A stretch of DNA of 64,000 nt from contig OX638348.1 in NCBI GenBank assembly GCA_951813085.1, positions 2,985,627 through 3,049,626 of the forward strand, read 5' to 3'. Shown here in pieces: positions 1 through 64,000 of this stretch. The stretch's first letter is position 1. The number at the start of each line of letters is the position of its first letter. The notes under the pieces were generated by a model. That model worked only from the letters and a program-made list of their open reading frames with translations, did not search any database and was not told the origin of the DNA. The DNA comes from an uncultured Opitutaceae bacterium. Its GTDB lineage: Bacteria > Verrucomicrobiota > Verrucomicrobiia > Opitutales > Opitutaceae. The translations under genes were made by a program, and so were the position numbers.

Positions 1-1
1 G

Positions 2-949
2 CACACGATACCGTCACTGGACGCTATCAATAAGGGCAAGCATATCTACTACGAGAAACCAATGGCGCTATCCCTTCAAGAAGCGCAACTCGTACGCGCC
101 GCTGTCAAAAAGAAGGGCATCGTCTTCCAGTTCGGAACGCAGCAGCGATCCAGCATCTATTTCCGCTGGGCATCCGAACTCGCCATGAACGGGCGGCTGG
201 GAGAAATACAGAAGATCGAGGTAGGCGTCCCGGGTGGCGAGACCTCTGAATCGTTCTCTGAAGAATCCATCCCGGATTGGATCGACTGGGAGCGCTGGGT
301 AGGCCCCGCTCAGGCGGCTCCGTTCAATGAAAAGCGCCTCAAGCGAGCGGTTCACGAACTTATATCCGACTATTCCCTAGGAATGATCTCATGCTGGGGC
401 ATTCATCACATCGACATCGCCAATTGGGCGAATGGGACCGATCGCTCAGGAGCGGTAAGTGTCGAGGGAACGGGAAATTTCCCTAAGAGGGGCACGTGCG
501 ATACTGTCCTAGACTGGCGGGTACGATTCGAATTCGAGAATGCAGCTCCCATTGAGTTCAGCGACCAAGGCCATCACCGAATGGGCGTGAACTACGTCGG
601 CGACAAGACTTCGCTCCATGTCACGCGCGGAGTGATCAATCACGAAAACGAAGACTTCTTGCGCGATCCGCAGAACAAGGAGGAGGCTCTTTCCCATCGC
701 CTACCGGTAAGCGCGAACCATTATAGAAACTTCATCGACGCCATCAAGAACGGGAGCGATCCCGTGGCTCCAATCGATTCGGCCGTAAGTTCCGACACGC
801 TTTGCCAGCTAGCCCTCATCTCAATCAAGCGCGGCCGGAAGCTACATTGGAACTCCAAGAACGAGCAGTTCATCGACGACGACGAAGCGAATCGCCTTCT
901 ACAGGCTAGAGATCCACGAAAGCCTTGGACGCTCCCTTCAATGGCCTAA
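2..949 (+). CDS. Gfo/Idh/MocA family oxidoreductase, 3' part
   Basis: The gene enters from the left edge, so the N-terminal Rossmann GxGxxG segment is missing. About 315 residues are visible. They begin with KGKHIYYEKPMA, which carries the Glu-Lys-Pro motif that ends the NAD(P)-binding half in this family. The C-terminal alpha/beta substrate domain follows, with DWERWVGPAQ and a GIHHIDIANW segment typical of the verrucomicrobial/planctomycete branch. The family oxidises or reduces sugars and inositols using NAD(P). The substrate cannot be told. The stop at 949 is followed almost at once by unrelated sequence, so the defence island appears to begin just after it. Confidence 0.85.
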   Translation, partial: HTIPSLDAINKGKHIYYEKPMALSLQEAQLVRAAVKKKGIVFQFGTQQRSSIYFRWASELAMNGRLGEIQKIEVGVPGGETSESFSEESIPDWIDWERWVGPAQAAPFNEKRLKRAVHELISDYSLGMISCWGIHHIDIANWANGTDRSGAVSVEGTGNFPKRGTCDTVLDWRVRFEFENAAPIEFSDQGHHRMGVNYVGDKTSLHVTRGVINHENEDFLRDPQNKEEALSHRLPVSANHYRNFIDAIKNGSDPVAPIDSAVSSDTLCQLALISIKRGRKLHWNSKNEQFIDDDEANRLLQARDPRKPWTLPSMA

Positions 950-962
950 GCTTACATTTTCT

Positions 963-1250
963 AGGCTTACTCAGAGTAGAATTCTGCAAATTCAATCTCC
1001 ACTCGTATCTCCATACTTTAACTACAGCTCGCTCAATGCCGCTGAGATTAGCGGACAATTCAAGGAAGGCTCCGCTAGCCGTGTCGAAGAGACTGCCTCA
1101 CAGCTCTACAACTACCGTAGCCTAGAGCAGCAGCTCGAAACCAAACGCGGCGAACTCAACGTCGAAGCGCACTTCAACCGCAAGACTGCGCTCAAACTTG
1201 AAATTCAACAGATCAAATCTCAAATGGCAGAACTCGCCAAGCAGCTCTAA
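963..1250 (+). pseudogene. DUF4391-like C-terminal fragment
   Basis: No start codon with upstream coding context is visible. The frame ending at the TAA of 1248-1250 reads continuously and has the look of a real C-terminus. It contains SQLYNYRSLEQQL, then a charged helix with EAHFNRKTALKLEIQQIKSQ. That helix resembles, from memory, the end of DUF4391 proteins, which often sit beside type III restriction-modification genes. It stops 30 bases before mod, so the fragment is probably the remains of the first gene of that operon, truncated by whatever event joined the island to the oxidoreductase gene. The family assignment is tentative. Confidence 0.4.
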
Positions 1251-1280
1251 CCAATACTTTAAAAATCAATTCTTCAAACC

Positions 1281-3125
1281 ATGGACAAACTGACCCAAGC
1301 CGACGCCACTTCTCACGACATTGTTGCCGACAATATCGATAAGCTCAAAACCATCTTCCCCGAAGCCTTCACCGAAGGTAAAATCGACTTTGATGTGCTC
1401 AAGGAAACGCTGGGAGAATATCGTGAAACGCGAGAAGAGCGTTACAACTTTTCATGGGCAGGAAAGAGCAAAGCACGCCGCCTAGCACAGACACCAGCGA
1501 CGGGGACGCTCCGCCCATGTCCTGAAGAAAGTGTCGATTGGGACACAACGGAGAACCTTTTCATCGAGGGTGACAACCTTGAGGTGCTCAAGCTCCTACA
1601 AAAGTCTTACCAAGGGAAGGTAAAGATGATCTATATTGATCCACCTTACAATACAGGGAAGGACTTCGTTTACCCCGATAAGTATGCAGACAATTTGAAA
1701 GGATATTTAGAGTTTACAAAGCAAGTTGACGGAGAAGGAAACAAGCTTTCCAGCAACGCAGAAACTGGCGGACGCTATCATAGCAACTGGCTGAATATGA
1801 TGCTGCCTCGTTTGACGCTTGCGAAGAACCTGCTCAAAGATGATGGAGTCATGTTTATCAGTATTGATGATTCAGAAGCTGCTAATTTAGTGAAATTGGG
1901 CGATGAGGTATTTGGTGAAGAAAACCGTATCTCTCTGATTTGTCATAAGTCCAGAGCTTCTGTCTCAAACGATAAAATAATATCTCCTAACCATAATTAC
2001 ATACTACTATATGCAAAAAATGAGAGAACGATCTTCAACCTAAGATCAAAATTTGGGCTGCCTCCTGAACTTGATGGTTTTGACGAAGAGGATGAAAATG
2101 GTCAGTTTAAGTTTGTTCCGGTCGATGGACCAGGAGGAGCAGCTAAAGGCAACCCACACTACACGTTTTTGGGCGTTACGGGCTATTGGCGTTTCTCTGA
2201 AGAAACGATGAAAGAAAAATATGATGCAGGCTTGGTTCAAAAAGTAGGTAACGGCCTTCAGCAAAAGTATTATTTGGAGGATGCAAAAAAAACACGCAAA
2301 ACAACTACAACATGGTGGGATGAGAAGCTCTACACCTCAACGGCATCTGCTAGATTGAAGCAATTAATGGATGGTGCCCCATTCAATAATCCTAAACATA
2401 TCGATCTCATTAGAAAGATGATCGAATTATGGTGTAGGAATGATGGAGATATAGTTGTTGATTTCTTTGCAGGATCAGGAACTACTGCACATAGCTGCTT
2501 AGAGCAAGCAGTCACAAACGATCAAGACATTCGCTACATAGTTGTTCAGCTCCCCGAACCATTAGCCACTGAAGCTTCACAAAAGGTAGCAGCAGAATAC
2601 TGTGATAGGATAGGCAAGCCTAGGAATATAGCAGAACTATCGAAAGAACGCATTCGTCGCACTGCTGCAAAAATTAAGGATGAGCATCCAGACTACAAAG
2701 GCGACCTTGGCTTCAAAGTCTTCAAACTGGATAGCTCAAACATCGAAGCATGGGATAGCAACGACGAGAACCTCGAAGACAGCGTGCTCAAAGCAGCAAA
2801 TGTCTTGAAAGACGGACGGGGTGAACTCGATATCGTTTACGAACTCTTCCTCAAGTATGGCCTCGACCTGAGCTACTCCGTCAACACGCACGAAGTCGCA
2901 GGCAAGCAGGTCTACGAAATTGGCGCAGGATCGCTCTTCATTTGCCTCGAAGACCACATCACCACCGACTTCGTTGAGGCATTGATCAAACTCTACAAAA
3001 GCTTCGATGATGAAGCAGCCCCACGGGTCGTTTTCAAGGACAGCGGCTTCAAAACAGACGCCGCCAAAAAGGACGCCGAAAGCACGCTCAAGGACGCAGG
3101 CATTCTCGACGTCAAATGCCTCTAG
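1281..3125 (+). CDS. mod: Type III restriction-modification methyltransferase (Mod), adenine-specific
   Basis: This 614-residue beta-class N6-adenine DNA methyltransferase is the modification and target-recognition subunit of a type III system. Catalytic motif IV, DPPY, is at residues 120-123 in YIDPPYNTGKDF. The SAM-binding motif FFAGSGTT is near residues 394-401. DPPY before FxGxGTT is the beta-class order, and the variable target-recognition region lies between them. The N-terminus (KLKTIFPEAF, then LGEYRETREERY) matches the usual Mod leader. The ATG at 1281 is the first reasonable start. Res follows 25 bases downstream on the same strand. The part from about 1900 to 2700 is visibly more AT-rich than the ends, as expected for an exchanged recognition domain. 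Confidence 0.93.
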   Translation: MDKLTQADATSHDIVADNIDKLKTIFPEAFTEGKIDFDVLKETLGEYRETREERYNFSWAGKSKARRLAQTPATGTLRPCPEESVDWDTTENLFIEGDNLEVLKLLQKSYQGKVKMIYIDPPYNTGKDFVYPDKYADNLKGYLEFTKQVDGEGNKLSSNAETGGRYHSNWLNMMLPRLTLAKNLLKDDGVMFISIDDSEAANLVKLGDEVFGEENRISLICHKSRASVSNDKIISPNHNYILLYAKNERTIFNLRSKFGLPPELDGFDEEDENGQFKFVPVDGPGGAAKGNPHYTFLGVTGYWRFSEETMKEKYDAGLVQKVGNGLQQKYYLEDAKKTRKTTTTWWDEKLYTSTASARLKQLMDGAPFNNPKHIDLIRKMIELWCRNDGDIVVDFFAGSGTTAHSCLEQAVTNDQDIRYIVVQLPEPLATEASQKVAAEYCDRIGKPRNIAELSKERIRRTAAKIKDEHPDYKGDLGFKVFKLDSSNIEAWDSNDENLEDSVLKAANVLKDGRGELDIVYELFLKYGLDLSYSVNTHEVAGKQVYEIGAGSLFICLEDHITTDFVEALIKLYKSFDDEAAPRVVFKDSGFKTDAAKKDAESTLKDAGILDVKCL

Positions 3126-3150
3126 GTCGCAACCTCATCCAAGCAAACTG

Positions 3151-6100
3151 ATGAAAATCCAATTCAACGCGAACCTTCAATACCAAGAGGATGCGATCCA
3201 ATCCACGGTTGACCTCTTTCGAGGACAAACCGCAGCGGAAGCTTTGTTTTCGGTGCCCGTCTACAATGCGCCAGTCGATGGCTCTGAGCTCGACCTTCGC
3301 TCAGAAGACGCACGCGGGGTTGCTAACAAGCTCCACCTCCAGAAGGACGACATTTTAGAAAATCTTCGAGCCATCCAAATCCGCAACGGCCTGAAGCAAA
3401 CCGAAGACCTCAAATCACTCGACTTCACGGTCGAGATGGAGACAGGCACAGGTAAGACCTACGTCTATCTGCGCACCATCTTCGAATTGTATAAAGCCTA
3501 CGGCATGCGGAAGTTCATCATCGTCGTGCCAAGTGTGGCGATCCGTGAGGGTGTCTACAAATCGCTCCAGATTACCAGTGAGCACTTCAAGGCTCTCTAC
3601 ACCGAGACACCGGAGCACTACGTCTACAAATCGGAACAGCCTGGAGACATCCGAGCCTTTGCCACGGGCACCAACATTCAGATCATGGTCATCAACATCG
3701 ACGCCTTCCGTAAAGGTTTCGACGCGAAGACAGGAGCTGCCGAGACGGCAGAGAATAGCAAGAAGGCGACGCTCATTCACAGACCTTCAGAAAAGCTCAA
3801 TGGCTTGAAGCCGATTGAATTCATCCGTCAGACCAACCCCGTGCTCATCATTGACGAGCCGCAAAATATGGAGACTGCGAATGCCAAGGGTGCATTGGCC
3901 TCTATGAACCCGCTCTTTACCCTGCGCTACTCGGCAACGCACAAAGACCGCTACAATCCGATCTATAAGCTCGATTCCATCGATGCTTATGAGCAGAAGT
4001 TGGTGAAACAGATTGAGGTTGCTGAGATCAAAGACCACGAGGCGCACAACACACCGCATATCAAATTGCTCAAAGTCGCCAAGCCCTCAGCAAAGGCGAT
4101 TACAGCCGAGATCGAATTCGACCAGCGTGATGCCAAAGGTTTCGTCACCCGCACGAAGAAGAAAATCAAGAGCGGTGACGACGTCGAAGAACTCTCGAAA
4201 GGACGCGAAATCTACAACGGTTTTCGGGTAGCTGAGATCAACCGTAGAGAAGGCGATGAGTTTGTATCCTTTGAGCCATCAGGCATTCGCCTCAAGGTTG
4301 GAGAGACGCATGGCGGCATGGCCGATGACGACCTCAAGCGTCTGCAAATCCGCAAGACCATCGAAGAGCACTTGGACAAAGAACTCGTGCTCACAGGTCA
4401 AGGCATCAAGGTGCTCAGCCTCTTCTTCATTGATAAGGTCGCCAACTACAGAAGCTATGATGCAGATGGCAATCCGGTGAAGGGCAAGTATTCCCAGTGG
4501 TTTGAAGAGGAATACGCGGAGCTCATTCAACGCGAAAAATACAAAACGCTTTTCGCTGATGTGGACACCGAGAGCCTGCCGGAGATCGTGCGCAACGGCT
4601 ACTTTGCTCAGGATAAGGGGAAATTCAAAGACAGCACCACGGGCAGTAGTGAGGCAGACAGCGATGCCTACTCCCTGATCATGAAGGATAAGGAACGCCT
4701 TCTCAGCTTTGACTCAAAGCTGAAATTCATCTTCTCGCACTCCGCTCTGCGTGAAGGTTGGGACAATCCGAACGTCTTTCAAATCTGCACGCTCAATGAA
4801 ACAGCCTCAGTCATGAAGAAGCGGCAAGAAATCGGTCGCGGTCTCCGCCTTGCGGTCAATCAAGACGGCGAACGCATTCAAGGCTTTGAGGTCAATACAC
4901 TCACCGTCATGGCGAATGAAGCCTATGACAGCTTTGTCCGACGCCTTCAGAAGGAAATGGAAGAGGATGAAGATTTGCACTTTGGCACCGTGCTGGAGCA
5001 CCAGTTTGCCAACATCACGCAAACCAACCTCGATGGCACAACGCGAGCTTATCTTGGAGAGAAGGAATCCAAGAAGCTCTACGACCACCTCAAGAAGGAA
5101 GGGCATGTCGATAAGAAGGGAAAAGTGCAGGACAGCCTGCGATTAGCCCTCAAAGACAAAACGCTAGAACTGCCCGAGGAGCTAAAGCCCGTGGAAGAAG
5201 CCATTTGCGCCAACCTCAAGCGCGTAGCAGGCAATTTAAACGTAAGCCGAAAGAAGGACCGCACCAAGGTCGACCTCAACAAACGCGTCTTCCTCGATCC
5301 CGCATTCAAAGAACTCTGGGATCAGATTGAATACAAGACCCGCTATCGCTTGGACTTTGACAGCAAGAAACTGGTGGAGACATGCGCCAAGAAGCTGAAC
5401 AAGGAGCTGGATATTGGCGCACCCGTCATCATCTACACCAAGGACAAGGTGGAAGTGAAGCGCAGTGGCCTGAGCGGCGGTAAACCAATCACAGAAGTCG
5501 AAGTCTTCGATAAGCGAAACTACAAGCTTCCCGACATCGTGGGCTACCTCACCGAAGCCACGATGCTCAAGCGTCAGACTGTCATCGATATACTGATCGA
5601 TTCCAAGAAGCTCGAAGACTTCCCCAAGAACCCGCAACGCTTCATCGAACGTGCCAGTGAGATCATCAAGCACGAGATGGAACTCTTCATCGTCGATGGG
5701 ATTACCTACCACAAAATCGACGAAGACGGCACTGAAGCGATTTATGCTCAGGAGCTATTTCAAAACGAAGAACTCCACGGCTATCTCGGCAAGAATATGC
5801 TCAAAGTTGAGAACTCAGTCTTTGAGCACGTCGTCTACGACTCCGACACCGAGAAGACCTTCGCCGAAGCGATGGAACGCAGCAAGAACGTGAAGCTCTA
5901 CGCGAAACTGCCGGACTGGTTCAAAATCCCCACACCCTTGGGTAGCTACAATCCAGACTGGGCAATCCTCGTCACCGTAGGCGAAGAAGATCGCCTCTAC
6001 TTCGTCGTCGAGACCAAGAGCACACTACTCAGTGCTGAACGTCGCGAAAAAGAAAACCAGAAGATCGAATGTGGCAAAGCCCACTTCCGCGACATCCAAA

Positions 6101-6165
6101 CCGCCAACCAATTCGAAGTCTCAGACGACTTCACCCAATTGAGCACGAAGTTCATTCAGTCTTAA
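3151..6165 (+). CDS. res: Type III restriction enzyme Res subunit (SF2 helicase-endonuclease)
   Basis: A 1004-residue protein. The reading frame opens upstream at 3007, but the ATG at 3151 gives the conserved Res N-terminus (MKIQFNANLQYQEDAI) and avoids overlap with mod. Walker A is METGTGKT around residues 96-103. Motif II is DEPQ at 235-238, the type III variant of DEAD. EIGRGLRL is motif VI-like. At the C-terminus NPDWAI (Pro935-Asp936) and VETKS (Glu954-x-Lys956) form the PD-ExK nuclease core. The family translocates or diffuses on DNA with ATP hydrolysis and cuts between two head-to-head unmodified sites in complex with Mod. All key motifs look intact. Confidence 0.94.
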   Translation: MKIQFNANLQYQEDAIQSTVDLFRGQTAAEALFSVPVYNAPVDGSELDLRSEDARGVANKLHLQKDDILENLRAIQIRNGLKQTEDLKSLDFTVEMETGTGKTYVYLRTIFELYKAYGMRKFIIVVPSVAIREGVYKSLQITSEHFKALYTETPEHYVYKSEQPGDIRAFATGTNIQIMVINIDAFRKGFDAKTGAAETAENSKKATLIHRPSEKLNGLKPIEFIRQTNPVLIIDEPQNMETANAKGALASMNPLFTLRYSATHKDRYNPIYKLDSIDAYEQKLVKQIEVAEIKDHEAHNTPHIKLLKVAKPSAKAITAEIEFDQRDAKGFVTRTKKKIKSGDDVEELSKGREIYNGFRVAEINRREGDEFVSFEPSGIRLKVGETHGGMADDDLKRLQIRKTIEEHLDKELVLTGQGIKVLSLFFIDKVANYRSYDADGNPVKGKYSQWFEEEYAELIQREKYKTLFADVDTESLPEIVRNGYFAQDKGKFKDSTTGSSEADSDAYSLIMKDKERLLSFDSKLKFIFSHSALREGWDNPNVFQICTLNETASVMKKRQEIGRGLRLAVNQDGERIQGFEVNTLTVMANEAYDSFVRRLQKEMEEDEDLHFGTVLEHQFANITQTNLDGTTRAYLGEKESKKLYDHLKKEGHVDKKGKVQDSLRLALKDKTLELPEELKPVEEAICANLKRVAGNLNVSRKKDRTKVDLNKRVFLDPAFKELWDQIEYKTRYRLDFDSKKLVETCAKKLNKELDIGAPVIIYTKDKVEVKRSGLSGGKPITEVEVFDKRNYKLPDIVGYLTEATMLKRQTVIDILIDSKKLEDFPKNPQRFIERASEIIKHEMELFIVDGITYHKIDEDGTEAIYAQELFQNEELHGYLGKNMLKVENSVFEHVVYDSDTEKTFAEAMERSKNVKLYAKLPDWFKIPTPLGSYNPDWAILVTVGEEDRLYFVVETKSTLLSAERREKENQKIECGKAHFRDIQTANQFEVSDDFTQLSTKFIQS

Positions 6166-6199
6166 TTTCACTCTTCAATTTTCACCATTCACTATTCCA

Positions 6200-7819
6200 A
6201 TGAACGAAATTTCCTGCCCCCATTGCGGCAAAGCCTTCAAGATCGATGAGACCGGATACGCTGACATCATCAAGCAAGTCCGCGACAAAGAATTCGACGC
6301 CCAGCTGAACGAACGGCTGGAGCTGGCCGAGAAAGAAAAGAGCGATGCGGTGGAACTCGCAAAGGCCAAGCTGAGCACAGAGCTTAAAAGCGAGACGCAG
6401 GAAAAAGAAGCAACGATCAAAGAGCTGAAGGCTCAGTTGGAGGCTGGAAAGACCGAGCAACAATTGGCGGTCAACAATGCGGTAACAGCCGTTGAAAAGG
6501 AGCGCGACGACCTCCTGAACCAACTGAAGCAGGCCAAACAGGAAACACAGAATGCCACCGAGCAAGCGGAGAAAGACAAAGCCAGTGCAGTCGAGCTGAC
6601 TGAGCAAAAGGTCAGCAGCCAATTGCGAACAGAGCTTCAGGAGCAGAAGACTATCATCCAAGAACTCAAAGCTCAGTTGGATGCAGGCAAGACGGCTCAG
6701 GAATTGGCAGTCAAAGACGCTGTTACCAGTCTTGAGAAAAAGAAAAGCGACCTCGAAAACCAATTGCAGCGAGTGAAAGTCGATGGCGAGAACGCCACGA
6801 AACTCGCTGAAATGGAAAGGCAGAAGGAAATTCAAGAGCTTAAAAGTCAACTGGAAGCCAAGGAGGTCAGCCAAAAGCTAGCGATCACCGAAGCAGTGAG
6901 TGTTGTGGAGAAAGAGCGCGACACGCTCAAACACAACTTAGACCAAGCCGCCCTTGAAAAGCAGGTCGCAGAGAAGGCGATTACCGATAAATACGAAGTT
7001 CGCCTGAAAGACCGCGATGAAGAGATCGAACGCCTCAAGGATTTTAAGGCGAAGCTCTCCACCAAGATGGTCGGCGAAACACTCGAACAGCACTGCGAAA
7101 CGGAATTCAATCGCATCCGCTCAACTGCATTCCCACGTGCTTATTTCGAGAAAGACAACGATGCCAGCTCAGGCAGCAGGGGGGACTATATCTTCAAGGA
7201 CAACGACGAGGCTGGAACCGAGATCGTCTCGATCATGTTCGAGATGAAGAACGAGAACGACACCACGGCCACGAAAAAGAAGAATGAAGACTTCTTCAAA
7301 GAGCTGGACAAAGACCGCAACGAGAAAGGCTGCGAATACGCCATCCTCGTCTCGCTCCTAGAACCCGAAAACGAACTCTACAACTCAGGGATCGTCGATG
7401 TGAGCTACCGCTACGAGAAGATGTATGTCATCCGGCCACAGTTCTTTATCCCGATGATTACCCTGCTTAGGGATGCCGCGATGAATGCCCTGAGCTACAA
7501 GAACGAACTTGCCCTAGTGAAATCCCAGAACATCGACGTGACGAACTTCGAGACAGACTTGGAGAAGTTCAAAAACGCCTTCGGCAGAAACTTCGAACTC
7601 GCATCTAACCATTTCAACAAGGCAGTCGATGAGATCGATAAATCCATCTCACACCTGCAAAAGACCAGAGAAAGCCTCTTGAAATCCGAAAACCAGCTTC
7701 GCCTAGCAAACGACAAGGCGCAGGATGTGACGGTCAAAAAGCTCACCCGCAAGAACCCCACAATGAAGGAGAAGTTCGAGGAGGCTAAGACCGTGAACCA
7801 AGTTGGCGAGATCGAGTAA
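6200..7819 (+). CDS. DUF2130 domain protein with long coiled coil
   Basis: 539 residues. A short N-terminal zinc-ribbon-like start (SCPHCGKAF, Cys5-x2-Cys8) leads into about 240 residues of Glu/Lys/Gln-rich coiled coil. A repeated unit, about KELKAQLEAGKT then LAV.NAV..VEKE, recurs about three times at roughly 75-residue spacing. The C-terminal half is the DUF2130 core. It contains SRGDYIF followed about 15 residues later by MFEMKNE, which has a D...ExK spacing like PD-(D/E)XK nucleases; the nuclease role is inference. The start is 34 bases after res and the gene is co-directional, so it is likely a fourth component of the same operon. Experimental function of DUF2130 is not known to me. Confidence 0.85.
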   Translation: MNEISCPHCGKAFKIDETGYADIIKQVRDKEFDAQLNERLELAEKEKSDAVELAKAKLSTELKSETQEKEATIKELKAQLEAGKTEQQLAVNNAVTAVEKERDDLLNQLKQAKQETQNATEQAEKDKASAVELTEQKVSSQLRTELQEQKTIIQELKAQLDAGKTAQELAVKDAVTSLEKKKSDLENQLQRVKVDGENATKLAEMERQKEIQELKSQLEAKEVSQKLAITEAVSVVEKERDTLKHNLDQAALEKQVAEKAITDKYEVRLKDRDEEIERLKDFKAKLSTKMVGETLEQHCETEFNRIRSTAFPRAYFEKDNDASSGSRGDYIFKDNDEAGTEIVSIMFEMKNENDTTATKKKNEDFFKELDKDRNEKGCEYAILVSLLEPENELYNSGIVDVSYRYEKMYVIRPQFFIPMITLLRDAAMNALSYKNELALVKSQNIDVTNFETDLEKFKNAFGRNFELASNHFNKAVDEIDKSISHLQKTRESLLKSENQLRLANDKAQDVTVKKLTRKNPTMKEKFEEAKTVNQVGEIE

Positions 7820-7847
7820 GACTAATCAACGCCCAAGCCCATTAGAG

Positions 7848-9980
7848 ATGAACATCAAGATTAAAAACTGCAACAATATCGATTCAGGAGAAATTGGCAT
7901 TCAGCCTGACAAGCTGAACATCAAACTAGGTATTAACGGAGCAGGAAAGAGCACCATTGCTAGATCTTTAAGAATGAGTATTGACGGTAAAGATCTGTCC
8001 TCACTCAAACCGTTCAAGCATGAAAACGACAAAACCGATGAGCATGCACCTGCTGTTTCAGGTTTAGACAAGATTCGTTCGGTAAAGGTTTTTAACGAAG
8101 AGTATATCTCTCAATTTGTATTCAAACCTGAAGAGCTGATTGAGAATAGCTTCGGGATTTTCATTAAGACACCTGATTACACCGAGAAGATGGAGGCCAT
8201 CAACGCCCTCATCGCAGATGCAAAAAAAGTTTTTCAAGAGCACAAAGGGCTGGATCAGGCGATCAAAGATTTCGAACAGCTAGCGGCCGATATGCGTACG
8301 ACTGCTGCGGGGTCGTTGGCTGGAAATAGTAAGATGTCGAAGGCGTTTGGTGGAAATGGCAATATTCTGGAGAATATTCCTGACGAACTTTCAAGTTACA
8401 CGAATTATCTGAAATCGGATTCGAATGTGAAATGGTTGAAGTGGCAGGCGCAAGGGAACGCGTTTTTAGATTTGGACAGTGGTTGCCCTTACTGCATAGC
8501 GCCAACAGAGGAGAAGAAAGAGAGAATAAAGAAAGTCAGCGAGGTATATAACAGTAAGACTGTTGAAAATCTCGGAGCTATTATCGATGTGATTGGAAAG
8601 CTGGGAGATTATTTCTCCGCTTCAGCCGTTTCGACCCTCGACGGGATAGTGAAGAAAATTGAAGGATTGAATAAAGAAGATGAGGGTTTTCTCGTCGAAC
8701 TGAAAGAACAGGCGGACAGGCTATCAAACCACCTAAAGAAGATACAAAATCTATCAAATTTTGACTTCAAGGATAAGGACAAAGCTAAGGAAGAAATCAA
8801 CGCCCTAAGGATCGATATTCGCCTTTATCCGTATCTAGATTCTGAAAAGACTCAGCAAGTAGTCGCCACAGTTGACGCTTCTATCACTGAAGTCGTCGAT
8901 AAAATTGGCCTCCTTAAAGGTCAAATTGCCCAACAGGAGAGTCTTGTTAGGAATGCTATCGAAAATAACCAGAAGAAGATCAATGGCTTTTTATCCTGCG
9001 CTGGCTACAAGTATCAGGTAGAACTGCTGAGGGAGGAGAACGACATCAAACTGAGGCTTAGGCACACAGAAGGAACTAAGGCGGTTCAAAATGGAGATCA
9101 GCATCTGAGCTATGGAGAAAGGAATGCCTTTGCCGTTATCCTCTTCATGTATGAGTGCTTGGCGCAAAAACCAGGGCCAGACTTGATAATTCTGGATGAT
9201 CCAATTTCTTCATTCGATAAGAACAAAAAATTCTCTATCCTGCATAAGCTCTTTAGGGGCTCGCATTCATTGAAGTCTAAAACCGTTCTTTTACTGACGC
9301 ACGATGTTGAACCCGTCATCGACACGATTAAGATTATGCCAGACAAATTCGCTGAGTTCACGGTGGCGAGCTATCTCAGAAATCGCAACGGCTCGCTTAC
9401 TGAGGAGGCTATCAGCTATGGAGACATTCTTAGCTTTAAGCAAATTTGCGATGCAGTGCTGGAGACACACTCAAACAAACTTATCAAGCTGATTTACTTG
9501 AGGAGGTATTTTGATGTTCTTGATGACAAAGGCATGGAGTATCAGATGCTCTCAAGCCTTTTCAAAAAGGCTTCAACGCCATACATCAAGAACGGTGACG
9601 ATGAAAGGGATTTCACCTCGGAACAGAAATCTGAAACGGAAGATAAGATCAGTGAGCTGATTAAAGGGTTTTCTTACGATGAATTGTTAGCTGTGCTTGG
9701 TGACAAAACCCAAATAGTGGAGGCATACAAGCAGGCTGAAAATGGATATGAGAAGGTGCAGATTTTCAGGCTTCTTGAAGCGGAGCATGAAGATCATGTC
9801 GTAAGAAAGTATATTAGTGAGACTTTCCATATCGAAAATGATCTGGTTTGCCAACTGTCACCTCAGAAGTATGATCCAGTCCCTGATTTTCTTATCGGAG
9901 CTTGTGATTTGTATATTAAACGAAAACTACCCTCAGAATTAGATAAACACACAGATGTCCAACCTAGCCAGAGCCATTGA
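7848..9980 (+). CDS. RloC/PrrC-like ABC-type ATPase (AAA_13), possible anticodon-nuclease-type effector
   Basis: 710 residues from the ATG at 7848; an ATG at 7803 would add 15 unlikely residues and overlap the previous gene. Walker A GINGAGKST is at 28-36, an ABC-type signature LSYGERN starts at 420, Walker B LIILDDP is at 446-452 and an H-loop His is near 485. Coiled-coil segments lie between. A Cys213-Pro-Tyr-Cys216 pair inside the coiled coil recalls the Rad50-like zinc hook of RloC. VFNEEYISQF near residues 80-89 fits AAA_13 (RloC/PrrC). RloC and PrrC are tRNA anticodon nucleases that back up restriction systems. I could not place the nuclease residues with certainty; the C-terminus has a conserved-looking ETFHIEND. 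Defence association is strong; RNase activity is inference. Confidence 0.78.
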   Translation: MNIKIKNCNNIDSGEIGIQPDKLNIKLGINGAGKSTIARSLRMSIDGKDLSSLKPFKHENDKTDEHAPAVSGLDKIRSVKVFNEEYISQFVFKPEELIENSFGIFIKTPDYTEKMEAINALIADAKKVFQEHKGLDQAIKDFEQLAADMRTTAAGSLAGNSKMSKAFGGNGNILENIPDELSSYTNYLKSDSNVKWLKWQAQGNAFLDLDSGCPYCIAPTEEKKERIKKVSEVYNSKTVENLGAIIDVIGKLGDYFSASAVSTLDGIVKKIEGLNKEDEGFLVELKEQADRLSNHLKKIQNLSNFDFKDKDKAKEEINALRIDIRLYPYLDSEKTQQVVATVDASITEVVDKIGLLKGQIAQQESLVRNAIENNQKKINGFLSCAGYKYQVELLREENDIKLRLRHTEGTKAVQNGDQHLSYGERNAFAVILFMYECLAQKPGPDLIILDDPISSFDKNKKFSILHKLFRGSHSLKSKTVLLLTHDVEPVIDTIKIMPDKFAEFTVASYLRNRNGSLTEEAISYGDILSFKQICDAVLETHSNKLIKLIYLRRYFDVLDDKGMEYQMLSSLFKKASTPYIKNGDDERDFTSEQKSETEDKISELIKGFSYDELLAVLGDKTQIVEAYKQAENGYEKVQIFRLLEAEHEDHVVRKYISETFHIENDLVCQLSPQKYDPVPDFLIGACDLYIKRKLPSELDKHTDVQPSQSH

Positions 9981-10449
9981 AATTGCCTCGACTGACCATA
10001 AGGAGCAGACGCGGTTCGATGGTAGCCCATACATTCTGCATCCCCTCCGGCTGATGTTTCAGCTCGAAGGCGAAATGCAGCAAATGGCAGCGGTGCTCCA
10101 CGACGTAGTCGAGGACACCGATTGGACGTTTGAGGATTTGAGAAAGGAAGGCTTCGATGAAGCTCTGATCGAAGCTCTGGATTGTTTGACCCGACGAGAG
10201 GGCGAGTCCTACAAGGAATTCATCGACCGTCTGGCTCCAAACCCCCTCGCCAGAGCGGTCAAAATCGCAGACCTTGAGGACAATATGAACCTCAAGCAGC
10301 TTGAGCGAGTCACAGACAACGACCTCAAGCGCACTGCGAAGTATCACAAGCACTGGAACGCTTGGTTTCCATGGACTGACTGGTTGCGCCGGTTACAGAG
10401 CCTCCATCGCTCCGCTAGTCTCGGCACAGGAACCGCCGCCTTTGAATAG
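9955..10449 (+). CDS. SpoT/MESH1-like HD-domain phosphohydrolase, tail probably altered
   Basis: 164 residues, starting at an ATG that overlaps the ATPase gene by 26 bases, so the two are translationally linked. The HD-hydrolase residues are visible: His29 in ILHPLRLM, His49-Asp50 followed by Glu53-Asp54 in LHDVVEDTDW, and Asp106 in VKIADLEDNMN. This is the metal-dependent core of (p)ppGpp hydrolases and related small-molecule phosphohydrolases. No synthetase, TGS or ACT domain is present. After KYHKHW the sequence turns into Trp- and Arg-rich text (WFPWTDWLRRLQSLHRS) not expected for the family. A rearrangement junction probably replaced the last few residues. The core may still be functional. 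Confidence 0.82.
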   Translation: MSNLARAIEIASTDHKEQTRFDGSPYILHPLRLMFQLEGEMQQMAAVLHDVVEDTDWTFEDLRKEGFDEALIEALDCLTRREGESYKEFIDRLAPNPLARAVKIADLEDNMNLKQLERVTDNDLKRTAKYHKHWNAWFPWTDWLRRLQSLHRSASLGTGTAAFE

Positions 10450-10773
10450 GCAAACGCTCACGGCGAGCCGCGACCGATTGCCTTTTTGAAGTCACGGGGC
10501 GCACGCGCCCCCAAGTAACAGGGTTCCCAGCCTGTTTTTCCGCTGCCGCGGAACAGGATTATCCATCCCTCCGCTTAAACCCGTAAAGGTCGTATTTTTG
10601 CGCCCACTTGTGCAGCAGCGTCACAGGTTCCTCGCTTCCGCATTCAACGAAAAAATCTCCACCTTGACTGGACGGTTGCACCGTCCGCTTCGGGCACTCT
10701 CTAGCTTCGCTCGCCGCTTGGCAGGGAAAATCAGGCTTTCAATCAAGAAGGTCGTAACAACTGGAGATTAAAA
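10450..10773. other. Intergenic junction between R-M operon and ardA
   Basis: No convincing gene. A GC-rich perfect inverted repeat (GGGGCGC-AC-GCGCCCC) lies at 10496-10511. On the minus strand, between about 10571 and 10690, a short frame without a start codon ends in TLLHKWAQKYDLYGF plus a few residues and may be the tail of a lost gene. An AGGA/GGAG-type ribosome site (ctggagattaaaaATG) precedes ardA. The altered end of the HD gene and these scraps suggest two independently acquired segments meet here. Confidence 0.4.
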
Positions 10774-11310
10774 ATGACTGTCACAACAGAAACGAGCACT
10801 TACGAAACACAGCGCATCTACATTGCTTGCCTTGCGGCATACAACAGCGGAATTCTACACGGGGAATGGATTGAGATTGAAGACGACATTGACGAAACGT
10901 GGAACCGCATCCGTAGCGTTTTGGCATCCTCACCGATTGAAGACGCAGAGGAATGGGCAATCCATGACTTTGAAGGTTTCGGAGGCATTCGCCTTTCCGA
11001 ATGGGAAAGCATTGAGCGGGTGCATGAGCTTTCCGAGTTCATGCAGGAGCATGAGGAAATCGGGGCTTTAGTTCTCGATCACTATTGCGGCGATATCGAG
11101 GACGCGACCCGCGCCCTTGAAAATTACATGGGTTGCTATTCCAGCCTTGCCGATTACGCGCAGGAGCTAACCGAGGACACAAGCGAAGTGCCGGAGCACC
11201 TGCAATTCTACATCGATTACGAGCGCATGGGGCGCGATATGGAGATGAGCGGCGATATTTTCACCATCGAAACCCGCTTCGATCAGGTTCACATCTTCCT
11301 GAACCACTAA
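10774..11310 (+). CDS. ardA: ArdA-like antirestriction protein
   Basis: 178 residues with the ArdA opening pattern RIYIACLAAYNSGILHGEWI, then repeated acidic stretches (EIEDDIDETW, EDAEEWAIHD) and a C-terminus rich in Asp and Glu. ArdA proteins are dimeric mimics of bent B-form DNA that block type I restriction enzymes; they are usually encoded by plasmids and conjugative elements to protect incoming DNA. It has its own ribosome site and a strong terminator directly after the stop, so it is a single-gene unit. Its position a few hundred bases from a host-type restriction operon suggests it came with a mobile element. Confidence 0.9.
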   Translation: MTVTTETSTYETQRIYIACLAAYNSGILHGEWIEIEDDIDETWNRIRSVLASSPIEDAEEWAIHDFEGFGGIRLSEWESIERVHELSEFMQEHEEIGALVLDHYCGDIEDATRALENYMGCYSSLADYAQELTEDTSEVPEHLQFYIDYERMGRDMEMSGDIFTIETRFDQVHIFLNH

Positions 11311-11316
11311 AAATTT

Positions 11317-11346
11317 GGCTCCCCGCCGTGAGGCGGGGAGCCTTTT
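11317..11346 (+). terminator. Rho-independent terminator of ardA
   Basis: A perfect 11-bp stem (GGCTCCCCGCC / GGCGGGGAGCC) with loop GTGA is followed by TTTT. It begins six bases after the ardA stop. Confidence 0.92.
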
Positions 11347-11433
11347 GCTTTCCAAGGGAAAAGGTGCCTAAAAGCACCTTTTAGGTTAATTATCTTGCTA
11401 GAAGTGCTAAAAGGCCCTTAATTTTAGGTATCA

Positions 11434-11829
11434 ATGCAAGAAGCACTAATAGCCAGCGATGCCATCCAGCTCAAGATTATGGACTCCTTGCGCGACAAGA
11501 GGCGTTCCTTTGACCAGAACACACAGTCTCAAAACTACCTAGATCACTGGGGTATTACAACCAAGGGCTTCTTTTCCGCTCTAATTGAAAATTTAGAGCG
11601 TTATCACATCTACCTAAAACCAAAACAGAACCCAGCAGCTTATGCTCAGAAATACCAATTCGTGATGCGTTGGGACAAGTGTGAGGATGGCTTGCTCATC
11701 CACATCACGCTTACACCTCGTAGCGAACCCCCAGGAGTGAAAATTGCGATCCATGAACATAATACGGGCTATAAGCCTCTGCCGCTTAAGCCGATAAAAT
11801 CAAAAAAGAAGAACAATGAAAAACGCTGA
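11434..11829 (+). CDS. Putative toxin partner, 131 aa
   Basis: I do not recognise the family with certainty. The protein is small and basic at its end (KPIKSKKKNNEKR) with DHWGITTKGFFSALIENLERY followed by a strand-rich half (YQFVMRWDKCEDGLLIHITL). Size, order and a 14-base overlap with a downstream MqsA-like antitoxin fit a toxin-first type II pair such as mqsRA or higBA. The sequence itself does not look like MqsR. A role as RNase or other toxin is inferred only from the context. Confidence 0.6.
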   Translation: MQEALIASDAIQLKIMDSLRDKRRSFDQNTQSQNYLDHWGITTKGFFSALIENLERYHIYLKPKQNPAAYAQKYQFVMRWDKCEDGLLIHITLTPRSEPPGVKIAIHEHNTGYKPLPLKPIKSKKKNNEKR

Positions 11830-13156
11830 AACAACTATGACAACTGCCCCTTGCTTCGAGTGTGAGAATGGCACCTTGCATGCGGTTATTGAGGACTACA
11901 AAACAACTCTGCCTGAAGTCGGTGAAATCGTTGTCTCTAATGTGCCAATGGAACGCTGCGACGAATGCGGCGACACCGTCATCGGCGAAGAAGGAAACAA
12001 AATCATAGACGCTTATTTGGATAAGATCACTGGCGCAATTACGGTCAGTGAAATCCAAGCGTTTCTTGATAAGTATTCAATTACTCAAAAGGAAGCAGCA
12101 GAGATCACAGGCTATGGTGAGAAAAATATTTCTCGCTGGCTGCGTGGGCATATGCGCCCATCGAAATCGGTAAGCAATAATCTGCGAACCTTATTCGCGA
12201 GCACTGAAGCCTTTGAAATTCTCCGTAACAGGAATTGGAGCTGTTCGCCTACAGAAAGATTGCTAATCGAAGACAGGCAGCCTGACCCAGAAGAAAAGAA
12301 AATCCTTTCTTTTATAGACTACAAGGCGATGGCTGAAATGAAACTCGTTGAAAAGAGCCAAAGCCCTAAAGTCAGACGAACTCAAGTCTGTCAGCTTTTT
12401 CAAAAGGCTACTTTGCAGGAGGTTCAAAAGAAGCTCGAAGATTCTTGGCATGAAGCAGCAGCTTACCAAGACACCAATCAGGCTTCCAACCCGATTAGTG
12501 CTGGAATGTGGTCCTGGATCGGAGAGCAGGCAGCGGCTAGTATTCAAGTTGAGCCTTATGATCGTGAAAAATTGTCAGGGGCTGTAGAAACTCTTCGAGA
12601 ATATAGTCAGCACGAAATTGTTCAGGTCATCCCTAAAGTGCGGGAAGTTTTACGTCAGGCTGGTGTAGCCCTAGTATTCGTTCCAATCATGAAAGAATCT
12701 GCTCTACGCGGGTGCACTAAGCTGGTAAGTCCAGCGAAGGCCGTGATCGTGCATGGCCTGAAATATCGCAACCATGCGCAATTTTGGAGAATTCTATTTC
12801 ATGAGATTGCTCACCTCATGCTACATTTGTGCGAAGCAGGTGAATCTATAGCAGACTACGACAATCAGCAAGATGACCCTAGGGAACAGGAAGCAGATCA
12901 GTGGGCAGATGACACTCTGGTTTCGACTAGCGAGTTGAACCGTTTTGCTGTCAGGCATCCAGCACCTCCCAATTGGCAGGTGCAACGTTTCGCCCAAAAA
13001 ATCAAAACCCATCCGGCTATTGTGGCTGAAATCTTTAATAAGCGCGCAGGTGAGGAGGTCATTAAATATTCCCTATTAAGATCAAATGGGCTCTTTCCTA
13101 GTATCCCTGAAAGTGCAGTGAAATCACTCGGTCAGGAGTTGGCTGATCATTTTTGA
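11816..13156 (+). CDS. MqsA-like antitoxin fused to ImmA/IrrE-family metalloprotease
   Basis: 446 residues; an internal ATG at 11837 would remove the overlap with the preceding gene. The N-terminus has a YgiT/MqsA zinc site (Cys13-x2-Cys16 and Cys48-x2-Cys51). An HTH follows around residues 80-120, with ITQKEAAEITGYGEKNISRWL. A long linker leads to an ImmA/IrrE (DUF955) protease domain with HEIAHLMLH at 329-337, the HExxH zinc site. MqsA antitoxins bind DNA and their toxin; ImmA/IrrE proteases cut repressors on damage or other cues. One chain could therefore be repressor, antitoxin and its own switch. The cleavage role is inference. Confidence 0.82.
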   Translation: MKNAETTMTTAPCFECENGTLHAVIEDYKTTLPEVGEIVVSNVPMERCDECGDTVIGEEGNKIIDAYLDKITGAITVSEIQAFLDKYSITQKEAAEITGYGEKNISRWLRGHMRPSKSVSNNLRTLFASTEAFEILRNRNWSCSPTERLLIEDRQPDPEEKKILSFIDYKAMAEMKLVEKSQSPKVRRTQVCQLFQKATLQEVQKKLEDSWHEAAAYQDTNQASNPISAGMWSWIGEQAAASIQVEPYDREKLSGAVETLREYSQHEIVQVIPKVREVLRQAGVALVFVPIMKESALRGCTKLVSPAKAVIVHGLKYRNHAQFWRILFHEIAHLMLHLCEAGESIADYDNQQDDPREQEADQWADDTLVSTSELNRFAVRHPAPPNWQVQRFAQKIKTHPAIVAEIFNKRAGEEVIKYSLLRSNGLFPSIPESAVKSLGQELADHF

Positions 13157-13355
13157 GTATTCATGGAATCTTTACGTCTTCATTTTGTCGATGCTCGTCC
13201 AAAGAGCTAAAAAGTGAAATTCTAGGCTCTCAGGTAAACGGGGTCGAGGTAACTCGCACTGGCGTCCCAATGATGGGCTCATCGGTGGTAGAAGTATTAA
13301 AGGATCACGAGTTATTATGTGCTCTTGCTTTACTTCTGAGGGCATGGGTAAAGGA
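13157..13355. other. Intergenic stretch before the IS remnant
   Basis: I see no supported gene, hairpin or promoter here. The one open frame lacks any family features. It ends where sequence shared with the region before 53784 begins. Confidence 0.4.
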
Positions 13356-13486
13356 ATCAGGCAGGGGTCAGGAGTTAATTATTGACTAATTCTCTGAATG
13401 CAGGAACTACTATAATCGGCAAAGGCCGCACAGATCCCTGGGCTTGCTAACCCCGAGCGAGTTTGCCACTAAGCAATTAGAAGATG
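13356..13486 (+). pseudogene. IS3-type transposase C-terminal remnant (shared flank 1)
   Basis: From about 13400 the frame reads RNYYNRQRPHRSLGLLTPSEFATKQ (given here only in outline: N-x-RPHRSLG then LTPSEFA), the typical end of IS3-family OrfB. The rest of that transposase is absent. Nearly the same stretch stands before IS copy 2 at 53647-53783. The preceding caggAGTTAATTATTGACTAATTC segment is also shared. Confidence 0.75.
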
Positions 13487-13557
13487 TGGTTGGGACCCCG
13501 CGAACTAGCCCACTTTTGATGAGGTGATTTTCGTCGATCAACGAAAGGACATCATCG

Positions 13558-13824
13558 ATGGAAAAGACAAGACGCGCGACCGAGCAGATAATCCGCATAC
13601 TGAGGGAGGCCGACACGGGGCTTCGGACCGAGGGGATCTGCCGCAGGCGCAGCATCAGCTCCCAGAGCTTCTACCGCTGGAAGAGCAAGTACGGAGGCAT
13701 GGATCTGAAGGAGGCTCAGCGCCTCCGCGACCTGGAGAAGGAGAACACCGAGCTCAAGAAGCTGCTTGCCGACCAGCTGCTCAAGACCAAGGCCCTGGAG
13801 ATCGCGCTGGGGAAAAACCTCTGA
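13558..13824 (+). CDS. IS3-family transposase OrfA (copy 1)
   Basis: 88 residues. An HTH region (TEQIIRILREADTGLR, then ISSQSFYRWKSKYGG) is followed by a leucine-zipper helix (LRDLEKENTELKKLLADQLL). This is the IS407-group OrfA layout. OrfB continues in the -1 frame just after GGGAAAAAC near the stop, where programmed slippage normally makes the OrfAB fusion. Confidence 0.9.
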   Translation: MEKTRRATEQIIRILREADTGLRTEGICRRRSISSQSFYRWKSKYGGMDLKEAQRLRDLEKENTELKKLLADQLLKTKALEIALGKNL

Positions 13825-14604
13825 GCCCGGAGCGGCAGCGCGGGGTTGCGGCGAAGGTCCAGTCCGCGCTGTCGCGTTCCGGGAGAGCCGCGTGCCGGTG
13901 GCTGGGGATCAGCCGCTCGACGCTCCGCTACCTTCCGAAGCCCAAGCCCGAGGGGAAGCGCTTGCTGGAGCCGGAGATCGTCCGCCTTCCGGGGGAGCAT
14001 CCGACGCTTGGATGCAAGAAGATCTCGGCAAAGCTGAGGTCGCTTGGCTACCGCGCGACCAAGAAGCTGGTCCAGCGCGTCCGCAGGGAGGAAGGGCTGC
14101 AGGTTCCGCCTCGCCGCCCTCGCAGGCGGCGGCAGGGGCTCTGCGCGGGGCTTCCGCGGAAGGCGCTTCGCCGCAACCGCGTCCGGGCCTGGGGCCTCGT
14201 CTCGGACTACGCCCAGCGGGGAGGCAAGCTGCGGGCCTTCGACCTGATAGGCGAATGCGCTCGCCAGCGCCATTGCATCCATGCCGACCGGGCGATCAAG
14301 GCCTCCGACGCGCTGGCCCCGCTGCAGGAGGCGATCCGCGAGCATGGGGCTCCCGAATGCATCCGCTCGGGCAACGGGCCCGAGCTCATCGCCAAGGCCA
14401 TCCAGGGCTGGCTTGCCGAGAACGGGATCAAGGCTCTATGCATCGATCCGGGCCGCCCTTGGCGGAACGGATACGCGAAAGCTTCAGCAGCCGCTTTCGC
14501 GAGGAACGCCTCGACCGCCCTTCGGGCGATCTCCACCCCAGGCAGCTTAAACCCAAGCCCAACAACAAGAAACCCGTCGAGAATCTCTCATTCAAACCGG
14601 GCTA
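13821..14604 (+). pseudogene. IS3-family transposase OrfB (copy 1), disrupted
   Basis: The start is PERQRGVAAKVQSALSRSGR and the HTH_21-type region is followed by the rve integrase core. The expected first catalytic Asp (WSMDFVSD in relatives) is replaced by a shortened AWGLVSD. The second, in RSDNGPEF, is Gly (RSGNGPEL). After RNGYAK the frame breaks, so the Glu of ESFNG is lost as well. The tail continues only as a frameshifted remnant to about 14604. Confidence 0.85.
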
Positions 14605-14741
14605 AACTGCGGGGTCCAACCAGTATCACTGTTGAAATAAAGATTATCAGTTCTGACGTATCCTTTCTCACTGCCGCGCTAGCAACCCGGGGCAAGCCTC
14701 AAGAATCGAGCGCCCTGCATCCACAACCTAGGCCACCTGGC

Positions 14742-16199
14742 CTAGTTCCTCGCAGGTTTCTCGAATTCCCTATAAAGCGGCGTACCCGAGCCGCTGCTAC
14801 CAGGAGGGATGGCGGCGTTGTATTCCGGTATCCATCGGCCAAGGTCACGGATGAGGTCGCTATGCTCGGGATTCGCAGCTAAGTTCGCTCGCTCGCGCTG
14901 ATCCTTACGATGATCGTACAATTCCTCGGAGCCGTCATCGTAACGCGTATAGCGCCAATGCTCCGAACGGATGCTATGATTGTTCGGTCCGAACGTGGTG
15001 ATGGCGGGACGCTCCCAGACCGCATTGGCTCTGGTCAAGAGAGGCCGTAGGCTAACGCCATTGAGGCCCTTTTTTGCGGGCAGTCCACAGAGGTCCGTCA
15101 AAGTAGGATAAATATCGATCAGTCCTACCGGCTTGGATACAGTAGCGTTCTCTAGCAAATTCGGTCCCGCTATAATCATCGGTACGCGTGTCGATTCCTC
15201 CCATAGCGTCCGCTTGGCCCAGTGCATTTTCTCGCCCATATGAAATCCGTGATCGCTCCAGAGGACAATGAGGGTGTCGTCTGCGGCTCCGCTTTGTTCG
15301 AGTCCGTCGAGCACGGTTCCGACGCAGTGGTCGACATAGGAGATGCAGGCCAAATAGGCCTGAACCATCGCCTTCCATTCCCCGGCTTCTACTACCCAAT
15401 CATGCTTGGGAGCGATGTGACCGAATGTCAGCGTTTTCGCGTATTCAGAAAATTGGTCGCGATCCGTGGACAATACTTCCGGTATTTCCAGCGAATCCAT
15501 CGGGTAAAGATCGAACCACTTCTGCGGCACGTACAGCGGGACGTGGGGATTGGAAAAGCCGATGGCCATGAAGAAGGGTTTGTCGTCCTCAGCCAACTCC
15601 TTCAGGCGTTCCGCCCCCCAAAGGGCCGTTTGGTAATCCTGCGTGTCCTCGTCCTTTTCATAATAAGGGCCCCAGTCCCAAGCGCGGCTTCCTTCAAACG
15701 AGGCAAGGCGACGTTTCGGTCGCGGTACCGGTAACGAAGCCGTCACGGTTTCGTCAAAGGAGTCCGTCTCATCCGCCAAGCCTTTTCCATGGAAGATCTT
15801 CCCGCGGGTTGTCAGATAGTAGCCTTGACGCTTGAAGTACTGGAACATCGTTTCCGCATCCACATTCTCGGAAGCCCCCCTCAAACCAGGCGCCAAAAAA
15901 TAGATGCCGGTATTCGAAGGTAGCAGACCCGAGATCATGCTAACCCGAGCGGGATTGCAAATCGGGGCTTGGCAGTGGGCATTCGTGAATACAGTCCCAC
16001 GCTCGGCGAGCCGATCCATGTGCGGGGTTTGCGCTTGTGGATGTCCCCCGTCGGCGCCGATCCAGTCATTGAGATCGTCGATGGCGATAAAGAGAACGTT
16101 GAGCGGCTCGGCCTGTCCTGAATCTCTCGATTCGGCCAATAGTCGGTGCGTTCCAGAGGTTAAGAGAAAAACGGCGACAGCAAGGGATAGTATTTTCAT
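14742..16199 (-). CDS. Secreted sulfatase, iduronate-2-sulfatase-like
   Basis: 485 residues from the ATG complement at 16199. An open frame upstream to 16382 is only read-through of a simple repeat and was rejected. A signal peptide (MKILSLAVAVFLLTSG) precedes the metal-binding FIAIDDLNDW. The sulfatase signature Cys81-Asn-Pro-Ala-Arg85 lies in APICNPARVSMISG; its Cys is converted to formylglycine by a maturase not in this window. HGFHMGEKMHWAKRTLWEES carries the later active-site His and Lys. The enzyme should remove sulfate esters from polysaccharides in the periplasm or outside. The closest named type is iduronate-2-sulfatase, but the substrate is unknown. Confidence 0.92.
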   Translation of the reverse strand: MKILSLAVAVFLLTSGTHRLLAESRDSGQAEPLNVLFIAIDDLNDWIGADGGHPQAQTPHMDRLAERGTVFTNAHCQAPICNPARVSMISGLLPSNTGIYFLAPGLRGASENVDAETMFQYFKRQGYYLTTRGKIFHGKGLADETDSFDETVTASLPVPRPKRRLASFEGSRAWDWGPYYEKDEDTQDYQTALWGAERLKELAEDDKPFFMAIGFSNPHVPLYVPQKWFDLYPMDSLEIPEVLSTDRDQFSEYAKTLTFGHIAPKHDWVVEAGEWKAMVQAYLACISYVDHCVGTVLDGLEQSGAADDTLIVLWSDHGFHMGEKMHWAKRTLWEESTRVPMIIAGPNLLENATVSKPVGLIDIYPTLTDLCGLPAKKGLNGVSLRPLLTRANAVWERPAITTFGPNNHSIRSEHWRYTRYDDGSEELYDHRKDQRERANLAANPEHSDLIRDLGRWIPEYNAAIPPGSSGSGTPLYREFEKPARN

Positions 16200-16385
16200 C
16201 TTAATCGTATTCACATTCTCAATCTTAATCTTAATCTTAATCTTAATCCTACTCTTACTCCCAATCTTAATTCTAATCTTTCTCTTAATCCTAATCTCAA
16301 TCGATCTTTTTCCAGGGCGCGTGCAGGTTTTGTGGATTAGGATTAAGACGAAGATTAAGAGTAAAACTAATAGCGGAAACAAGGA
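16200..16385. repeat. Degenerate TTAATC hexamer array with an inverted second block
   Basis: From about 16214 to 16300 the plus strand is a decayed tandem array of TCTTAA/CTTAAT hexamers. After a 30-base spacer, 16334-16370 has the complementary purine version (GGATTAGGATTAAGACGAAGATTAAGAG). The two blocks can pair as an imperfect long hairpin. It sits in the leader between the MFS gene and the sulfatase start. It also encodes the Ile/Lys-rich nonsense extension of the sulfatase frame. Confidence 0.75.
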
Positions 16386-16448
16386 CCTAGCCAGCTCAAA
16401 TCTTTGATAACGACGAATAGTGCATGCGACAGCTATACTCTACTTCGC

Positions 16449-17675
16449 TCAGACAGCTTGAGATGCCGTTCGTTGAACCGGTTGCTCGCGAATAGGCCAA
16501 TGAACCACTGCTGCGAAGATCCCAAGCGCCACCCCGAGCCACCACACTGCGTCGTAAGACCCATAAAGGTCATACAGATAGCCTCCCATCCAAATGCCAA
16601 GGAAGGAGCCTACCTGATGGGAAAAGAAAACAATGCCTCCTAGCATCCCAAGATAGCGCGTACCGAACATGATCGCAACCAGCGCATTGGTGGGACCCAC
16701 CGTCGATAGCCACAGCAATCCTATAACAACGGAGAAGATCACGACGGTCGTCGGACTCGCCGGAATCAGCAGGAATGCAGTTACCAGGATCGAACGACTA
16801 ATGTAGATCCACACCAGCAGCATTGGCTTGGAGTAATGCTGACCGATTACGCCGGCAGCAAGGGACCCGATGATGTTGAAGAATCCGATTAGGCTGATGC
16901 CGACTACTGCCCATCGGGCCGCTATGCCGAGGTCGCTCAGGTACGCAGGAAAGTGAGCGGTTATAAACGCGACCTGGAAACCGCAGACGAAAAAGCCGGA
17001 GGTCAGCAGGAGATAGCCTTTGTGGGCCAAGGCTTCTCGTAGTGATTCCCCAATGCTTTGCGAAAATTCGGTCGACGCGATTTTCGAGGTCGACGCATTG
17101 CCCCGTAGCGAAATCGCCAATACGGGTATAGCGAGCATTATGATGGCGAGCGCAATAAGGCTGTCCGACCAGCCAAGGGCGTCGATCAATCCCTGCGATA
17201 TCGGCGCAAATAGAAACATGCCCGCCGAACCTGCCGCGGTACCCAGACCGAATGCGAAGGAACGCTTTTCTGCGCTCACTAGGCGAGCGATCGAAGCGAG
17301 GACGACCCCAAAGGAACAGGCGGCTACGCCGAGGCCGATGAGGACGCCTCCGCCGATATGCAGCCAAACCGGGCTTGGCGCGATCGCCGTGATCACAAGT
17401 CCTGCCGCATAGAGCGCCGCGCCGATGGCCAATACGCGCCAGGTCCCAAATTTATCCGCGACAATTCCGAGCAACGGTTGGCCAATTCCCCAGCACAGAT
17501 TTTGCAATGCCATCGCTATGCCGAAGGTGGTCCGGTCCCAGCCTGTGTCTTGCAACATGGGCAACTGGAAGAAACCCATCGCCGAGCGCGGACCGAAGGC
17601 CAGAAGAGAAATCACGCAGGCGCTCGAAATCGCGACAATGGGAAGCTTGGATGAGTTAGACGAGGCTTGGGCCAT
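16449..17675 (-). CDS. MFS transporter
   Basis: 408 residues with about twelve hydrophobic segments in two halves. The loop between helices 2 and 3 carries GIVADKFGTWRVLAIGA, the MFS motif-A pattern (GxxADxxGxxR). It resembles the monocarboxylate/oxalate-formate antiporter-like branch of the family by eye. A cytoplasmic-membrane carrier of organic acids or sugars acid products would fit its setting between a sulfatase and a protease gene. Substrate is not determinable. It lies in the same orientation as both neighbours, 26 bases before the 17702 stop on the reverse strand, so co-transcription with the tricorn-like gene is plausible. Confidence 0.88.
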   Translation of the reverse strand: MAQASSNSSKLPIVAISSACVISLLAFGPRSAMGFFQLPMLQDTGWDRTTFGIAMALQNLCWGIGQPLLGIVADKFGTWRVLAIGAALYAAGLVITAIAPSPVWLHIGGGVLIGLGVAACSFGVVLASIARLVSAEKRSFAFGLGTAAGSAGMFLFAPISQGLIDALGWSDSLIALAIIMLAIPVLAISLRGNASTSKIASTEFSQSIGESLREALAHKGYLLLTSGFFVCGFQVAFITAHFPAYLSDLGIAARWAVVGISLIGFFNIIGSLAAGVIGQHYSKPMLLVWIYISRSILVTAFLLIPASPTTVVIFSVVIGLLWLSTVGPTNALVAIMFGTRYLGMLGGIVFFSHQVGSFLGIWMGGYLYDLYGSYDAVWWLGVALGIFAAVVHWPIREQPVQRTASQAV

Positions 17676-17701
17676 GACGATTCCGGTGGGTGCCGTTAGG
17701 C

Positions 17702-20700
17702 TTATTCCGAATCTATTTGCTGGAGCAATTCCTCAACGGCTCGCTCGAGCTGGGGATCCACATTCCGGGCCTTGTATGCCGGCGGGTTTTCCACAAGGAT
17801 GTCGGGAATAGCAGGATTGAGCTCCATGTTCAGCTCGGTTTCCTTCACGAACCATCCACGCAAGGGCATGCGCACATAGGAACCATCGACCAAGCCATAG
17901 CTCCCCGTCGAGATAACCGCCCCGAACGTAGGTTGCCCTACGAGGCTGCCAAGCCCGAGCGACTTGTAGGCATGAGAGAATATCTCGGCATTGCTGTAGC
18001 TGCTTTCATTGCAAAGGGCGATGGATGGCTTGGATGACGAGGGCAAAGGAAGCCGGGTACTGGGATAGTTGTTCCTGAAGTTTCGATGCTCTTGCTCTAG
18101 ATTTGAAGCAGCTCCCCGCGGAATCGTGTAGGCATGCTGATCCACGTTAAGCACTGCCAGCAAGTGATCCGTGGTCCAGCCCCCTCCATTGTAACGCACG
18201 TCAATGACGATGCCTTCCTTGCCATATCCCGCAGCGACCAATTCGGTCTCGAACCGTTCAAAGCTCTCCCACCCCATAGCCCGAATGTGCAGATAACCAA
18301 GGCGCCCGCCCGAGTAGCCCTCGACCAACTCACATCGGCTTTCCACCCAAGCATTGTACTTTTCCATCGATAAGAAACTTGCAGGCCAGACAATGCTCTC
18401 GAGCGTCTCCCCGTCCCTCTCGATTTCCAGGAGCGCCTCGTCGTTAGCCGTATCGATGAGCAATGAAAAAATATTGACGTCGATCGCAACGGGTTCGCGA
18501 TCAACGGATACGATAACATCGCCTACCTGAAGAGGTACAGACGCCTTCGTGAGCGGACTATCCGAAACAATGCTTGCAATTCGATATCCTCCGTCGGTAT
18601 TCACGCCCTCCATACCGAGCAAGCCGGATTTCTGGGATTGCGTCTCCTTGGGATTGTCGACGCCTCTCATTCCCATATGGCTCGCGTTGAGCTGACCGAA
18701 CATCAGATTGAATATGTATTGAAAGTCCTCTGACGTGGAAGCGGCCATCGCCAATGGCAGGTACTTATCCCGAAGCGCCGCAAAGTCGCGCCCATGAAAA
18801 TTCGGATCATAGAACCCTCGATTCAAGGCGCGCCACGCATCAAAGTAGATCTGCTTTCGTTCTTCGCTACTATCTGTCTGGATACGTGTGGATACAGAGA
18901 GTTTTTCTACCTTGTCATCCTTGGTTAGGATCCGCCTGATCACACCTCCTTTCGTCAACGCATACACGTGATCCCCTTCTTTCGAGAGGCGCAGCGCTCG
19001 AGGGGCGCTCTTGTCCCCAATGACCTCCTCATGCTCTTCGCCGTCCCAGCGCACCTTGTAGAGATTGCGAACGGTCTCATAGTTTTGCCTCCCTGGTCCG
19101 CCAATCGAATAGTAGACATCCTCGCCTTCCTTGTCGAAAACGAACTCTCCTTCATTACCCGCCTTTGAGGTGACCTGAACCAGTCTTAGGTAGATCCTAT
19201 CGAAATCGATCTCAAGCACAGGGACTTCCTCTTCTTCGTCGTCTTTCGCGACTTCATCCTCGTCGGGCTCGTCCCCCTCGGCTTCCTCAGACGCTTCTTT
19301 CGGCTCCTCGCTCTTCTTTTTTCCAGACGCTTTCTCATCGTCCTTTTGCTGGCGTTCACGCTCCCATTGCTCATCGGTCTTCTCCCAGTCAGATTTCTTC
19401 AGCCAGGCGAACCATACATCGACATTGTTTCGATTCGAAGGAAACCCGAGCTTGCTTCCATCGCGGCTCCATACCGGATTGGAGTCGTGACCCGGATGCA
19501 TCGACACATTCACCGGGTCAGAGGATTCATCTACGGGATGAATGAAAATCTCGGAGTCGTAGTTCAGGTCATCAATGCTGTAAGCGATCCATCGACTATC
19601 GGGTGACCAGCTAATTCCTGACGGTGTTGCCCACCCATCCAACAGCGTCGCAGAACGAGAAAGGGTCCCTTCCGCATCAATCTCCGCAGCAACCAGCTTG
19701 CTGTTGCCAATTCGGTAAACCAGGCGCTTTCCATCCGGCGAAAGGATGGGCTTGAATTCCTCCTCGGAAGTTTCGGTAAGCCGTCTCGTCTCGGTTTTCA
19801 GCGTCTTGAATAGATCCTTTTCTTCCTCGTCCGCCGAATCGATGATATACAAGTCATTTTGTCCTTCTTGATCCGAAACGAATAGAATGGCTTCGTCATT
19901 GAGCCAGATAGCATCCCGTTCGCGGGAAGGGCTCCTGGTCAGGCGGACGCTGCGATCGTCTTCCTTGTCATTACGCGTCACATACAAATCTCCGCGAATC
20001 GCGTAGACGGTCAATCGGCCATCGGGCGACACCGCGTACTCGTCGACCTTGTCCTTCACCGTTTCCGCAACGACCGGATCGAAGCGCACATCCGCCGACA
20101 ATTCTATCTCCAGCGTGGTACTGGAACCGGAACCGACCTTCCGCAAGGAAATCTCCGAACCGTGCTGATAGACGATCTGCTTGGCTCGCGGGCTGAGGTC
20201 GAAACTATTGACGCCGAATGACTCCTCGAAGGTCAACTGCTTCACCGATCCATCGAGCGACGACTGGAATACATTGTATTTACCTTCTCGCGACGAGATG
20301 AACAGCACAGTCGAATCATTCAACCATTTGGGCGAAAAGTCATTTCCCTCGAAATCGGTCAATTGCTCATACGTCTCGCTTGAAATATCATAAATCCAAA
20401 TATCGCGATTGGCGGGTCCTTGATACGCTTCGCGTTCAATTCGGCAGGTTCCTCGCACAAAGGCAATCTTGCTCCCGTCAGGAGAAATCACGGGATCGAA
20501 TCCAAGGGCATCCATGAATCGCGTTGGCGTACCCGTTAACGGATCAGCCTTGTAAATTTCATATTCCCGCTCAACCTGCACATACACGCGCTTGGTCAAG
20601 AAGAGGAGGGAGCCATCTTCATGATAGCTCGACAGCAGATCCGTGGCGGAATGGTGCGTGTGACGCGTAGGGGCTCCTCCTTGGCTCGGCATTGAGTAGA

Positions 20701-20962
20701 TATCATTGTTGCCGTAGCGGTCGCTCTGGAAGGCCAGGCGCTCTCCATCCGGGCTCCATCGCGGATTGGAATCATAGCCCTCATGAACCGTTATCCGGTA
20801 TGGACGCCCTCCCTTTGAGGATACCGTCCAAATGTCGCCTTGATAGCAAAAGGCCACTTGCTTGCCATCGGGACTAATGGCGGGTTGAAGCGCGTTTCCG
20901 AATACGGAATCTGCTAGAAAGAACAGTAAGGCGATTAGGGGAGTGAGCTTGATCATGAGCAA
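17702..20962 (-). CDS. Tricorn-like S41 peptidase with beta-propeller and PDZ domains
   Basis: 1086 residues with a signal peptide (IKLTPLIALLFFLADSVFG). The first 500 residues are WD40-like/PD40 propeller blades (ISPDGKQVAF, WSPDGERLAFQSDRYG and similar). A highly acidic Glu/Asp/Lys stretch follows near 545-595. A tricorn C1-like helical region, a PDZ domain (about 800-860, VGDVIVSVDREPVAID) and an S41 protease domain come next. The catalytic Ser region is NESSYSNAEIF beginning near residue 985. Tricorn trims peptides; bacterial exported homologues are less studied. The architecture is complete. Confidence 0.9.
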   Translation of the reverse strand: MLMIKLTPLIALLFFLADSVFGNALQPAISPDGKQVAFCYQGDIWTVSSKGGRPYRITVHEGYDSNPRWSPDGERLAFQSDRYGNNDIYSMPSQGGAPTRHTHHSATDLLSSYHEDGSLLFLTKRVYVQVEREYEIYKADPLTGTPTRFMDALGFDPVISPDGSKIAFVRGTCRIEREAYQGPANRDIWIYDISSETYEQLTDFEGNDFSPKWLNDSTVLFISSREGKYNVFQSSLDGSVKQLTFEESFGVNSFDLSPRAKQIVYQHGSEISLRKVGSGSSTTLEIELSADVRFDPVVAETVKDKVDEYAVSPDGRLTVYAIRGDLYVTRNDKEDDRSVRLTRSPSRERDAIWLNDEAILFVSDQEGQNDLYIIDSADEEEKDLFKTLKTETRRLTETSEEEFKPILSPDGKRLVYRIGNSKLVAAEIDAEGTLSRSATLLDGWATPSGISWSPDSRWIAYSIDDLNYDSEIFIHPVDESSDPVNVSMHPGHDSNPVWSRDGSKLGFPSNRNNVDVWFAWLKKSDWEKTDEQWERERQQKDDEKASGKKKSEEPKEASEEAEGDEPDEDEVAKDDEEEEVPVLEIDFDRIYLRLVQVTSKAGNEGEFVFDKEGEDVYYSIGGPGRQNYETVRNLYKVRWDGEEHEEVIGDKSAPRALRLSKEGDHVYALTKGGVIRRILTKDDKVEKLSVSTRIQTDSSEERKQIYFDAWRALNRGFYDPNFHGRDFAALRDKYLPLAMAASTSEDFQYIFNLMFGQLNASHMGMRGVDNPKETQSQKSGLLGMEGVNTDGGYRIASIVSDSPLTKASVPLQVGDVIVSVDREPVAIDVNIFSLLIDTANDEALLEIERDGETLESIVWPASFLSMEKYNAWVESRCELVEGYSGGRLGYLHIRAMGWESFERFETELVAAGYGKEGIVIDVRYNGGGWTTDHLLAVLNVDQHAYTIPRGAASNLEQEHRNFRNNYPSTRLPLPSSSKPSIALCNESSYSNAEIFSHAYKSLGLGSLVGQPTFGAVISTGSYGLVDGSYVRMPLRGWFVKETELNMELNPAIPDILVENPPAYKARNVDPQLERAVEELLQQIDSE

Positions 20963-21100
20963 TCCAACGTTAAGAGCGACGCTCCCGAAAAGTCGAACCT
21001 GATTAACCTCGATCCCAATCTCTCATGGGAAATCAGGTATTTGTCTCGTATAAAAGCGCAATGCTCCTTGTACTAGCGTCAAACCAAGCCCTAAGTCCCC

Positions 21101-22449
21101 ATGCCCTTCAATTCCATTAGACTGTACACGCTTTGCCTCGCATTGGTTCTCACCGTATCGGCGTCCGAAGAATCGCAGAACTGGCCCGGATTCCGAGGCC
21201 CTGGGGCGACAGGAATTCAAGAAGGCTACTCGCTTCCGACGACCTGGAACGCGGATCCGGCTGCCGAGAATCCGCAAGGCGTCCTCTGGCGCGCCACCAT
21301 ACCGGGCCTTGGACACTCCAGTCCGGTTGTTTGGGGCGATCGAGTCTTCGTTTGCACGGCCGTTCCGGAGGGAGAAGCCGCTGCCCTTATGCTGGGCAGA
21401 GGAGGACAGCCCACGGCCGCGGACGATGCTCGAACTCACCAGTGGATGATCTTCTGCTTCGACAAGAAATCGGGCGAAAAGCTCTGGCAGAGAATCGCTC
21501 ATCAAGGCATGCCGCGCGCCACCCGCCACATAAAGGCCACCAAAGCCAACACGACCCTCGCAGTCGATGGCGAAAACCTGGTCGCCTTTTTTGGATCGGA
21601 AGGCCTCTACTGCTATGACCTCGACGGCAACCTGAAATGGAGCCGCGACCTGGGCGTTATCAATATCAGCAAATACAGCACGGGCTGGGGCTACGCGAGT
21701 TCGCCCAGTATTCACAATAACCATATCGTCCTGACCTGCGACGATCCCTCGAATCCCTTTCTTGTCGCCCTTAGCCTATCGGAAGGTAAAGAGCTTTGGC
21801 GCGTCTCCCGCAAAGAAATCTGCGAACGCAGCTGGGGCACCCCACTCATCCACGAAGGACCAGAGACGACGCAAGTCGTGGTCAACGGCTGGCCTTGGGT
21901 CGTCTCCTACGACCTCTTCACCGGAGAGGGATTGTGGAAGATCAAAGATGGTGGCGACAATCCCGTCCCCTCTCCCTTCGTCGCCAATAATTGGATATAC
22001 GTCGCATCCTCGCATGGGGCAAATCTCCCATATACGTGGTGCGGCCAGAAGCCCGGGGCGAAATCACCCCGAGCGTGAAACAACCGTCGAATGATGGCGT
22101 AGTTTGGAGCACGCTCAAGGGAGGGTCGTACATGTCCACGCCGGTCGTTTATGGCGACTATATCTACCTAGGCCACTACAGCACCATTCGCTGCTACAAT
22201 GCGACTACCGGGGAAGAAGCCTTCATCGAGAGACTCCCGCAACCGGCCTCGATCATTGCATCGCTGGTCGCCGCTGACGGAAAGATATACGCGGCTTCCG
22301 AGCATGAGTCCGTCCACGTACTATCTGTCGGCCCCGAGTTCAAGCCCATCGCCAACAATCCGATGGGCGAACCCTGCTTCGCCACACCAGCTATATCCGA
22401 GGGCGTGCTGTACTTCAGAACGACGCAGAGCCTCGTCGCGATCCACTAA
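21101..22449 (+). pseudogene. PQQ-like beta-propeller protein, frameshifted
   Basis: The frame starts at 21101 with a signal peptide (IRLYTLCLALVLTVSASEES) and propeller blades with GDRVFVCTAV and DGENLVAFFGSEGLYCYDLDG. Near 22020-22035 it leaves the correct frame and stops at 22078. The -1 frame carries on with IYVVRPEARGE and further blades (YGDYIYLGHYSTIRCYN) to 22449. Restoring one base in ggggcaaatctccc joins them into a protein of about 449 residues. Such outer-membrane-assembly or dehydrogenase-like propellers occur near polysaccharide enzymes in this phylum. Natural inactivation or a base-calling error are both possible. Confidence 0.85.
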
Positions 22450-22479
22450 GGCGACTTTGCCTTCTATCCAGCGTTCCTC

Positions 22480-23598
22480 TCAATCTGCGGGACGATTGAT
22501 ATAGACTGGATTTCGCCCGTTAGAATTAGCGACCGCAATATCAGGAAAGCCATCGCCGTTTAGATCGCCAACGTCTAGGTTGTAGGTAACTCCAGAGGCA
22601 TCGCCAAAAGCCTGTTCGCGATAGGTAGAGCCATCCCCAAGATTTAGATACACCACGTTTCGTTGACCGACATTACCCGCGACAATATCCGGGAAGTCGT
22701 CGTTGTTCATATCGCCAATGGCGATCGCATACGTACGCCCATCCGAACTTCCAAAATTCGCTGATTCTCGGAATCCGCCACTTCCATCTCCCAGATAGAC
22801 CGTATTCGATTGACCGATATTGCCCACGATTCAGTCCAGTTTCCCATCGCGATCAAGATCGGCCACAGCCACGCCACGCGATTCGTCGCTGCCGCTGCCA
22901 AAGGGTATACGCCGCTCGAAATTGCCCTGGCCATCGTTGAGGATAACCACGTTCTGCTGCGAATCCCGATTAGCTAGAACCAAGTCTGGATGACCATCCT
23001 GGTTGAGGTCGCCTACGGCGGTATCGATGGTCGAATCCGATCGATTCCCGAAAACGCGTGTATCGGAAAACCGAGCCATTCCATCGTTGTAGTATATTAA
23101 ATTGGGACGGCCGCGGGCATTGGCCAATATATCAACGTCCCCGTCCGAATCGATATCGCTCAGGGTTAAGCTGCGAATACTAGACGGACCCCCGAAGGTC
23201 CCAAAGTACTGAAAGCGCCCTTCCCCATCGTTGAGAAAAATCGCGTTAGGGGCATTGTCGTTACCCACTGCGATATCGAGGTCTCCATCGCCGTCGAGGT
23301 CGGCCAGCTCAGTGGCATAGGATGTGGCTTGATCGATCCCCAAGGGGCGTTTCAGGTTGAAGAGCGCACGACCCCCTTGATTCAAGAATAGATAGTTTTG
23401 CTGCGGCCAATGACGTCCATTGGCAACTACGATATCCAGATCGTTGTCACCATCCAGATCTCCCATGCGCAATGATGCCGACAAATTCGATTCAGTCCCA
23501 AGAACATGCCGACTGCTGGAAACGAACTTCCTCGCATCAGCGCCTTCAACAGCGGTCGCGAAAGCGACGCAGCACAATATTAGCGTATGATTTTTCAT
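22480..23598 (-). pseudogene. FG-GAP/VCBS repeat protein with in-frame stop
   Basis: A signal peptide (NHTLILCCVAFATAVEGADA) precedes about eight repeats of the pattern DLDGDGDLDIVVGN followed by NDG or LGDG, which are calcium-binding FG-GAP propeller blades. One TGA at 22831-22833 splits the frame after DRDGKLD; the same frame continues with IVGNIGQSNTVYLGDG to 22480. TGG would give LDWIVGN, so a one-base nonsense change explains the break. The whole would be about 372 residues and secreted. It converges on the frameshifted PQQ gene, leaving 30 bases between the stops. Confidence 0.88.
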
Positions 23599-23828
23599 CT
23601 AGCGACTGGATCAGAGAGAAGCGTATCTTTCGTCTACCGTTGGCATCGAGCCAATGCAACCCTGGAGAGATCCCATCAGACCGAGAACCCTTCCCTGACG
23701 CCGCCATCACGGAAAACGGAGTAAGTTGACTCGACCTCGTCAAGAAGATGGAATCTCCCCGCTCAATCCCAGCAAGCTTATGGGCCAACCTAACTTTTAG
23801 CTCAAGTACCTCTCTAACAACAAAGACA

Positions 23829-25484
23829 ATGTCCTCTAGAAATATACCCCTAGCTCTAATAGTTGCGCTGTTTGTCGCTTACGCATTGACGAGTCACACC
23901 GCAGCGCAGCGCCCACAGTCATCCGAGCCCTTCTATCACGAAATTCGGCCCTTGTTCGAGAATGGCGTTCGCTTGGGACAGGAGTACCGATTTCGCAATG
24001 TCGGGCTGATACAGTGCCCGAATGGCGACCTGCTCGCCTTTGTCGAAGCGCGGATCGGCATCAATGACCACACCGAAAAGGATGTCCTCATGCGACGTAG
24101 CAAGGATCGGGGAATGACTTGGGGCCCCTACGAAGCAATCTGGGGACACCTGGACGAAGACGACGCGGGGTGGAAGGATCCCGCGCCCGTGGTCGACGAG
24201 ACAACCGGACGGCTGTTCTACTTCATGAACACCAACGAGAGCGAGAAGCGCTTGTTCTACATGACCTCCGACGACAGCGGCTATACGTGGTCCGACCCAA
24301 TACGAATCCCAGACAGCTTGCTACGCCCCGAATGGAAGCGCTGGCGCAACAATCCCGGTCCTGGCATCCAATTGAAGCTAGGCAAATACAGGCATCGCAT
24401 GCTCATCCCTGGGCACATCGTTATCCACGAGGATCGGCACTTTTCCGTCGTCTGGTACAGCGACGATCACGGCGCTACTTGGCAGGTGAGCGATACGGCG
24501 GTACAGGGCTCCGATGAAGTAAGTGTTATTGAATTGAGCGATGGCCGCGTGCTGATGAATATCCGATCGCATGGCGAATTGGATCCGGGCTTAGACCCCG
24601 ACTATCGCAATTTCATGTATAGCGACGACGGCGGAGAAACCTGGTATGGACTGGAAACGAAGCGCGACCTGCCTTGGGAGTCTGGACACGGATCGCTCAC
24701 CCGTATGGATTTTGGCAATACATATCGCTTGCTCGCATTTCATCCGATTGTCGTTAAGCGCAAAGACTTAACGTGTTTCGTTAGCTACGACGAAGGCAAG
24801 ACCTGGCCCTACACCAAGCTGATTCATCCAATAGGCGGCTATAGCTCCGTCATCATCCTGGACAACTACGATATCGCCTTAGCCCACAACCACGGATTCA
24901 AGGGCGAAAAAGGTATCGATTTCGTGCGTTTCAACCTTAACTGGCTCACCGAAGGAAAGGAGCATGTCGATGAACCCAACCGGGCGCTGCCTCAAGTCGC
25001 CTCTCCTCAAGATGCGGGACGTGTATTGTGGCGGGAGGATTTCGGCCCCTACGAAGGGGTGATCCACGACGATGGATCCACTGCCTGGACGACTTTGAAT
25101 ACGGGAGGAACTATTGGGGGCGCCGCCGCCAGCAAGGGTAAGTTTCGCGTTCGGGAATCCAGCGGAGAAACCGTTTGGCGCACCGAGAAAATCGACGTGA
25201 GCGACGTGAACCGCCTCTCAATCGCCGTTGACGCGATCAAGATCGGCAATTTCAACGCGTCTGATAAGCTAGATATGTACTACCGGCTCGACGACTCAAA
25301 GGAAGCGCTCATCGAATCACTAAGCTTTTCTCCCGACCCGGAAGAGGATTTTGAGACGTATCAGATCCGTAAGCGCGAGCTTGACGTATCGAAATACGAT
25401 CGGATTCAACTTATAGTCCGCGCCCGCGTGAACGGTAACGACAAAGCGCTGTATTGGGATCGGATTGAATTGAGCGCCCCGTAA
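23829..25484 (+). CDS. Secreted sialidase-like (BNR repeat) glycosidase
   Basis: 551 residues from the ATG at 23829, which starts a signal peptide (RNIPLALIVALFVAYALTSHTAA). Five Asp-box motifs are visible: SKDRGMTW, TSDDSGYTW, YSDDHGATW, YSDDGGETW and SYDEGKTW, which mark the six-bladed sialidase propeller. The conserved Arg/Asp region near YRFRNVGLIQCPNGDLLAFVEAR fits GH33-type proteins. After about residue 400 a separate beta-rich domain (WREDFGPYEGVIHDDG to the end) looks like a galactose-binding/jelly-roll module. In this phylum many such genes act on other acidic sugars, so true sialic acid specificity is not assured. Confidence 0.87.
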   Translation: MSSRNIPLALIVALFVAYALTSHTAAQRPQSSEPFYHEIRPLFENGVRLGQEYRFRNVGLIQCPNGDLLAFVEARIGINDHTEKDVLMRRSKDRGMTWGPYEAIWGHLDEDDAGWKDPAPVVDETTGRLFYFMNTNESEKRLFYMTSDDSGYTWSDPIRIPDSLLRPEWKRWRNNPGPGIQLKLGKYRHRMLIPGHIVIHEDRHFSVVWYSDDHGATWQVSDTAVQGSDEVSVIELSDGRVLMNIRSHGELDPGLDPDYRNFMYSDDGGETWYGLETKRDLPWESGHGSLTRMDFGNTYRLLAFHPIVVKRKDLTCFVSYDEGKTWPYTKLIHPIGGYSSVIILDNYDIALAHNHGFKGEKGIDFVRFNLNWLTEGKEHVDEPNRALPQVASPQDAGRVLWREDFGPYEGVIHDDGSTAWTTLNTGGTIGGAAASKGKFRVRESSGETVWRTEKIDVSDVNRLSIAVDAIKIGNFNASDKLDMYYRLDDSKEALIESLSFSPDPEEDFETYQIRKRELDVSKYDRIQLIVRARVNGNDKALYWDRIELSAP

Positions 25485-25522
25485 TGCAAACGAGCGCTTA
25501 AACCTACACAGACTCGAACACT

Positions 25523-26413
25523 ATGCCCAAAACACGAAAACTCCTGTCTCTTTTTACCGTCATCTCAAGCGCGCTCGTAAACACCCTGCAAGCTGACGAA
25601 ACACCGATTGTCTGGAACCTTTGGCCAGGTGAACCCCCCGGGGAAGTCGCAACCCTGCCGCCAGAATCGGATCGCACATCGGATACCGACAAACTGGTCG
25701 CCGGCAAGCGATTGATTCGTTTGCAAAACGTCTCAACCCCTACCCTAAGCATCTACAGGCCCGATCCAAATGTCGATACACGTTCATCCGTTATCATCGC
25801 GCCCGGCGGCGGCCATACGATTCTGGCGATGGATTTGGAAGGGACGGAAATCGCGGAATGGGCTACTTCGATTGGGTTGACCGCCATTGTACTCAAATAT
25901 CGGGTACCAGGAAAAGCCCGCAACCCAAACAAAACCTGGCTCGCTGCTGCCCAAGATGGGCAAAGAGCCCTGAGCCTTGTGAAATCGCGAGCAGAAGAGA
26001 TAGGCATCGATCCAGAACGTATCGGTATAATGGGGTTTTCCGCCGGCGGGACACCCGTCAAGGCTACCGCCATGATATCCAACCGACTGTATAAGCCCGT
26101 TGACGCTCATGATGATCTCAGCTTTCGACCCGCTTTCGCGGCGCCGATTTACTCAGGCGGGATGCCGATCGGCGAGGACTTGTTTGAAGACTGTCCGCCC
26201 GTTTTCATGGTAATTACCCACGACGATAAGGACCGATCCATCGATATGGCCGAGTTGTACATAGCGCTCAAGAAGGCGAACGTCCCCACTGAGATGCATA
26301 TCTATAGCGAAGGCGGGCACAGCTATGGACTTCGACGCACCAAGCTACCGGTCACGTCCTGGACCGATCAAATGGAAGACTGGCTTGCGCTAAATGGTTT
26401 TCTAGAAAAGTAA
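25523..26413 (+). CDS. Secreted alpha/beta-hydrolase, acetylxylan-esterase-like
   Basis: 296 residues with a signal peptide (LLSLFTVISSALVNTLQA). After it comes the IVWNLWPGEPPGE opening common in BD-FAE/Axe-type esterases. The oxyanion segment is APGGGH and the nucleophile elbow is GFSAGG near residue 173. Catalytic Asp and His candidates are in FMVITHDDKDRS and SEGGHSYG. The family removes acetyl or feruloyl groups from plant and algal polysaccharides. It follows the sialidase-like gene by 38 bases on the same strand, so the two likely form an operon. It overlaps the converging oxidoreductase gene by 12 bases. Confidence 0.88.
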   Translation: MPKTRKLLSLFTVISSALVNTLQADETPIVWNLWPGEPPGEVATLPPESDRTSDTDKLVAGKRLIRLQNVSTPTLSIYRPDPNVDTRSSVIIAPGGGHTILAMDLEGTEIAEWATSIGLTAIVLKYRVPGKARNPNKTWLAAAQDGQRALSLVKSRAEEIGIDPERIGIMGFSAGGTPVKATAMISNRLYKPVDAHDDLSFRPAFAAPIYSGGMPIGEDLFEDCPPVFMVITHDDKDRSIDMAELYIALKKANVPTEMHIYSEGGHSYGLRRTKLPVTSWTDQMEDWLALNGFLEK

Positions 26414-27922
26414 CCTCGAAGCGGTCGACGCCTTGCTCAGCTTAAAGTCCCAGCCTTTGCGATACTTCTTGTCGATGAACTTGTTGGCTTTCTTGTTGTT
26501 GCTGAAGCGCAGGTTGGGTCCGTCCCAGGCGAGCTTTTCTCCTGGGAATTGCAAGCAGACGTTGCCGAGCTGAATGGTCTCGGTGAAGGGACCTGCGTAC
26601 TTGAAATTCGAGCCGGGGTAGTCGTAAGGCTTGTTGCCGATTGCCGCTTCGCGGAATTCGGTGTGGTGGCCGATCGACTTTTCGTAGACGCGGGCCGGGC
26701 GGTGGTCGCCGGTCTTCTCCTTGAGCTCCATAGCAACTTTGCGGTGGGCTTCGTTCGGGATGATGCGCGAGCTGTCGCCGTAGTCGCCGGTGACGAGGAG
26801 GGTGTTTTCTGTTCCAACGTAGATATTGCCGGAATTGGCGAGCTCCGCTCCTTGAGCGATCTCTTCGAGTCGCTCGTGACGGCGTGGATTGCCGTTCTTG
26901 TCGGTGTAAGCGTTGTCGGTGCCGTCATACCAGTATACTTCGAAACCGGGGCGATTGGCAGTTGGGCCGAAGGTCCATTTCAGCGTAGAGCCCTTGGGGA
27001 AAGCAGCGTCGGTCAAGGTATCGACATTGAGGGCTTCCACGTGGGTCGGGAATCCGGGGTCGAGCGACATGAAAATGGAGTCCATTGTGTGACAAGCCAT
27101 GTCGGCGAGGGCGCCGCCACCGAAGTCGATCCAGCCGCGCCAGTTGAAGGGGAGGTAGGCGCCGCCGCGTTTGCGGGCGCGTCCTGCATCGAGACCACGG
27201 TCGCCGAGGTAAGGGCGGTTGGCGGCTGGGCCGAGCCAGTTTTGCCAGTCGAGCGTTTCGGGAACAGGGTCGCCGCCTTTAGGAAGTTCGAAGCCTTGCG
27301 GCCAGACAGGGCGGTTGGTGAAACAATGGATTTCCTTAATGTCGCCGAGGTGGCCGCCTTGTACGTAGGCCGCGATTTGGCGGTTGCCTTCGTTGGCGTG
27401 GCCTTGGTTGCCCATTTGGGTGGCGAGCTTGTAGCGATCGCAGGCTTCGGCGAGCTGTCGAGCTTCCCAGACGGTGTGGGTCAACGGCTTTTGGGTGAAA
27501 ACGTGTTTGCCGTGCTCGAGCGCCAGGACGGTCGCGGGATAGTGGCTGTGGTCGGGCGTGCCGATCATGACTGCGTCGAAACTGTCCGCTGCCTTGTCGA
27601 ACATCTCGCGGTAGTCCTGGAAACCTTTGGCCGCTTTCCATTGCTTGGCGAGCCAGCTGTTTTCGGCTTCTTCGAGTCCGGCGATTCCTTTGCCGATATT
27701 GTCGTAACGGCTGGTGTCGACGTCGCAGTAAGCGCCACAGATATCGCCGTGAGAAATGGTGTCGTTGATGTGGCGGCCGTTGATTCCGCCGACACCGATA
27801 AAAGCGACGCGCAGCTTGTCGCCCTTGCTTTCCGCGCTAAGAATGGCGGGCGCGCCGAGGATTCCCACGCCGGCTGCGGCAGTTGAAGATTTAATGAAGT
27901 CGCGACGCGTAAGTTTGCTCAT
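26402..27922 (-). CDS. Tat-exported Gfo/Idh/MocA oxidoreductase
   Basis: 506 residues. The twin-arginine signal is LTRRDFIKSS followed by a hydrophobic run ending AILSAES. The nucleotide-binding motif is AFIGVGGINGRH, and FTQKPLTHTVWEA holds the Lys-Pro motif (QKP in place of EKP). DWQNWLGPAANRPY and GGALADMACHTMDSIF are typical of the planctomycete/verrucomicrobial exported branch. These enzymes fold with NAD(P) in the cytoplasm before Tat export. Substrate unknown. Local GC content is high and codon use is strongly biased, suggesting a well-expressed core gene. Confidence 0.9.
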   Translation of the reverse strand: MSKLTRRDFIKSSTAAAGVGILGAPAILSAESKGDKLRVAFIGVGGINGRHINDTISHGDICGAYCDVDTSRYDNIGKGIAGLEEAENSWLAKQWKAAKGFQDYREMFDKAADSFDAVMIGTPDHSHYPATVLALEHGKHVFTQKPLTHTVWEARQLAEACDRYKLATQMGNQGHANEGNRQIAAYVQGGHLGDIKEIHCFTNRPVWPQGFELPKGGDPVPETLDWQNWLGPAANRPYLGDRGLDAGRARKRGGAYLPFNWRGWIDFGGGALADMACHTMDSIFMSLDPGFPTHVEALNVDTLTDAAFPKGSTLKWTFGPTANRPGFEVYWYDGTDNAYTDKNGNPRRHERLEEIAQGAELANSGNIYVGTENTLLVTGDYGDSSRIIPNEAHRKVAMELKEKTGDHRPARVYEKSIGHHTEFREAAIGNKPYDYPGSNFKYAGPFTETIQLGNVCLQFPGEKLAWDGPNLRFSNNKKANKFIDKKYRKGWDFKLSKASTASRLLF

Positions 27923-28219
27923 GGAGTAATGCAGTTAAGGTAGATTAGAGTAAAAATTTCGATGGCGGCCCTACTCGAGGGCTCGAACCTGTTAATTGCA
28001 GGCTGTAGCCAAGGTTTCACCGTATCAAGTTCGAAATCGCGGGTCTCGTACGCCTGCCGTATCGCTCACGGATAGGGAACTAACCGCAGAGAACGCGGAG
28101 ATCGCAGAGTACAATTCAGTCCAATCCGATCATTCCTGGCGCCACATCGCGGAAATCCTCGCCCAGATCCCGAGATCCCGCCTAGCGGGAGCGTGGTGCC
28201 CCAATACAAAGACCTTCGC
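27923..28219. other. Intergenic region with a CGCAGAG-type repeat
   Basis: No gene is supported. At 28078-28109 it holds AACTAACCGCAGAGAACGCGGAGATCGCAGAG, one of four related repeats in the window (others at 40871-40900, 41104-41138 inverted, and 42142-42173). A hairpin-capable GATCCCGCCTAGCGGGA lies at about 28175-28191. A tRNA-like T-loop on the minus strand near 27970-27990 does not fold into a full tRNA. Confidence 0.6.
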
Positions 28220-30399
28220 TTACTCGGCGGGCAAATGTTTGTCTACCACGCGCTTTTTGACCACTTCCATTACCCTACCGAAACCCGTTCCGAAATTCCG
28301 GCCCGCGCGTCTCCGTGTCTGGGTGACAACAAGGTCATGCTCTGGCACGACCCAGAACGTATTGGAAGTGGCCGAACCATGCCCGACAACCTTGTCAGCC
28401 ATCAGCTTGCTCCGGTCCTGATAATTGATCCCTATCCCCCATTCCCTATTCACCCCTGGGTAGAACTCATTCAGGTCTATTGGGAGAATCTTCTCCAAGG
28501 TTTCCGAAGAGAAGAACTGCAAATTCCCATAGCTTCCTCCGTTGAGCATTAATTGTCCCACCTTGGCCAAGTCGTAGGCCGTGCTTTGGCTGCTGAATCC
28601 AAGATCCCAGTCATGAACCGTGTCACTCATTTCGAGCGGATCGTAGAGATATTCCCTAAGCAATCGGAAGACGCTTTTTCCCGTGACCACCTCCATGACC
28701 TTTCCCGCTAGTTCATAACCCATGCCATTGTAAACGTGCGCCTTACCCACGGTCTTGTCCTTTATCGATAGGGCCAAGGTGTTTTCTAACCAGTGATTAT
28801 GAACCCCTTCAAACTGGGCATGACCCGTAAAACCGCTTGTATGCGTAAAGCAATGACGCAGCGTAACCGCATTCGGACCCGTCAACGGGAACTCGGGCAG
28901 ATACAGGCCCACTGGATCGTCGATCCCTATAATCCCTTGATCCACAAACTGAGCAAATAGCATTCCCGTCAGCAACTTGGTGATCGATGCAATTTCCGTC
29001 GGCGTTTCCGCGGTGAATTTTCCATAGCCGTTTTCGCCAAAGCTTCCATGAAATAGGATGTTTCCCTTGTGAGCGACCAGTATATCGAAGGGCTCTCCGC
29101 CCTCTTCCATCCACTGGTTCGCTGCCTCTATAAGCTCAGATTGCAGGTCTTTGTATCCATTTACCTGTGATCGAGACAAAGGAGTCAGCTCCAGAGCTTT
29201 CTTTTCAGTATAAGCAGGTCGTTTCAGTTTTGGGTACTTGTTTTCCACCCCTAGGATCTTTTGCTTCAACTTGGCATGATAGTCTCCATCCAAGATCCGC
29301 GGCGTCGTGTTTGGCCCCGGCGAAAGCTTCTTCTTGCTTACTTCATCGGCAAACGCCATCAGGACTGACCCTTCTTCCTGGAACATAATGGAAGACTGCA
29401 GGATCGAGCCAGCATACTCGCCAATCGCTCCCTCATGCGGTTCCCAAACGCTTTTCGGAATCTCGTTTACATCGATGTAGTCTAGGCTTGCATCCAATCT
29501 TTGAAACTGTCCCCTCCAATCCTCCGAGCAGAATAAGGTCGCCGATCGTTTGAGCGTAATGCCGTTCGCGCCCTCGATCTCGGCATAGTACGCATAGCGT
29601 CCAGGCGATTTCGGATACCGAACCTCTTCCAAATCCCCGTCGAACCAACGGGTCTGTATGCGATAGCTTCCTCCTAGGTATTTACTAACGATTTGCGGGT
29701 TCTCAAAAACCAATTCTGGAAAGCGTCCCAGACGAAATCTTGGATCGTTGATTCTAGGCCGACTTATCTTCAGTTCGCTGCTAAGAAATTTCTGGTACTC
29801 ATCCTCTTCTTCTGCATCAGCAAGATACAACGCGGCCTGTTCCGTATCCAGAATCTTCACTGCCAAGCGCCAGCCCCAATCCCGGTTCGGCACTTTGATG
29901 ACTACATTGTTCCTTCCCTCCTCCAAATCAGCATAGAAGTGGAGGTAGCTTCGCCCCATTCCTCCGAAGGATGTATGGACCACTTCGCCATTAAGATAGA
30001 TCTTAGCCCCATCCGCTACGGAGACCAGGAACATGGCTTCTTCCGCCTCGGAGGCGTTTACCTCGAACTGAGCATAGACAAGCGCCATATCCTTCTGGCC
30101 CAGCGTCTTATTGAAATCGATGGCGCCAGCGCGATCAATATGACCGACCACTGAATCAATGCTGTCCGAATCCAGCCCTAGCCTAGCTCCCCATCGTTCT
30201 CGACGAACTCGATCTCTAGCAGATCGGCCCAATCATCGGGTCGCAGTCCCTCCTGGTGGAATGGACCGAAGATCCGAAATTCACCTACATGCCCATTTGA
30301 CGACAACTCGTGCGCCATCTGCGCCTGCAATCCGCAAGGAGCCAAGAGCAAAAAGAACGAGAGAAGCCTTGAGAAGTAATGAACAATCGTAAATCGCAT
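28220..30399 (-). pseudogene. Serine beta-lactamase-like hydrolase, frameshifted near the N-terminus
   Basis: The true start is the ATG complement at 30399, with a signal peptide (FSRLLSFFLLLAPCGLQAQ). That frame ends at 30178 after VENDGELG, while the shifted frame resumes with LGLDSDSIDSVVGHIDRAG and runs to 28220. One extra G in the GGGG run of gatggggagc would join them into about 726 residues. The first half has a PA14/jelly-roll-like region (ADGAKIYLNGEVVH). The C-terminal half is a class C beta-lactamase/esterase domain with SITK (nucleophile Ser near residue 472) and YNGMGYELAG. The enzymes hydrolyse esters or D-amino peptides. Confidence 0.85.
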
Positions 30400-30439
30400 A
30401 AGCCTTAAAGGAAGTGTTTGAGCGCTAACGCGCCACGGG

Positions 30440-31353
30440 TTATTTCTTCAAATGATGCATCAAAAACTCAACGTCGCTTTCGAAGGGAAGATTCGCTTTG
30501 GGATAATTTAGATAAACATCTACGCCTGCGCTCTGCAATCGCTCTTCCATGACAAGACCGAAATTAATATGATGGATCGACCAGCCACGGGCCCGCTTGT
30601 GGTCCTCAGGAATGGAGTCGTTCGGATTCATGCCATAGTTCATGTATGTGGGCGGATCATCCGGGCTAATGTGGGTGATGATCGATAGCTCTTTGACCAG
30701 GGCACGCGCTTCTACGCCGGATCGATCGATTGCGGAATCGCTGCCGGGATGAAACGCGCGCTTGCATCCAGGAATGTGATCAACCCACCAATTCAAATCC
30801 ATATTCGACTGACCCGCTAAAGGCGCCACGGCGACCAGGCGCGTCGACTCCCGAGCGACTGGATCCTCGCTTTTTGGATTGGCGAAATCATCGCCCCAGG
30901 CCAAATACGCCACCAGCTGCGCGCCGGCCGATCCTCCGTAAGCGGCTACCTTGGATTTGTCGATACCCCATTCATTTGCTTTGCTTCGAATGAACTGCAA
31001 TGCGCGAACAGCGTCATCGTGAGAAGCTGGAAACGGCGCATGCTTCAATAGCCTATACTCCACCGAGGCGTGGTGTATGCCCGCGTCCAAATACTGCTGG
31101 ACTTTCTTAGCGGTGACTTTCTTGTGCGACCCCCTTGAAACCCTCCCCCATGGATAAAGATCACCAGCGGCGCGGTTCCGTCCACATCCGCTCTCCAGAA
31201 ATCGACGACTTGATTGGGATGATCCCCATAGGAGACATCCTCGTAGGTTATGGTCGGTATTGGGACCTTTTGCTGTCCTTGGGCGGAGAGGCTAGCAATC
31301 GCCAGGCATAAGAGCGCAATAAGGAATTTAGGGCTAGGCGTGGGGTAGTACAT
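30440..31353 (-). pseudogene. Secreted alpha/beta-hydrolase (BD-FAE-like), frameshifted
   Basis: Starts at 31353 with a signal peptide (FLIALLCLAIASLSAQGQ), then VIFIHGGGFQGG, the HGGG oxyanion motif of the hormone-sensitive-lipase/BD-FAE type. Just after it the frame slips at caaGGGGGtcgc. Six G in place of five would give GGSHKKVTAKKVQQYLDAGIHH and join the downstream frame, which reaches 30440. That frame holds the nucleophile elbow GGSAGAQL and the late DDPPTYMNYG Asp region. Restored length is about 304 residues. Likely a carbohydrate esterase. Confidence 0.87.
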
Positions 31354-31486
31354 GCGGCAAACCTAGGTAAGCAGAGCCGAGCGACAAGGAAAATGGACGC
31401 AAATTGCTTTCATTCCCCTACCAACCAATACTATCGACCGAGTAAACGATTGCTCATTAATCGTACCACCCAGTTCGGATATCGAG

Positions 31487-32998
31487 CTACTTCGCCCAAT
31501 CCGGAAATACATCGATGGGCGATTTCGCTACGTAAGGAAATAGCAGATACACAGCGATCACCGTAAAGATGATCGCTACGAAGTTTAGCAACAATCCCGT
31601 GCGAGCCATTTCCGCGATGCGAATCCGCTGACTCCCGAAAACAACGGCATTCGGAGGAGTCGCCACCGGCATCATGAACGCCATCGAGGCGGAAATCGTT
31701 GCAGGGATCATGAACAGCAAAGGGTGCGCTTGTAGACTGACCGCCCAGGTCGCCAAGATCGGTAGCAACATCGACAAGGTCGCGACATTGGACGTCAGCT
31801 CAGTCAAGAACGTCACCGCCAAGCAAATAACGACTACGAGGAAGAACGAGGGTATTTCTCCAAGCGAACGGAAGCCTTGCCCGATATACTCGGACAGTCC
31901 ACTCGCCCCAAACCCTGAGGCCAGCGCGAACCCGCCTCCGAATAGAATTATGATCGCCCAGGGCAGCTTGCCGAATACCTCCGTTTCCAGGATACGGCCC
32001 TTCCCCCCACTCTCCTTGGACGGTATAAAGAATAGGAGAATGCACATGGCGATAGCGATCGTACCATCGTCGACCCGGCTAAAGCCGCTCCAAATATTCG
32101 ACCAGCCAGGTATGGACATGAACCCGAGCTCGAGATCTCTTCGAAACGTCCACAGAAATACGGTCGCAACAAACACGCCCAGAACCATCTTTCCCTCATA
32201 GCGGATCGGCCCCAACTTCTCGCGTTCTTGCTGTATGATTGACCTATCGAGCGTGAGGGACTTATCGAAGCGGCAGAGAACGCACGTCAACAGGAACCAG
32301 ACGATGATGATCAATGTGAACGAATAGGGGATGCCAATCAGGATCCACTGGCCGAACGCGATCGGTGGCGCGTCAGGAAACGATTCCTGAAAAAGGCGAA
32401 CGAACGCGAGGTTGGTCGGCGTTCCCACCAAAGTGGATACACCGCCTATCGAACACCCATATGCAATGCCCAGCATCAGGACCAGGGCCAGCGAATGCGT
32501 CCTTTCCTTGCCAAACTCCTCTTCCATTTTCGAGATGATCGCCAAACCGATCGGCAACATCATGACCGAGGTCGCCGTATTGGATATCCACATCGAAAGA
32601 AATGCTGACGACGCCATGAATCCGAGGACCAGCAAGTCCGCCTTCTTCCCAATCGCGCTGATGATCGCCAGCGCGATCCGGCGATGCAGATTCCAGCGCT
32701 CCATCGACAAGGCAATGAGAAAGCCGCCAATGAAAAGAAATACGATCGAGTTCACGTACGATTTCGAAGCCGTGCCTGCATCGAGGATACCGGACAGCGG
32801 AAAGGCGACCATGGGGATCAGCGCCGTCGCCGCCAACGGAATCGCCTCGGTAATCCAGAGGATCGCCATAAACGCGGCGATCGCCGCCATCAGGCCCACC
32901 TCCGGCCGCTCCGGAACCGGATTGTAGAACAGCAGCATAACCGCGAAAACGGACACTCCAATCGCAAGGCCAAGCTTCTTCCAGGGTAGTGTGGTCAT
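31487..32998 (-). CDS. SLC13/DASS-family anion symporter
   Basis: 503 residues from the ATG complement at 32998; an 18-residue upstream extension was not preferred. It has about eleven to thirteen membrane spans, with LWITEAIPLAATALIPM near the start and SNTATSVMMLPIGLAI as the SNT cation/carboxylate motif. The second repeat has TELTSNVATLSMLLPI as its counterpart. These are Na+-coupled carriers of di- and tricarboxylates or sulfate. With the racemase, dehydratase-like and dehydrogenase genes that follow, uptake of a sugar-derived organic acid is a reasonable guess. Confidence 0.9.
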   Translation of the reverse strand: MTTLPWKKLGLAIGVSVFAVMLLFYNPVPERPEVGLMAAIAAFMAILWITEAIPLAATALIPMVAFPLSGILDAGTASKSYVNSIVFLFIGGFLIALSMERWNLHRRIALAIISAIGKKADLLVLGFMASSAFLSMWISNTATSVMMLPIGLAIISKMEEEFGKERTHSLALVLMLGIAYGCSIGGVSTLVGTPTNLAFVRLFQESFPDAPPIAFGQWILIGIPYSFTLIIIVWFLLTCVLCRFDKSLTLDRSIIQQEREKLGPIRYEGKMVLGVFVATVFLWTFRRDLELGFMSIPGWSNIWSGFSRVDDGTIAIAMCILLFFIPSKESGGKGRILETEVFGKLPWAIIILFGGGFALASGFGASGLSEYIGQGFRSLGEIPSFFLVVVICLAVTFLTELTSNVATLSMLLPILATWAVSLQAHPLLFMIPATISASMAFMMPVATPPNAVVFGSQRIRIAEMARTGLLLNFVAIIFTVIAVYLLFPYVAKSPIDVFPDWAK

Positions 32999-33127
32999 TC
33001 TCGTTTCTATCAATCGCCCGCTGCCTAATTCGCTATCGGCCAATCGTTCCAATAGAAGAGATAGAAAAGACGCAAGCTTTCGCAGGCGTCTATTCCGGGC
33101 TGAGAATCAATTGCTGGTACGGCCCGA

Positions 33128-34465
33128 CTACGGCCTTACTGGCGTTCCATCAGGGCGGCGAACGATAGGCCGGTACCAGGGCTCTTCCGGGAGCGGATAC
33201 TTGGCGGCAAGCTCTTCGTTGATATCGATCCCGAATCCTGGATTCTCGTTTACGATCATGTATCCATTGTCGAATGTCGGACATCCGGGAAATACCTCCT
33301 GGGTTTCCGGACCGAAAACGGTTTGCTCCTGGATTCCAAAATTCCAGATGGCGAGATCGATGTGCGCATTGCCTACATGCCCGACCGGGGAGGTATTTCC
33401 GGGCCCATGCCAGGCCGTGCGCACGTTGAACCACTCGGCCAGTCGGGCAGTTTTCAGAACGGGAGTGATACCTCCAATCTGAGAAATATGGATACGGACA
33501 AAGTCGATGAGACGGTCCGTGATGAGGCCCACCCATTCGTGCGGATTGTTGAAGAGCTCACCCATGGCGATCGCACAAGAGGTTTGCTGACGCAATGTCT
33601 TGAAGTACCCAATGTCTTCCGGGGCGAATGGGTCCTCGATAAAGAAGGGACGATATTGCTCGAGCTCCTTGACCAGATTGATCGCTTCGATAGGCGGCAA
33701 GAGCTCGTGGATGTCGTGTAGAAACTCGAGTTCCTCGCCAAACTCCGTTCGGGCCATCTCGAAGATTTCCGGAACGATCTTCATGTAGGGTCGAATTTCC
33801 ATGACCGAATCCGTCGGTACGCCGAAACCCGCTTTCTTGAAGTCGGGTTCCTCCGTAGCCAAGTGCGGCGATCCGTATCGGCCCAGCTGAATACGGATAT
33901 GCCGAAACCCATCCTCCTTGAATTTGGAAATGCTCTCCTTGAGCTCAACCATGTCATCGCCGTGCGCGTGACCATAGCAATCGACTGCGAAGCGGCACTT
34001 TCCGCCGAACAGCTGGTAGGCGGGCATCCCTGCTCGCTTGGCCTTGATATCCCAAAGAGCTTGGTCAAGCCCTGCCAGGGCGGTATTGAGGATGGGTCCG
34101 TTCCGCCAGTAGCTGCTGACGTTCACCGTCTGCCAAATGTCTTCGATATTATCCGGATCCTTGGCACGCAGGAGCGGATCCAAGTATTCGTCGACCGCTG
34201 CCGTAATCGTCTTGTAACGCCGGATACCTGTAGCACACCCGATTCCGTACAGCCCAGGCTCGTTGGTCTCGACCTTGACCACCCCAAACCCGGTGCCGTT
34301 GGGATAGGTGTGGATCGCTTTTACTCGCGTGATTTTAAGCTTCTCGCTGTGCGGATTAGCAGCTTGGTAGCGCTGCGCGATCGCGTCGTTTTGTCCAATG
34401 GTAGAATTTAGCAATCCGGTTCCGGTCCCGGCTGCCATGAGGGTGAGCGCTTGACGTCTATTCAT
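33128..34465 (-). CDS. Enolase-superfamily dehydratase (ManD/RspA-like), exported
   Basis: 445 residues. The N-terminus MNRRQALTLMAAGTGTG looks like a Tat-type or lipobox-free leader. Family features are DCYGHAHGDDMVEL, the metal ligands around FLHDIHELLPP and FIEDPFAPED, and EL near AMGELFNNPHEW. The barrel end reads TAWHGPGNTSPVGHVGNAHIDLAI, close to the ManD/RspA subgroup. These enzymes remove water from sugar acids such as mannonate or gluconate. Substrate specificity needs structural residues I cannot assign. The neighbouring beta-hydroxyacid dehydrogenase and racemase suggest a sugar-acid route. Confidence 0.87.
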   Translation of the reverse strand: MNRRQALTLMAAGTGTGLLNSTIGQNDAIAQRYQAANPHSEKLKITRVKAIHTYPNGTGFGVVKVETNEPGLYGIGCATGIRRYKTITAAVDEYLDPLLRAKDPDNIEDIWQTVNVSSYWRNGPILNTALAGLDQALWDIKAKRAGMPAYQLFGGKCRFAVDCYGHAHGDDMVELKESISKFKEDGFRHIRIQLGRYGSPHLATEEPDFKKAGFGVPTDSVMEIRPYMKIVPEIFEMARTEFGEELEFLHDIHELLPPIEAINLVKELEQYRPFFIEDPFAPEDIGYFKTLRQQTSCAIAMGELFNNPHEWVGLITDRLIDFVRIHISQIGGITPVLKTARLAEWFNVRTAWHGPGNTSPVGHVGNAHIDLAIWNFGIQEQTVFGPETQEVFPGCPTFDNGYMIVNENPGFGIDINEELAAKYPLPEEPWYRPIVRRPDGTPVRP

Positions 34466-34648
34466 GAATTAGAAGCGTCGAGGTTAGGTTCTTTAGAGGT
34501 GTGCGAGCGAAATTCGATTGTCTGCGTTTCCTAGCAACAGGATCGCTCGGAGATCGACCCCTACCCTATAGGGTGCTATCCCATCGCTGCGAGCCAATAG
34601 TTGCCTATCCTCGCTGTCTCCTGTTTCCTGTCACCTGCCTCCTTGTCC

Positions 34649-35524
34649 CTATCTCCACTCAGACTCGAAGCACTTCCACATCACCGATGTATCCATTTTC
34701 CCATACCCTTGATCCTGAGCCATCTGGTTAATGGATTCGATGCTCGCTCCGAGCATGGGCTCAGCCCCGTTTTGCCGGGCTAGCTGGGTCGCTAGGCTGA
34801 CATCCTTGCAAAGGAGGTCGACGGAAAACGTGGGGGTATCATAGGCGTCCGCGCAGATGTTCTTGCCCAGCTCCTTGAACAAATTGCTCACAGTGCCTGC
34901 TTGGCTGGCAGTGATCGTATTGTAGAGGAGCTCGGGCGCGATCCCTACTTGCTTAGATACCGCCATCATTTCAGCGGTCATCGCATTGATCGCGCCGAAC
35001 ATGAGCTGATTGAGAAGCTTTATCTTGTTGCCGCTTCCCGATTCCCCCACGGGCAAAACCGCGCCCGCTAGCAATTCGAGTACGGGCAAGCACTTATCGA
35101 GATAGTCCACGTTCCCACCGATCGGTAGGGCCCACTTGCCAATGCTGCCGGGACGACCGAGAACTGGCGCGTCCAAATAGCCTACGCTCCGTCGATCCGC
35201 TAGCGCTGCAAGCTTGGCCGTGCTATCGGGATCAGTCGTGCTCAAGTCCACAATGACCGCTCCCTCCGAGATCGTTGAAAGCAATCCGTCCGGGCCGGAA
35301 ACCACTGCTTCGATCACTTTTGGCCCCGGCAGGAACATCAGGACAATATCCGATTCGCTCGCCACCTCGGCGGGACTTGCTGCAAGCGTCGCCCCTATCT
35401 GCTCAGCGTTCTCAGCCGACGGACCGTGCGGATCGTATGCGGTCAGCTGGTAACCTCCCTCAATGATATTGGCGGCTGCCGCCGCGCCCATGGTGCCTGC
35501 GCCTATCAATCCAATTCGTTCCAT
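34649..35524 (-). CDS. Beta-hydroxyacid dehydrogenase (3-hydroxyisobutyrate/tartronate-semialdehyde type)
   Basis: 291 residues; the ATG complement at 35524 starts directly at MERIGLIGAGTMGAAAA, the family's GxGxMG nucleotide site, so the 15-residue extension upstream was dropped. DLSTTDPDST and the substrate segment DAPVLGRPGSIGKWALPIGG follow (relatives have DAPVSGG). The catalytic Lys lies in SGNKIKLLNQLMF. The family oxidises 3-hydroxyacids or reduces tartronate semialdehyde with NAD(P). It lies in the same orientation as the enolase-type gene and the SLC13 carrier. Confidence 0.88.
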   Translation of the reverse strand: MERIGLIGAGTMGAAAAANIIEGGYQLTAYDPHGPSAENAEQIGATLAASPAEVASESDIVLMFLPGPKVIEAVVSGPDGLLSTISEGAVIVDLSTTDPDSTAKLAALADRRSVGYLDAPVLGRPGSIGKWALPIGGNVDYLDKCLPVLELLAGAVLPVGESGSGNKIKLLNQLMFGAINAMTAEMMAVSKQVGIAPELLYNTITASQAGTVSNLFKELGKNICADAYDTPTFSVDLLCKDVSLATQLARQNGAEPMLGASIESINQMAQDQGYGKMDTSVMWKCFESEWR

Positions 35525-35720
35525 CGTCGTTGCCGTAAAGTTTGGGGTTCTAGTATAATCGATTGCCAACGTGACTGCTAGGAAACGGGAGAGCGTGGCA
35601 TTCGGTCAATGACTATATCCTGTGACGGATAATGATATTGAACTACGCGTCTACCGCGGTTCTCCTCAATTCTGCAACGGCGAGCGCTCTTTTTCTTCAC
35701 CCAGTTTCTACCCTTCAAAA

Positions 35721-37145
35721 ATGCAACAGGTATCTCTCGATTACGGTGATTCCAAGATGGACATCGCCCTCCCGGATTCCGCACAGGTGTTTCGATTCGG
35801 GGATGAGCACAACTGCCTTCCCTCGATCGACTCGCGCGCCGCAACGCGCCATGCTCTGGAGAATCCCCTAGGCTTCCCTCCCCTGCGCGAATTGGGCGGC
35901 AAAGGAAAAAAAGTGGTCATAGGCTTCCCCGACCGCGTCAAGGGAGGCAGCCATGCGGAAGCGCATCGAAAGGTAGCGATTCCGATGATCATTGAGGAGC
36001 TGCAAAAATCGGGCGCGGAATTGGAAGACATCACCCTGCTCTGCTGCATGGGCCTGCATCGCAGGAACCACTTGGACGATTGGAACGACTACTTGGGAGA
36101 AGCGATCGTCAAGCAGTTCTATCCAGATCGACTGGTGAACCACGACGGCGAGGCAGATGATCTCTGCGACTTTGGCGAGGACGCTGACGGCAACGTAGTC
36201 CAATGCACGCGCCTGATGGCGGAAGCGGACGTTCCAATCGTCCTGGGTCACTGTTCTGGCAATCCGTACGGCGGGTTCAGCGGGGGCTACAAGATGATCG
36301 TCACAGGCATGGCGGGATGGCGTTCCATCGCATCGCACCACTGCCCGAAAACGATGCACCGAAAGGATTGGCTCGGAGCGTCTACCGATTCCCGTATGCG
36401 CCATCAGTTCAAGTCGATCGGCCAAGCGATGGAAAAGGCGATGGGGAAAAAATTCTTCGCGGTCGACGCAGTCGTGGGTCGCTACGCAGAAGTGCTGGCG
36501 GTGCGGGCAGGAGAGATCGAGGCGGTCGAGCAAGCCACCTGGCCGCTAGCGGAGAAATGGACGAACATCGCCATCGATATGCCGGAAAAGGCAGACATCC
36601 TCGTATTCGGATTGCCACGAAATTTCCACTACGGTCCCGGCATGGGGAGCAATCCGATCTTAATGAGCCTCGCGATCGGCGGACAGCTCTCGCGCTGCTG
36701 GCATGCCTTCCGCGAAGGCGGGGTTCTCATCGCCGCCGCCATTTGCGATGGCGATTGGAATCCGAGATGGTTCCCCTCCTACGAAAAGACCTTTGAGACG
36801 ATGTTGGGCTATCCCGCAGTCACCGACTTCCTGAAATCGGACGACATGCTGAGCCTATCCAAGGACAAGGAGTACTGCCGCTTGTATTCAGAAACGTTCG
36901 CTTACCACCCCTTCCATGCCATGTCCATGTTGAGCGGAGGTAGCGTACCTGCAAAATGGTGTTCGCGAGTCATCCTCGTCGGAGCCCAAAATCGGGACCA
37001 CGCCACCCAACTCGGCTACACGCCCGCCGACACCTTCGATGAAGCCCTGCAACTCGCGGAGACCATCACCGGAAAGAACGCCCGCATCCTCTGTACCCCA
37101 GAATGCTTCACCGGCGGCGCCTCCGTACACCTCCACGTGAGCTAG
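35721..37145 (+). CDS. LarA-like (DUF2088) nickel-pincer racemase family protein
   Basis: 474 residues from the ATG at 35721; an open frame to 35622 lacks family sequence. The N-terminal domain is DUF2088-like. LLCCMGLHRRN carries the early conserved His region and SHHCPKTMH a second His-rich one, where LarA holds its catalytic His pair. GHCSGNPYGGFSGGYKMIVTG is also typical. LarA racemises lactate using a nickel-pincer nucleotide made by LarBCE, which are not in this window. Many homologues act on other 2-hydroxy acids, so the substrate here is open. The gene is divergent from the beta-hydroxyacid dehydrogenase. Confidence 0.85.
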   Translation: MQQVSLDYGDSKMDIALPDSAQVFRFGDEHNCLPSIDSRAATRHALENPLGFPPLRELGGKGKKVVIGFPDRVKGGSHAEAHRKVAIPMIIEELQKSGAELEDITLLCCMGLHRRNHLDDWNDYLGEAIVKQFYPDRLVNHDGEADDLCDFGEDADGNVVQCTRLMAEADVPIVLGHCSGNPYGGFSGGYKMIVTGMAGWRSIASHHCPKTMHRKDWLGASTDSRMRHQFKSIGQAMEKAMGKKFFAVDAVVGRYAEVLAVRAGEIEAVEQATWPLAEKWTNIAIDMPEKADILVFGLPRNFHYGPGMGSNPILMSLAIGGQLSRCWHAFREGGVLIAAAICDGDWNPRWFPSYEKTFETMLGYPAVTDFLKSDDMLSLSKDKEYCRLYSETFAYHPFHAMSMLSGGSVPAKWCSRVILVGAQNRDHATQLGYTPADTFDEALQLAETITGKNARILCTPECFTGGASVHLHVS

Positions 37146-37146
37146 G

Positions 37147-37243
37147 GCCTGTGTCCCCCATACCCTGTGTCCCTTGGCTCCTGCACCCTGTCCCCGTCTC
37201 CTGCCTGTCTCCTGCCCCCCTGCCCCCTGTCTCCTACCCCCAG
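37147..37243 (+). repeat. C-rich CTGTCTCCTGCC simple repeat
   Basis: A low-complexity run of CCCTGTGTCCC, CCTGTCTCCTG and CCCCTGCCCCCTG units lies between the LarA-like gene and the next oxidoreductase. A related shorter run (CTGTCTCCTGTTTCCTG...) is at 34614-34657, at the other edge of the same module. Confidence 0.7.
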
Positions 37244-37290
37244 ATCTTCTTCATTGACTCGAAGAGCCTCGAAATCTAGCTTCGTCGGTT

Positions 37291-38697
37291 ATGAATGGCT
37301 CAACTACTCCAAATCGTCGTCAATTCTTAGCTGCCTCCGCCACTACCGGCGCCGGGCTGCTATTCCTGCCAAGCGGCTCGCTCTTCGGGCAGAATCGTCC
37401 CGGCAATCGGCTCAATATCGCCTTGATTGGCTGCTGGGGACGCGCCACCGCCCACTTCAACATGCTGGAGAAAGAAAACGTGGTCGCTCTCTGCGATGTC
37501 AATTCGAACGCGCTCGCCGCGGCCGCCCAAAAGTTCCCGAAGGCGAAGCAATACAAGGACTGGCGTAAATGCTTGGACCAGAAAGACCTAGATGCGGTCG
37601 TCTGCTGCACGCCAGACCATCACCACGCATTCATTTCCGTTTGGGCGATGAACCGCGGTCTACACGTATATGGCGAGAAGCCTTTGGCCAACAGCGTGGA
37701 GGAGGCTCGCCTCGTTCGCGAAACCTACATGAAGAATCGGAACAAGGTGGCGACCCAATGCGGAACGCAACGCCACTTCGATCCCAATTTCGCCTACATC
37801 CGCGAACTCATCCACGAGGGCGCCATCGGCGAGCTGGAAGATGTGCACGCTTGGGGCAATCGCTTCCACGAAAAGACCGGCTACCCAAAAGGGACCGGAT
37901 CTGCGCCGGACTTCCTCGACTGGGACCTCTGGGTCGGGCCTTCCCAAATGCACCCGTTTAGCGAAGACTACTTCATCGCCTACGATTACAAGACTCGCAA
38001 GATGAGCCGGACCTACTTCGACTCTGACAAGAACAATTGGCCGACCGGTTCGAATTGCCTCTCATGGAACATGTACCGCGACTTCGGCAACTGGCAGATC
38101 GGCGACATGGGCAGCCACACCATGGACCTGGCCTTCAACCCGCTCGACGCCGACTACCCGATTTCCGCCCAAGCTGAAGGTGAAAAATACAATCCGGAAG
38201 TCGCGCCGTCTCGCATGAGCTCGAGCTGCGTTAATCCCGCCAATGACTGGCGCGGCAAGATCCGCGTTTCCTGGCACCAAGGCGGCAACATGCCGAAGTC
38301 CCCGCTTTCCTACGTCGACCTGAACAAAATCGGCCACGGTGCCCTCTTCAAGGGGAAAAAGGGATTCATCGTAGCCGACTTCAAGACGCGGACCGTAATC
38401 CCTTACGGAAAGGCCGCGGATCTTTCCTACTACGATTCCAGCAAGATCAAGGTGCCGGAACGCACCGTCGCCAACTTCGGCGAAGAGTGGACGAATGCCT
38501 GCAAGACGGATCTCAAAACCTCCTGCAATTTCGACTACTCGGGTGTAATGATCGAGCAACTACTTCTCGGAGCTGTGGCGTTCGATGTGGGCAAGAAGCT
38601 CGACTACAACGCCAAGAAGATGGAAGTGACCAACAGCCCGGAAGCGAACCGCCTCCTGCGCAAGGAATACCGCAAAGGCTGGGCGCTCAACGGCTAG
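37291..38697 (+). CDS. Tat-exported Gfo/Idh/MocA oxidoreductase
   Basis: 468 residues. Twin-arginine leader NRRQFLAASATTGAGLLFLP, then NIALIGCWGRATAH in the Rossmann position, VVCCTPDHHHAFISV and the Glu-Lys-Pro motif in HVYGEKPLANSVEEA. The C-terminal domain has DWDLWVGPSQMHP and QIGDMGSHTMDLAF. It is a different subfamily from the gene at 26402, as the EKP motif and C-terminal sequence differ. Substrate unknown; a periplasmic or Tat-dependent role in sugar oxidation is inferred. A strong terminator follows. Confidence 0.9.
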   Translation: MNGSTTPNRRQFLAASATTGAGLLFLPSGSLFGQNRPGNRLNIALIGCWGRATAHFNMLEKENVVALCDVNSNALAAAAQKFPKAKQYKDWRKCLDQKDLDAVVCCTPDHHHAFISVWAMNRGLHVYGEKPLANSVEEARLVRETYMKNRNKVATQCGTQRHFDPNFAYIRELIHEGAIGELEDVHAWGNRFHEKTGYPKGTGSAPDFLDWDLWVGPSQMHPFSEDYFIAYDYKTRKMSRTYFDSDKNNWPTGSNCLSWNMYRDFGNWQIGDMGSHTMDLAFNPLDADYPISAQAEGEKYNPEVAPSRMSSSCVNPANDWRGKIRVSWHQGGNMPKSPLSYVDLNKIGHGALFKGKKGFIVADFKTRTVIPYGKAADLSYYDSSKIKVPERTVANFGEEWTNACKTDLKTSCNFDYSGVMIEQLLLGAVAFDVGKKLDYNAKKMEVTNSPEANRLLRKEYRKGWALNG

Positions 38698-38722
38698 TCC
38701 GAAACGAAAATTTAGAACTGCA

Positions 38723-38748
38723 AAAAGAGGCCTTCGGGCCTCTTTTTT
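38723..38748 (+). terminator. Rho-independent terminator
   Basis: AAAAGAGGCC-TTCG-GGCCTCTTTT, a 10-bp stem with a stable UUCG loop and a run of T, 25 bases after the oxidoreductase stop. Confidence 0.93.
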
Positions 38749-38828
38749 GCGTAGATTTTCCAGTCGCCAGTATCGACCTCGCTATGACCACACGTGAGTA
38801 ATTGTTTCGTTAGCACCAAGCGCCTCAT

Positions 38829-39801
38829 TCATAGCGCTGCCTTAATTTCCTTCTGCCGTTGAAGCCATACCCAATCGCTGGAATTGGGTACGAGCTTTTC
38901 TTCAAGGAGGAAATTGAGCGTCCATATGGGCCATTGCCCCCCGGAACGAGTGAAACGCACCGTCTCGTCCGCTGGGATCCCCCAGCCCTTGCCATTGGAA
39001 AAGCCATGATCTCCGCGTGACACGATATGCAGTTCTACAGGGAGGGACATTTTCTTCATCGCTTGATAAAACACGAAGCTGTTCTCAACTTTTACCACAT
39101 CATCGTTCGCATGAACCATGAATATAGGAGGCGTTTCTTGGGTAACATTGAATTCTCCGGAATATCTCTTTCCCACTTCCTCAGAAACGCTTTCTCTCAG
39201 CAGGTTTACTTTGGAATTGCGGTGACCGTGAGCCATAAAGGATATAACCGGATATATCAGAAAGGCGAAGTCCGGTCGCGAGCTCAGTTGTTCGATTGGG
39301 TCCTTGGACTCGTTATCGCCCTCAAGCCAGCGGGTTGCAGACATGCAGGACAAGTGTCCACCCGCAGAGAAACCCATGATTCCCACTTTAGCATTCTCAA
39401 TCCCAAGCTCTTTCGATTGATGCTTCATGGTTCTGGACGGCGCGCTGAGCGTCACGCAAGGTGGAATACTCTGTCTTGGCAGGTGACCATTCCCCTTTTT
39501 TCGGTAGTAGATATTTCAGTACAGCCGCATATACGCCCTGCTTGGCGTACTAGGCAGCAACGCTGTAACCTTCGTCGACCATAGTTTGCCTGGCATAGCC
39601 GCCCCCGGGGCAGATGATGGCGATAACCGGAACGGATCCCACATTCCTATCCGGCTCATAGATTGCAAGCGTGGGTACGTTGTCCGGGTCGATTCCCTGG
39701 AGAGCCGGGTGACCATCGGGCCAGAGCGGGCTCGAGGGAACGCTCGAATAGGCAACGCTGAGAATTAATGAAAAACTAAGGGTGAAGAGGATGCCTTTCA
39801 T
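38829..39801 (-). pseudogene. Secreted acetylxylan-esterase-like hydrolase, two lesions
   Basis: The start at 39801 gives a signal peptide (FTLSFSLILSVAYSS), SSPLWPDGHPALQG and the oxyanion motif CPGGGYA. A TAG at 39550-39552 interrupts after EGYSVAA; the same frame then reads YAKQGVYAAVLKYLLP up to RDAQRAVQN. One surplus C in agaaCCatgaag then shifts to the frame MKHQSKELGIENAKVGIMGFSAGGHLSC (nucleophile elbow GFSAGG), ending at 38829. With a premature stop and an indel, decay is more likely than a base-calling error. Confidence 0.87.
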
Positions 39802-39899
39802 TTTATTAGAACCTCACTCAAAGCCTATCTCGAAATCGGTTGCGAGCCTAATGGTCTCATAGTGTTGACCTCAATCCCCTGTCTTTCAGCATAACCAAC

Positions 39900-40865
39900 G
39901 TGAAATCGATTGTACCTTGGGCCGCGCTGCTTTTCTCAACACACCTTTGTTTCGCCGGGGACGAAGAAGTCTGCCTAGCGGACCCAGCCCTCTACAAGCA
40001 TGATGGGGTTTACTACCTCTTTGGAACGGAGCCGCCGCCGCAGGTTGGGTTTCGAATCTACGCCTCCAAAGACCTCGAAGACTGGTATGTGCCCGACACT
40101 GCGTACGAAGGAGGATACGTGCTTAAGGCCGGCACTCAGGCCTTCGGTACGGAAGGCTTTTGGGCCCCACAGGTGATTGATTACGAGGGAAAGGTGACTA
40201 TGCTCTATACCGCGAATCGACAGATCGCTGTGGCTTCGGCAGATCACCCCACCGGACCCTTCCTGCAGCAGGAGGTTCGCGCGCTGAACGAGGATCACCA
40301 GGAGATCGATCCGTTCCTATTTCAAGACGATGACGGAACACTCTACCTCTACCATGCCCGCAAGCATGAAGGGAACCATATCTATGTCGTGGAGATGGAG
40401 AGCGATCTCAACCGCGTAAAAGAAAAGACCTTGAAGCACTGTATATCCGTGCAAGAGGGAACCTGGGAGAACACCCCCGACTATTCTCTCGAAGCGATCG
40501 CCGAAGGCCCTACCCTCGTTAAACGGAAAGGCACCTACTATCTTATCTATTCGGCCAACCATTTCATGAGCGTCACCTACGGCGTAGGCTATGCCACCGC
40601 TCCCACGCCGACTGGTCCTTGGACCCGCTACAGCGGCAATCCCATTATTCGTAAGGAATTTTTGGATATAAACGGAACCGGACATGGCGATATATTTATG
40701 GATGGAGACGACATGTACTACGTTTTCCATACGCACGCCTCCGACGAAGAGGTCCGCCCGCGCCACACCATGCTGGTGAAAATGGAATTCCAAGAAGCCT
40801 CGTCAGGCATCGACAAGATCGTCGTAGACTACGATACGGCAACCTATCTTAATTTGAGCGAATAG
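39900..40865 (+). CDS. Secreted GH43-type glycosidase
   Basis: 321 residues from a GTG at 39900, which begins a signal peptide (KSIVPWAALLFSTHLCFAG). The three GH43 carboxylates are visible: Asp28 in LADPALYKHDG (base), Asp137 in QEIDPFLFQDDDG (pKa modulator) and Glu202 in IAEGPTLVKRKG (acid). Five-bladed propeller spacing and YLIYSANHF fit arabinofuranosidase/xylosidase members, which are inverting enzymes. No carbohydrate-binding module is attached. It diverges from the broken esterase, and both probably acted on hemicellulose-like material. Confidence 0.92.
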   Translation: MKSIVPWAALLFSTHLCFAGDEEVCLADPALYKHDGVYYLFGTEPPPQVGFRIYASKDLEDWYVPDTAYEGGYVLKAGTQAFGTEGFWAPQVIDYEGKVTMLYTANRQIAVASADHPTGPFLQQEVRALNEDHQEIDPFLFQDDDGTLYLYHARKHEGNHIYVVEMESDLNRVKEKTLKHCISVQEGTWENTPDYSLEAIAEGPTLVKRKGTYYLIYSANHFMSVTYGVGYATAPTPTGPWTRYSGNPIIRKEFLDINGTGHGDIFMDGDDMYYVFHTHASDEEVRPRHTMLVKMEFQEASSGIDKIVVDYDTATYLNLSE

Positions 40866-41150
40866 GAATATTGACCGCGGAGGACGCTGAGATCGCGGAG
40901 CAATCTAAGAGTACAAACTCGATAGAGAATTGCCAGCGGTCATCGTCCTTCAAAGTCACAGCGTACAAAAGTGTACTACCAGCCAACCCGGTCATTCCTG
41001 CCGACGCATCGCAAAGGATCATCAACTTAAACCCGCCGGGATGGCGCGTTTTTCCCGATGAGATTCGAAGTCCGTTAAACCGCGTGAGCGCGCTCCCAAT
41101 ATTAACTCAGCGTCCTCTGCGTCCTCCGTGGTTAAACCCTTTTCGAAATG
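40866..41150. repeat. Inverted pair of CGCGGAGGACGCTGAG repeats
   Basis: TTGACCGCGGAGGACGCTGAG... at 40871-40900 and its complement-oriented partner AACTCAGCGTCCTCTGCGTCCTCCGTGGTTAAACC at 41104-41138 enclose about 200 bases without a supported gene. The units are related to those at 28078 and 42142. Confidence 0.75.
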
Positions 41151-41177
41151 AGCACTAGTTGTGGAAACGCCGAACTG

Positions 41178-41636
41178 CTAGGAATTACTTTCCCCACCCA
41201 GCTCTTCCTTTTTTCTGGATGCGTTTCGCTTCTTTCGCTTTTGCTCTGCGGTTAGAAGTTCGTCTACCTCAGCCTTAAACTGGCTGAACTTCTCCTGAGT
41301 GAGTTGAAACGCATTCAATTGCTCCGAAGTTAGCTCTGCCTTTTTCTGTAAGCGCGACCAGTACACGCCCTCTTCCAATTTCAAGTCTCGCAGCTCACGA
41401 TGGGCTTTATCTCTCCTCGCCATCACGTCCCCGTCAATTCCTACCCGCATCCTTAAAGCGTCGACTTCCGTTCGCAGGTCAACGCTCAGTTGATTGTAGG
41501 CGGCAAGCTGCTTGTCTGTCAGATCAACGGCCTCTAGGCGCCCTAGCAAAAACTTCGCCACCATCAAATGCCGCACTTCCTCTCCATGGAGAATTGGACT
41601 CAGGCAAAATAGGAAAAGTAGAATCAATAGGCGCAT
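41178..41636 (-). CDS. Small exported helical protein
   Basis: 152 residues from the ATG complement at 41636, which gives a clean signal peptide (RLLILLFLFCLSPILHG). The mature part is helical and charged, with two LTxxQL turns (DLTDKQLAAYNQL and ELTSEQLNAFQL). These recall the LTxxQ motif of Spy/CpxP-like periplasmic proteins, but I would not assign that family. The tail is basic (EQKRKKRNASRKK). Function unknown. Confidence 0.7.
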   Translation of the reverse strand: MRLLILLFLFCLSPILHGEEVRHLMVAKFLLGRLEAVDLTDKQLAAYNQLSVDLRTEVDALRMRVGIDGDVMARRDKAHRELRDLKLEEGVYWSRLQKKAELTSEQLNAFQLTQEKFSQFKAEVDELLTAEQKRKKRNASRKKEELGGESNS

Positions 41637-41735
41637 ACAAATCACAGTGTCCTATGTAAATACACTTGAAGCGCAACAGCGAAAGGAGCGAAGCGACTAC
41701 CAGACGTTGATCACGCAGTGTAGATTCTCCCTGGT

Positions 41736-42047
41736 TTAGACCTTCGAGCAGCGTATCAATAGGGAATCACGTATCGCTGCCTCGCGCAGTTGTTTGGTTT
41801 CCATAACCGCTGGATCGAGACGAAAGTCCTCGAAGGCTTTCTGGCTCGGCCATTCAACAAAGAACAAAAGATCGGCATCGAACTCGCCGATCAATGACGC
41901 GTCAGGCTGATAGGATTCGGTCAATCTTCCTCCGTATCGAATCACGTGCGCAACCACCGCGTTCAAGTATTCCTGATATTTCTCGGCGCCACCCTGCGGT
42001 TTAAACCACAGGGCATTCATCATGTAGATCTTTTCATCTTCAGCCAT
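41736..42047 (-). CDS. DUF1330-like dimeric alpha-beta barrel protein
   Basis: 103 residues, with MMNALWFKPQGGAEKYQEYL, then AHVIRYGGRLTESY and LLFFVEWPSQKAFEDFRLDP. That strand-helix pattern is typical of DUF1330/ABM-like ferredoxin-fold proteins. No catalytic residue is evident. It stands alone between the exported helical protein and small membrane proteins. Confidence 0.72.
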   Translation of the reverse strand: MAEDEKIYMMNALWFKPQGGAEKYQEYLNAVVAHVIRYGGRLTESYQPDASLIGEFDADLLFFVEWPSQKAFEDFRLDPAVMETKQLREAAIRDSLLIRCSKV

Positions 42048-42141
42048 CGTATTCTATTTCCTAATTCAGCGCTGGCAGGATCGCCTCCGAGCGATGCGAT
42101 AGCAACTGCGTAATCGGCGATTAAGAGTCTATTGAATCTGG

Positions 42142-42173
42142 ATTAAACCGCAGAGTGCGCGGAGGAAGCTGAG
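42142..42173 (+). repeat. CGCAGAG-type repeat unit
   Basis: ATTAAACCGCAGAGTGCGCGGAGGAAGCTGAG is a member of the repeat family at 28078 and 40871. Just after it, at 42187-42204, is a small inverted repeat (ACGCTCA-TTGT-TGAGCGT) without a T-tract. The rest of 42048-42235 shows no gene. Confidence 0.65.
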
Positions 42174-42235
42174 TTTCAATATTGGACAACGCTCATTGTT
42201 GAGCGTCGCGACTGGACCGGCTCAATTTCAGCCTA

Positions 42236-42433
42236 TCATGCTTTGAACTTTGCAGCGTCGATTGTTGACCACAGATGGATTAGCCAAATTACTATGGACA
42301 ACCATAGGATTCCAGCTAGTACAAACTGGATGATCGCTATGACCAACCTGGCCTGCAACAGCTGCCCCAGCCCTAGAATGAAAAAACTACAAAGCACCGC
42401 AAGCACGTTCCCTCCTGATCCTTGTCCTGACAT
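42236..42433 (-). CDS. Small membrane protein, TM2-like
   Basis: 65 residues with two hydrophobic spans. VLCSFFILGLGQLLQAR then AIIQFVLAGILWLSIVIWLIHLW resembles small TM2 or YqaE-like proteins with a G-x-GQ turn between helices. A short polar tail (STIDAAKFKA) follows. Function unknown. Confidence 0.65.
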   Translation of the reverse strand: MSGQGSGGNVLAVLCSFFILGLGQLLQARLVIAIIQFVLAGILWLSIVIWLIHLWSTIDAAKFKA

Positions 42434-42535
42434 AGTAAATTAGTGTGAGCTAAATTATTATTACTGTGAGATTTCTACCTTCATCAAACCAAATCGACTT
42501 GCTCGTTACCATTCCTGAACTGTCTAAAAAGTGCT

Positions 42536-42814
42536 TTATCCATGAGTAAATAATAATAAAATAGCGATAATGCTTCCAATACTTAGCGCTAGAGAAACGT
42601 AACCAATCACCAAACCAGCCAAAGCTAATCCTCTTCCCTTGACGCTTGATTCTCTCCTGCACTCAGATCTCGCTTTATGGCTGCAAAGGATGGCCGGAAC
42701 AGATAGCAACGGCCCTAAGAAGAGTGTTATAAACGTGAAGCCGGAGGATAGAATCGACAGAATCAAAGACGCTATTGCCATTCCGGAGGTTCGATGTGTT
42801 GTACTTACATCCAT
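42536..42814 (-). CDS. DUF4190-type membrane protein
   Basis: 92 residues. SGMAIASLILSIL at the start and the later GRGLALAGLVIGYVSLAL are the usual two DUF4190 helices; PAILCSHKARSECRR lies between them. Such proteins are common in bacterial membranes with unknown roles. It precedes the XRE remnant on the same strand. Confidence 0.75.
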   Translation of the reverse strand: MDVSTTHRTSGMAIASLILSILSSGFTFITLFLGPLLSVPAILCSHKARSECRRESSVKGRGLALAGLVIGYVSLALSIGSIIAILLLFTHG

Positions 42815-42838
42815 ATTCTTTTTAATAACCCTTAAATT

Positions 42839-43099
42839 CTAGTCCTCTGTGTGTCTCAAGAGTGCCCGCGGAGTGGGTACGTGCTGAACTCCCAAGGCAA
42901 TCATTACACGCAGCGCCGTATCAAAGGAAACCCCCTCACCCTTCTCTAGATTGCGAATCGTTCGAACCGACACGCCCGCCTCGTCCGCAAGGCTTCCCTA
43001 GGGCACATTATGTGAGAGCCGGATTTGCTCCAAGCGCTGACAGAGCGCTTTTTCAATCTGGTCGCTTGTCGCAGTCGAAAAATCGATTAAATAGGACAT
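42839..43099 (-). pseudogene. XRE-type HTH regulator with amber stop
   Basis: Reading from the ATG complement at 43099: KALCQRLEQIRLSHNVP, then TAG at 42998-43000, then GSLADEAGVSVRTIRNLEKGEGVSFDTAL and on to 42839. CAG in place of TAG would restore an 86-residue HipB/XRE-like protein. The recognition helix is VSVRTIRNLE. The frame is too broken to appear as one ORF but the homology pattern is plain. Confidence 0.8.
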
Positions 43100-43105
43100 A
43101 ACTCT

Positions 43106-44026
43106 TTAATTATCGGCAATATTTTGCTCTTTGTCTAGTTTTTTTTGGGAATTATGTATTCCCTTTTGAGATACTCGTTCAACCAACTTGATTTCTTCCT
43201 CGGGCAGCGATTGCCTATAGGCTCTATTAGGTCTGGAAAAAATCGACTTGTTGAGATTTTTCCAGAGTTGACTCTTGCGTGACGCTACCTGCGCTTCCGT
43301 CGACTTATGGAACTGGAGCATCGCGGGTGAGAATCTTATCCCAATAAAGGCGCAAACGCTCTTTAGTGATCCGAGGGGATCCGCTACTAAATCTTCATAT
43401 TTGAGGAAGTGGAATTTTTCTGGAAGTCTTTTTGCCGCATTTAAGCAGAGAGCGTTTAGCTCATGCCATTGCTTGGCTATGAAATATGGATGCTTGTTGC
43501 CTACGACCGCTTTTTTGAATGAAGCGGTGACGTCTCTAGGGTCCCTTGTTAGGTATATAAAAGACGCCTGCGGGGCGGCGTTCAAGATTTCATCGATCCA
43601 ACGAATATTTTGCACGCTTTTGCATACCCAACCCTCCGCATTTCGGTTTCTGGCGAGATTGTTCATTAAAGCCAAATATACTCCAGCAAGGCTGTTTTTT
43701 GCAGCAGCGCTCGCAATCTCAATTGGGCTGGGTTCGAAGTCTTGCCATGGAATTGGATTTGCTTTTGCAAGTTCCAGCATGTCAGTCGCCATCCATACTA
43801 ATCTTCTCGATGGGGGAAGCTGATTGTAGGCGGCTTCGAATGGCATCAAGCGCTGAAGGAAGTGTGGTGGGTGAGGGCAACTCAAGGCCCCAGATTGGTC
43901 GAGCATCAATCGGAGTAGATTGGATCCGGACCGTTGCTCTCCTACTATGAAAACATTTTTGAAACTAGAATTCATCACTGGACCGGAGCCACGGGCTACA
44001 TCACCTTCGTTGATTGGTTTTTGCAT
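43106..44026 (-). CDS. PAPS-dependent sulfotransferase family protein
   Basis: 306 residues; a start at Met18 (43975) is also possible. The 5'-phosphosulfate loop is VGEQRSGSNLLRLML and the 3'-phosphate motif is YLTRDPRDVTASFKK. The body is all cytoplasmic in appearance. The family moves sulfate from PAPS to carbohydrates, lipids or other small molecules. It is divergent from the arylsulfotransferase-like gene, sharing a 180-base intergenic region, which may reflect joint regulation. Confidence 0.9.
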   Translation of the reverse strand: MQKPINEGDVARGSGPVMNSSFKNVFIVGEQRSGSNLLRLMLDQSGALSCPHPPHFLQRLMPFEAAYNQLPPSRRLVWMATDMLELAKANPIPWQDFEPSPIEIASAAAKNSLAGVYLALMNNLARNRNAEGWVCKSVQNIRWIDEILNAAPQASFIYLTRDPRDVTASFKKAVVGNKHPYFIAKQWHELNALCLNAAKRLPEKFHFLKYEDLVADPLGSLKSVCAFIGIRFSPAMLQFHKSTEAQVASRKSQLWKNLNKSIFSRPNRAYRQSLPEEEIKLVERVSQKGIHNSQKKLDKEQNIADN

Positions 44027-44206
44027 ATAAGTTTCGCGATACGGTTTCTATTCGGGGCGCTAGCTTCGATGTTAGCGGGTATGGTATTCTAGCTGATTTC
44101 TGAGGTTGAGCGAAGTCGATTTCAGATGATCGCCCTAGATCATAATGGTTGACAATAGTAGTAGTGATGATCGATGCTAGGAGAAAATACGAGTATTTTT
44201 GCGCTT

Positions 44207-45598
44207 ATGGATAAATTTTGCAGGTTTCTCTCAGTGGTCTCGGTTTGTTTCGTATTTTTCGAAGAGCCCCGCGCAGCCAATCAAGATGCGGAATGGCAGC
44301 CTGAAGGGCTTGTTCTTAAGACTAAGGACGCCTCTGGCATGGACGTTCTGATTAGCCCTCTAAAGGAGAGGAAAAGCTATTTAGTTGATGTCGATGGGGT
44401 GATCGTCAAGGAATGGGAATCTGAATACAGGGTAGCGTTGGCTTCGTATCTCACGCCGGACGGGGGCCTTATTCGATCCGGTCGATTAGAGACCAATATT
44501 CCGGAACGGTTCCGCAAAGGTGGCGGGAGGGGGGGCGTGCTTGAGCGTTTCGATAGCGAAGGAAAGAAAGTTTGGCATTTCGAGTACTCATCGGAAGAGG
44601 CTATTCTGCATCATGACTTCAAGCTTCTCTCTAACGGCAACGTTGTGGCAATCGCTTGGGCGGCTGTCGACCTGGATGCAGCAGCAGCAGCCGGGCGGGT
44701 AGACGTTGGACTTTTCGGGCATTCGCTCTGGTACACTCGCATAATTGAAATTGAGCCGGTCTACCCGGAAGGCGGTAGAATTGTTTGGCAGTGGGATTCC
44801 TGGGACCACATCATTCAGGATGCCGACCGAAACAAGCCGAATTTTGGAAGAATCGCGAGAAGCCCCGAGAAAATCAATATCAACTATTATCGACTTCCCG
44901 CGCGATCATCAAATGGCGGGGAAAACGAGGAGATTCTACAGCGAAGAAGGACTGAGGGTCTCGGCATTGGTCGAATGGACTGGATGCATGCCAACTCTAT
45001 AGATTACGACGAGAAAACAGGATATGTACTGCTTAGCGTGCATGGTTTCGATGAAATTTGGGTAGTCGACCGGAACGCCCCAGAAGATGGACTAGCCTAT
45101 CGGTTTGGCAATCCCCGGCCCGTTTATATGGATCCAAGGATAGATCCATTCTTTTACCGGCAACACGACGCCCAGTGGGTGGGAGGAGAAGGGGGTGAGT
45201 TGCGGATACTTGTGTTCAACAATGGATCCGCCGACAGCTATCATCACTATTCGAGCTTGGTTGAACTGACGCTGCCGTGGAGCGAGGATGAAGGTTTTCG
45301 GAAGTCAAGCAATGGGTCTTACGCTCCGCCCGCGATCGCGTGGCGATATGATGGACCCGAGGGACTAGAGCGAAGCCTCTTCGCTAGCAGGATGTCAGGA
45401 ACTCAGCGCTTACCCAATGGGAATACGATATACTGCGATGGACCTAAGGGCAGGATATTCGAAATTGCTCCGTACGGGACAGTGGCTTGGGAATATTGGA
45501 ATCCATTCGGTACTTTCGGTCCTGAAAGCAGCGACCCAAGGCATCGCAGCTCAACGCGACCTCTCTTCAAGGTCCGATTCTATCCAGTTTCGCAGTAG
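44207..45598 (+). CDS. Arylsulfotransferase-like (ASST) secreted propeller enzyme
   Basis: 463 residues from the ATG at 44207 (signal peptide FCRFLSVVSVCFVFFEEPRA). Propeller features are SYLVDVDGVIVKEW, LTPDGGLIRSG, HHDFKLLSNGNVVAIAW and DWMHANSIDYDEKTGYVLLSVHG, the Arylsulfotran_2 pattern; the last holds the candidate catalytic His. Known ASSTs transfer sulfate between phenolic esters by a ping-pong mechanism without PAPS, in the periplasm. Whether this branch keeps activity is uncertain. Confidence 0.85.
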   Translation: MDKFCRFLSVVSVCFVFFEEPRAANQDAEWQPEGLVLKTKDASGMDVLISPLKERKSYLVDVDGVIVKEWESEYRVALASYLTPDGGLIRSGRLETNIPERFRKGGGRGGVLERFDSEGKKVWHFEYSSEEAILHHDFKLLSNGNVVAIAWAAVDLDAAAAAGRVDVGLFGHSLWYTRIIEIEPVYPEGGRIVWQWDSWDHIIQDADRNKPNFGRIARSPEKININYYRLPARSSNGGENEEILQRRRTEGLGIGRMDWMHANSIDYDEKTGYVLLSVHGFDEIWVVDRNAPEDGLAYRFGNPRPVYMDPRIDPFFYRQHDAQWVGGEGGELRILVFNNGSADSYHHYSSLVELTLPWSEDEGFRKSSNGSYAPPAIAWRYDGPEGLERSLFASRMSGTQRLPNGNTIYCDGPKGRIFEIAPYGTVAWEYWNPFGTFGPESSDPRHRSSTRPLFKVRFYPVSQ

Positions 45599-45710
45599 TA
45601 AGATATTATAGTCACGTAACTTAAGATAGTCTTCATAGTAATATATGCGTAATTACTTGACTTCGTTTAACGGGGTACTTTTTCTGGGGTAGAATCTGTA
45701 GTATCCCACC

Positions 45711-46454
45711 ATGAAGATCCTTACCCCGTTCCTTAATGGACCGCATTTGCGGTCAGTACTTTTTGTATTTTCCTTCACATGCTTCCTCGGTGTCGCCTCG
45801 GCGCAGGAATGGCCTAGCGAGCCGAAGACCGTCAAGGGAGAAGAGATCGAAGACCGGCTTAAGGGCGCTTGGGGGCTGACTCATGGGGTCGCTGCTAGGA
45901 ATGCGCTGAGAGATGGCGATGTTCCCTCGGCCCGCGCAGCGCTTCGCCGATTGGCTGCCGCGGACCCGCAACTCGCCGATCCTGACGCCAACGAAAGCCT
46001 GCTTCTAATTGAGCTCATGGAGTCGAGGACCGTGAAGTCGAGCGATGGCGCTGCCCGTTCACTGGTCCGCGATGCACTCTCAAGACAATCCTCGAAGGAT
46101 CCTGAGGCAATGTTCCTTAGAGCCACTGCATTGACTGACTACCTAGGCGATGGTCAGAAGGCGGTTGAACTATATCGAAGGATCGTTTCGGGCTATACAG
46201 GAAGGAATGCTGATCTGAGCACAGCGGAGAGCCTGACTGAGGCGTACAAGAGGGCAATCGACAGGGGAGACGAGCCCTCCGGCTACCAGCGACGGGCCTA
46301 TGGTCGTTTGCTGAAAGTTCTCGCTCTTCGAGAATCGTCGACCCCATCTGAGGCAGCTGAGCTGCCATCGGTTGTCGAGGGCGTATCCGTGGGCGAGGGC
46401 GAAGGAAATGGTATGGAAGGAATCGTTGGCGATGTCCTGTCAACCCCTCGCTAA
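45711..46454 (+). CDS. Exported TPR-like helical protein
   Basis: 247 residues with a signal peptide (LRSVLFVFSFTCFLGVASAQ). The body is alanine-rich helices of TPR spacing: ALRDGDVPSARAALRRLAA, DPEAMFLRATALTDYLGDGQKAVELYRRIV. The C-terminus is Gly/Glu/Val-rich (VGEGEGNGMEGIVG). It lies 52 bases before the RHS gene on the same strand, so it may be co-expressed and help export or processing of the RHS protein; that is inference. Function otherwise unknown. Confidence 0.72.
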   Translation: MKILTPFLNGPHLRSVLFVFSFTCFLGVASAQEWPSEPKTVKGEEIEDRLKGAWGLTHGVAARNALRDGDVPSARAALRRLAAADPQLADPDANESLLLIELMESRTVKSSDGAARSLVRDALSRQSSKDPEAMFLRATALTDYLGDGQKAVELYRRIVSGYTGRNADLSTAESLTEAYKRAIDRGDEPSGYQRRAYGRLLKVLALRESSTPSEAAELPSVVEGVSVGEGEGNGMEGIVGDVLSTPR

Positions 46455-46506
46455 TCGTCGCCGACCAACTCCGCAATTTCGTTTTCCAACCTTAACAGCA
46501 TCGATC

Positions 46507-49500
46507 ATGAAGCTAAGCAAGATTCTCCCGACTCTAATCCTCACCGCTTTTACCCTATGCGTCGCATCGGCGTCTGACTATACGCGCAGCGTAGTTTTCA
46601 CAGTGGAGGCTGACCCCATCACTAGTTCTAGTTCCTCGGTAACCCTTACGGTAAACGGCCAAAGCAAGACTTTCTTGTTCTCTGGAACCACATGGAATTG
46701 GAGTGTAAGTACACTGCACGTGAACATGGATGTCGGAGAGGAAACCAACGCGACGGTCACTTCTTCTAATGTGTCTGATTTTCGGATACATGCCCGACAA
46801 AGCAGGGATACTGACAACTTCGCTCAAATCTACGTGGAGTTGGGCGATGATTCGCGGAGCAGCTTCATAAATAAATCGGATGCAGGCTCCCTGTTCCCGG
46901 TTCGAACTCGGTTGGGGAATTTTACACGAGGCGAGCGGGCAGGAGCCTTCGATTACGAGCGGGCCTTCAATACGCTTTGGTACTACGATACCCGCCCTAT
47001 GTCAGGTTTCATCCGCATATCCTTGGGAGCCGACTCATCTGGAAATTCAGCGGGTTACCTCTTGTACAAGGCGGATAAGACACGGTCGATAACCGCGGAC
47101 GGAATTATATATAAAAAAGGTATCGGCTCGGGAGATGCTGTATTGCTGTCCAATTCCAAGAGGCAAATTCTCACAGGCAACAACCTGATTGAAATAGAGA
47201 AGGGCTCAACCAACAAGAAAGCGAAAATCAAGTTCTATCCTGCTGAGGGCGTGACTTGGACCGGGTCGCAATATACGACCTCCGCCAGCGTTTCTTTGCT
47301 CTACGAAGTCGATGAATCTAGCACTGAGTATGCGGCGGATTGGACGCGGACGATTGGCAGTGATGTCAGGGAACTGGAATACCTGCAGTCTTGGGATATC
47401 ACAATTATTACGGGAAGTTCTTGGGATCGAGACAACATCATTGAAGTTTGGCCCTGGCACGATCCGAATCAGTCCGCGCCGCGGAAAATTAAGGCTGTGA
47501 CAGGTTACCGCGAGACGGAGATACTCTATTACGGTTCATATTCTTCCTACTACTATCATATAGTCACCGATCCTGAAGATGTGCAGACGATCGAGGTGCT
47601 GGACGGCTCTACAGTCGTCCAGAGCATCGAAAAGCACCTGCACGGAGGAATTAAAAAAGGAGACTTTTGGGCGCGGACAACCTCTGGCGGCGGCGCTGGA
47701 TTGTGGATACATGGCCAGGGGATGACAGGTACTGCTGTCTATACAAGCACAAGCTTGGGCAGTCAGCCAGATGCTGCCTTGGGCGCGGTCGCTTCCGTAT
47801 CACGTACCTTCTTGAACACGGATGGCGGACTGTCGACGATTTACGAATACACTGAAAGCTCGAAGGGAGAAGCTTGGCCTTCGAAGATCGAAACCAAGAA
47901 GGGTACGACGGTAGTCGGTTTGACTACCAACACCTATAGCGAAACGACATTCGATAGCCTCGCTGCGGTTAGAAAGACGAGCGTCGAAAGCACGGGCTCT
48001 GGCACGCTTACTACGGTTACGTTGAGTTACGCGGATTATATTGCCGATCCCAGATTTGCGGGCAAACCCATTTCGGTCGAGCGGCCTGATGGAACCAAGA
48101 CCTCCTACGGTTACGAGAGAGGTACTTGGAACGGCACCTCATGGAGCGCATCCTCCAGTGGCCTGGATTTGCGAACTGTCGAGGTTAGCGGAGTAAAGAC
48201 CAATGTGTCAGTTCCCTTTTCCTACAACGACATGACCTCGTTCGGCGGTATGGCATTAGACACCGTTCGGCTCGAGTACTATCAAGATTCGACTCAAGAC
48301 GTCTCTTGGAGCCCCCTTGTTGTGGAGCGTATATATAGCCGATTTGGTGAAACGGTCTTGGAGGCGAATTGGGCGCACGTAAATGGTTCCTATCAGCTCG
48401 TTAATCGAATGATTAACGACTACACGGATCTCGGGCAGCTCAAGAAGCAATACGATCCGGATACGTCGCTGGTACACTACGAAGCGAATTATGTGAATGG
48501 TAAGAAGCAATGGGAGGAGGACATTTCAGGTACGCGTACCACCTTTGCCTATGATGCGAATACGGGTCTTGTTTCGAGCTCTACAAAAGAAGCTTCCGGT
48601 ACGGATGTGCCGGCGGTGGTTACGACTTTTTTCTATGATGCAGCGGGTCGATTGACCAAGGAGACAGTCGGTAGCGACGTGCATTCGGAGAAGACCTATG
48701 ATACAGGGGATCGAGTGATCACCGAAAAGTCGCCAGGTGGCTATACGACAACTTATTCCTACAATTTCAGCGAAACCAGCGAGAGCTCGGTGACCAAGAC
48801 AAATCCGGATTTGTCGACGGATATTAGAACGAGCTATAGGGACGGTAGACTTAAGAGCATAACGGGAACCGCGGTGTCGGACGTGACTTACAGCTACTCT
48901 TATTCAGGAAGCGATTTGGTAACGACGAGGAACTATACAAGTGGACCGGACACAACGACGCGGGCGGATATGCTGGGTCGCATCAAGCAGGTCGACACCC
49001 CGAAAAAGGGGGGAGGCGGCGTTATGAAGACCGTTCGCAACTACAATACCAAAGGGCAGATCGACAAAGAGCAGTATTTGAATGGAACCACTCCGATCGC
49101 GCCGAGCCGCATTAACTGGTACGACAAGCATGGACGGCTATGGGTAACTGGCTTGGATACCAACGATTCGGGTGGACTGAATTTGAATACTGATGGGGGA
49201 ACGATTTTATTTCAGTATATATTCATGAAGCTGAAATCAGGCAATCCGAGCTACATAGCCCAAAATGAGTGGCACTATAGGTATTCGGAAATGGCGTACA
49301 CGAAAGCGAATTCCAGCTCCTGGAAAGTCGATTCCCAGACCTACGAGCAACTATCGGATCTCGATGCAGCTAAAACGAGCTATATCGCTTCGCGGGATGG
49401 GGAAGACAATTGGACGCTGACGACCACGAGCGTGGATACTAATAACAACCAATTCAAGACTACGTCGAACATACCCGGCTCCGCTAACGACATCGAAGTC

Positions 49501-52500
49501 ATCTATCGCTCGGGCGTGCCGATCACTGAATCCGATGCGGAAGGTCATGATACGGACTACAAGTACGATTCAAGAGGGCGTCTTTCGCAATCGGTTGATC
49601 CGAAGCTATACGTCACGAGCATTCAATACCTTGCGGGGACGGGGTTGCCATCGAAGGTTACGGAGAATGATCTTCTCGATACCACATTCGGGTACGATTC
49701 CCTTTCAGGAGTCCAGAACTACGTCAAAGACGAGTTGGGTAACGAGAGCTTCAGCCATTATGTTCCCTCATCTCGCACCTATTATACCTGGGGTTCTGGG
49801 GCGAAGTCGACCAAGACGGTTTTCGACGACTTGGGAAGAAGGAAGGAGCTGCACACTTACCGCACCGCGAAGAGCGGCTACTCTGCCATGTCAAGCGCGG
49901 GCGATAAGACGACCTGGACCTACGATTCGCATAGCGGTGTCCTGCTCAGCGAAGAGGACGATCTTGGCCGAAAGACGGAATACCTTTCCTATGATGCGGC
50001 TGGCCGGCTGTTACAGAGGAAGGACCCTCGAGGCGCCAAGACTAATTACAGCTACTATGCTTGGAATGACACTCATTTCTCGGGTCTGCTCAAGGAAGTC
50101 AGCTACGATCTCAGCGGGGTGCTTTCTGGTCAAAACGTTGCGGCCACGCGCTCCGAAAAGTACGAATATCATCAGCGAATGCTCGTCATGACAAAAATGC
50201 GTCAGCAAAGGATTGCGGGCAGCGGAACCTGGGACGACTGGGTTTACACTTATGACGACGACCCTGTCGATCACGAGGGGGGGCGCCTATTGTCCGAGAC
50301 GCTTCCCACGTACTACTACGGTTCAGTTAACAACAAGATCAACTACAGTTACGAGACGGATGCGGGCGCATTCAATACAAGCTCGAACCTCCTGAACGGC
50401 CGAATGTCCGCTTTCAATATCTATAGCGATAACACTTACAAGAGCAGCTATGTATACGATAGCGACGGTCGATTAGGCGATCTCAACTGGTCGAGATTAA
50501 ACGTGTCCTCCTACAAGTTCGAGTATGACTATCACTCGAATACTGATCTAATAGAGACGATTCGGACAAAGGAATCGTCCACCACCAGGCAGTTGCAGAC
50601 GCGCAGCTATGCAACCAATAGTCATGCGATGACGAATATTAAGACGGACAACGGTTCGAACGCCCAAGTGACGGACGTGGAGTTGGTCCGGGACAGCTTG
50701 CGCAGGATCAAGGAACATAAGATAAATGGTTGGGTCGGTACGCAAGCTTCTGGTGGCGGTTCAGGCATATTTGAGAGCTATACGTTTACGACTCAAGGAG
50801 AGTTAGACGTTACCAATACCAAAGTTTTGAACTCAAACGGGAGTGGTGGAACCCAAATTGACTTCAAGGATCGCGACTACGATGCGATGGGCAATAGGGA
50901 CGACTCAGGCGTCGGTTCGATCGTCGAAAACTTCGAAGCAGGATTGAATTTCTGGTCGGTGCCTGGGTCCTCGCAAGGGTTTAAGAACTGGTATCTGGAT
51001 CAAGGGGGGATGCCGTCAGGAAGCACGGGCCCATCTAAGGACCATACATTAGGGAACTCTAGCGGTACCTACCTCTTCATGGAGACGTCTTACGGCGCTG
51101 CTTACTACAATGGCGACCAAGCTGTGGTCGAGAGTAAGAGTTTCGTTCCCTCCTCTACCTCGACGATCAGCTTTCGCTACCATATGTACGGAGGCAACAT
51201 GGGCACCTTGAATCTCGAGGTTTACAACGGCTCATCCTGGAGCACGCTTTGGAGTCGCAGTGGTCAGCAGCATGGCTCCAGCTCGACCTCCTACAGCTTG
51301 GGCTCGGTCAACCTTTCCGCTTATTCAGGGAGCTCCATCAAGCTGCGGTTCCGAGGTGTAGCAGCGGGTGGCTACCGAGGGGATATGGCCATCGATGACC
51401 TGACCATTACCAATACTCTAGGTTTCCAGACAAACTCGCTGAATCAGTATAGCTCGATCGCTAACAATGGAGTGCTCGTTACGCCCACCTACGACTACGC
51501 AGGGAACATCACCTATGACGGTCTATACACGTACGAATATGACGCGAAAAACCAATTGGTGAAGGTGAACTCGTTGTCGCCATCGAAAACCTACGATTTC
51601 GTTTACGATCCGCTGGGCCGCCGCATCAAGCAATCGGGCAATGTAACTTTGACGCATTTTGTTTATCAAGGCTGGAATTTGGTCGTCGAGCTGAACTCGT
51701 CGAAGTCCATAGTCAAACGGTATGTTTGGGGGCTGGATGCGTCCAATACTACTCAGGGGGCGGGTGGCGTTGGAGGCCTGTTGATGATCGAAGATGGTTC
51801 TGCGCGCTACTACCCGGTCTATGACGCTCGCTATAACGTAGTGGGCCTCCAGAATCCGAGTGGCACGCTGGTCGCCTGGTATGACTATGACCCCTTTGGC
51901 AAGCTGATTGGCTCGGGTGGCAGCGCGGCTGGTGTGAATCCCTTCCGGTTCTCGACGAAGTACACCGACCCTGAAATCGATTCGGACCTAGTGTACTATG
52001 GATTGCGCTATTACCATGCAGAGATAGGGCGCTTCCTCAATCGGGACCCGATCAGCACTTCTGGAGGCCTGAATTTGTATGCAGCAATGGGCAACGATCC
52101 CGTGAATTCATATGACGTGCTCGGAATGATACCTATACAGCAGGGTACGGATGCTGACTGGCAGAGTTTCCTAGGGTATACTAACACGGCGGAGTTTTAC
52201 CGCGACGGAAACGGTTCCAACGCCGGAGCTCGCAAGTTCGCCAATCCCTCGCTTTACTGGGGCTTGAGCATGGTTCGTTTTCAGCAAACGGATATTACCG
52301 GCAATGAATTTGACGTGGATTTTGATTCTGGGAAGTCTGGCAGCGCAGGAAATCCGGCTCGATATACTGGGATCCACGGTGATGATGGAGACGGGGGAGG
52401 AGGTTCGTCGCGTTCTGGAGGAAATGGCAACGTGACATTTTCAGACCTTGAGGTAGTTGAATGGGATCCTGATTCGGGCCGAAGTGAACAGAGCAATTCA

Positions 52501-53022
52501 AAATCTAATAGAGTTCATGCGAGTGAATGGCTAGGTGAAGATCAGCGTAGTGCCTTAGATAATAAAATGATAGAGCGGAATAATTCTTTTTGGAGTAATA
52601 ATATAAGTGTCAATCATTTGACTAAGAATGGTAAATCTACGAGTGATCAGCGAAAAATTATTTTCGATCAAAATCGAGAATTTGGAGGTGCTGTTTACAG
52701 ATTGAATAGCACCGGAAAACTGTATAATGGCCTTGTGGCTATTGGGGGGCCTAATTCAATACACACTGATTTGGTTCTTGATCCAAAGAATTTTGTTTAT
52801 GGAGACGGAAAGGTAGTGCCTGAGTCAGCATATGAAGTAGTAGGAATTTGGCATTCGCATTGGAACCACTCTCCACCTACTTTGGCGGACGTTCGAGTGG
52901 CATCTTTTCGGGGTGTTCCGAATTATGTATTTAGAAGAACGAACTTTGTTGATAGGGCTAATGTGAATGGCGGTACTGTTACGAATGTGATAAATAGTGG
53001 GAAACGATTCTATGATGATTGA
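46507..53022 (+). CDS. Giant secreted RHS/YD-repeat protein with MAM insert and JAMM/DUF4329-like tip
   Basis: 2171 residues from the ATG at 46507, which gives a signal peptide (ILPTLILTAFTLCVASAS); the frame before it is unlikely. An N-terminal beta-rich region is followed from about 560 by YD repeats (YDAAGRLTKET, YDSRGRLSQSVDP and many more). At about 1475-1637 a MAM-like domain interrupts them: NFEAGLNFW, GSTGPSKDHT, FRYHMYGGNMGTLNLEV, DMAIDDLTI. The RHS core ends near 1871 (GRFLNRDPISTSGGLNLYAAMGNDPVN). The tip holds a Gly/Ser/Asp linker and a DUF4329-like domain with His2116-x-His2118 and Asp2128, as in JAMM metalloproteases. It is probably a polymorphic toxin. Confidence 0.88.
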   Translation: MKLSKILPTLILTAFTLCVASASDYTRSVVFTVEADPITSSSSSVTLTVNGQSKTFLFSGTTWNWSVSTLHVNMDVGEETNATVTSSNVSDFRIHARQSRDTDNFAQIYVELGDDSRSSFINKSDAGSLFPVRTRLGNFTRGERAGAFDYERAFNTLWYYDTRPMSGFIRISLGADSSGNSAGYLLYKADKTRSITADGIIYKKGIGSGDAVLLSNSKRQILTGNNLIEIEKGSTNKKAKIKFYPAEGVTWTGSQYTTSASVSLLYEVDESSTEYAADWTRTIGSDVRELEYLQSWDITIITGSSWDRDNIIEVWPWHDPNQSAPRKIKAVTGYRETEILYYGSYSSYYYHIVTDPEDVQTIEVLDGSTVVQSIEKHLHGGIKKGDFWARTTSGGGAGLWIHGQGMTGTAVYTSTSLGSQPDAALGAVASVSRTFLNTDGGLSTIYEYTESSKGEAWPSKIETKKGTTVVGLTTNTYSETTFDSLAAVRKTSVESTGSGTLTTVTLSYADYIADPRFAGKPISVERPDGTKTSYGYERGTWNGTSWSASSSGLDLRTVEVSGVKTNVSVPFSYNDMTSFGGMALDTVRLEYYQDSTQDVSWSPLVVERIYSRFGETVLEANWAHVNGSYQLVNRMINDYTDLGQLKKQYDPDTSLVHYEANYVNGKKQWEEDISGTRTTFAYDANTGLVSSSTKEASGTDVPAVVTTFFYDAAGRLTKETVGSDVHSEKTYDTGDRVITEKSPGGYTTTYSYNFSETSESSVTKTNPDLSTDIRTSYRDGRLKSITGTAVSDVTYSYSYSGSDLVTTRNYTSGPDTTTRADMLGRIKQVDTPKKGGGGVMKTVRNYNTKGQIDKEQYLNGTTPIAPSRINWYDKHGRLWVTGLDTNDSGGLNLNTDGGTILFQYIFMKLKSGNPSYIAQNEWHYRYSEMAYTKANSSSWKVDSQTYEQLSDLDAAKTSYIASRDGEDNWTLTTTSVDTNNNQFKTTSNIPGSANDIEVIYRSGVPITESDAEGHDTDYKYDSRGRLSQSVDPKLYVTSIQYLAGTGLPSKVTENDLLDTTFGYDSLSGVQNYVKDELGNESFSHYVPSSRTYYTWGSGAKSTKTVFDDLGRRKELHTYRTAKSGYSAMSSAGDKTTWTYDSHSGVLLSEEDDLGRKTEYLSYDAAGRLLQRKDPRGAKTNYSYYAWNDTHFSGLLKEVSYDLSGVLSGQNVAATRSEKYEYHQRMLVMTKMRQQRIAGSGTWDDWVYTYDDDPVDHEGGRLLSETLPTYYYGSVNNKINYSYETDAGAFNTSSNLLNGRMSAFNIYSDNTYKSSYVYDSDGRLGDLNWSRLNVSSYKFEYDYHSNTDLIETIRTKESSTTRQLQTRSYATNSHAMTNIKTDNGSNAQVTDVELVRDSLRRIKEHKINGWVGTQASGGGSGIFESYTFTTQGELDVTNTKVLNSNGSGGTQIDFKDRDYDAMGNRDDSGVGSIVENFEAGLNFWSVPGSSQGFKNWYLDQGGMPSGSTGPSKDHTLGNSSGTYLFMETSYGAAYYNGDQAVVESKSFVPSSTSTISFRYHMYGGNMGTLNLEVYNGSSWSTLWSRSGQQHGSSSTSYSLGSVNLSAYSGSSIKLRFRGVAAGGYRGDMAIDDLTITNTLGFQTNSLNQYSSIANNGVLVTPTYDYAGNITYDGLYTYEYDAKNQLVKVNSLSPSKTYDFVYDPLGRRIKQSGNVTLTHFVYQGWNLVVELNSSKSIVKRYVWGLDASNTTQGAGGVGGLLMIEDGSARYYPVYDARYNVVGLQNPSGTLVAWYDYDPFGKLIGSGGSAAGVNPFRFSTKYTDPEIDSDLVYYGLRYYHAEIGRFLNRDPISTSGGLNLYAAMGNDPVNSYDVLGMIPIQQGTDADWQSFLGYTNTAEFYRDGNGSNAGARKFANPSLYWGLSMVRFQQTDITGNEFDVDFDSGKSGSAGNPARYTGIHGDDGDGGGGSSRSGGNGNVTFSDLEVVEWDPDSGRSEQSNSKSNRVHASEWLGEDQRSALDNKMIERNNSFWSNNISVNHLTKNGKSTSDQRKIIFDQNREFGGAVYRLNSTGKLYNGLVAIGGPNSIHTDLVLDPKNFVYGDGKVVPESAYEVVGIWHSHWNHSPPTLADVRVASFRGVPNYVFRRTNFVDRANVNGGTVTNVINSGKRFYDD

Positions 53023-53049
53023 TTAAGTGTTTTTAATTTAGCAGAAGTT

Positions 53050-53445
53050 ATGTATTTGATTAATGATGAATTTGTTATCCTAGGGCTTGTTGCAGTGGCT
53101 CTATTATTGAGCATCCAAGCTGTATTCGTAATTAAGCTCAATAAGTCCAGACTGTTTATAAGTGCGATGGAAATGGCGATATATACGCTTGGACTATCTC
53201 TGTTGTTTTCTTTTGTGAGTACGTTCTTCGTGGCATATAGTATGTTTAATGATTTGGCTGATTACCTCGAGTTTAATGAAATCGTAAAGAATGAGCATCA
53301 GGTGGGGTTTGTTTTTGATCCCTCCCTTTTTTCGACTTGGAGCATCTTGAACCTGGTTTCATTTATTGCTCCTGCTTGTGTTGCTGTCTTGATGTATTTG
53401 AAAAGAAGGTGCTTTGACGAAAAACAACAGCCAGACGGTCCATAG
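53050..53445 (+). CDS. Putative membrane immunity protein for the RHS tip
   Basis: 131 residues with three or four hydrophobic spans (FVILGLVAVALLLSIQAVFVI, LGLSLLFSFVSTFFVAYSMF, LVSFIAPACVAVLMYL). It starts 27 bases after the RHS stop. No named family is recognised. Position and the shared AT-rich composition with the RHS tip fit a cognate immunity gene. A membrane immunity protein would suit a toxin entering through the periplasm; this is inference. Confidence 0.6.
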   Translation: MYLINDEFVILGLVAVALLLSIQAVFVIKLNKSRLFISAMEMAIYTLGLSLLFSFVSTFFVAYSMFNDLADYLEFNEIVKNEHQVGFVFDPSLFSTWSILNLVSFIAPACVAVLMYLKRRCFDEKQQPDGP

Positions 53446-53646
53446 TTAGTTAACGAATGACTATTAGATCCAATATCTGAATACTTCTCCTGAGCCCTCC
53501 ACTTTAACCGCACCAGCTCCCTTCGGTCGGCCCTTGCGGGCTCATGCCAGCAAATAGCTGTCATGCCTCGTTCCATGAGAGGCTTGTCAATACTTCTCTT
53601 TGCATTGTGAGATCGCCGGGGCGATCTGTATTGATTTTGTGGTGAA
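53446..53646. other. Intergenic stretch before IS copy 2 flank
   Basis: No gene is supported. GATCGCC-GG-GGCGATC at 53611-53626 is a short palindrome without a T-tract. Confidence 0.4.
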
Positions 53647-53783
53647 ATCAGGCAGGAGGCAGGGTCAGGAGTTAATTATTGACTAATTCTCTGAATGCAG
53701 GAACTACTACAATCGGCAAAGGCCGCACAGATCCCTGGGCTTGCTAACTCCGAGCGAGTTTGCCACTAAGCAATTAGAAGATG
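53647..53783 (+). pseudogene. IS3-type transposase C-terminal remnant (shared flank 2)
   Basis: Almost identical to the segment at 13356-13486, including caggAGTTAATTATTGACTAATTCTCTGAATGCAGG and the reading N-x-RPHRSLG ... LTPSEFATKQ. It differs by a few bases (TAACTCCG for TAACCCCG; an extra AGGC near the start). The common flank stops exactly at the IS left end in both places. Confidence 0.8.
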
Positions 53784-53854
53784 TGGTTGGGACCCCGCGA
53801 ACTAGCCCACTTTTGATGAGGTGATTTTCGTCGATCAACGAAAGGACATCATCG

Positions 53855-54121
53855 ATGAAAAAGACAAGACGCGCGACCGAGCAGATAATCCGCATACTGA
53901 GGGAGGCCGACACGGGGCTTCGGACCGAGGGGATCTGCCGCAGGCGCAGCATCAGCTCGCAGAGCTTCTACCGTTGGAAGAGCAAGTACGTAGGCATGGA
54001 TCTGAAGGAGGCTCAGCGCCTCCGCGACCTGGAGAAGGAGAACACCGAGCTCAAGAAGCTGCTTGCCGACCAGCTGCTCAAGACGAAGGCCCTGGAGATC
54101 GCGCTGGAAGAAAACCTCTGA
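53855..54121 (+). CDS. IS3-family transposase OrfA (copy 2)
   Basis: 88 residues, nearly identical to the copy 1 OrfA (Gly-to-Val at YVGMD and LEENL at the end). HTH plus leucine-zipper helix. OrfB continues in the -1 frame near GAAGAAAACCTCTGA. Confidence 0.9.
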   Translation: MKKTRRATEQIIRILREADTGLRTEGICRRRSISSQSFYRWKSKYVGMDLKEAQRLRDLEKENTELKKLLADQLLKTKALEIALEENL

Positions 54122-54918
54122 GCCCGGAGCGCCGGCGCGGGATTGCGGCGAAGGTCCAGTCCGCGCTGTCGCGTTCCGGGAGAGCCGCGTGCCGGTGGCT
54201 GGGGATCAGCCGCTCGACGCTCCGCTATCGCCCGAAGCCCAAGCCCGAGGGGAAGCGCTTGCTGGAGCCGGAGATCGTCCGCCTTCCGGGGGAGCATCCT
54301 ACGCTTGGATGCAAGAAGATCTCGGCAAAGCTGAGGTCGCTTGGCTACCGCGCGAACAAGAGGCTGGTCCAGCGCGTCCGCCGGGGCTCTGCGCGGGCCT
54401 TCGACCTGATAGGCGAATGCGCTCGCCAGCGCCATTGCATCCATGCCGACCGGGCGATCAAGGCCTCCGACGCGCTGGCCCTGCTGCAGGAGGCGATCCG
54501 CGAGCATGGGGCTCCCGAATGCATCCGCTCGGGCAACGGGCCCGAGCTCATCGCCAAGGCTATCCAGGGCTGGCTCGCCGAGAACGGGATCGAGGCTCTA
54601 TGCATCGATCCGGGCCGCCCCTGGCGGAACGGATACGCCGAAAGCTTCAACGGCCGCTTCCGCGAGGAACGCCTCGACCGCGAGCTGATCCGCGCGCTCA
54701 GCGAATCGCGCGTGATCTTCGCGGGCTGGAAGGACTGCTGCAGCAATCATAGGCCCCATGGATCGCCAGGCGCGCTAACGCCCAGCGAGTTTGCCACAAG
54801 GCAAATCCAGCCTGCCTGCGGCTCCGACCGCCCTTCGGGCGATCTCCGTCCCAGGCAGCTTAAACCCAAGCCCAACAACAAGAAACCCGTCGAGAATCTC
54901 TCATTCAAACCGGGCTAA
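54117..54918 (+). pseudogene. IS3-family transposase OrfB (copy 2), internally deleted
   Basis: The frame is open from PERRRGIAAK through SFKPG. It jumps from KRLVQRVRR straight to GSARAFDLIGECARQ, so the segment with the first catalytic Asp is gone. The second Asp is Gly in RSGNGPELIA. The Glu of YAESFNGRF and the end HRPHGSPGALTPSEFAT are present. The protein could be made but should not be catalytic. Confidence 0.85.
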
Positions 54919-55049
54919 ACTGCGGGGTCCAACCAATTGGAAGAAAATGCGAAGCGGAAATTTCGGTGATTATCTCAGAAGAAAAAATGATTAGATTAAC
55001 TAACCAATCAGTTCTTGCAATTCCCAGCTGCGCGTCCTACGTCGTGATG

Positions 55050-55158
55050 TGTCCTCTGGAAAGTGGACAGGTGATTCTCTAAGATAGAGGATAATACTAT
55101 GACGACAAAGAGACGTCCTTCCGCCCATTTTCAATCAGGAGCGGTTATAAGAAAGTAA
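55050..55158 (+). mobile_element. Truncated left end of another IS3-family element
   Basis: TGTCCTCTGGAAAGTGGACA resembles an IS3-family terminal inverted repeat. Fifty bases later an ATG at 55099 begins MTTKRRPSAHF, like an OrfA N-terminus, but the frame stops after 19 codons. The rest of the element is absent. Confidence 0.6.
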
Positions 55159-55173
55159 ACATTCTTAAATAAA

Positions 55174-58100
55174 ATGGAAGATCAGAACTCCAAATCTCAT
55201 GGGAGAGAAGAATCAGAGGCTCCCATAACTGTACAGCTGGGAATGCCTAGTAACGCTCACTCGGCGATAAGCAGCAAGCAAGTTGAATTCAACATAGAGG
55301 TAGATATCCAGAATCACTCCCTCCAATTTTATAATCTATCCGTAAGCGTAAAATTTGATACTCTTAACTTAAGGTCCAATCAGTGGAAGCTAAAGCCCGA
55401 TGAATTAGAGATTGGCTCATCCCTAATGTTAGGCCTTCAATATGCTGAACGGATGGATGGAGAGGATATTCGCATTTACGATGAGCAAACGGTGGAGGTT
55501 ACGATTGAAATTGAGGAAGACGGGAACACTCTGGCGGTTGAAAAGGGGATAGTTAAAGTGCAGCCGCCAGCCGTAATATCTGCAGATGTTGCCGAGGTGT
55601 ATTCGATAGTATTTCAGCAAAATCAGTTTCCGTTAATTTCTCGATTGGATATCACGAATCTCTCTCCTGATTCAATTGGGTTAATGCAAGTAGTGGCTGA
55701 ATTCGATCCACCCCAGTTCGAGAAAACCGTTTGGAACATTGACGAATTGGCATCTGAACAAACGGTCAACTTAAAGGAAAAACACCTCAAGCTTTCAGCC
55801 AGCACATTAGCATCTCTGACTGAAAAACAGATCGTAAGTCTAAAGGTGTCAGTCCTAGCGAATGACCGCTTAGTCTCGGAATTTTCTAAAACCATCGAAT
55901 TGCTCCCGAAAAATCAGTGGGGTGGAGAGCTACACATGCCAGAATTGTTAAGCGCGTTTGTGACGCCCAACACGAATTACTGCGACGCACTTTTGAAAAA
56001 GGCTTCGAATTTATTGGCGAAAGAAGGCCAAGAATCGAAGCTAGATGGATATCGGTCCAACACCCGTGAAAGACCTTATATGGTTTCGGCGGCTCTTTGG
56101 TCCGTCATTTGCAATGAAGGTATCAGTTATTGTGTTCCACCTGCGAGTTTCGCGACAGGAGGACAAAAAATACGAACTAGCTCGGACATTTCATCTAAGC
56201 GCCTTGCGACTTGTCTAGATATGGCCCTCTTGTTTGCAGGATGTATAGAGCAAGCGGGTCTTAATGGCGTGATCGCTTTAACAAAAGGACACGCAATGGT
56301 CGGGGTTTGGTTGATTAATGAGAGTTTCCCCCTCTTAACTAACGACGATCCTGTTGATCTTAGGAATAGAATAGCGTTGAAGGATTTGGTCCTGTTCGAA
56401 TCAACGTTAGCAACCAACGATAGGCCTATAAATTTTGGGCAAGCAATACGTGAGGCAGACAAGCAAATATCGGAGGAAGTAGAGAGAGACTTTGTCTACG
56501 TAGTCGATCTAAAGCAATCACGGTCTCGTCAAATAAATCCTATCGATTTCGGTGCGGGTGAGGCCTTAGCTCAGTCTGAAAGGCTCGAAAAACAGGAAGT
56601 CAACCTGCCTCCACCACCAGTTTTGCCTCCGGTGAATGACCAGGAGCTTGAGGGGGAGGACCTTTCTCCCTATGATCGGGTTGACCTATGGCGTCGAAAG
56701 TTGCTCGATTTGTCGAAACGAAACAAGCTACTGAATATCCGACAGCGAAGTATGGGATTTAAGATATTCAGCCCTGACCTCAGCACGCTTGAGGACGAAT
56801 TATCCAGTGGAAAAAAGTTTAATATAAATTCAAAGGAAACTTTTTCGACGAAAGGTCGAAGTGAGGCTGAATTCACGCAACAAACTGGCGAACATCTCGA
56901 AGATGAATTTGTTCGAGATCAGTTTAATCGTGGAACTTTAATTGCAGATGCAAACGAACGCGATTTAGACAAGAATCTAATTAACCTCTTTCGGCGCGCT
57001 AAATCCGACTTGCAGGAAGGAGGGGCAAATACGCTGTTTCTCAGCTTTGGGATGTTGCGATGGAAAGAGGATGCCGCAAGCGAGCTGTCGTACAAAGCAC
57101 CTTTAATTCTTCTGCCAGTAAAATTAGACCGGACAAGTGCACGTTCGAAACCGAAAATCATGCAACTGCCGGATGAAGTAGCTGTATTCAACCTGACGCT
57201 CATTGAACTACTTGAGCAAGACTTCGAAATTGATCTGTCTATGTTTCAGGGAGACCTGCCGAGCGATGGGAAGGGTGTTGATGTTCGAGAAATATGGAAT
57301 ACCGTTCGTATCAAAGTAAGGTACACACCAGGATTCGAAGTTGTCGAAGATCTTTGCCTGGGTAATTTTTCTTTTGCGAAATATTTGATGTGGAAAGATC
57401 TTAGTGATCGAACTGAGGATCTAAAAAAATCACCATTGGTAAGCCACTTGATCGAAAAGCCGACTAGTAGCTACCAGCACCAAGCCGAGTTTATTGCCCC
57501 ATCAGAAGTAGATGAAAAAGTCCACCCGGTGGAATTGTTTGCACCGCTGAATGCCGACAGCTCTCAGATTGTTGCTATAAAGGCTTCAACTGAAGGGGCA
57601 GATATGGTTATAGAAGGACCCCCAGGAACTGGAAAATCTGAAACTATAGCTAACATAATAGCGCACAACATGGCGGTTGGGCGAAAGGTCCTTTTTGTAT
57701 CTGAAAAAATGGCGGCTTTAGATGTTGTGTACAACCGATTGAAGAAAGTAGGGATTGGGCATCTTTGCCTAGAACTACATTCTATAAAGGCAACGAAAAG
57801 AAATGTAATAGATCAGCTCGAAGAAGCGTGGCGTTCGAGGGAATCGGCGTCTCAGATAGACTGGGTAGAAAACGCGAATCAGTTGGGGTCCTTGCGTCGA
57901 AATTTAAATAGATACGTTGAAGAATTACATAGAAAATCCTTGTTGGGCTATTCGCCTTATGAAGCGATTGCCCGTTCGGTTGGGCAAGCCTCCAATACGA
58001 GAATCAATTTAGGGTGGTCGATGGATATCTTAGCGGCGCCGGTCAAGACAGAATCAGACGTCAAGAGCGCAAAACAATTAGCAAAGAACCTTGGGCTAGC

Positions 58101-61056
58101 GTTCAAGAATGTAGTAGGTTTGGATTTTGATCAATTTCGTATTGTCGAAAGAGCAGATTGGTCTCCGGTGTGGTCGGCAGACCTTGTCGACGCAGCTCGG
58201 GATCTGCAAAGCAGCGTTTCTCGTTTAGAAAAATCCTTTAGCCTATTTGCTAAAGACTTGGGACTTTCAGACTTAGAAAGTTATTCGCTGGATGCCATGG
58301 ACTCTTGGGCAACCGTGGCTCAAGTTTTTATAGATTCCATAGATCAGTCGCATGACTTTGCGCTAGGCAAAAATTCAAAACAACGTTTGGACGATTTGGA
58401 TCAACTGGCGGAGATAAAAGGGGAATATGATGAATTGATAGCCTCCACTGGTCTTAGAATTGGGCCGCACGCCATGGAGGTTTTCCCCAAAGAAAATTGG
58501 TTCGAGGCTGTCAAAAGCGAAGGCTCGTTCGAGGTTCAATATGAGAAAATAGTATCAGTGCTTTCCGAGTTAAGAGACCTTGGATTCGAAGCTGCTGATA
58601 TTTCTCCTTCGATGAATAGGGATATCGAAGGGTTAATGGAGAAACGAGCAAGTGGGTTAGCTCATAATCAAATTGTGAGGTTACCGGTATCTCAATGGCT
58701 TGAAATTAAAAAAGCAGCCCAAGGGAAAAGCACTATCGCGAGATTGCTTGCGAGACGTAAAATTAATAAGGATCTTCGCCGAAACGGTCTTCATAAGATC
58801 GTTAAGTTGGATGAACTTGATGAGTATGTGCAACTCTTAAAGGGCGTGGTTTTCGCTTTCTGCTTTCCTCTTGAACGGTGTATTGATCAGGTAGAAAAAT
58901 TGGTGGACCTGTCAAAACGAATCACATCAATCTTCGATAATTATAGTGGCGATGGGATTTTAGACCATTGGACAACAACTGCAGTTCAAATTAGAGAGCG
59001 TCAGGAGTACGGTAGGGATATTCGCCGGAATTTCATAAGGGCATCTAGTAAGCTCTCGGATCCAAATTCGTTTATGTTATCTGTGAGAAAAAAGCTGATT
59101 GAAGGACAGGAGTTTTTGGAAGGTTCAGCCACTGTAGAGAACGCTCAGAATTTGCTGGATTGTTATGAAAAAACTCGGGCTTCCAACACAAGGTTCACTG
59201 CGTTGGCGGGTACCATGAACTCTTCGGAAATGAACTTCCAGAATTTGAACAAAAACTTGGGAGATATTCTTTCTTCGGCGCCTGATCTAAACGCCTGGTG
59301 TCATTGGATCGATGCGAAAAACAAAGCTGAAGAGGTGGGGCTTGGATCTCTCGCTAGAGGGTTGGAATTGCGAATGATTGAATGGAATGAATCAGAATCT
59401 CAATTCGAGTCCGCACTTTGTAATTGGGCGGCTCCGCTGCTTGTTTCAGAATCAAGGGTGTTGTGCAATTTCAGCGCGATTGAGCATGATGAGCTAATTG
59501 ACGGTTTTCGGCGATTAGATGAATTCGTGGCCAGCGCAACAGGTGCACACATAGCTGCGAAACTGGCAGCAGAAATGCCTGATACTACTGGTCCGAATGC
59601 CCCTCACGAATACGGAGTACTTTCGAGAGAATTGCAACGTAAGCGAGGACATATGCCCGTAAGACAACTCATTTCTGAGTTAGGTGGCTGCCTTTTGGAT
59701 CTCACTCCATGTTTCATGATGAGTCCGCTTTCTGTTGCTCAATATTTGCCAACAGACTATCTGGCATTCGATTTAGTTGTATTCGATGAAGCCTCTCAGA
59801 TTACGGTTTGGGACGCAGTCGGAGCCCTTGCTAGAGCCAAAAATTCCATTATTGTGGGCGATCCTAAGCAGATGCCACCAACGAATTTCTTCAGTCGAGC
59901 TAACAATGACGTTGAGGAAGTAGACCTGGAAAGCATCCTGGATCAGGCCATGGCTGTGCGCGTAGGGTACCACCGGTTGACGGGACATTATCGGAGCCGT
60001 CATGAAAGTCTAATTACGTTTTCGAATCACCAATACTACCAGAACAGTTTGACGACGTACCCGTGTTCAGAAACAAGGGATAGCGCTGTGACTTGGCACA
60101 AAGTTGATGGGATTTATGCGAAGGGCGCTTCTCGAAACAATCCAATCGAGGCTCGGGCGGTAGTTGCTGAGGTCGTGCAAAGGCTAAATGATCCAGAGCT
60201 ACAACGATTGAGTATAGGAATTGTGACTCTTAATTCAGAGCAGCAGCAACTGATTGAAAATCTTCTAGATGATGAGAGAAGAAAAGATACAAAATTAGAA
60301 CGTTTTTTTAGAGATGATATCCCTGAGCCTGTATTCGTAAAAAACCTTGAGACTGTCCAAGGTGATCAGCGCGATGTTATTTGCCTTAGTATTGGATATG
60401 GCCCTACGGAGTTGGGAGCCCAAACCATGTCGATGAATTTCGGCCCGCTCAACAAGGAGGGAGGTGAAAGGAGGCTCAATGTAGCGATTACCAGAGCCTC
60501 AACGGAAATGTTGGTCTTTTCTAGCTTTGATGCGTCGATGATCGATTTAAGTAGGACCAACGCTATTGCGGTAAGAGATCTCAAGGCATATATCGACTAT
60601 GCCGCCCGAGGTCAGGAGGCTCTGGCCCGGCAGTCTGGTTTTATCAATGATGTTGATGAATTCGACAGCGATTTCGAGCAGGCGGTGGCTGCCCGATTGA
60701 GAGAAAAGGGCTGGCAAATAAGGACACAAATTGGTGTATCTAAATTCCGTATCGACCTAGGCGTCCTGAATCCTGATGTAGGGGGTTCATTTTTGGCCGG
60801 AATTGAGTGCGATGGAGCCAGCTACCATTCATCGCCTTCTGCGAGAGACCGAGACCGAGTTAGGCAAATCATCCTGGAAAATCTCGGATGGCGTCTAATC
60901 AGAATTTGGTCAACAGACTACTTCATACATCCAAATAAGGTGATCGATCGTGTCCACGGACAAATCGAAGAGATTCTTCGATCGGAGAGGGAGAAGAGAG
61001 AACAGAAAAAGTTGGAGGAAGCGAAACCGAAGTCGAGCAAGAGGGTAAGGAGATAG
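55174..61056 (+). CDS. Hhe-like giant defence protein: transglutaminase-like, DUF4011, SF1 helicase, Vsr-like nuclease
   Basis: 1960 residues. The N-terminus (1-250) is beta-sandwich-like. At 260-420 is a transglutaminase-like region with Cys347 (TCLDMALLF) and His373 (KGHAMVGVW). DUF4011 starts near 504 (LWRRKLLDLSKRNKLLN). The SF1 helicase has Walker A GPPGTGKS at 815-822 and DEAS at 1538-1541, GDPKQMPP nearby, and a long coiled-coil between. C-terminally, FRIDLGV (Asp1861), GIECDGASYH (Glu1878) and LGWRLIRIWS form the MTES_1575/Vsr-like nuclease. From memory this is the order of the Hhe antiphage protein, which ends in DUF3320. Here the stop comes before DUF3320, which continues in another frame. 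Confidence 0.88.
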   Translation: MEDQNSKSHGREESEAPITVQLGMPSNAHSAISSKQVEFNIEVDIQNHSLQFYNLSVSVKFDTLNLRSNQWKLKPDELEIGSSLMLGLQYAERMDGEDIRIYDEQTVEVTIEIEEDGNTLAVEKGIVKVQPPAVISADVAEVYSIVFQQNQFPLISRLDITNLSPDSIGLMQVVAEFDPPQFEKTVWNIDELASEQTVNLKEKHLKLSASTLASLTEKQIVSLKVSVLANDRLVSEFSKTIELLPKNQWGGELHMPELLSAFVTPNTNYCDALLKKASNLLAKEGQESKLDGYRSNTRERPYMVSAALWSVICNEGISYCVPPASFATGGQKIRTSSDISSKRLATCLDMALLFAGCIEQAGLNGVIALTKGHAMVGVWLINESFPLLTNDDPVDLRNRIALKDLVLFESTLATNDRPINFGQAIREADKQISEEVERDFVYVVDLKQSRSRQINPIDFGAGEALAQSERLEKQEVNLPPPPVLPPVNDQELEGEDLSPYDRVDLWRRKLLDLSKRNKLLNIRQRSMGFKIFSPDLSTLEDELSSGKKFNINSKETFSTKGRSEAEFTQQTGEHLEDEFVRDQFNRGTLIADANERDLDKNLINLFRRAKSDLQEGGANTLFLSFGMLRWKEDAASELSYKAPLILLPVKLDRTSARSKPKIMQLPDEVAVFNLTLIELLEQDFEIDLSMFQGDLPSDGKGVDVREIWNTVRIKVRYTPGFEVVEDLCLGNFSFAKYLMWKDLSDRTEDLKKSPLVSHLIEKPTSSYQHQAEFIAPSEVDEKVHPVELFAPLNADSSQIVAIKASTEGADMVIEGPPGTGKSETIANIIAHNMAVGRKVLFVSEKMAALDVVYNRLKKVGIGHLCLELHSIKATKRNVIDQLEEAWRSRESASQIDWVENANQLGSLRRNLNRYVEELHRKSLLGYSPYEAIARSVGQASNTRINLGWSMDILAAPVKTESDVKSAKQLAKNLGLAFKNVVGLDFDQFRIVERADWSPVWSADLVDAARDLQSSVSRLEKSFSLFAKDLGLSDLESYSLDAMDSWATVAQVFIDSIDQSHDFALGKNSKQRLDDLDQLAEIKGEYDELIASTGLRIGPHAMEVFPKENWFEAVKSEGSFEVQYEKIVSVLSELRDLGFEAADISPSMNRDIEGLMEKRASGLAHNQIVRLPVSQWLEIKKAAQGKSTIARLLARRKINKDLRRNGLHKIVKLDELDEYVQLLKGVVFAFCFPLERCIDQVEKLVDLSKRITSIFDNYSGDGILDHWTTTAVQIRERQEYGRDIRRNFIRASSKLSDPNSFMLSVRKKLIEGQEFLEGSATVENAQNLLDCYEKTRASNTRFTALAGTMNSSEMNFQNLNKNLGDILSSAPDLNAWCHWIDAKNKAEEVGLGSLARGLELRMIEWNESESQFESALCNWAAPLLVSESRVLCNFSAIEHDELIDGFRRLDEFVASATGAHIAAKLAAEMPDTTGPNAPHEYGVLSRELQRKRGHMPVRQLISELGGCLLDLTPCFMMSPLSVAQYLPTDYLAFDLVVFDEASQITVWDAVGALARAKNSIIVGDPKQMPPTNFFSRANNDVEEVDLESILDQAMAVRVGYHRLTGHYRSRHESLITFSNHQYYQNSLTTYPCSETRDSAVTWHKVDGIYAKGASRNNPIEARAVVAEVVQRLNDPELQRLSIGIVTLNSEQQQLIENLLDDERRKDTKLERFFRDDIPEPVFVKNLETVQGDQRDVICLSIGYGPTELGAQTMSMNFGPLNKEGGERRLNVAITRASTEMLVFSSFDASMIDLSRTNAIAVRDLKAYIDYAARGQEALARQSGFINDVDEFDSDFEQAVAARLREKGWQIRTQIGVSKFRIDLGVLNPDVGGSFLAGIECDGASYHSSPSARDRDRVRQIILENLGWRLIRIWSTDYFIHPNKVIDRVHGQIEEILRSEREKREQKKLEEAKPKSSKRVRR

Positions 61057-61565
61057 TTGATACTGTTAAGATCGGTGTTCCAGAAGAAGATTTTGTACTC
61101 GCAACAGAGGCGATTTGTTCTTCTCCGCAAATCGGGGAGGCACCATCGGTTGCGGAAGAGCGATCAGTTGGGGATGCGAAAAGTGAGGCAGAAGAGTATC
61201 AGCATTATGATGGTAACGAGACTATTGATCCCAGGTATACTGATACGCCTACTATTGCGAATGGTTTGGCTAGCATCGTTGCGGTAGAGGGACCGATGAT
61301 CGCGAAGAGGGCCTTTGATGTCTATCTTAGAAATTGTGGAATCAAACGTATGGGCAAGGGTCTTGGTGTATCACTGTCCAGGGCACTGGAGTACGGTGCC
61401 AAAAAAGGTAGCTTCAAGTGGGACGAGAAAACAATGGATGAAGGTGTAGTGAACGCGGTAATTTACTCACCAGGCCAAAATAATCCCAGGTTTAGGACAT
61501 TGGGGAAGCGGTCCTTGCTTGAGGTTCCGTTGTCCGAAATTGAAATCGCTTCTCCCAGCTCGTAG
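61011..61565 (+). pseudogene. Detached DUF3320 tail of the Hhe-like gene
   Basis: In the -1 frame relative to the main gene, an uninterrupted reading runs from about 61011 (TEVEQEGKEIVDTVKIGVPEE) through an acidic linker to a DUF3320 domain (LASIVAVEGPMIAKRAFDVY, then GIKRMGKGLGVSLSRALEYG) and a stop at 61565. Adding one A to the AAAAA run at 61006-61010 fuses both parts into about 2130 residues. No ribosome site precedes this part. Confidence 0.85.
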
Positions 61566-61952
61566 CTGCATCAGAATCCCTTCAGCTTCCAGGACTTTCC
61601 CTTGGTTGAATTTTGCTATGGAATCATATCGAGAGTCTAGAAGTTGCCCGTGCTTCACGATTCGAGCAATGGCTCTCTTTTCTATGTTGGCGTTGCTGTT
61701 CCACCATAAAAGATAGGCGGAGCCGAGGATTGGTAGGACGCAAAAAGTGATGGCTAGCTTTTTCCAGTTTTTCTTGGCTGCTAGGAATCTCAGGGTGACG
61801 CACCATGCTAGAGTAACAAAGATAGAGATTGCGGGAGGTACTCGGTAGGCTACAGCCTCCTCTAGAATTGGATCGCTGACCAGTGGCTCCAGTAGCAGAC
61901 TGATCGTTCCCCAGAACAAGATAAAGGACAGGATCTTTAGCGGGATACTCAA
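61467..61952 (-). CDS. Predicted membrane protein
   Basis: 161 residues with three hydrophobic spans (LKILSFILFWGTISLLLEP, ISIFVTLAWCVTLRFLA, LAITFCVLPILGSAYLLWW), followed by a soluble tail. It converges on and overlaps the DUF3320 reading by 99 bases, so its true end may be earlier in evolution. No family recognised. Lower confidence than its neighbours. Confidence 0.5.
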   Translation of the reverse strand: MSIPLKILSFILFWGTISLLLEPLVSDPILEEAVAYRVPPAISIFVTLAWCVTLRFLAAKKNWKKLAITFCVLPILGSAYLLWWNSNANIEKRAIARIVKHGQLLDSRYDSIAKFNQGKVLEAEGILMQLRAGRSDFNFGQRNLKQGPLPQCPKPGIILAW

Positions 61953-62015
61953 TTTTGAATATTTGTTGAAATAGCCGTGTCTGGTTTATAAGGGGTAATT
62001 TCTAGATCGAATGAT

Positions 62016-62068
62016 ACGCCCTGTTGCGGGCGTGTTAACGATTTCAGAATCACGCCATAATGGGGCGT
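62016..62068. promoter_or_regulatory. Two operator-like palindromes before the XRE gene
   Basis: ACGCCC-TGTTGC-GGGCGT at 62016-62033 and ACGCC-ATAATGG-GGCGT at 62052-62068 share arms and both continue GT. They lie 56 to 21 bases before the ATG at 62089 and are good candidates for autoregulatory binding sites. Confidence 0.6.
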
Positions 62069-62088
62069 GTCAAACGGAGAAGATATCG

Positions 62089-62298
62089 ATGCAAAGCTCA
62101 AGCTTTTTGGAGGCTAACCTAAGGCGAGTTCGATCATCGCAGGGAATGACCCAAGAACGCCTTGCCGAACTTTCTGAGTTAAATGTTCGTACGGTTCAGA
62201 AAATTGAAGCTGGGCAGACGAATATCTTGATTACAACTTTGGTCCGTCTGAGCAAATCTCTAGAAACGAATGCGAATGAATTTGTCGATGGGATTTGA
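62089..62298 (+). CDS. XRE-family HTH regulator
   Basis: 69 residues from the ATG at 62089; the upstream frame to 62011 covers the palindromes and was not used. The HTH reads LRRVRSSQGMTQERLAELSELNVRTVQKIEAGQ in outline (MTQERLAELS helix, VRTVQKIEAG recognition helix). LSKSLETNANEFVDGI closes the usual five-helix bundle. Such small controllers regulate restriction, toxin or prophage genes. It lies inside the IS-bounded defence segment. Confidence 0.85.
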   Translation: MQSSSFLEANLRRVRSSQGMTQERLAELSELNVRTVQKIEAGQTNILITTLVRLSKSLETNANEFVDGI

Positions 62299-62471
62299 TT
62301 GATGAGGGCAGTGATGCTCTTTTCCCTAGGATGTCGCTCGGTAAAAATAAAAGCTGAGGGAGAGGATGTTTGATTGCTGGATCTGGGCTCATCAATTAAG
62401 TACTTAGAAACTCCTTGCAGTATAATCTCTCTGGAGCGCTTTCTAGAGTTAACCCTCCTTCTCTCTCCACT
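62299..62471. other. Intergenic stretch
   Basis: No gene, terminator or repeat is supported between the XRE gene and the truncated start at 62472. Confidence 0.4.
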
Positions 62472-62563
62472 ATGTCAGAAGAACTCGAACTTGGTGGTTC
62501 GCCAGCTAACTCCATTTCAACTGATGAACTTGATACGCTACTTAGATTGCTGAGCGATGCGAC
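62472..62563 (+). pseudogene. Gene start truncated by IS copy 3
   Basis: An ATG at 62472 begins SEELELGGSPANSISTDELD, then LLRLLSDAT, and enters the IS end at 62564. Nothing after 63755 continues this reading (AAA TAA), so the rest of the gene is missing rather than only interrupted. Confidence 0.55.
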
Positions 62564-62580
62564 TGGTTGGACCCCGCAGT

Positions 62581-63420
62581 TTAGCCCGGTTTGAATGAGA
62601 GATTCTCGACGGGTTTCTTGTTGTTGGGCTTGGGTTTAAGCTGCCTGGGACGGAGATCGCCCGAAGGGCGGTCGGAGCCGCAGGCAGGTTGGATTTGCCT
62701 TGTGGCAAGCTCGCTGGGCGTTAGCGCGCCTGGCGATCCATGGGGCCTATGATTGCTGCAGCAGTCCTTCCAGTCCGCGAAGATCACGCGCGATTCGCTG
62801 AGCGCGCGGATCAGCTCGCGGTCGAGGCGTTCCTCGCGGAAGCGGCCGTTGAAGCTTTCGGCGTATCCGTTCCGCCAGGGGCGGCCCGGATCGATGCATA
62901 GAGCCTCGATCCCGTTCTCGGCAAGCCAGCCCTGGATGGCCTTGGCGATGAGCTCGGGCCCGTTGCCCGAGCGGATGCATTCGGGAGCCCCATGCTCGCG
63001 GATCGCCTCCTGCAGCGGGGCCAGCGCGTCGGAGGCCTTGATCGCCCGGTCGGCATGGATGCAATGGCGCTGGCGAGCGCATTCGCCTATCAGGTCGAAG
63101 GCCCGCGCAGAGCCCCTGCCGCCGCCTGCGAGGGCGGCACTTGCAGCCCTTCCTCCCGGCGGACGCGCTGGACCAGCCTCTTGTTCGCGCGGTAGCCAAG
63201 CGACCTCAGCTTTGTCGAGATCTTCTTGCATCCAAGCGTCGGCTGCTCCCCCGGAAGGCGGACGATCTCCGGCTCCAGTAAGCGCTTCCCCTCGGGCTTG
63301 GGCTTCGGGCGATAGCGGAGCGGCGAGCGGCTGATCCCAGCCACCGGCAAACGGCTCTCCCGGAACGCGACAGCGCGGACTGGACCTTCGCCGCAACCCC
63401 GCGCCGGCGCTCCGGGCTCA
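62581..63420 (-). pseudogene. IS3-family transposase OrfB (copy 3), frameshifted and deleted
   Basis: The first half (ISRSPLRYRPKPKPEGK to REEGLQVPP) and second half (GSARAFDLIGECARQ to SFKPG) lie in different frames. The central Asp-bearing segment is deleted as in copy 2. RSGNGPEL again replaces the second Asp. The end with YAESFNGRF and LTPSELAT is intact. Confidence 0.85.
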
Positions 63421-63684
63421 GAGGTTTTTCCCCAGCGCGATCTCTAGGGCCTTGGTCTTGAACAGCTGGTCGGCAAGCAGCTTCTTGAGCTCGGTGTTCT
63501 CCTTCTCCAGGTCGCGGAGGCGCTGAACCTCCTTAAGATCCATGCCTCCGTACTTGGTCTTCCAACGGTAGAAGCTCTGCGAGCTGATGCTGCGCCTGCG
63601 GCAGATCCCCTCGGTCCGAAGCCCCGTGTCGGCCTCCCTCAGTATGCGGATTATCTGCTCGGTCGCGCGTCTTGTCTTTTTCAT
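63418..63684 (-). CDS. IS3-family transposase OrfA (copy 3)
   Basis: 88 residues, nearly identical to the other two (Lys-to-Thr in WKTKYGG, Glu-Val in DLKEVQ, Phe in LADQLF). HTH and leucine zipper intact. Confidence 0.9.
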   Translation of the reverse strand: MKKTRRATEQIIRILREADTGLRTEGICRRRSISSQSFYRWKTKYGGMDLKEVQRLRDLEKENTELKKLLADQLFKTKALEIALGKNL

Positions 63685-63860
63685 CGATGATGTCCTTTCG
63701 TTGATCGACGAAAATCACCTCATCAAAAGTGGGCTAGTTCGCGGGGTCCCAACCAAAATAACTACTAGATAATGAGCATCGCGAAAAGCAATAGGCATTC
63801 AAAATCTTACGCATACAATGAATCATTTTATGTTTTCCTAAAACTATTGTATCTTCCGCT

Positions 63861-63891
63861 CATAGTTTTCGTAGATTAATCGAAAACTATG
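63861..63891. repeat. Perfect inverted repeat
   Basis: CATAGTTTTCG-TAGATTAAT-CGAAAACTATG, an 11-bp stem with a 9-base loop and no T-tract. The rest of 63756-64000 is AT-rich and shows no supported gene. Confidence 0.6.
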
Positions 63892-64000
63892 AAGAGGCCT
63901 AGATTGTATCCTTTGAATAGGAGATCAGGTAATCAATCTTCCAATACACATTAGGCCGTCCCTTTGTTTAGAAACAAAAACCTAATTCCAGGTCGTAAAC

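Follow-up and report, generated by a model that had tools for sequence, protein, structure and literature searches.

Do the three genes that follow a Type III restriction-modification (R-M) pair in an uncultured Opitutaceae bacterium form one layered defense system with it, and if not, which of them travel together? The question comes from an initial annotation of the window, by which we mean the whole 64,000-nucleotide stretch of DNA analyzed here. It proposed that a Type III pair has been extended by a DUF2130 protein, an RloC-like ATPase and an HD enzyme that might degrade a nucleotide signal or reverse dormancy.

Organization of the locus

The locus consists of five genes on the + strand in the order Mod-Res-DUF2130-ATPase-HD, as established from the open reading frame list, the junction sequences and family models. 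Gaps of 25, 34 and 28 bases separate Mod from Res, Res from DUF2130 and DUF2130 from the ATPase gene, and the ATPase and HD genes overlap by 26 bases, just as annotated. The first two genes are an adjacent mod and res of the Type III kind. Mod (1281..3125) is an N4/N6 methyltransferase (Pfam N6_N4_Mtase) that matches the PADLOC model PDLC03634 MTase_III at 664 bits, and Res (3151..6165, with an ATG start codon at 3151) has the helicase and endonuclease domains (Pfam ResIII and RE_endonuc) and matches PDLC03647 REase_III at 1073 bits. Both proteins cover their models nearly end to end, in agreement with the annotation of both as intact. They are followed by genes for a DUF2130 protein (6200..7819; PF09903, 304 bits), a Rad50-like ABC ATPase (7848..9980) and a small alarmone-hydrolase-like HD protein (9955..10449), all on the + strand. 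We place the ATPase start at ATG 7848 and not at the listed TTG 7803, because the close homologues share the MNIxIKNCNNID that this start gives. The window genome (4.85 Mb, one contig) has five Type III endonuclease-domain genes, and a DUF2130, PDC-S06 ATPase or HD gene is found near the window copy only.

Directly upstream of Mod, positions 993..1244 of the + strand encode an apparent remnant, the C-terminal end, of a DUF4391 protein (Pfam PF14335, E 1.4e-6, profile positions 167-231 of 232), whose 28.9 bits fall just under the Pfam cut-off of 29.9. A tblastn search with three DUF4391 proteins did not find this remnant, and the reverse search matched a plasmid locus (L017) at no better than E 0.027. 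That plasmid carries a SNF2-DUF4391-Mod-Res Type III locus with the same ATPase family nearby, and a viral contig (L154) carries SNF2-Mod-Res, again with the same ATPase family nearby and with DUF4391 not matched; because of these two arrangements we regard the window locus as probably a cut-down form of a larger system. Unlike the SNF2-DUF4391-Mod-Res loci, it lacks SNF2, retains only the remnant of DUF4391 and contains DUF2130. A Rubritalea contig (L003) also combines a Type III gene with the same ATPase family, in another gene order and with no Mod on the contig.

On its left the locus adjoins a Gfo/Idh gene shared with a genome of the same genus (G223) at 76.5% DNA identity. The similarity ends at about position 945, which we interpret as the left boundary of an island. 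Downstream lie the antirestriction gene ardA, two genes forming a PD-Lambda-2-like pair and a degenerate IS, of which the window holds two further copies.

A two-gene cassette behind different Mod-Res pairs

We searched 288 genomes of the window's phylum, the window genome included, for each component. The ATPase model PDLC04889 (E 1e-30) matched 5 genomes, DUF2130 (E 1e-10) 17 and the Type III endonuclease domain (E 1e-8) 45; in 14 named control genomes none of the three was matched. In three of the five ATPase genomes DUF2130 lies about 1 kb or less from the ATPase gene. G172, a genome of the same taxonomic order as the window's, has DUF2130 and ATPase genes placed behind Mod-Res and no HD gene. 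Window positions 6200-9942 align with G172 positions 7894-11629 at 85.5% DNA identity over 3747 columns, and the borders of this homology run from the ATG of DUF2130 to the stop codon of the G172 ATPase gene, 38 bases before the window ATPase stop. The Mod and Res proteins ahead of the two cassettes belong to different subfamilies, the best PADLOC models being PDLC03646 and PDLC03654 in G172 as against PDLC03634 and PDLC03647 in the window. The recurrent unit is two genes, DUF2130 and the ATPase, not three or five, and the comparison with G172 is the strongest single result of the analysis. The linkage of these two added genes seen in the initial annotation is that of a recurrent pair.

Variants of the pair occur in the same phylum. 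In G128, DUF2130 is followed after 27 bases by an ATPase of another PDC-S06 subfamily, and beside Mod the DUF2130 gene overlaps by 4 bases either a PDC-S06 ATPase gene (G206) or an AriA/OLD-like ATPase gene (G013). The 288 genomes contain 18 DUF2130 places. Eight have defense neighbors, with R-M genes at seven of the eight. Six of these eight places also have an ABC-type ATPase that is intact and lies next to or near DUF2130 (the window, G172, G206, G013, G273 and G128); at the other two, SIR2-HerA stands in place of the ABC-type ATPase (G139), or a short ATPase-like fragment, recognized by eye, is accompanied by a PDC-S02 gene (G120). Seven places showed no defense neighbor by eye within up to three frames on either side (G118, G035, G131, G159, G178, G216 and G259). 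Among the remaining places, one is cut by a contig end (G050), and G081 and a second copy in the window genome stand outside the neighbor tally.

The neighborhood of the ATPase was surveyed in 45 loci of the window subfamily, leaving out two short fragments (L015, L016), three weak matches (L161-L163) and one member of another subfamily (L049). This set is partly redundant (L144/L145 are an example), and two loci from Enterobacter and Citrobacter, L111 and L114, have the same protein accessions, so our tallies count loci and not independent events. Type III Mod or Res genes were found in 5 of the 45 (the window, G172, L003, L017 and L154). Type I-like genes were found in 3 (L009, L011 and L153), two of which, L009 and L153, are weak single matches, in a tally that rests on hsdM and hsdR queries and may be an undercount. 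A Type IIG enzyme (L027) and a Type II pair (L019) were found in one locus each. The searches detected no R-M gene in 35 of the 45 loci and, by tblastn, no DUF2130 nearby in 42; both counts are upper bounds, because tblastn missed a diverged DUF2130 copy in L027 and some flanks are short. From these two counts the ATPase probably needs neither R-M genes nor DUF2130, and probably works alone too. In L125 an annotated restriction endonuclease, left out of the R-M tally, lies about 3.7 kb from the ATPase gene.

The three copies of the ATPase gene examined on E. coli or Klebsiella plasmids adjoin VapC or VapBC genes. Among 5,426 complete E. coli genomes, 725 have a match to one plasmid form of the ATPase, and in 544 of them the match covers at least 80% of the gene. 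No ATPase relative was found in 50,697 phage records. In viral contigs an alignment-based scan gave 23 loci, 20 of them long matches, and a single-sequence scan found none. Carriage on plasmids and viral contigs fits defense cargo.

These surveys bear on the possibility that R-M genes and cassette are functionally uncoupled, independent systems that merely have a transcript and an island in common. This explanation overlaps with the one we prefer, and the 35 ATPase loci with no R-M gene seen, the mobile and antirestriction company downstream (ArdA, the PD-Lambda-2-like pair and the degenerate IS) and the end of same-genus similarity near position 945 all speak for it. Against it stand the tight same-strand spacing of 25-34 bases and the fact that in separate lineages the ATPase or the pair is repeatedly placed behind or inside Mod-Res loci, and we consider mere juxtaposition rather unlikely.

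The DUF2130 protein is a predicted nuclease

The DUF2130 protein has an N-terminal CxxC, long predicted helices of the coiled-coil type and a core. In the AF2 model (pLDDT 71) the core elements follow the order helix-strand-strand-strand-helix-strand, and all 14 aligned homologues keep E293, E296, D329, E348 and K350 unchanged. PD-(D/E)XK nucleases are marked by an alpha-beta-beta-beta-alpha-beta core that bears a conserved E, D and E-x-K, so that the possible PD-ExK core of the initial annotation is borne out by these residues. Foldseek ranks 1-7 for the model are entries of BstEII, AspBHI, MspJI and MUS81, which we take to be PD-(D/E)XK enzymes. The best match, to BstEII, has E 6e-3 and probability 0.99, and none reaches E <= 0.001; Foldseek thus lends modest support to the predicted fold. 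Literature searched with the names DUF2130, PF09903 and COG4487 yielded no paper on defense by title.

Beyond the window's phylum DUF2130 has varied partners. Enterobacter and Citrobacter plasmids, whose protein accessions here are identical, have the order SNF2-DUF4391-OLD-DUF2130-Mod-Res, and three viral contigs carry an OLD-DUF2130 pair. In Lactococcus DUF2130 is followed by a TrlF-type ATPase, and in Paraburkholderia by DUF4297 and DUF87 genes. The plasmid copies of three Bradyrhizobium, Mitsuaria, Arthrobacter and Aristaeella have no directly adjacent ABC ATPase. On one of the Bradyrhizobium plasmids an AAA ATPase gene lies about 0.9 kb past DUF2130. The Arthrobacter plasmid has Type I R-M genes near DUF2130, with an HsdM-like gene within about 4 kb and an unnamed gene between, and on the Aristaeella plasmid a ClpX-annotated gene adjoins DUF2130.

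DUF2130 also occurs in 83 of 249 genomes of a second phylum (presumably Campylobacterota), to which a Sulfurimonas contig belongs. An ABC-type or TrlF-like ATPase frame lies 17-67 bases downstream in 6 of the 30 DUF2130 loci examined there. Four of these six were scanned with PADLOC (E 1e-20), giving two PDC-S06 matches, one Ppl match and one short frame with no match. The other 24 of the 30 loci showed no such partner. The count of six leaves out L186, where a weak match to an ATPase lies 1.25 kb downstream of DUF2130. Given the 7 of 18 places in the first phylum and the 24 of 30 loci in the second with no such partner seen, DUF2130 may have another role.

The ATPase belongs to the PDC-S06 family and lacks the RloC triad

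The ATPase (710 amino acids) is a full-length member of the PADLOC family PDC-S06, matching PDLC04889 at 870 bits along nearly the whole profile (positions 1-689 of 693), and has a Pfam AAA_13 match of 71 bits. It carries Walker A, Walker B and signature motifs and a helical C-terminal domain. An inserted arm bears the hook-like motif CPYC at residues 213-216, whose two cysteines and proline do not vary among the 18 aligned homologues. Among the Foldseek matches listed for the AF2 model most are heads of the SMC, Rad50 and RecF/RecN types; lower in the list come retron ATPases, JetABC and Lamassu (9uxh, a Lamassu complex). The annotation as an ABC ATPase with a zinc-hook-like CxxC is confirmed by these motifs and heads. 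The closest named relative, at 77%, is on a contig of Rubritalea, a genus that we take to belong to the Verrucomicrobiota. IbfA was considered as a characterized relative and rejected, being in the available text of its description an ATPase-TOPRIM protein of 518 amino acids with a different architecture (PMC12111858).

According to the available part of Davidov and Kaufmann 2008 (PMC2610378), RloC is an ABC ATPase of 658-897 residues with a CxxC insert and a C-terminal R-X3-E-X36-52-H triad. The window protein resembles RloC as an ABC ATPase split by a helical CxxC insert, about 700 residues long and sometimes linked to R-M genes, Type III included. It differs from RloC in lacking the catalytic triad, in having another invariant C-terminal motif (K654-x3-E658-x2-H661-x-E663-N664, in 18 of 18 aligned homologues) and in being paired with DUF2130. 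In the window protein no R-X3-E-X36-52-H pattern follows Walker B, and the triad-like patterns of some of the 18 homologues are scattered and form no conserved columns. The same inspection recovered the triad in controls. All seven aligned PrrC proteins share the R, E and H (an eighth one found, L166, has stops in its frame and was set aside), and the G128 ATPase fits the RloC rule with R655, E659 and H698 and a Ser before the His. Because the triad is absent, the name RloC is unsuitable for the window ATPase, and tRNA cleavage is not indicated for it.

The PADLOC PrrC model does not match the window ATPase at E 0.1, and hhalign of the ATPase family against PrrC aligns the ABC region alone (probability 43). 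PrrC is a short ABC-HEPN protein in a Type I hsd locus, and the controls have 367-403 amino acids versus the 710 of the window ATPase, which sits in a Type III locus. A PrrC-model match is present elsewhere in the window genome.

A rival explanation is that the ATPase is a guard of the RloC/PrrC type, an anticodon nuclease that Mod-Res would hold silent and that would be released when a phage inhibits restriction, with DUF2130 and HD as helpers. The CxxC-bearing ABC ATPase of RloC size with its AAA_13 match favors this, as do the position of the L011 ATPase gene between hsdM-like and hsdR-like genes, which is PrrC's kind of position, the antirestriction gene ardA just downstream in the window and the published linkage of RloC to Type I or III R-M (PMC2610378). 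The missing triad in the window protein and its 18 homologues, with positive controls, the silent PrrC model and the alignment confined to the ABC region argue against it, and we judge such a guard unlikely and the anticodon nuclease not supported. The linkage of a Rad50/RloC-like ATPase to Type III genes does stand, and recurs in 5 of the 45 loci. The initial annotation knew of no description of such a layered defense; in the consulted portion of the 2008 paper linkage of RloC to Type I or III R-M systems is already reported (PMC2610378), so that the general idea of a guard-type ATPase linked to Type III R-M is known.

Two other comparisons place the ATPase. It is a full-length match to a candidate defense protein listed in PADLOC, PDC-S06 (PDLC04889). 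The PDC-S names presumably denote single-gene candidates, unlike which the window ATPase shares a cassette with a second gene, at a Type III R-M locus. In the available extracts of the literature PDC-S06 appears as a predicted match in a table. Mre11 serves as the nuclease of Rad50, and LmuA as that of LmuB in Lamassu. The window cassette resembles Mre11-Rad50 and Lamassu LmuAB in that a gene for a zinc-hook SMC-type ATPase adjoins a nuclease gene, in the window a predicted one.

The HD gene is probably a chance or late neighbor

The HD protein matches RelA/SpoT-type models partially and short of the cut-offs, with 56 bits for TIGR00691 and 21 for Pfam HD_4, whose cut-off is 27. It aligns with the solved hydrolase 7smg, deposited as a (p)ppApp hydrolase, at E 9e-28 and 41% identity (54 of 131 residues), and has the HD and ED motifs of small alarmone hydrolases; on this match its annotation as an alarmone-hydrolase-like enzyme is confirmed as a prediction. 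HD proteins of this kind (E 1e-8) occur in 16 of the 288 genomes, the window genome included. None of the 17 other HD places lies within 70 kb of a Type III endonuclease domain on the same contig, in a set where many genomes are in multiple contigs. The HD gene adjoins the ATPase gene in 1 of the 45 ATPase loci, that of the window, and two plasmid relatives are found among hypothetical, HipA and Abi genes. Unlike the window HD protein, the 7smg-type relatives examined have no R-M linkage. Co-occurrence with mod-res elsewhere holds for DUF2130 and the ATPase and, as searched, not for HD.

We reject HD as a conserved part of the system, and its gene is probably a chance or late neighbor. A true five-gene layered system, in which HD would remove an infection-made alarmone or reverse dormancy, is very improbable: its 26-base overlap with the ATPase gene and its hydrolase motifs aligned to 7smg are in keeping with such a role, but neither the 288 sampled genomes nor the 45 ATPase loci contain a second case of the five-gene order that had been annotated, HD is absent from G172, where the cassette homology ends at the ATPase stop, and both the 0 of 17 other HD places near Res and the company of the plasmid relatives point the other way.

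Discussion

The reading we prefer, with a probability of roughly 55%, is that of a Type III R-M pair with a portable cassette of DUF2130 and a PDC-S06 ATPase behind it, which would act as a second line of defense and for which HD is not needed. Mod and Res would methylate, and would cut unmodified incoming DNA. An ATPase dimer joined via the CPxC hook may sense DNA ends or abnormal DNA that arise when restriction is evaded or blocked by a phage, with the binding of ATP as the switch that would turn on killing or DNA degradation. By analogy with Mre11 for Rad50 or LmuA for LmuB, DUF2130 would be the coiled-coil PD-(D/E)XK DNase of the cassette; sensing, gating and killing are all modeled on Rad50, RloC and Lamassu. 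The C-terminal helical domain of the ATPase, with its K-x3-E-x2-H-x-E-N motif, is probably a second effector, since the ATPase is often seen with no DUF2130. HD would be a hitch-hiker.

More tentatively, DUF2130 with an adjacent Rad50-like or other ABC-type ATPase may be an unrecognized two-gene anti-phage module in which a DNA-sensing hook ATPase gates a coiled-coil PD-(D/E)XK nuclease, repeatedly occupying an exchangeable second-line effector slot, in Type III loci of different subfamilies, that can also hold OLD/AriA-like ATPase or SIR2-HerA genes. The literature searched did not contain a DUF2130-ATPase cassette on Type III loci; for effectors embedded in such loci a strict query returned none and a looser query gave matches, as far as the available portions of those sources go.

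What is left of the layered-defense claim is a portable cassette of an ATPase and a predicted nuclease that recurs on Type III loci, shorn of HD, of the RloC label and of priority. If our reading is right, DUF2130 would be the predicted ATPase-gated nuclease of an anti-phage defense, and Type III loci, like those of Type I, would be carriers of exchangeable effectors for suicide or clean-up.

Genes downstream of the locus and repeated elements in the window

The HD gene lies immediately 5' of an ArdA antirestriction gene (10774-11310, forward strand; Pfam, 154 bits), so that an anti-restriction-modification gene directly adjoins the restriction-modification (R-M) locus. On the same strand there follows a two-gene pair (11434-13156) that is likely a toxin-antitoxin-type defence pair: its first, small gene had no Pfam match, and its second protein, which carries an MqsA-type zinc finger, an HTH and an M78-peptidase-like stretch, matches the PADLOC PD-Lambda-2_B model at 94 bits. 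Just past these defence genes sits the first of three copies of a degenerate insertion element (13501-14900, 53798-54935 and 62562-63741), which are 95-98% identical when compared by pieces. The window also contains two very long open frames on the forward strand, of 2216 codons (46372-53022) and 1960 codons (55174-61056).

R-M-linked genes in the window's genome

Five genes with a type III endonuclease domain were found in the window's genome, the other 44 matching genomes having one or two each. A PrrC-model match in this genome (locus L169, G000:C1:3847058-3848239) keeps the R-X3-E...H residues and is flanked by frames judged by eye to be hsdS-like and hsdR-like.

DUF2130 with other partners

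At locus L049 in genome G128 (6156-10016), a DUF2130 protein 82% identical to that of the window is separated by 27 bases from a downstream ATPase in which the triad of RloC is retained, together with a CEFC motif; this is an RloC-like protein partnered with DUF2130, and no R-M gene was recognised in its vicinity. At locus L058 in genome G139 (9162-14930), SIR2 and HerA come after DUF2130, and then a type III Mod; the slot is the same as in the window's locus, but the effector is different (SIR2, HerA).
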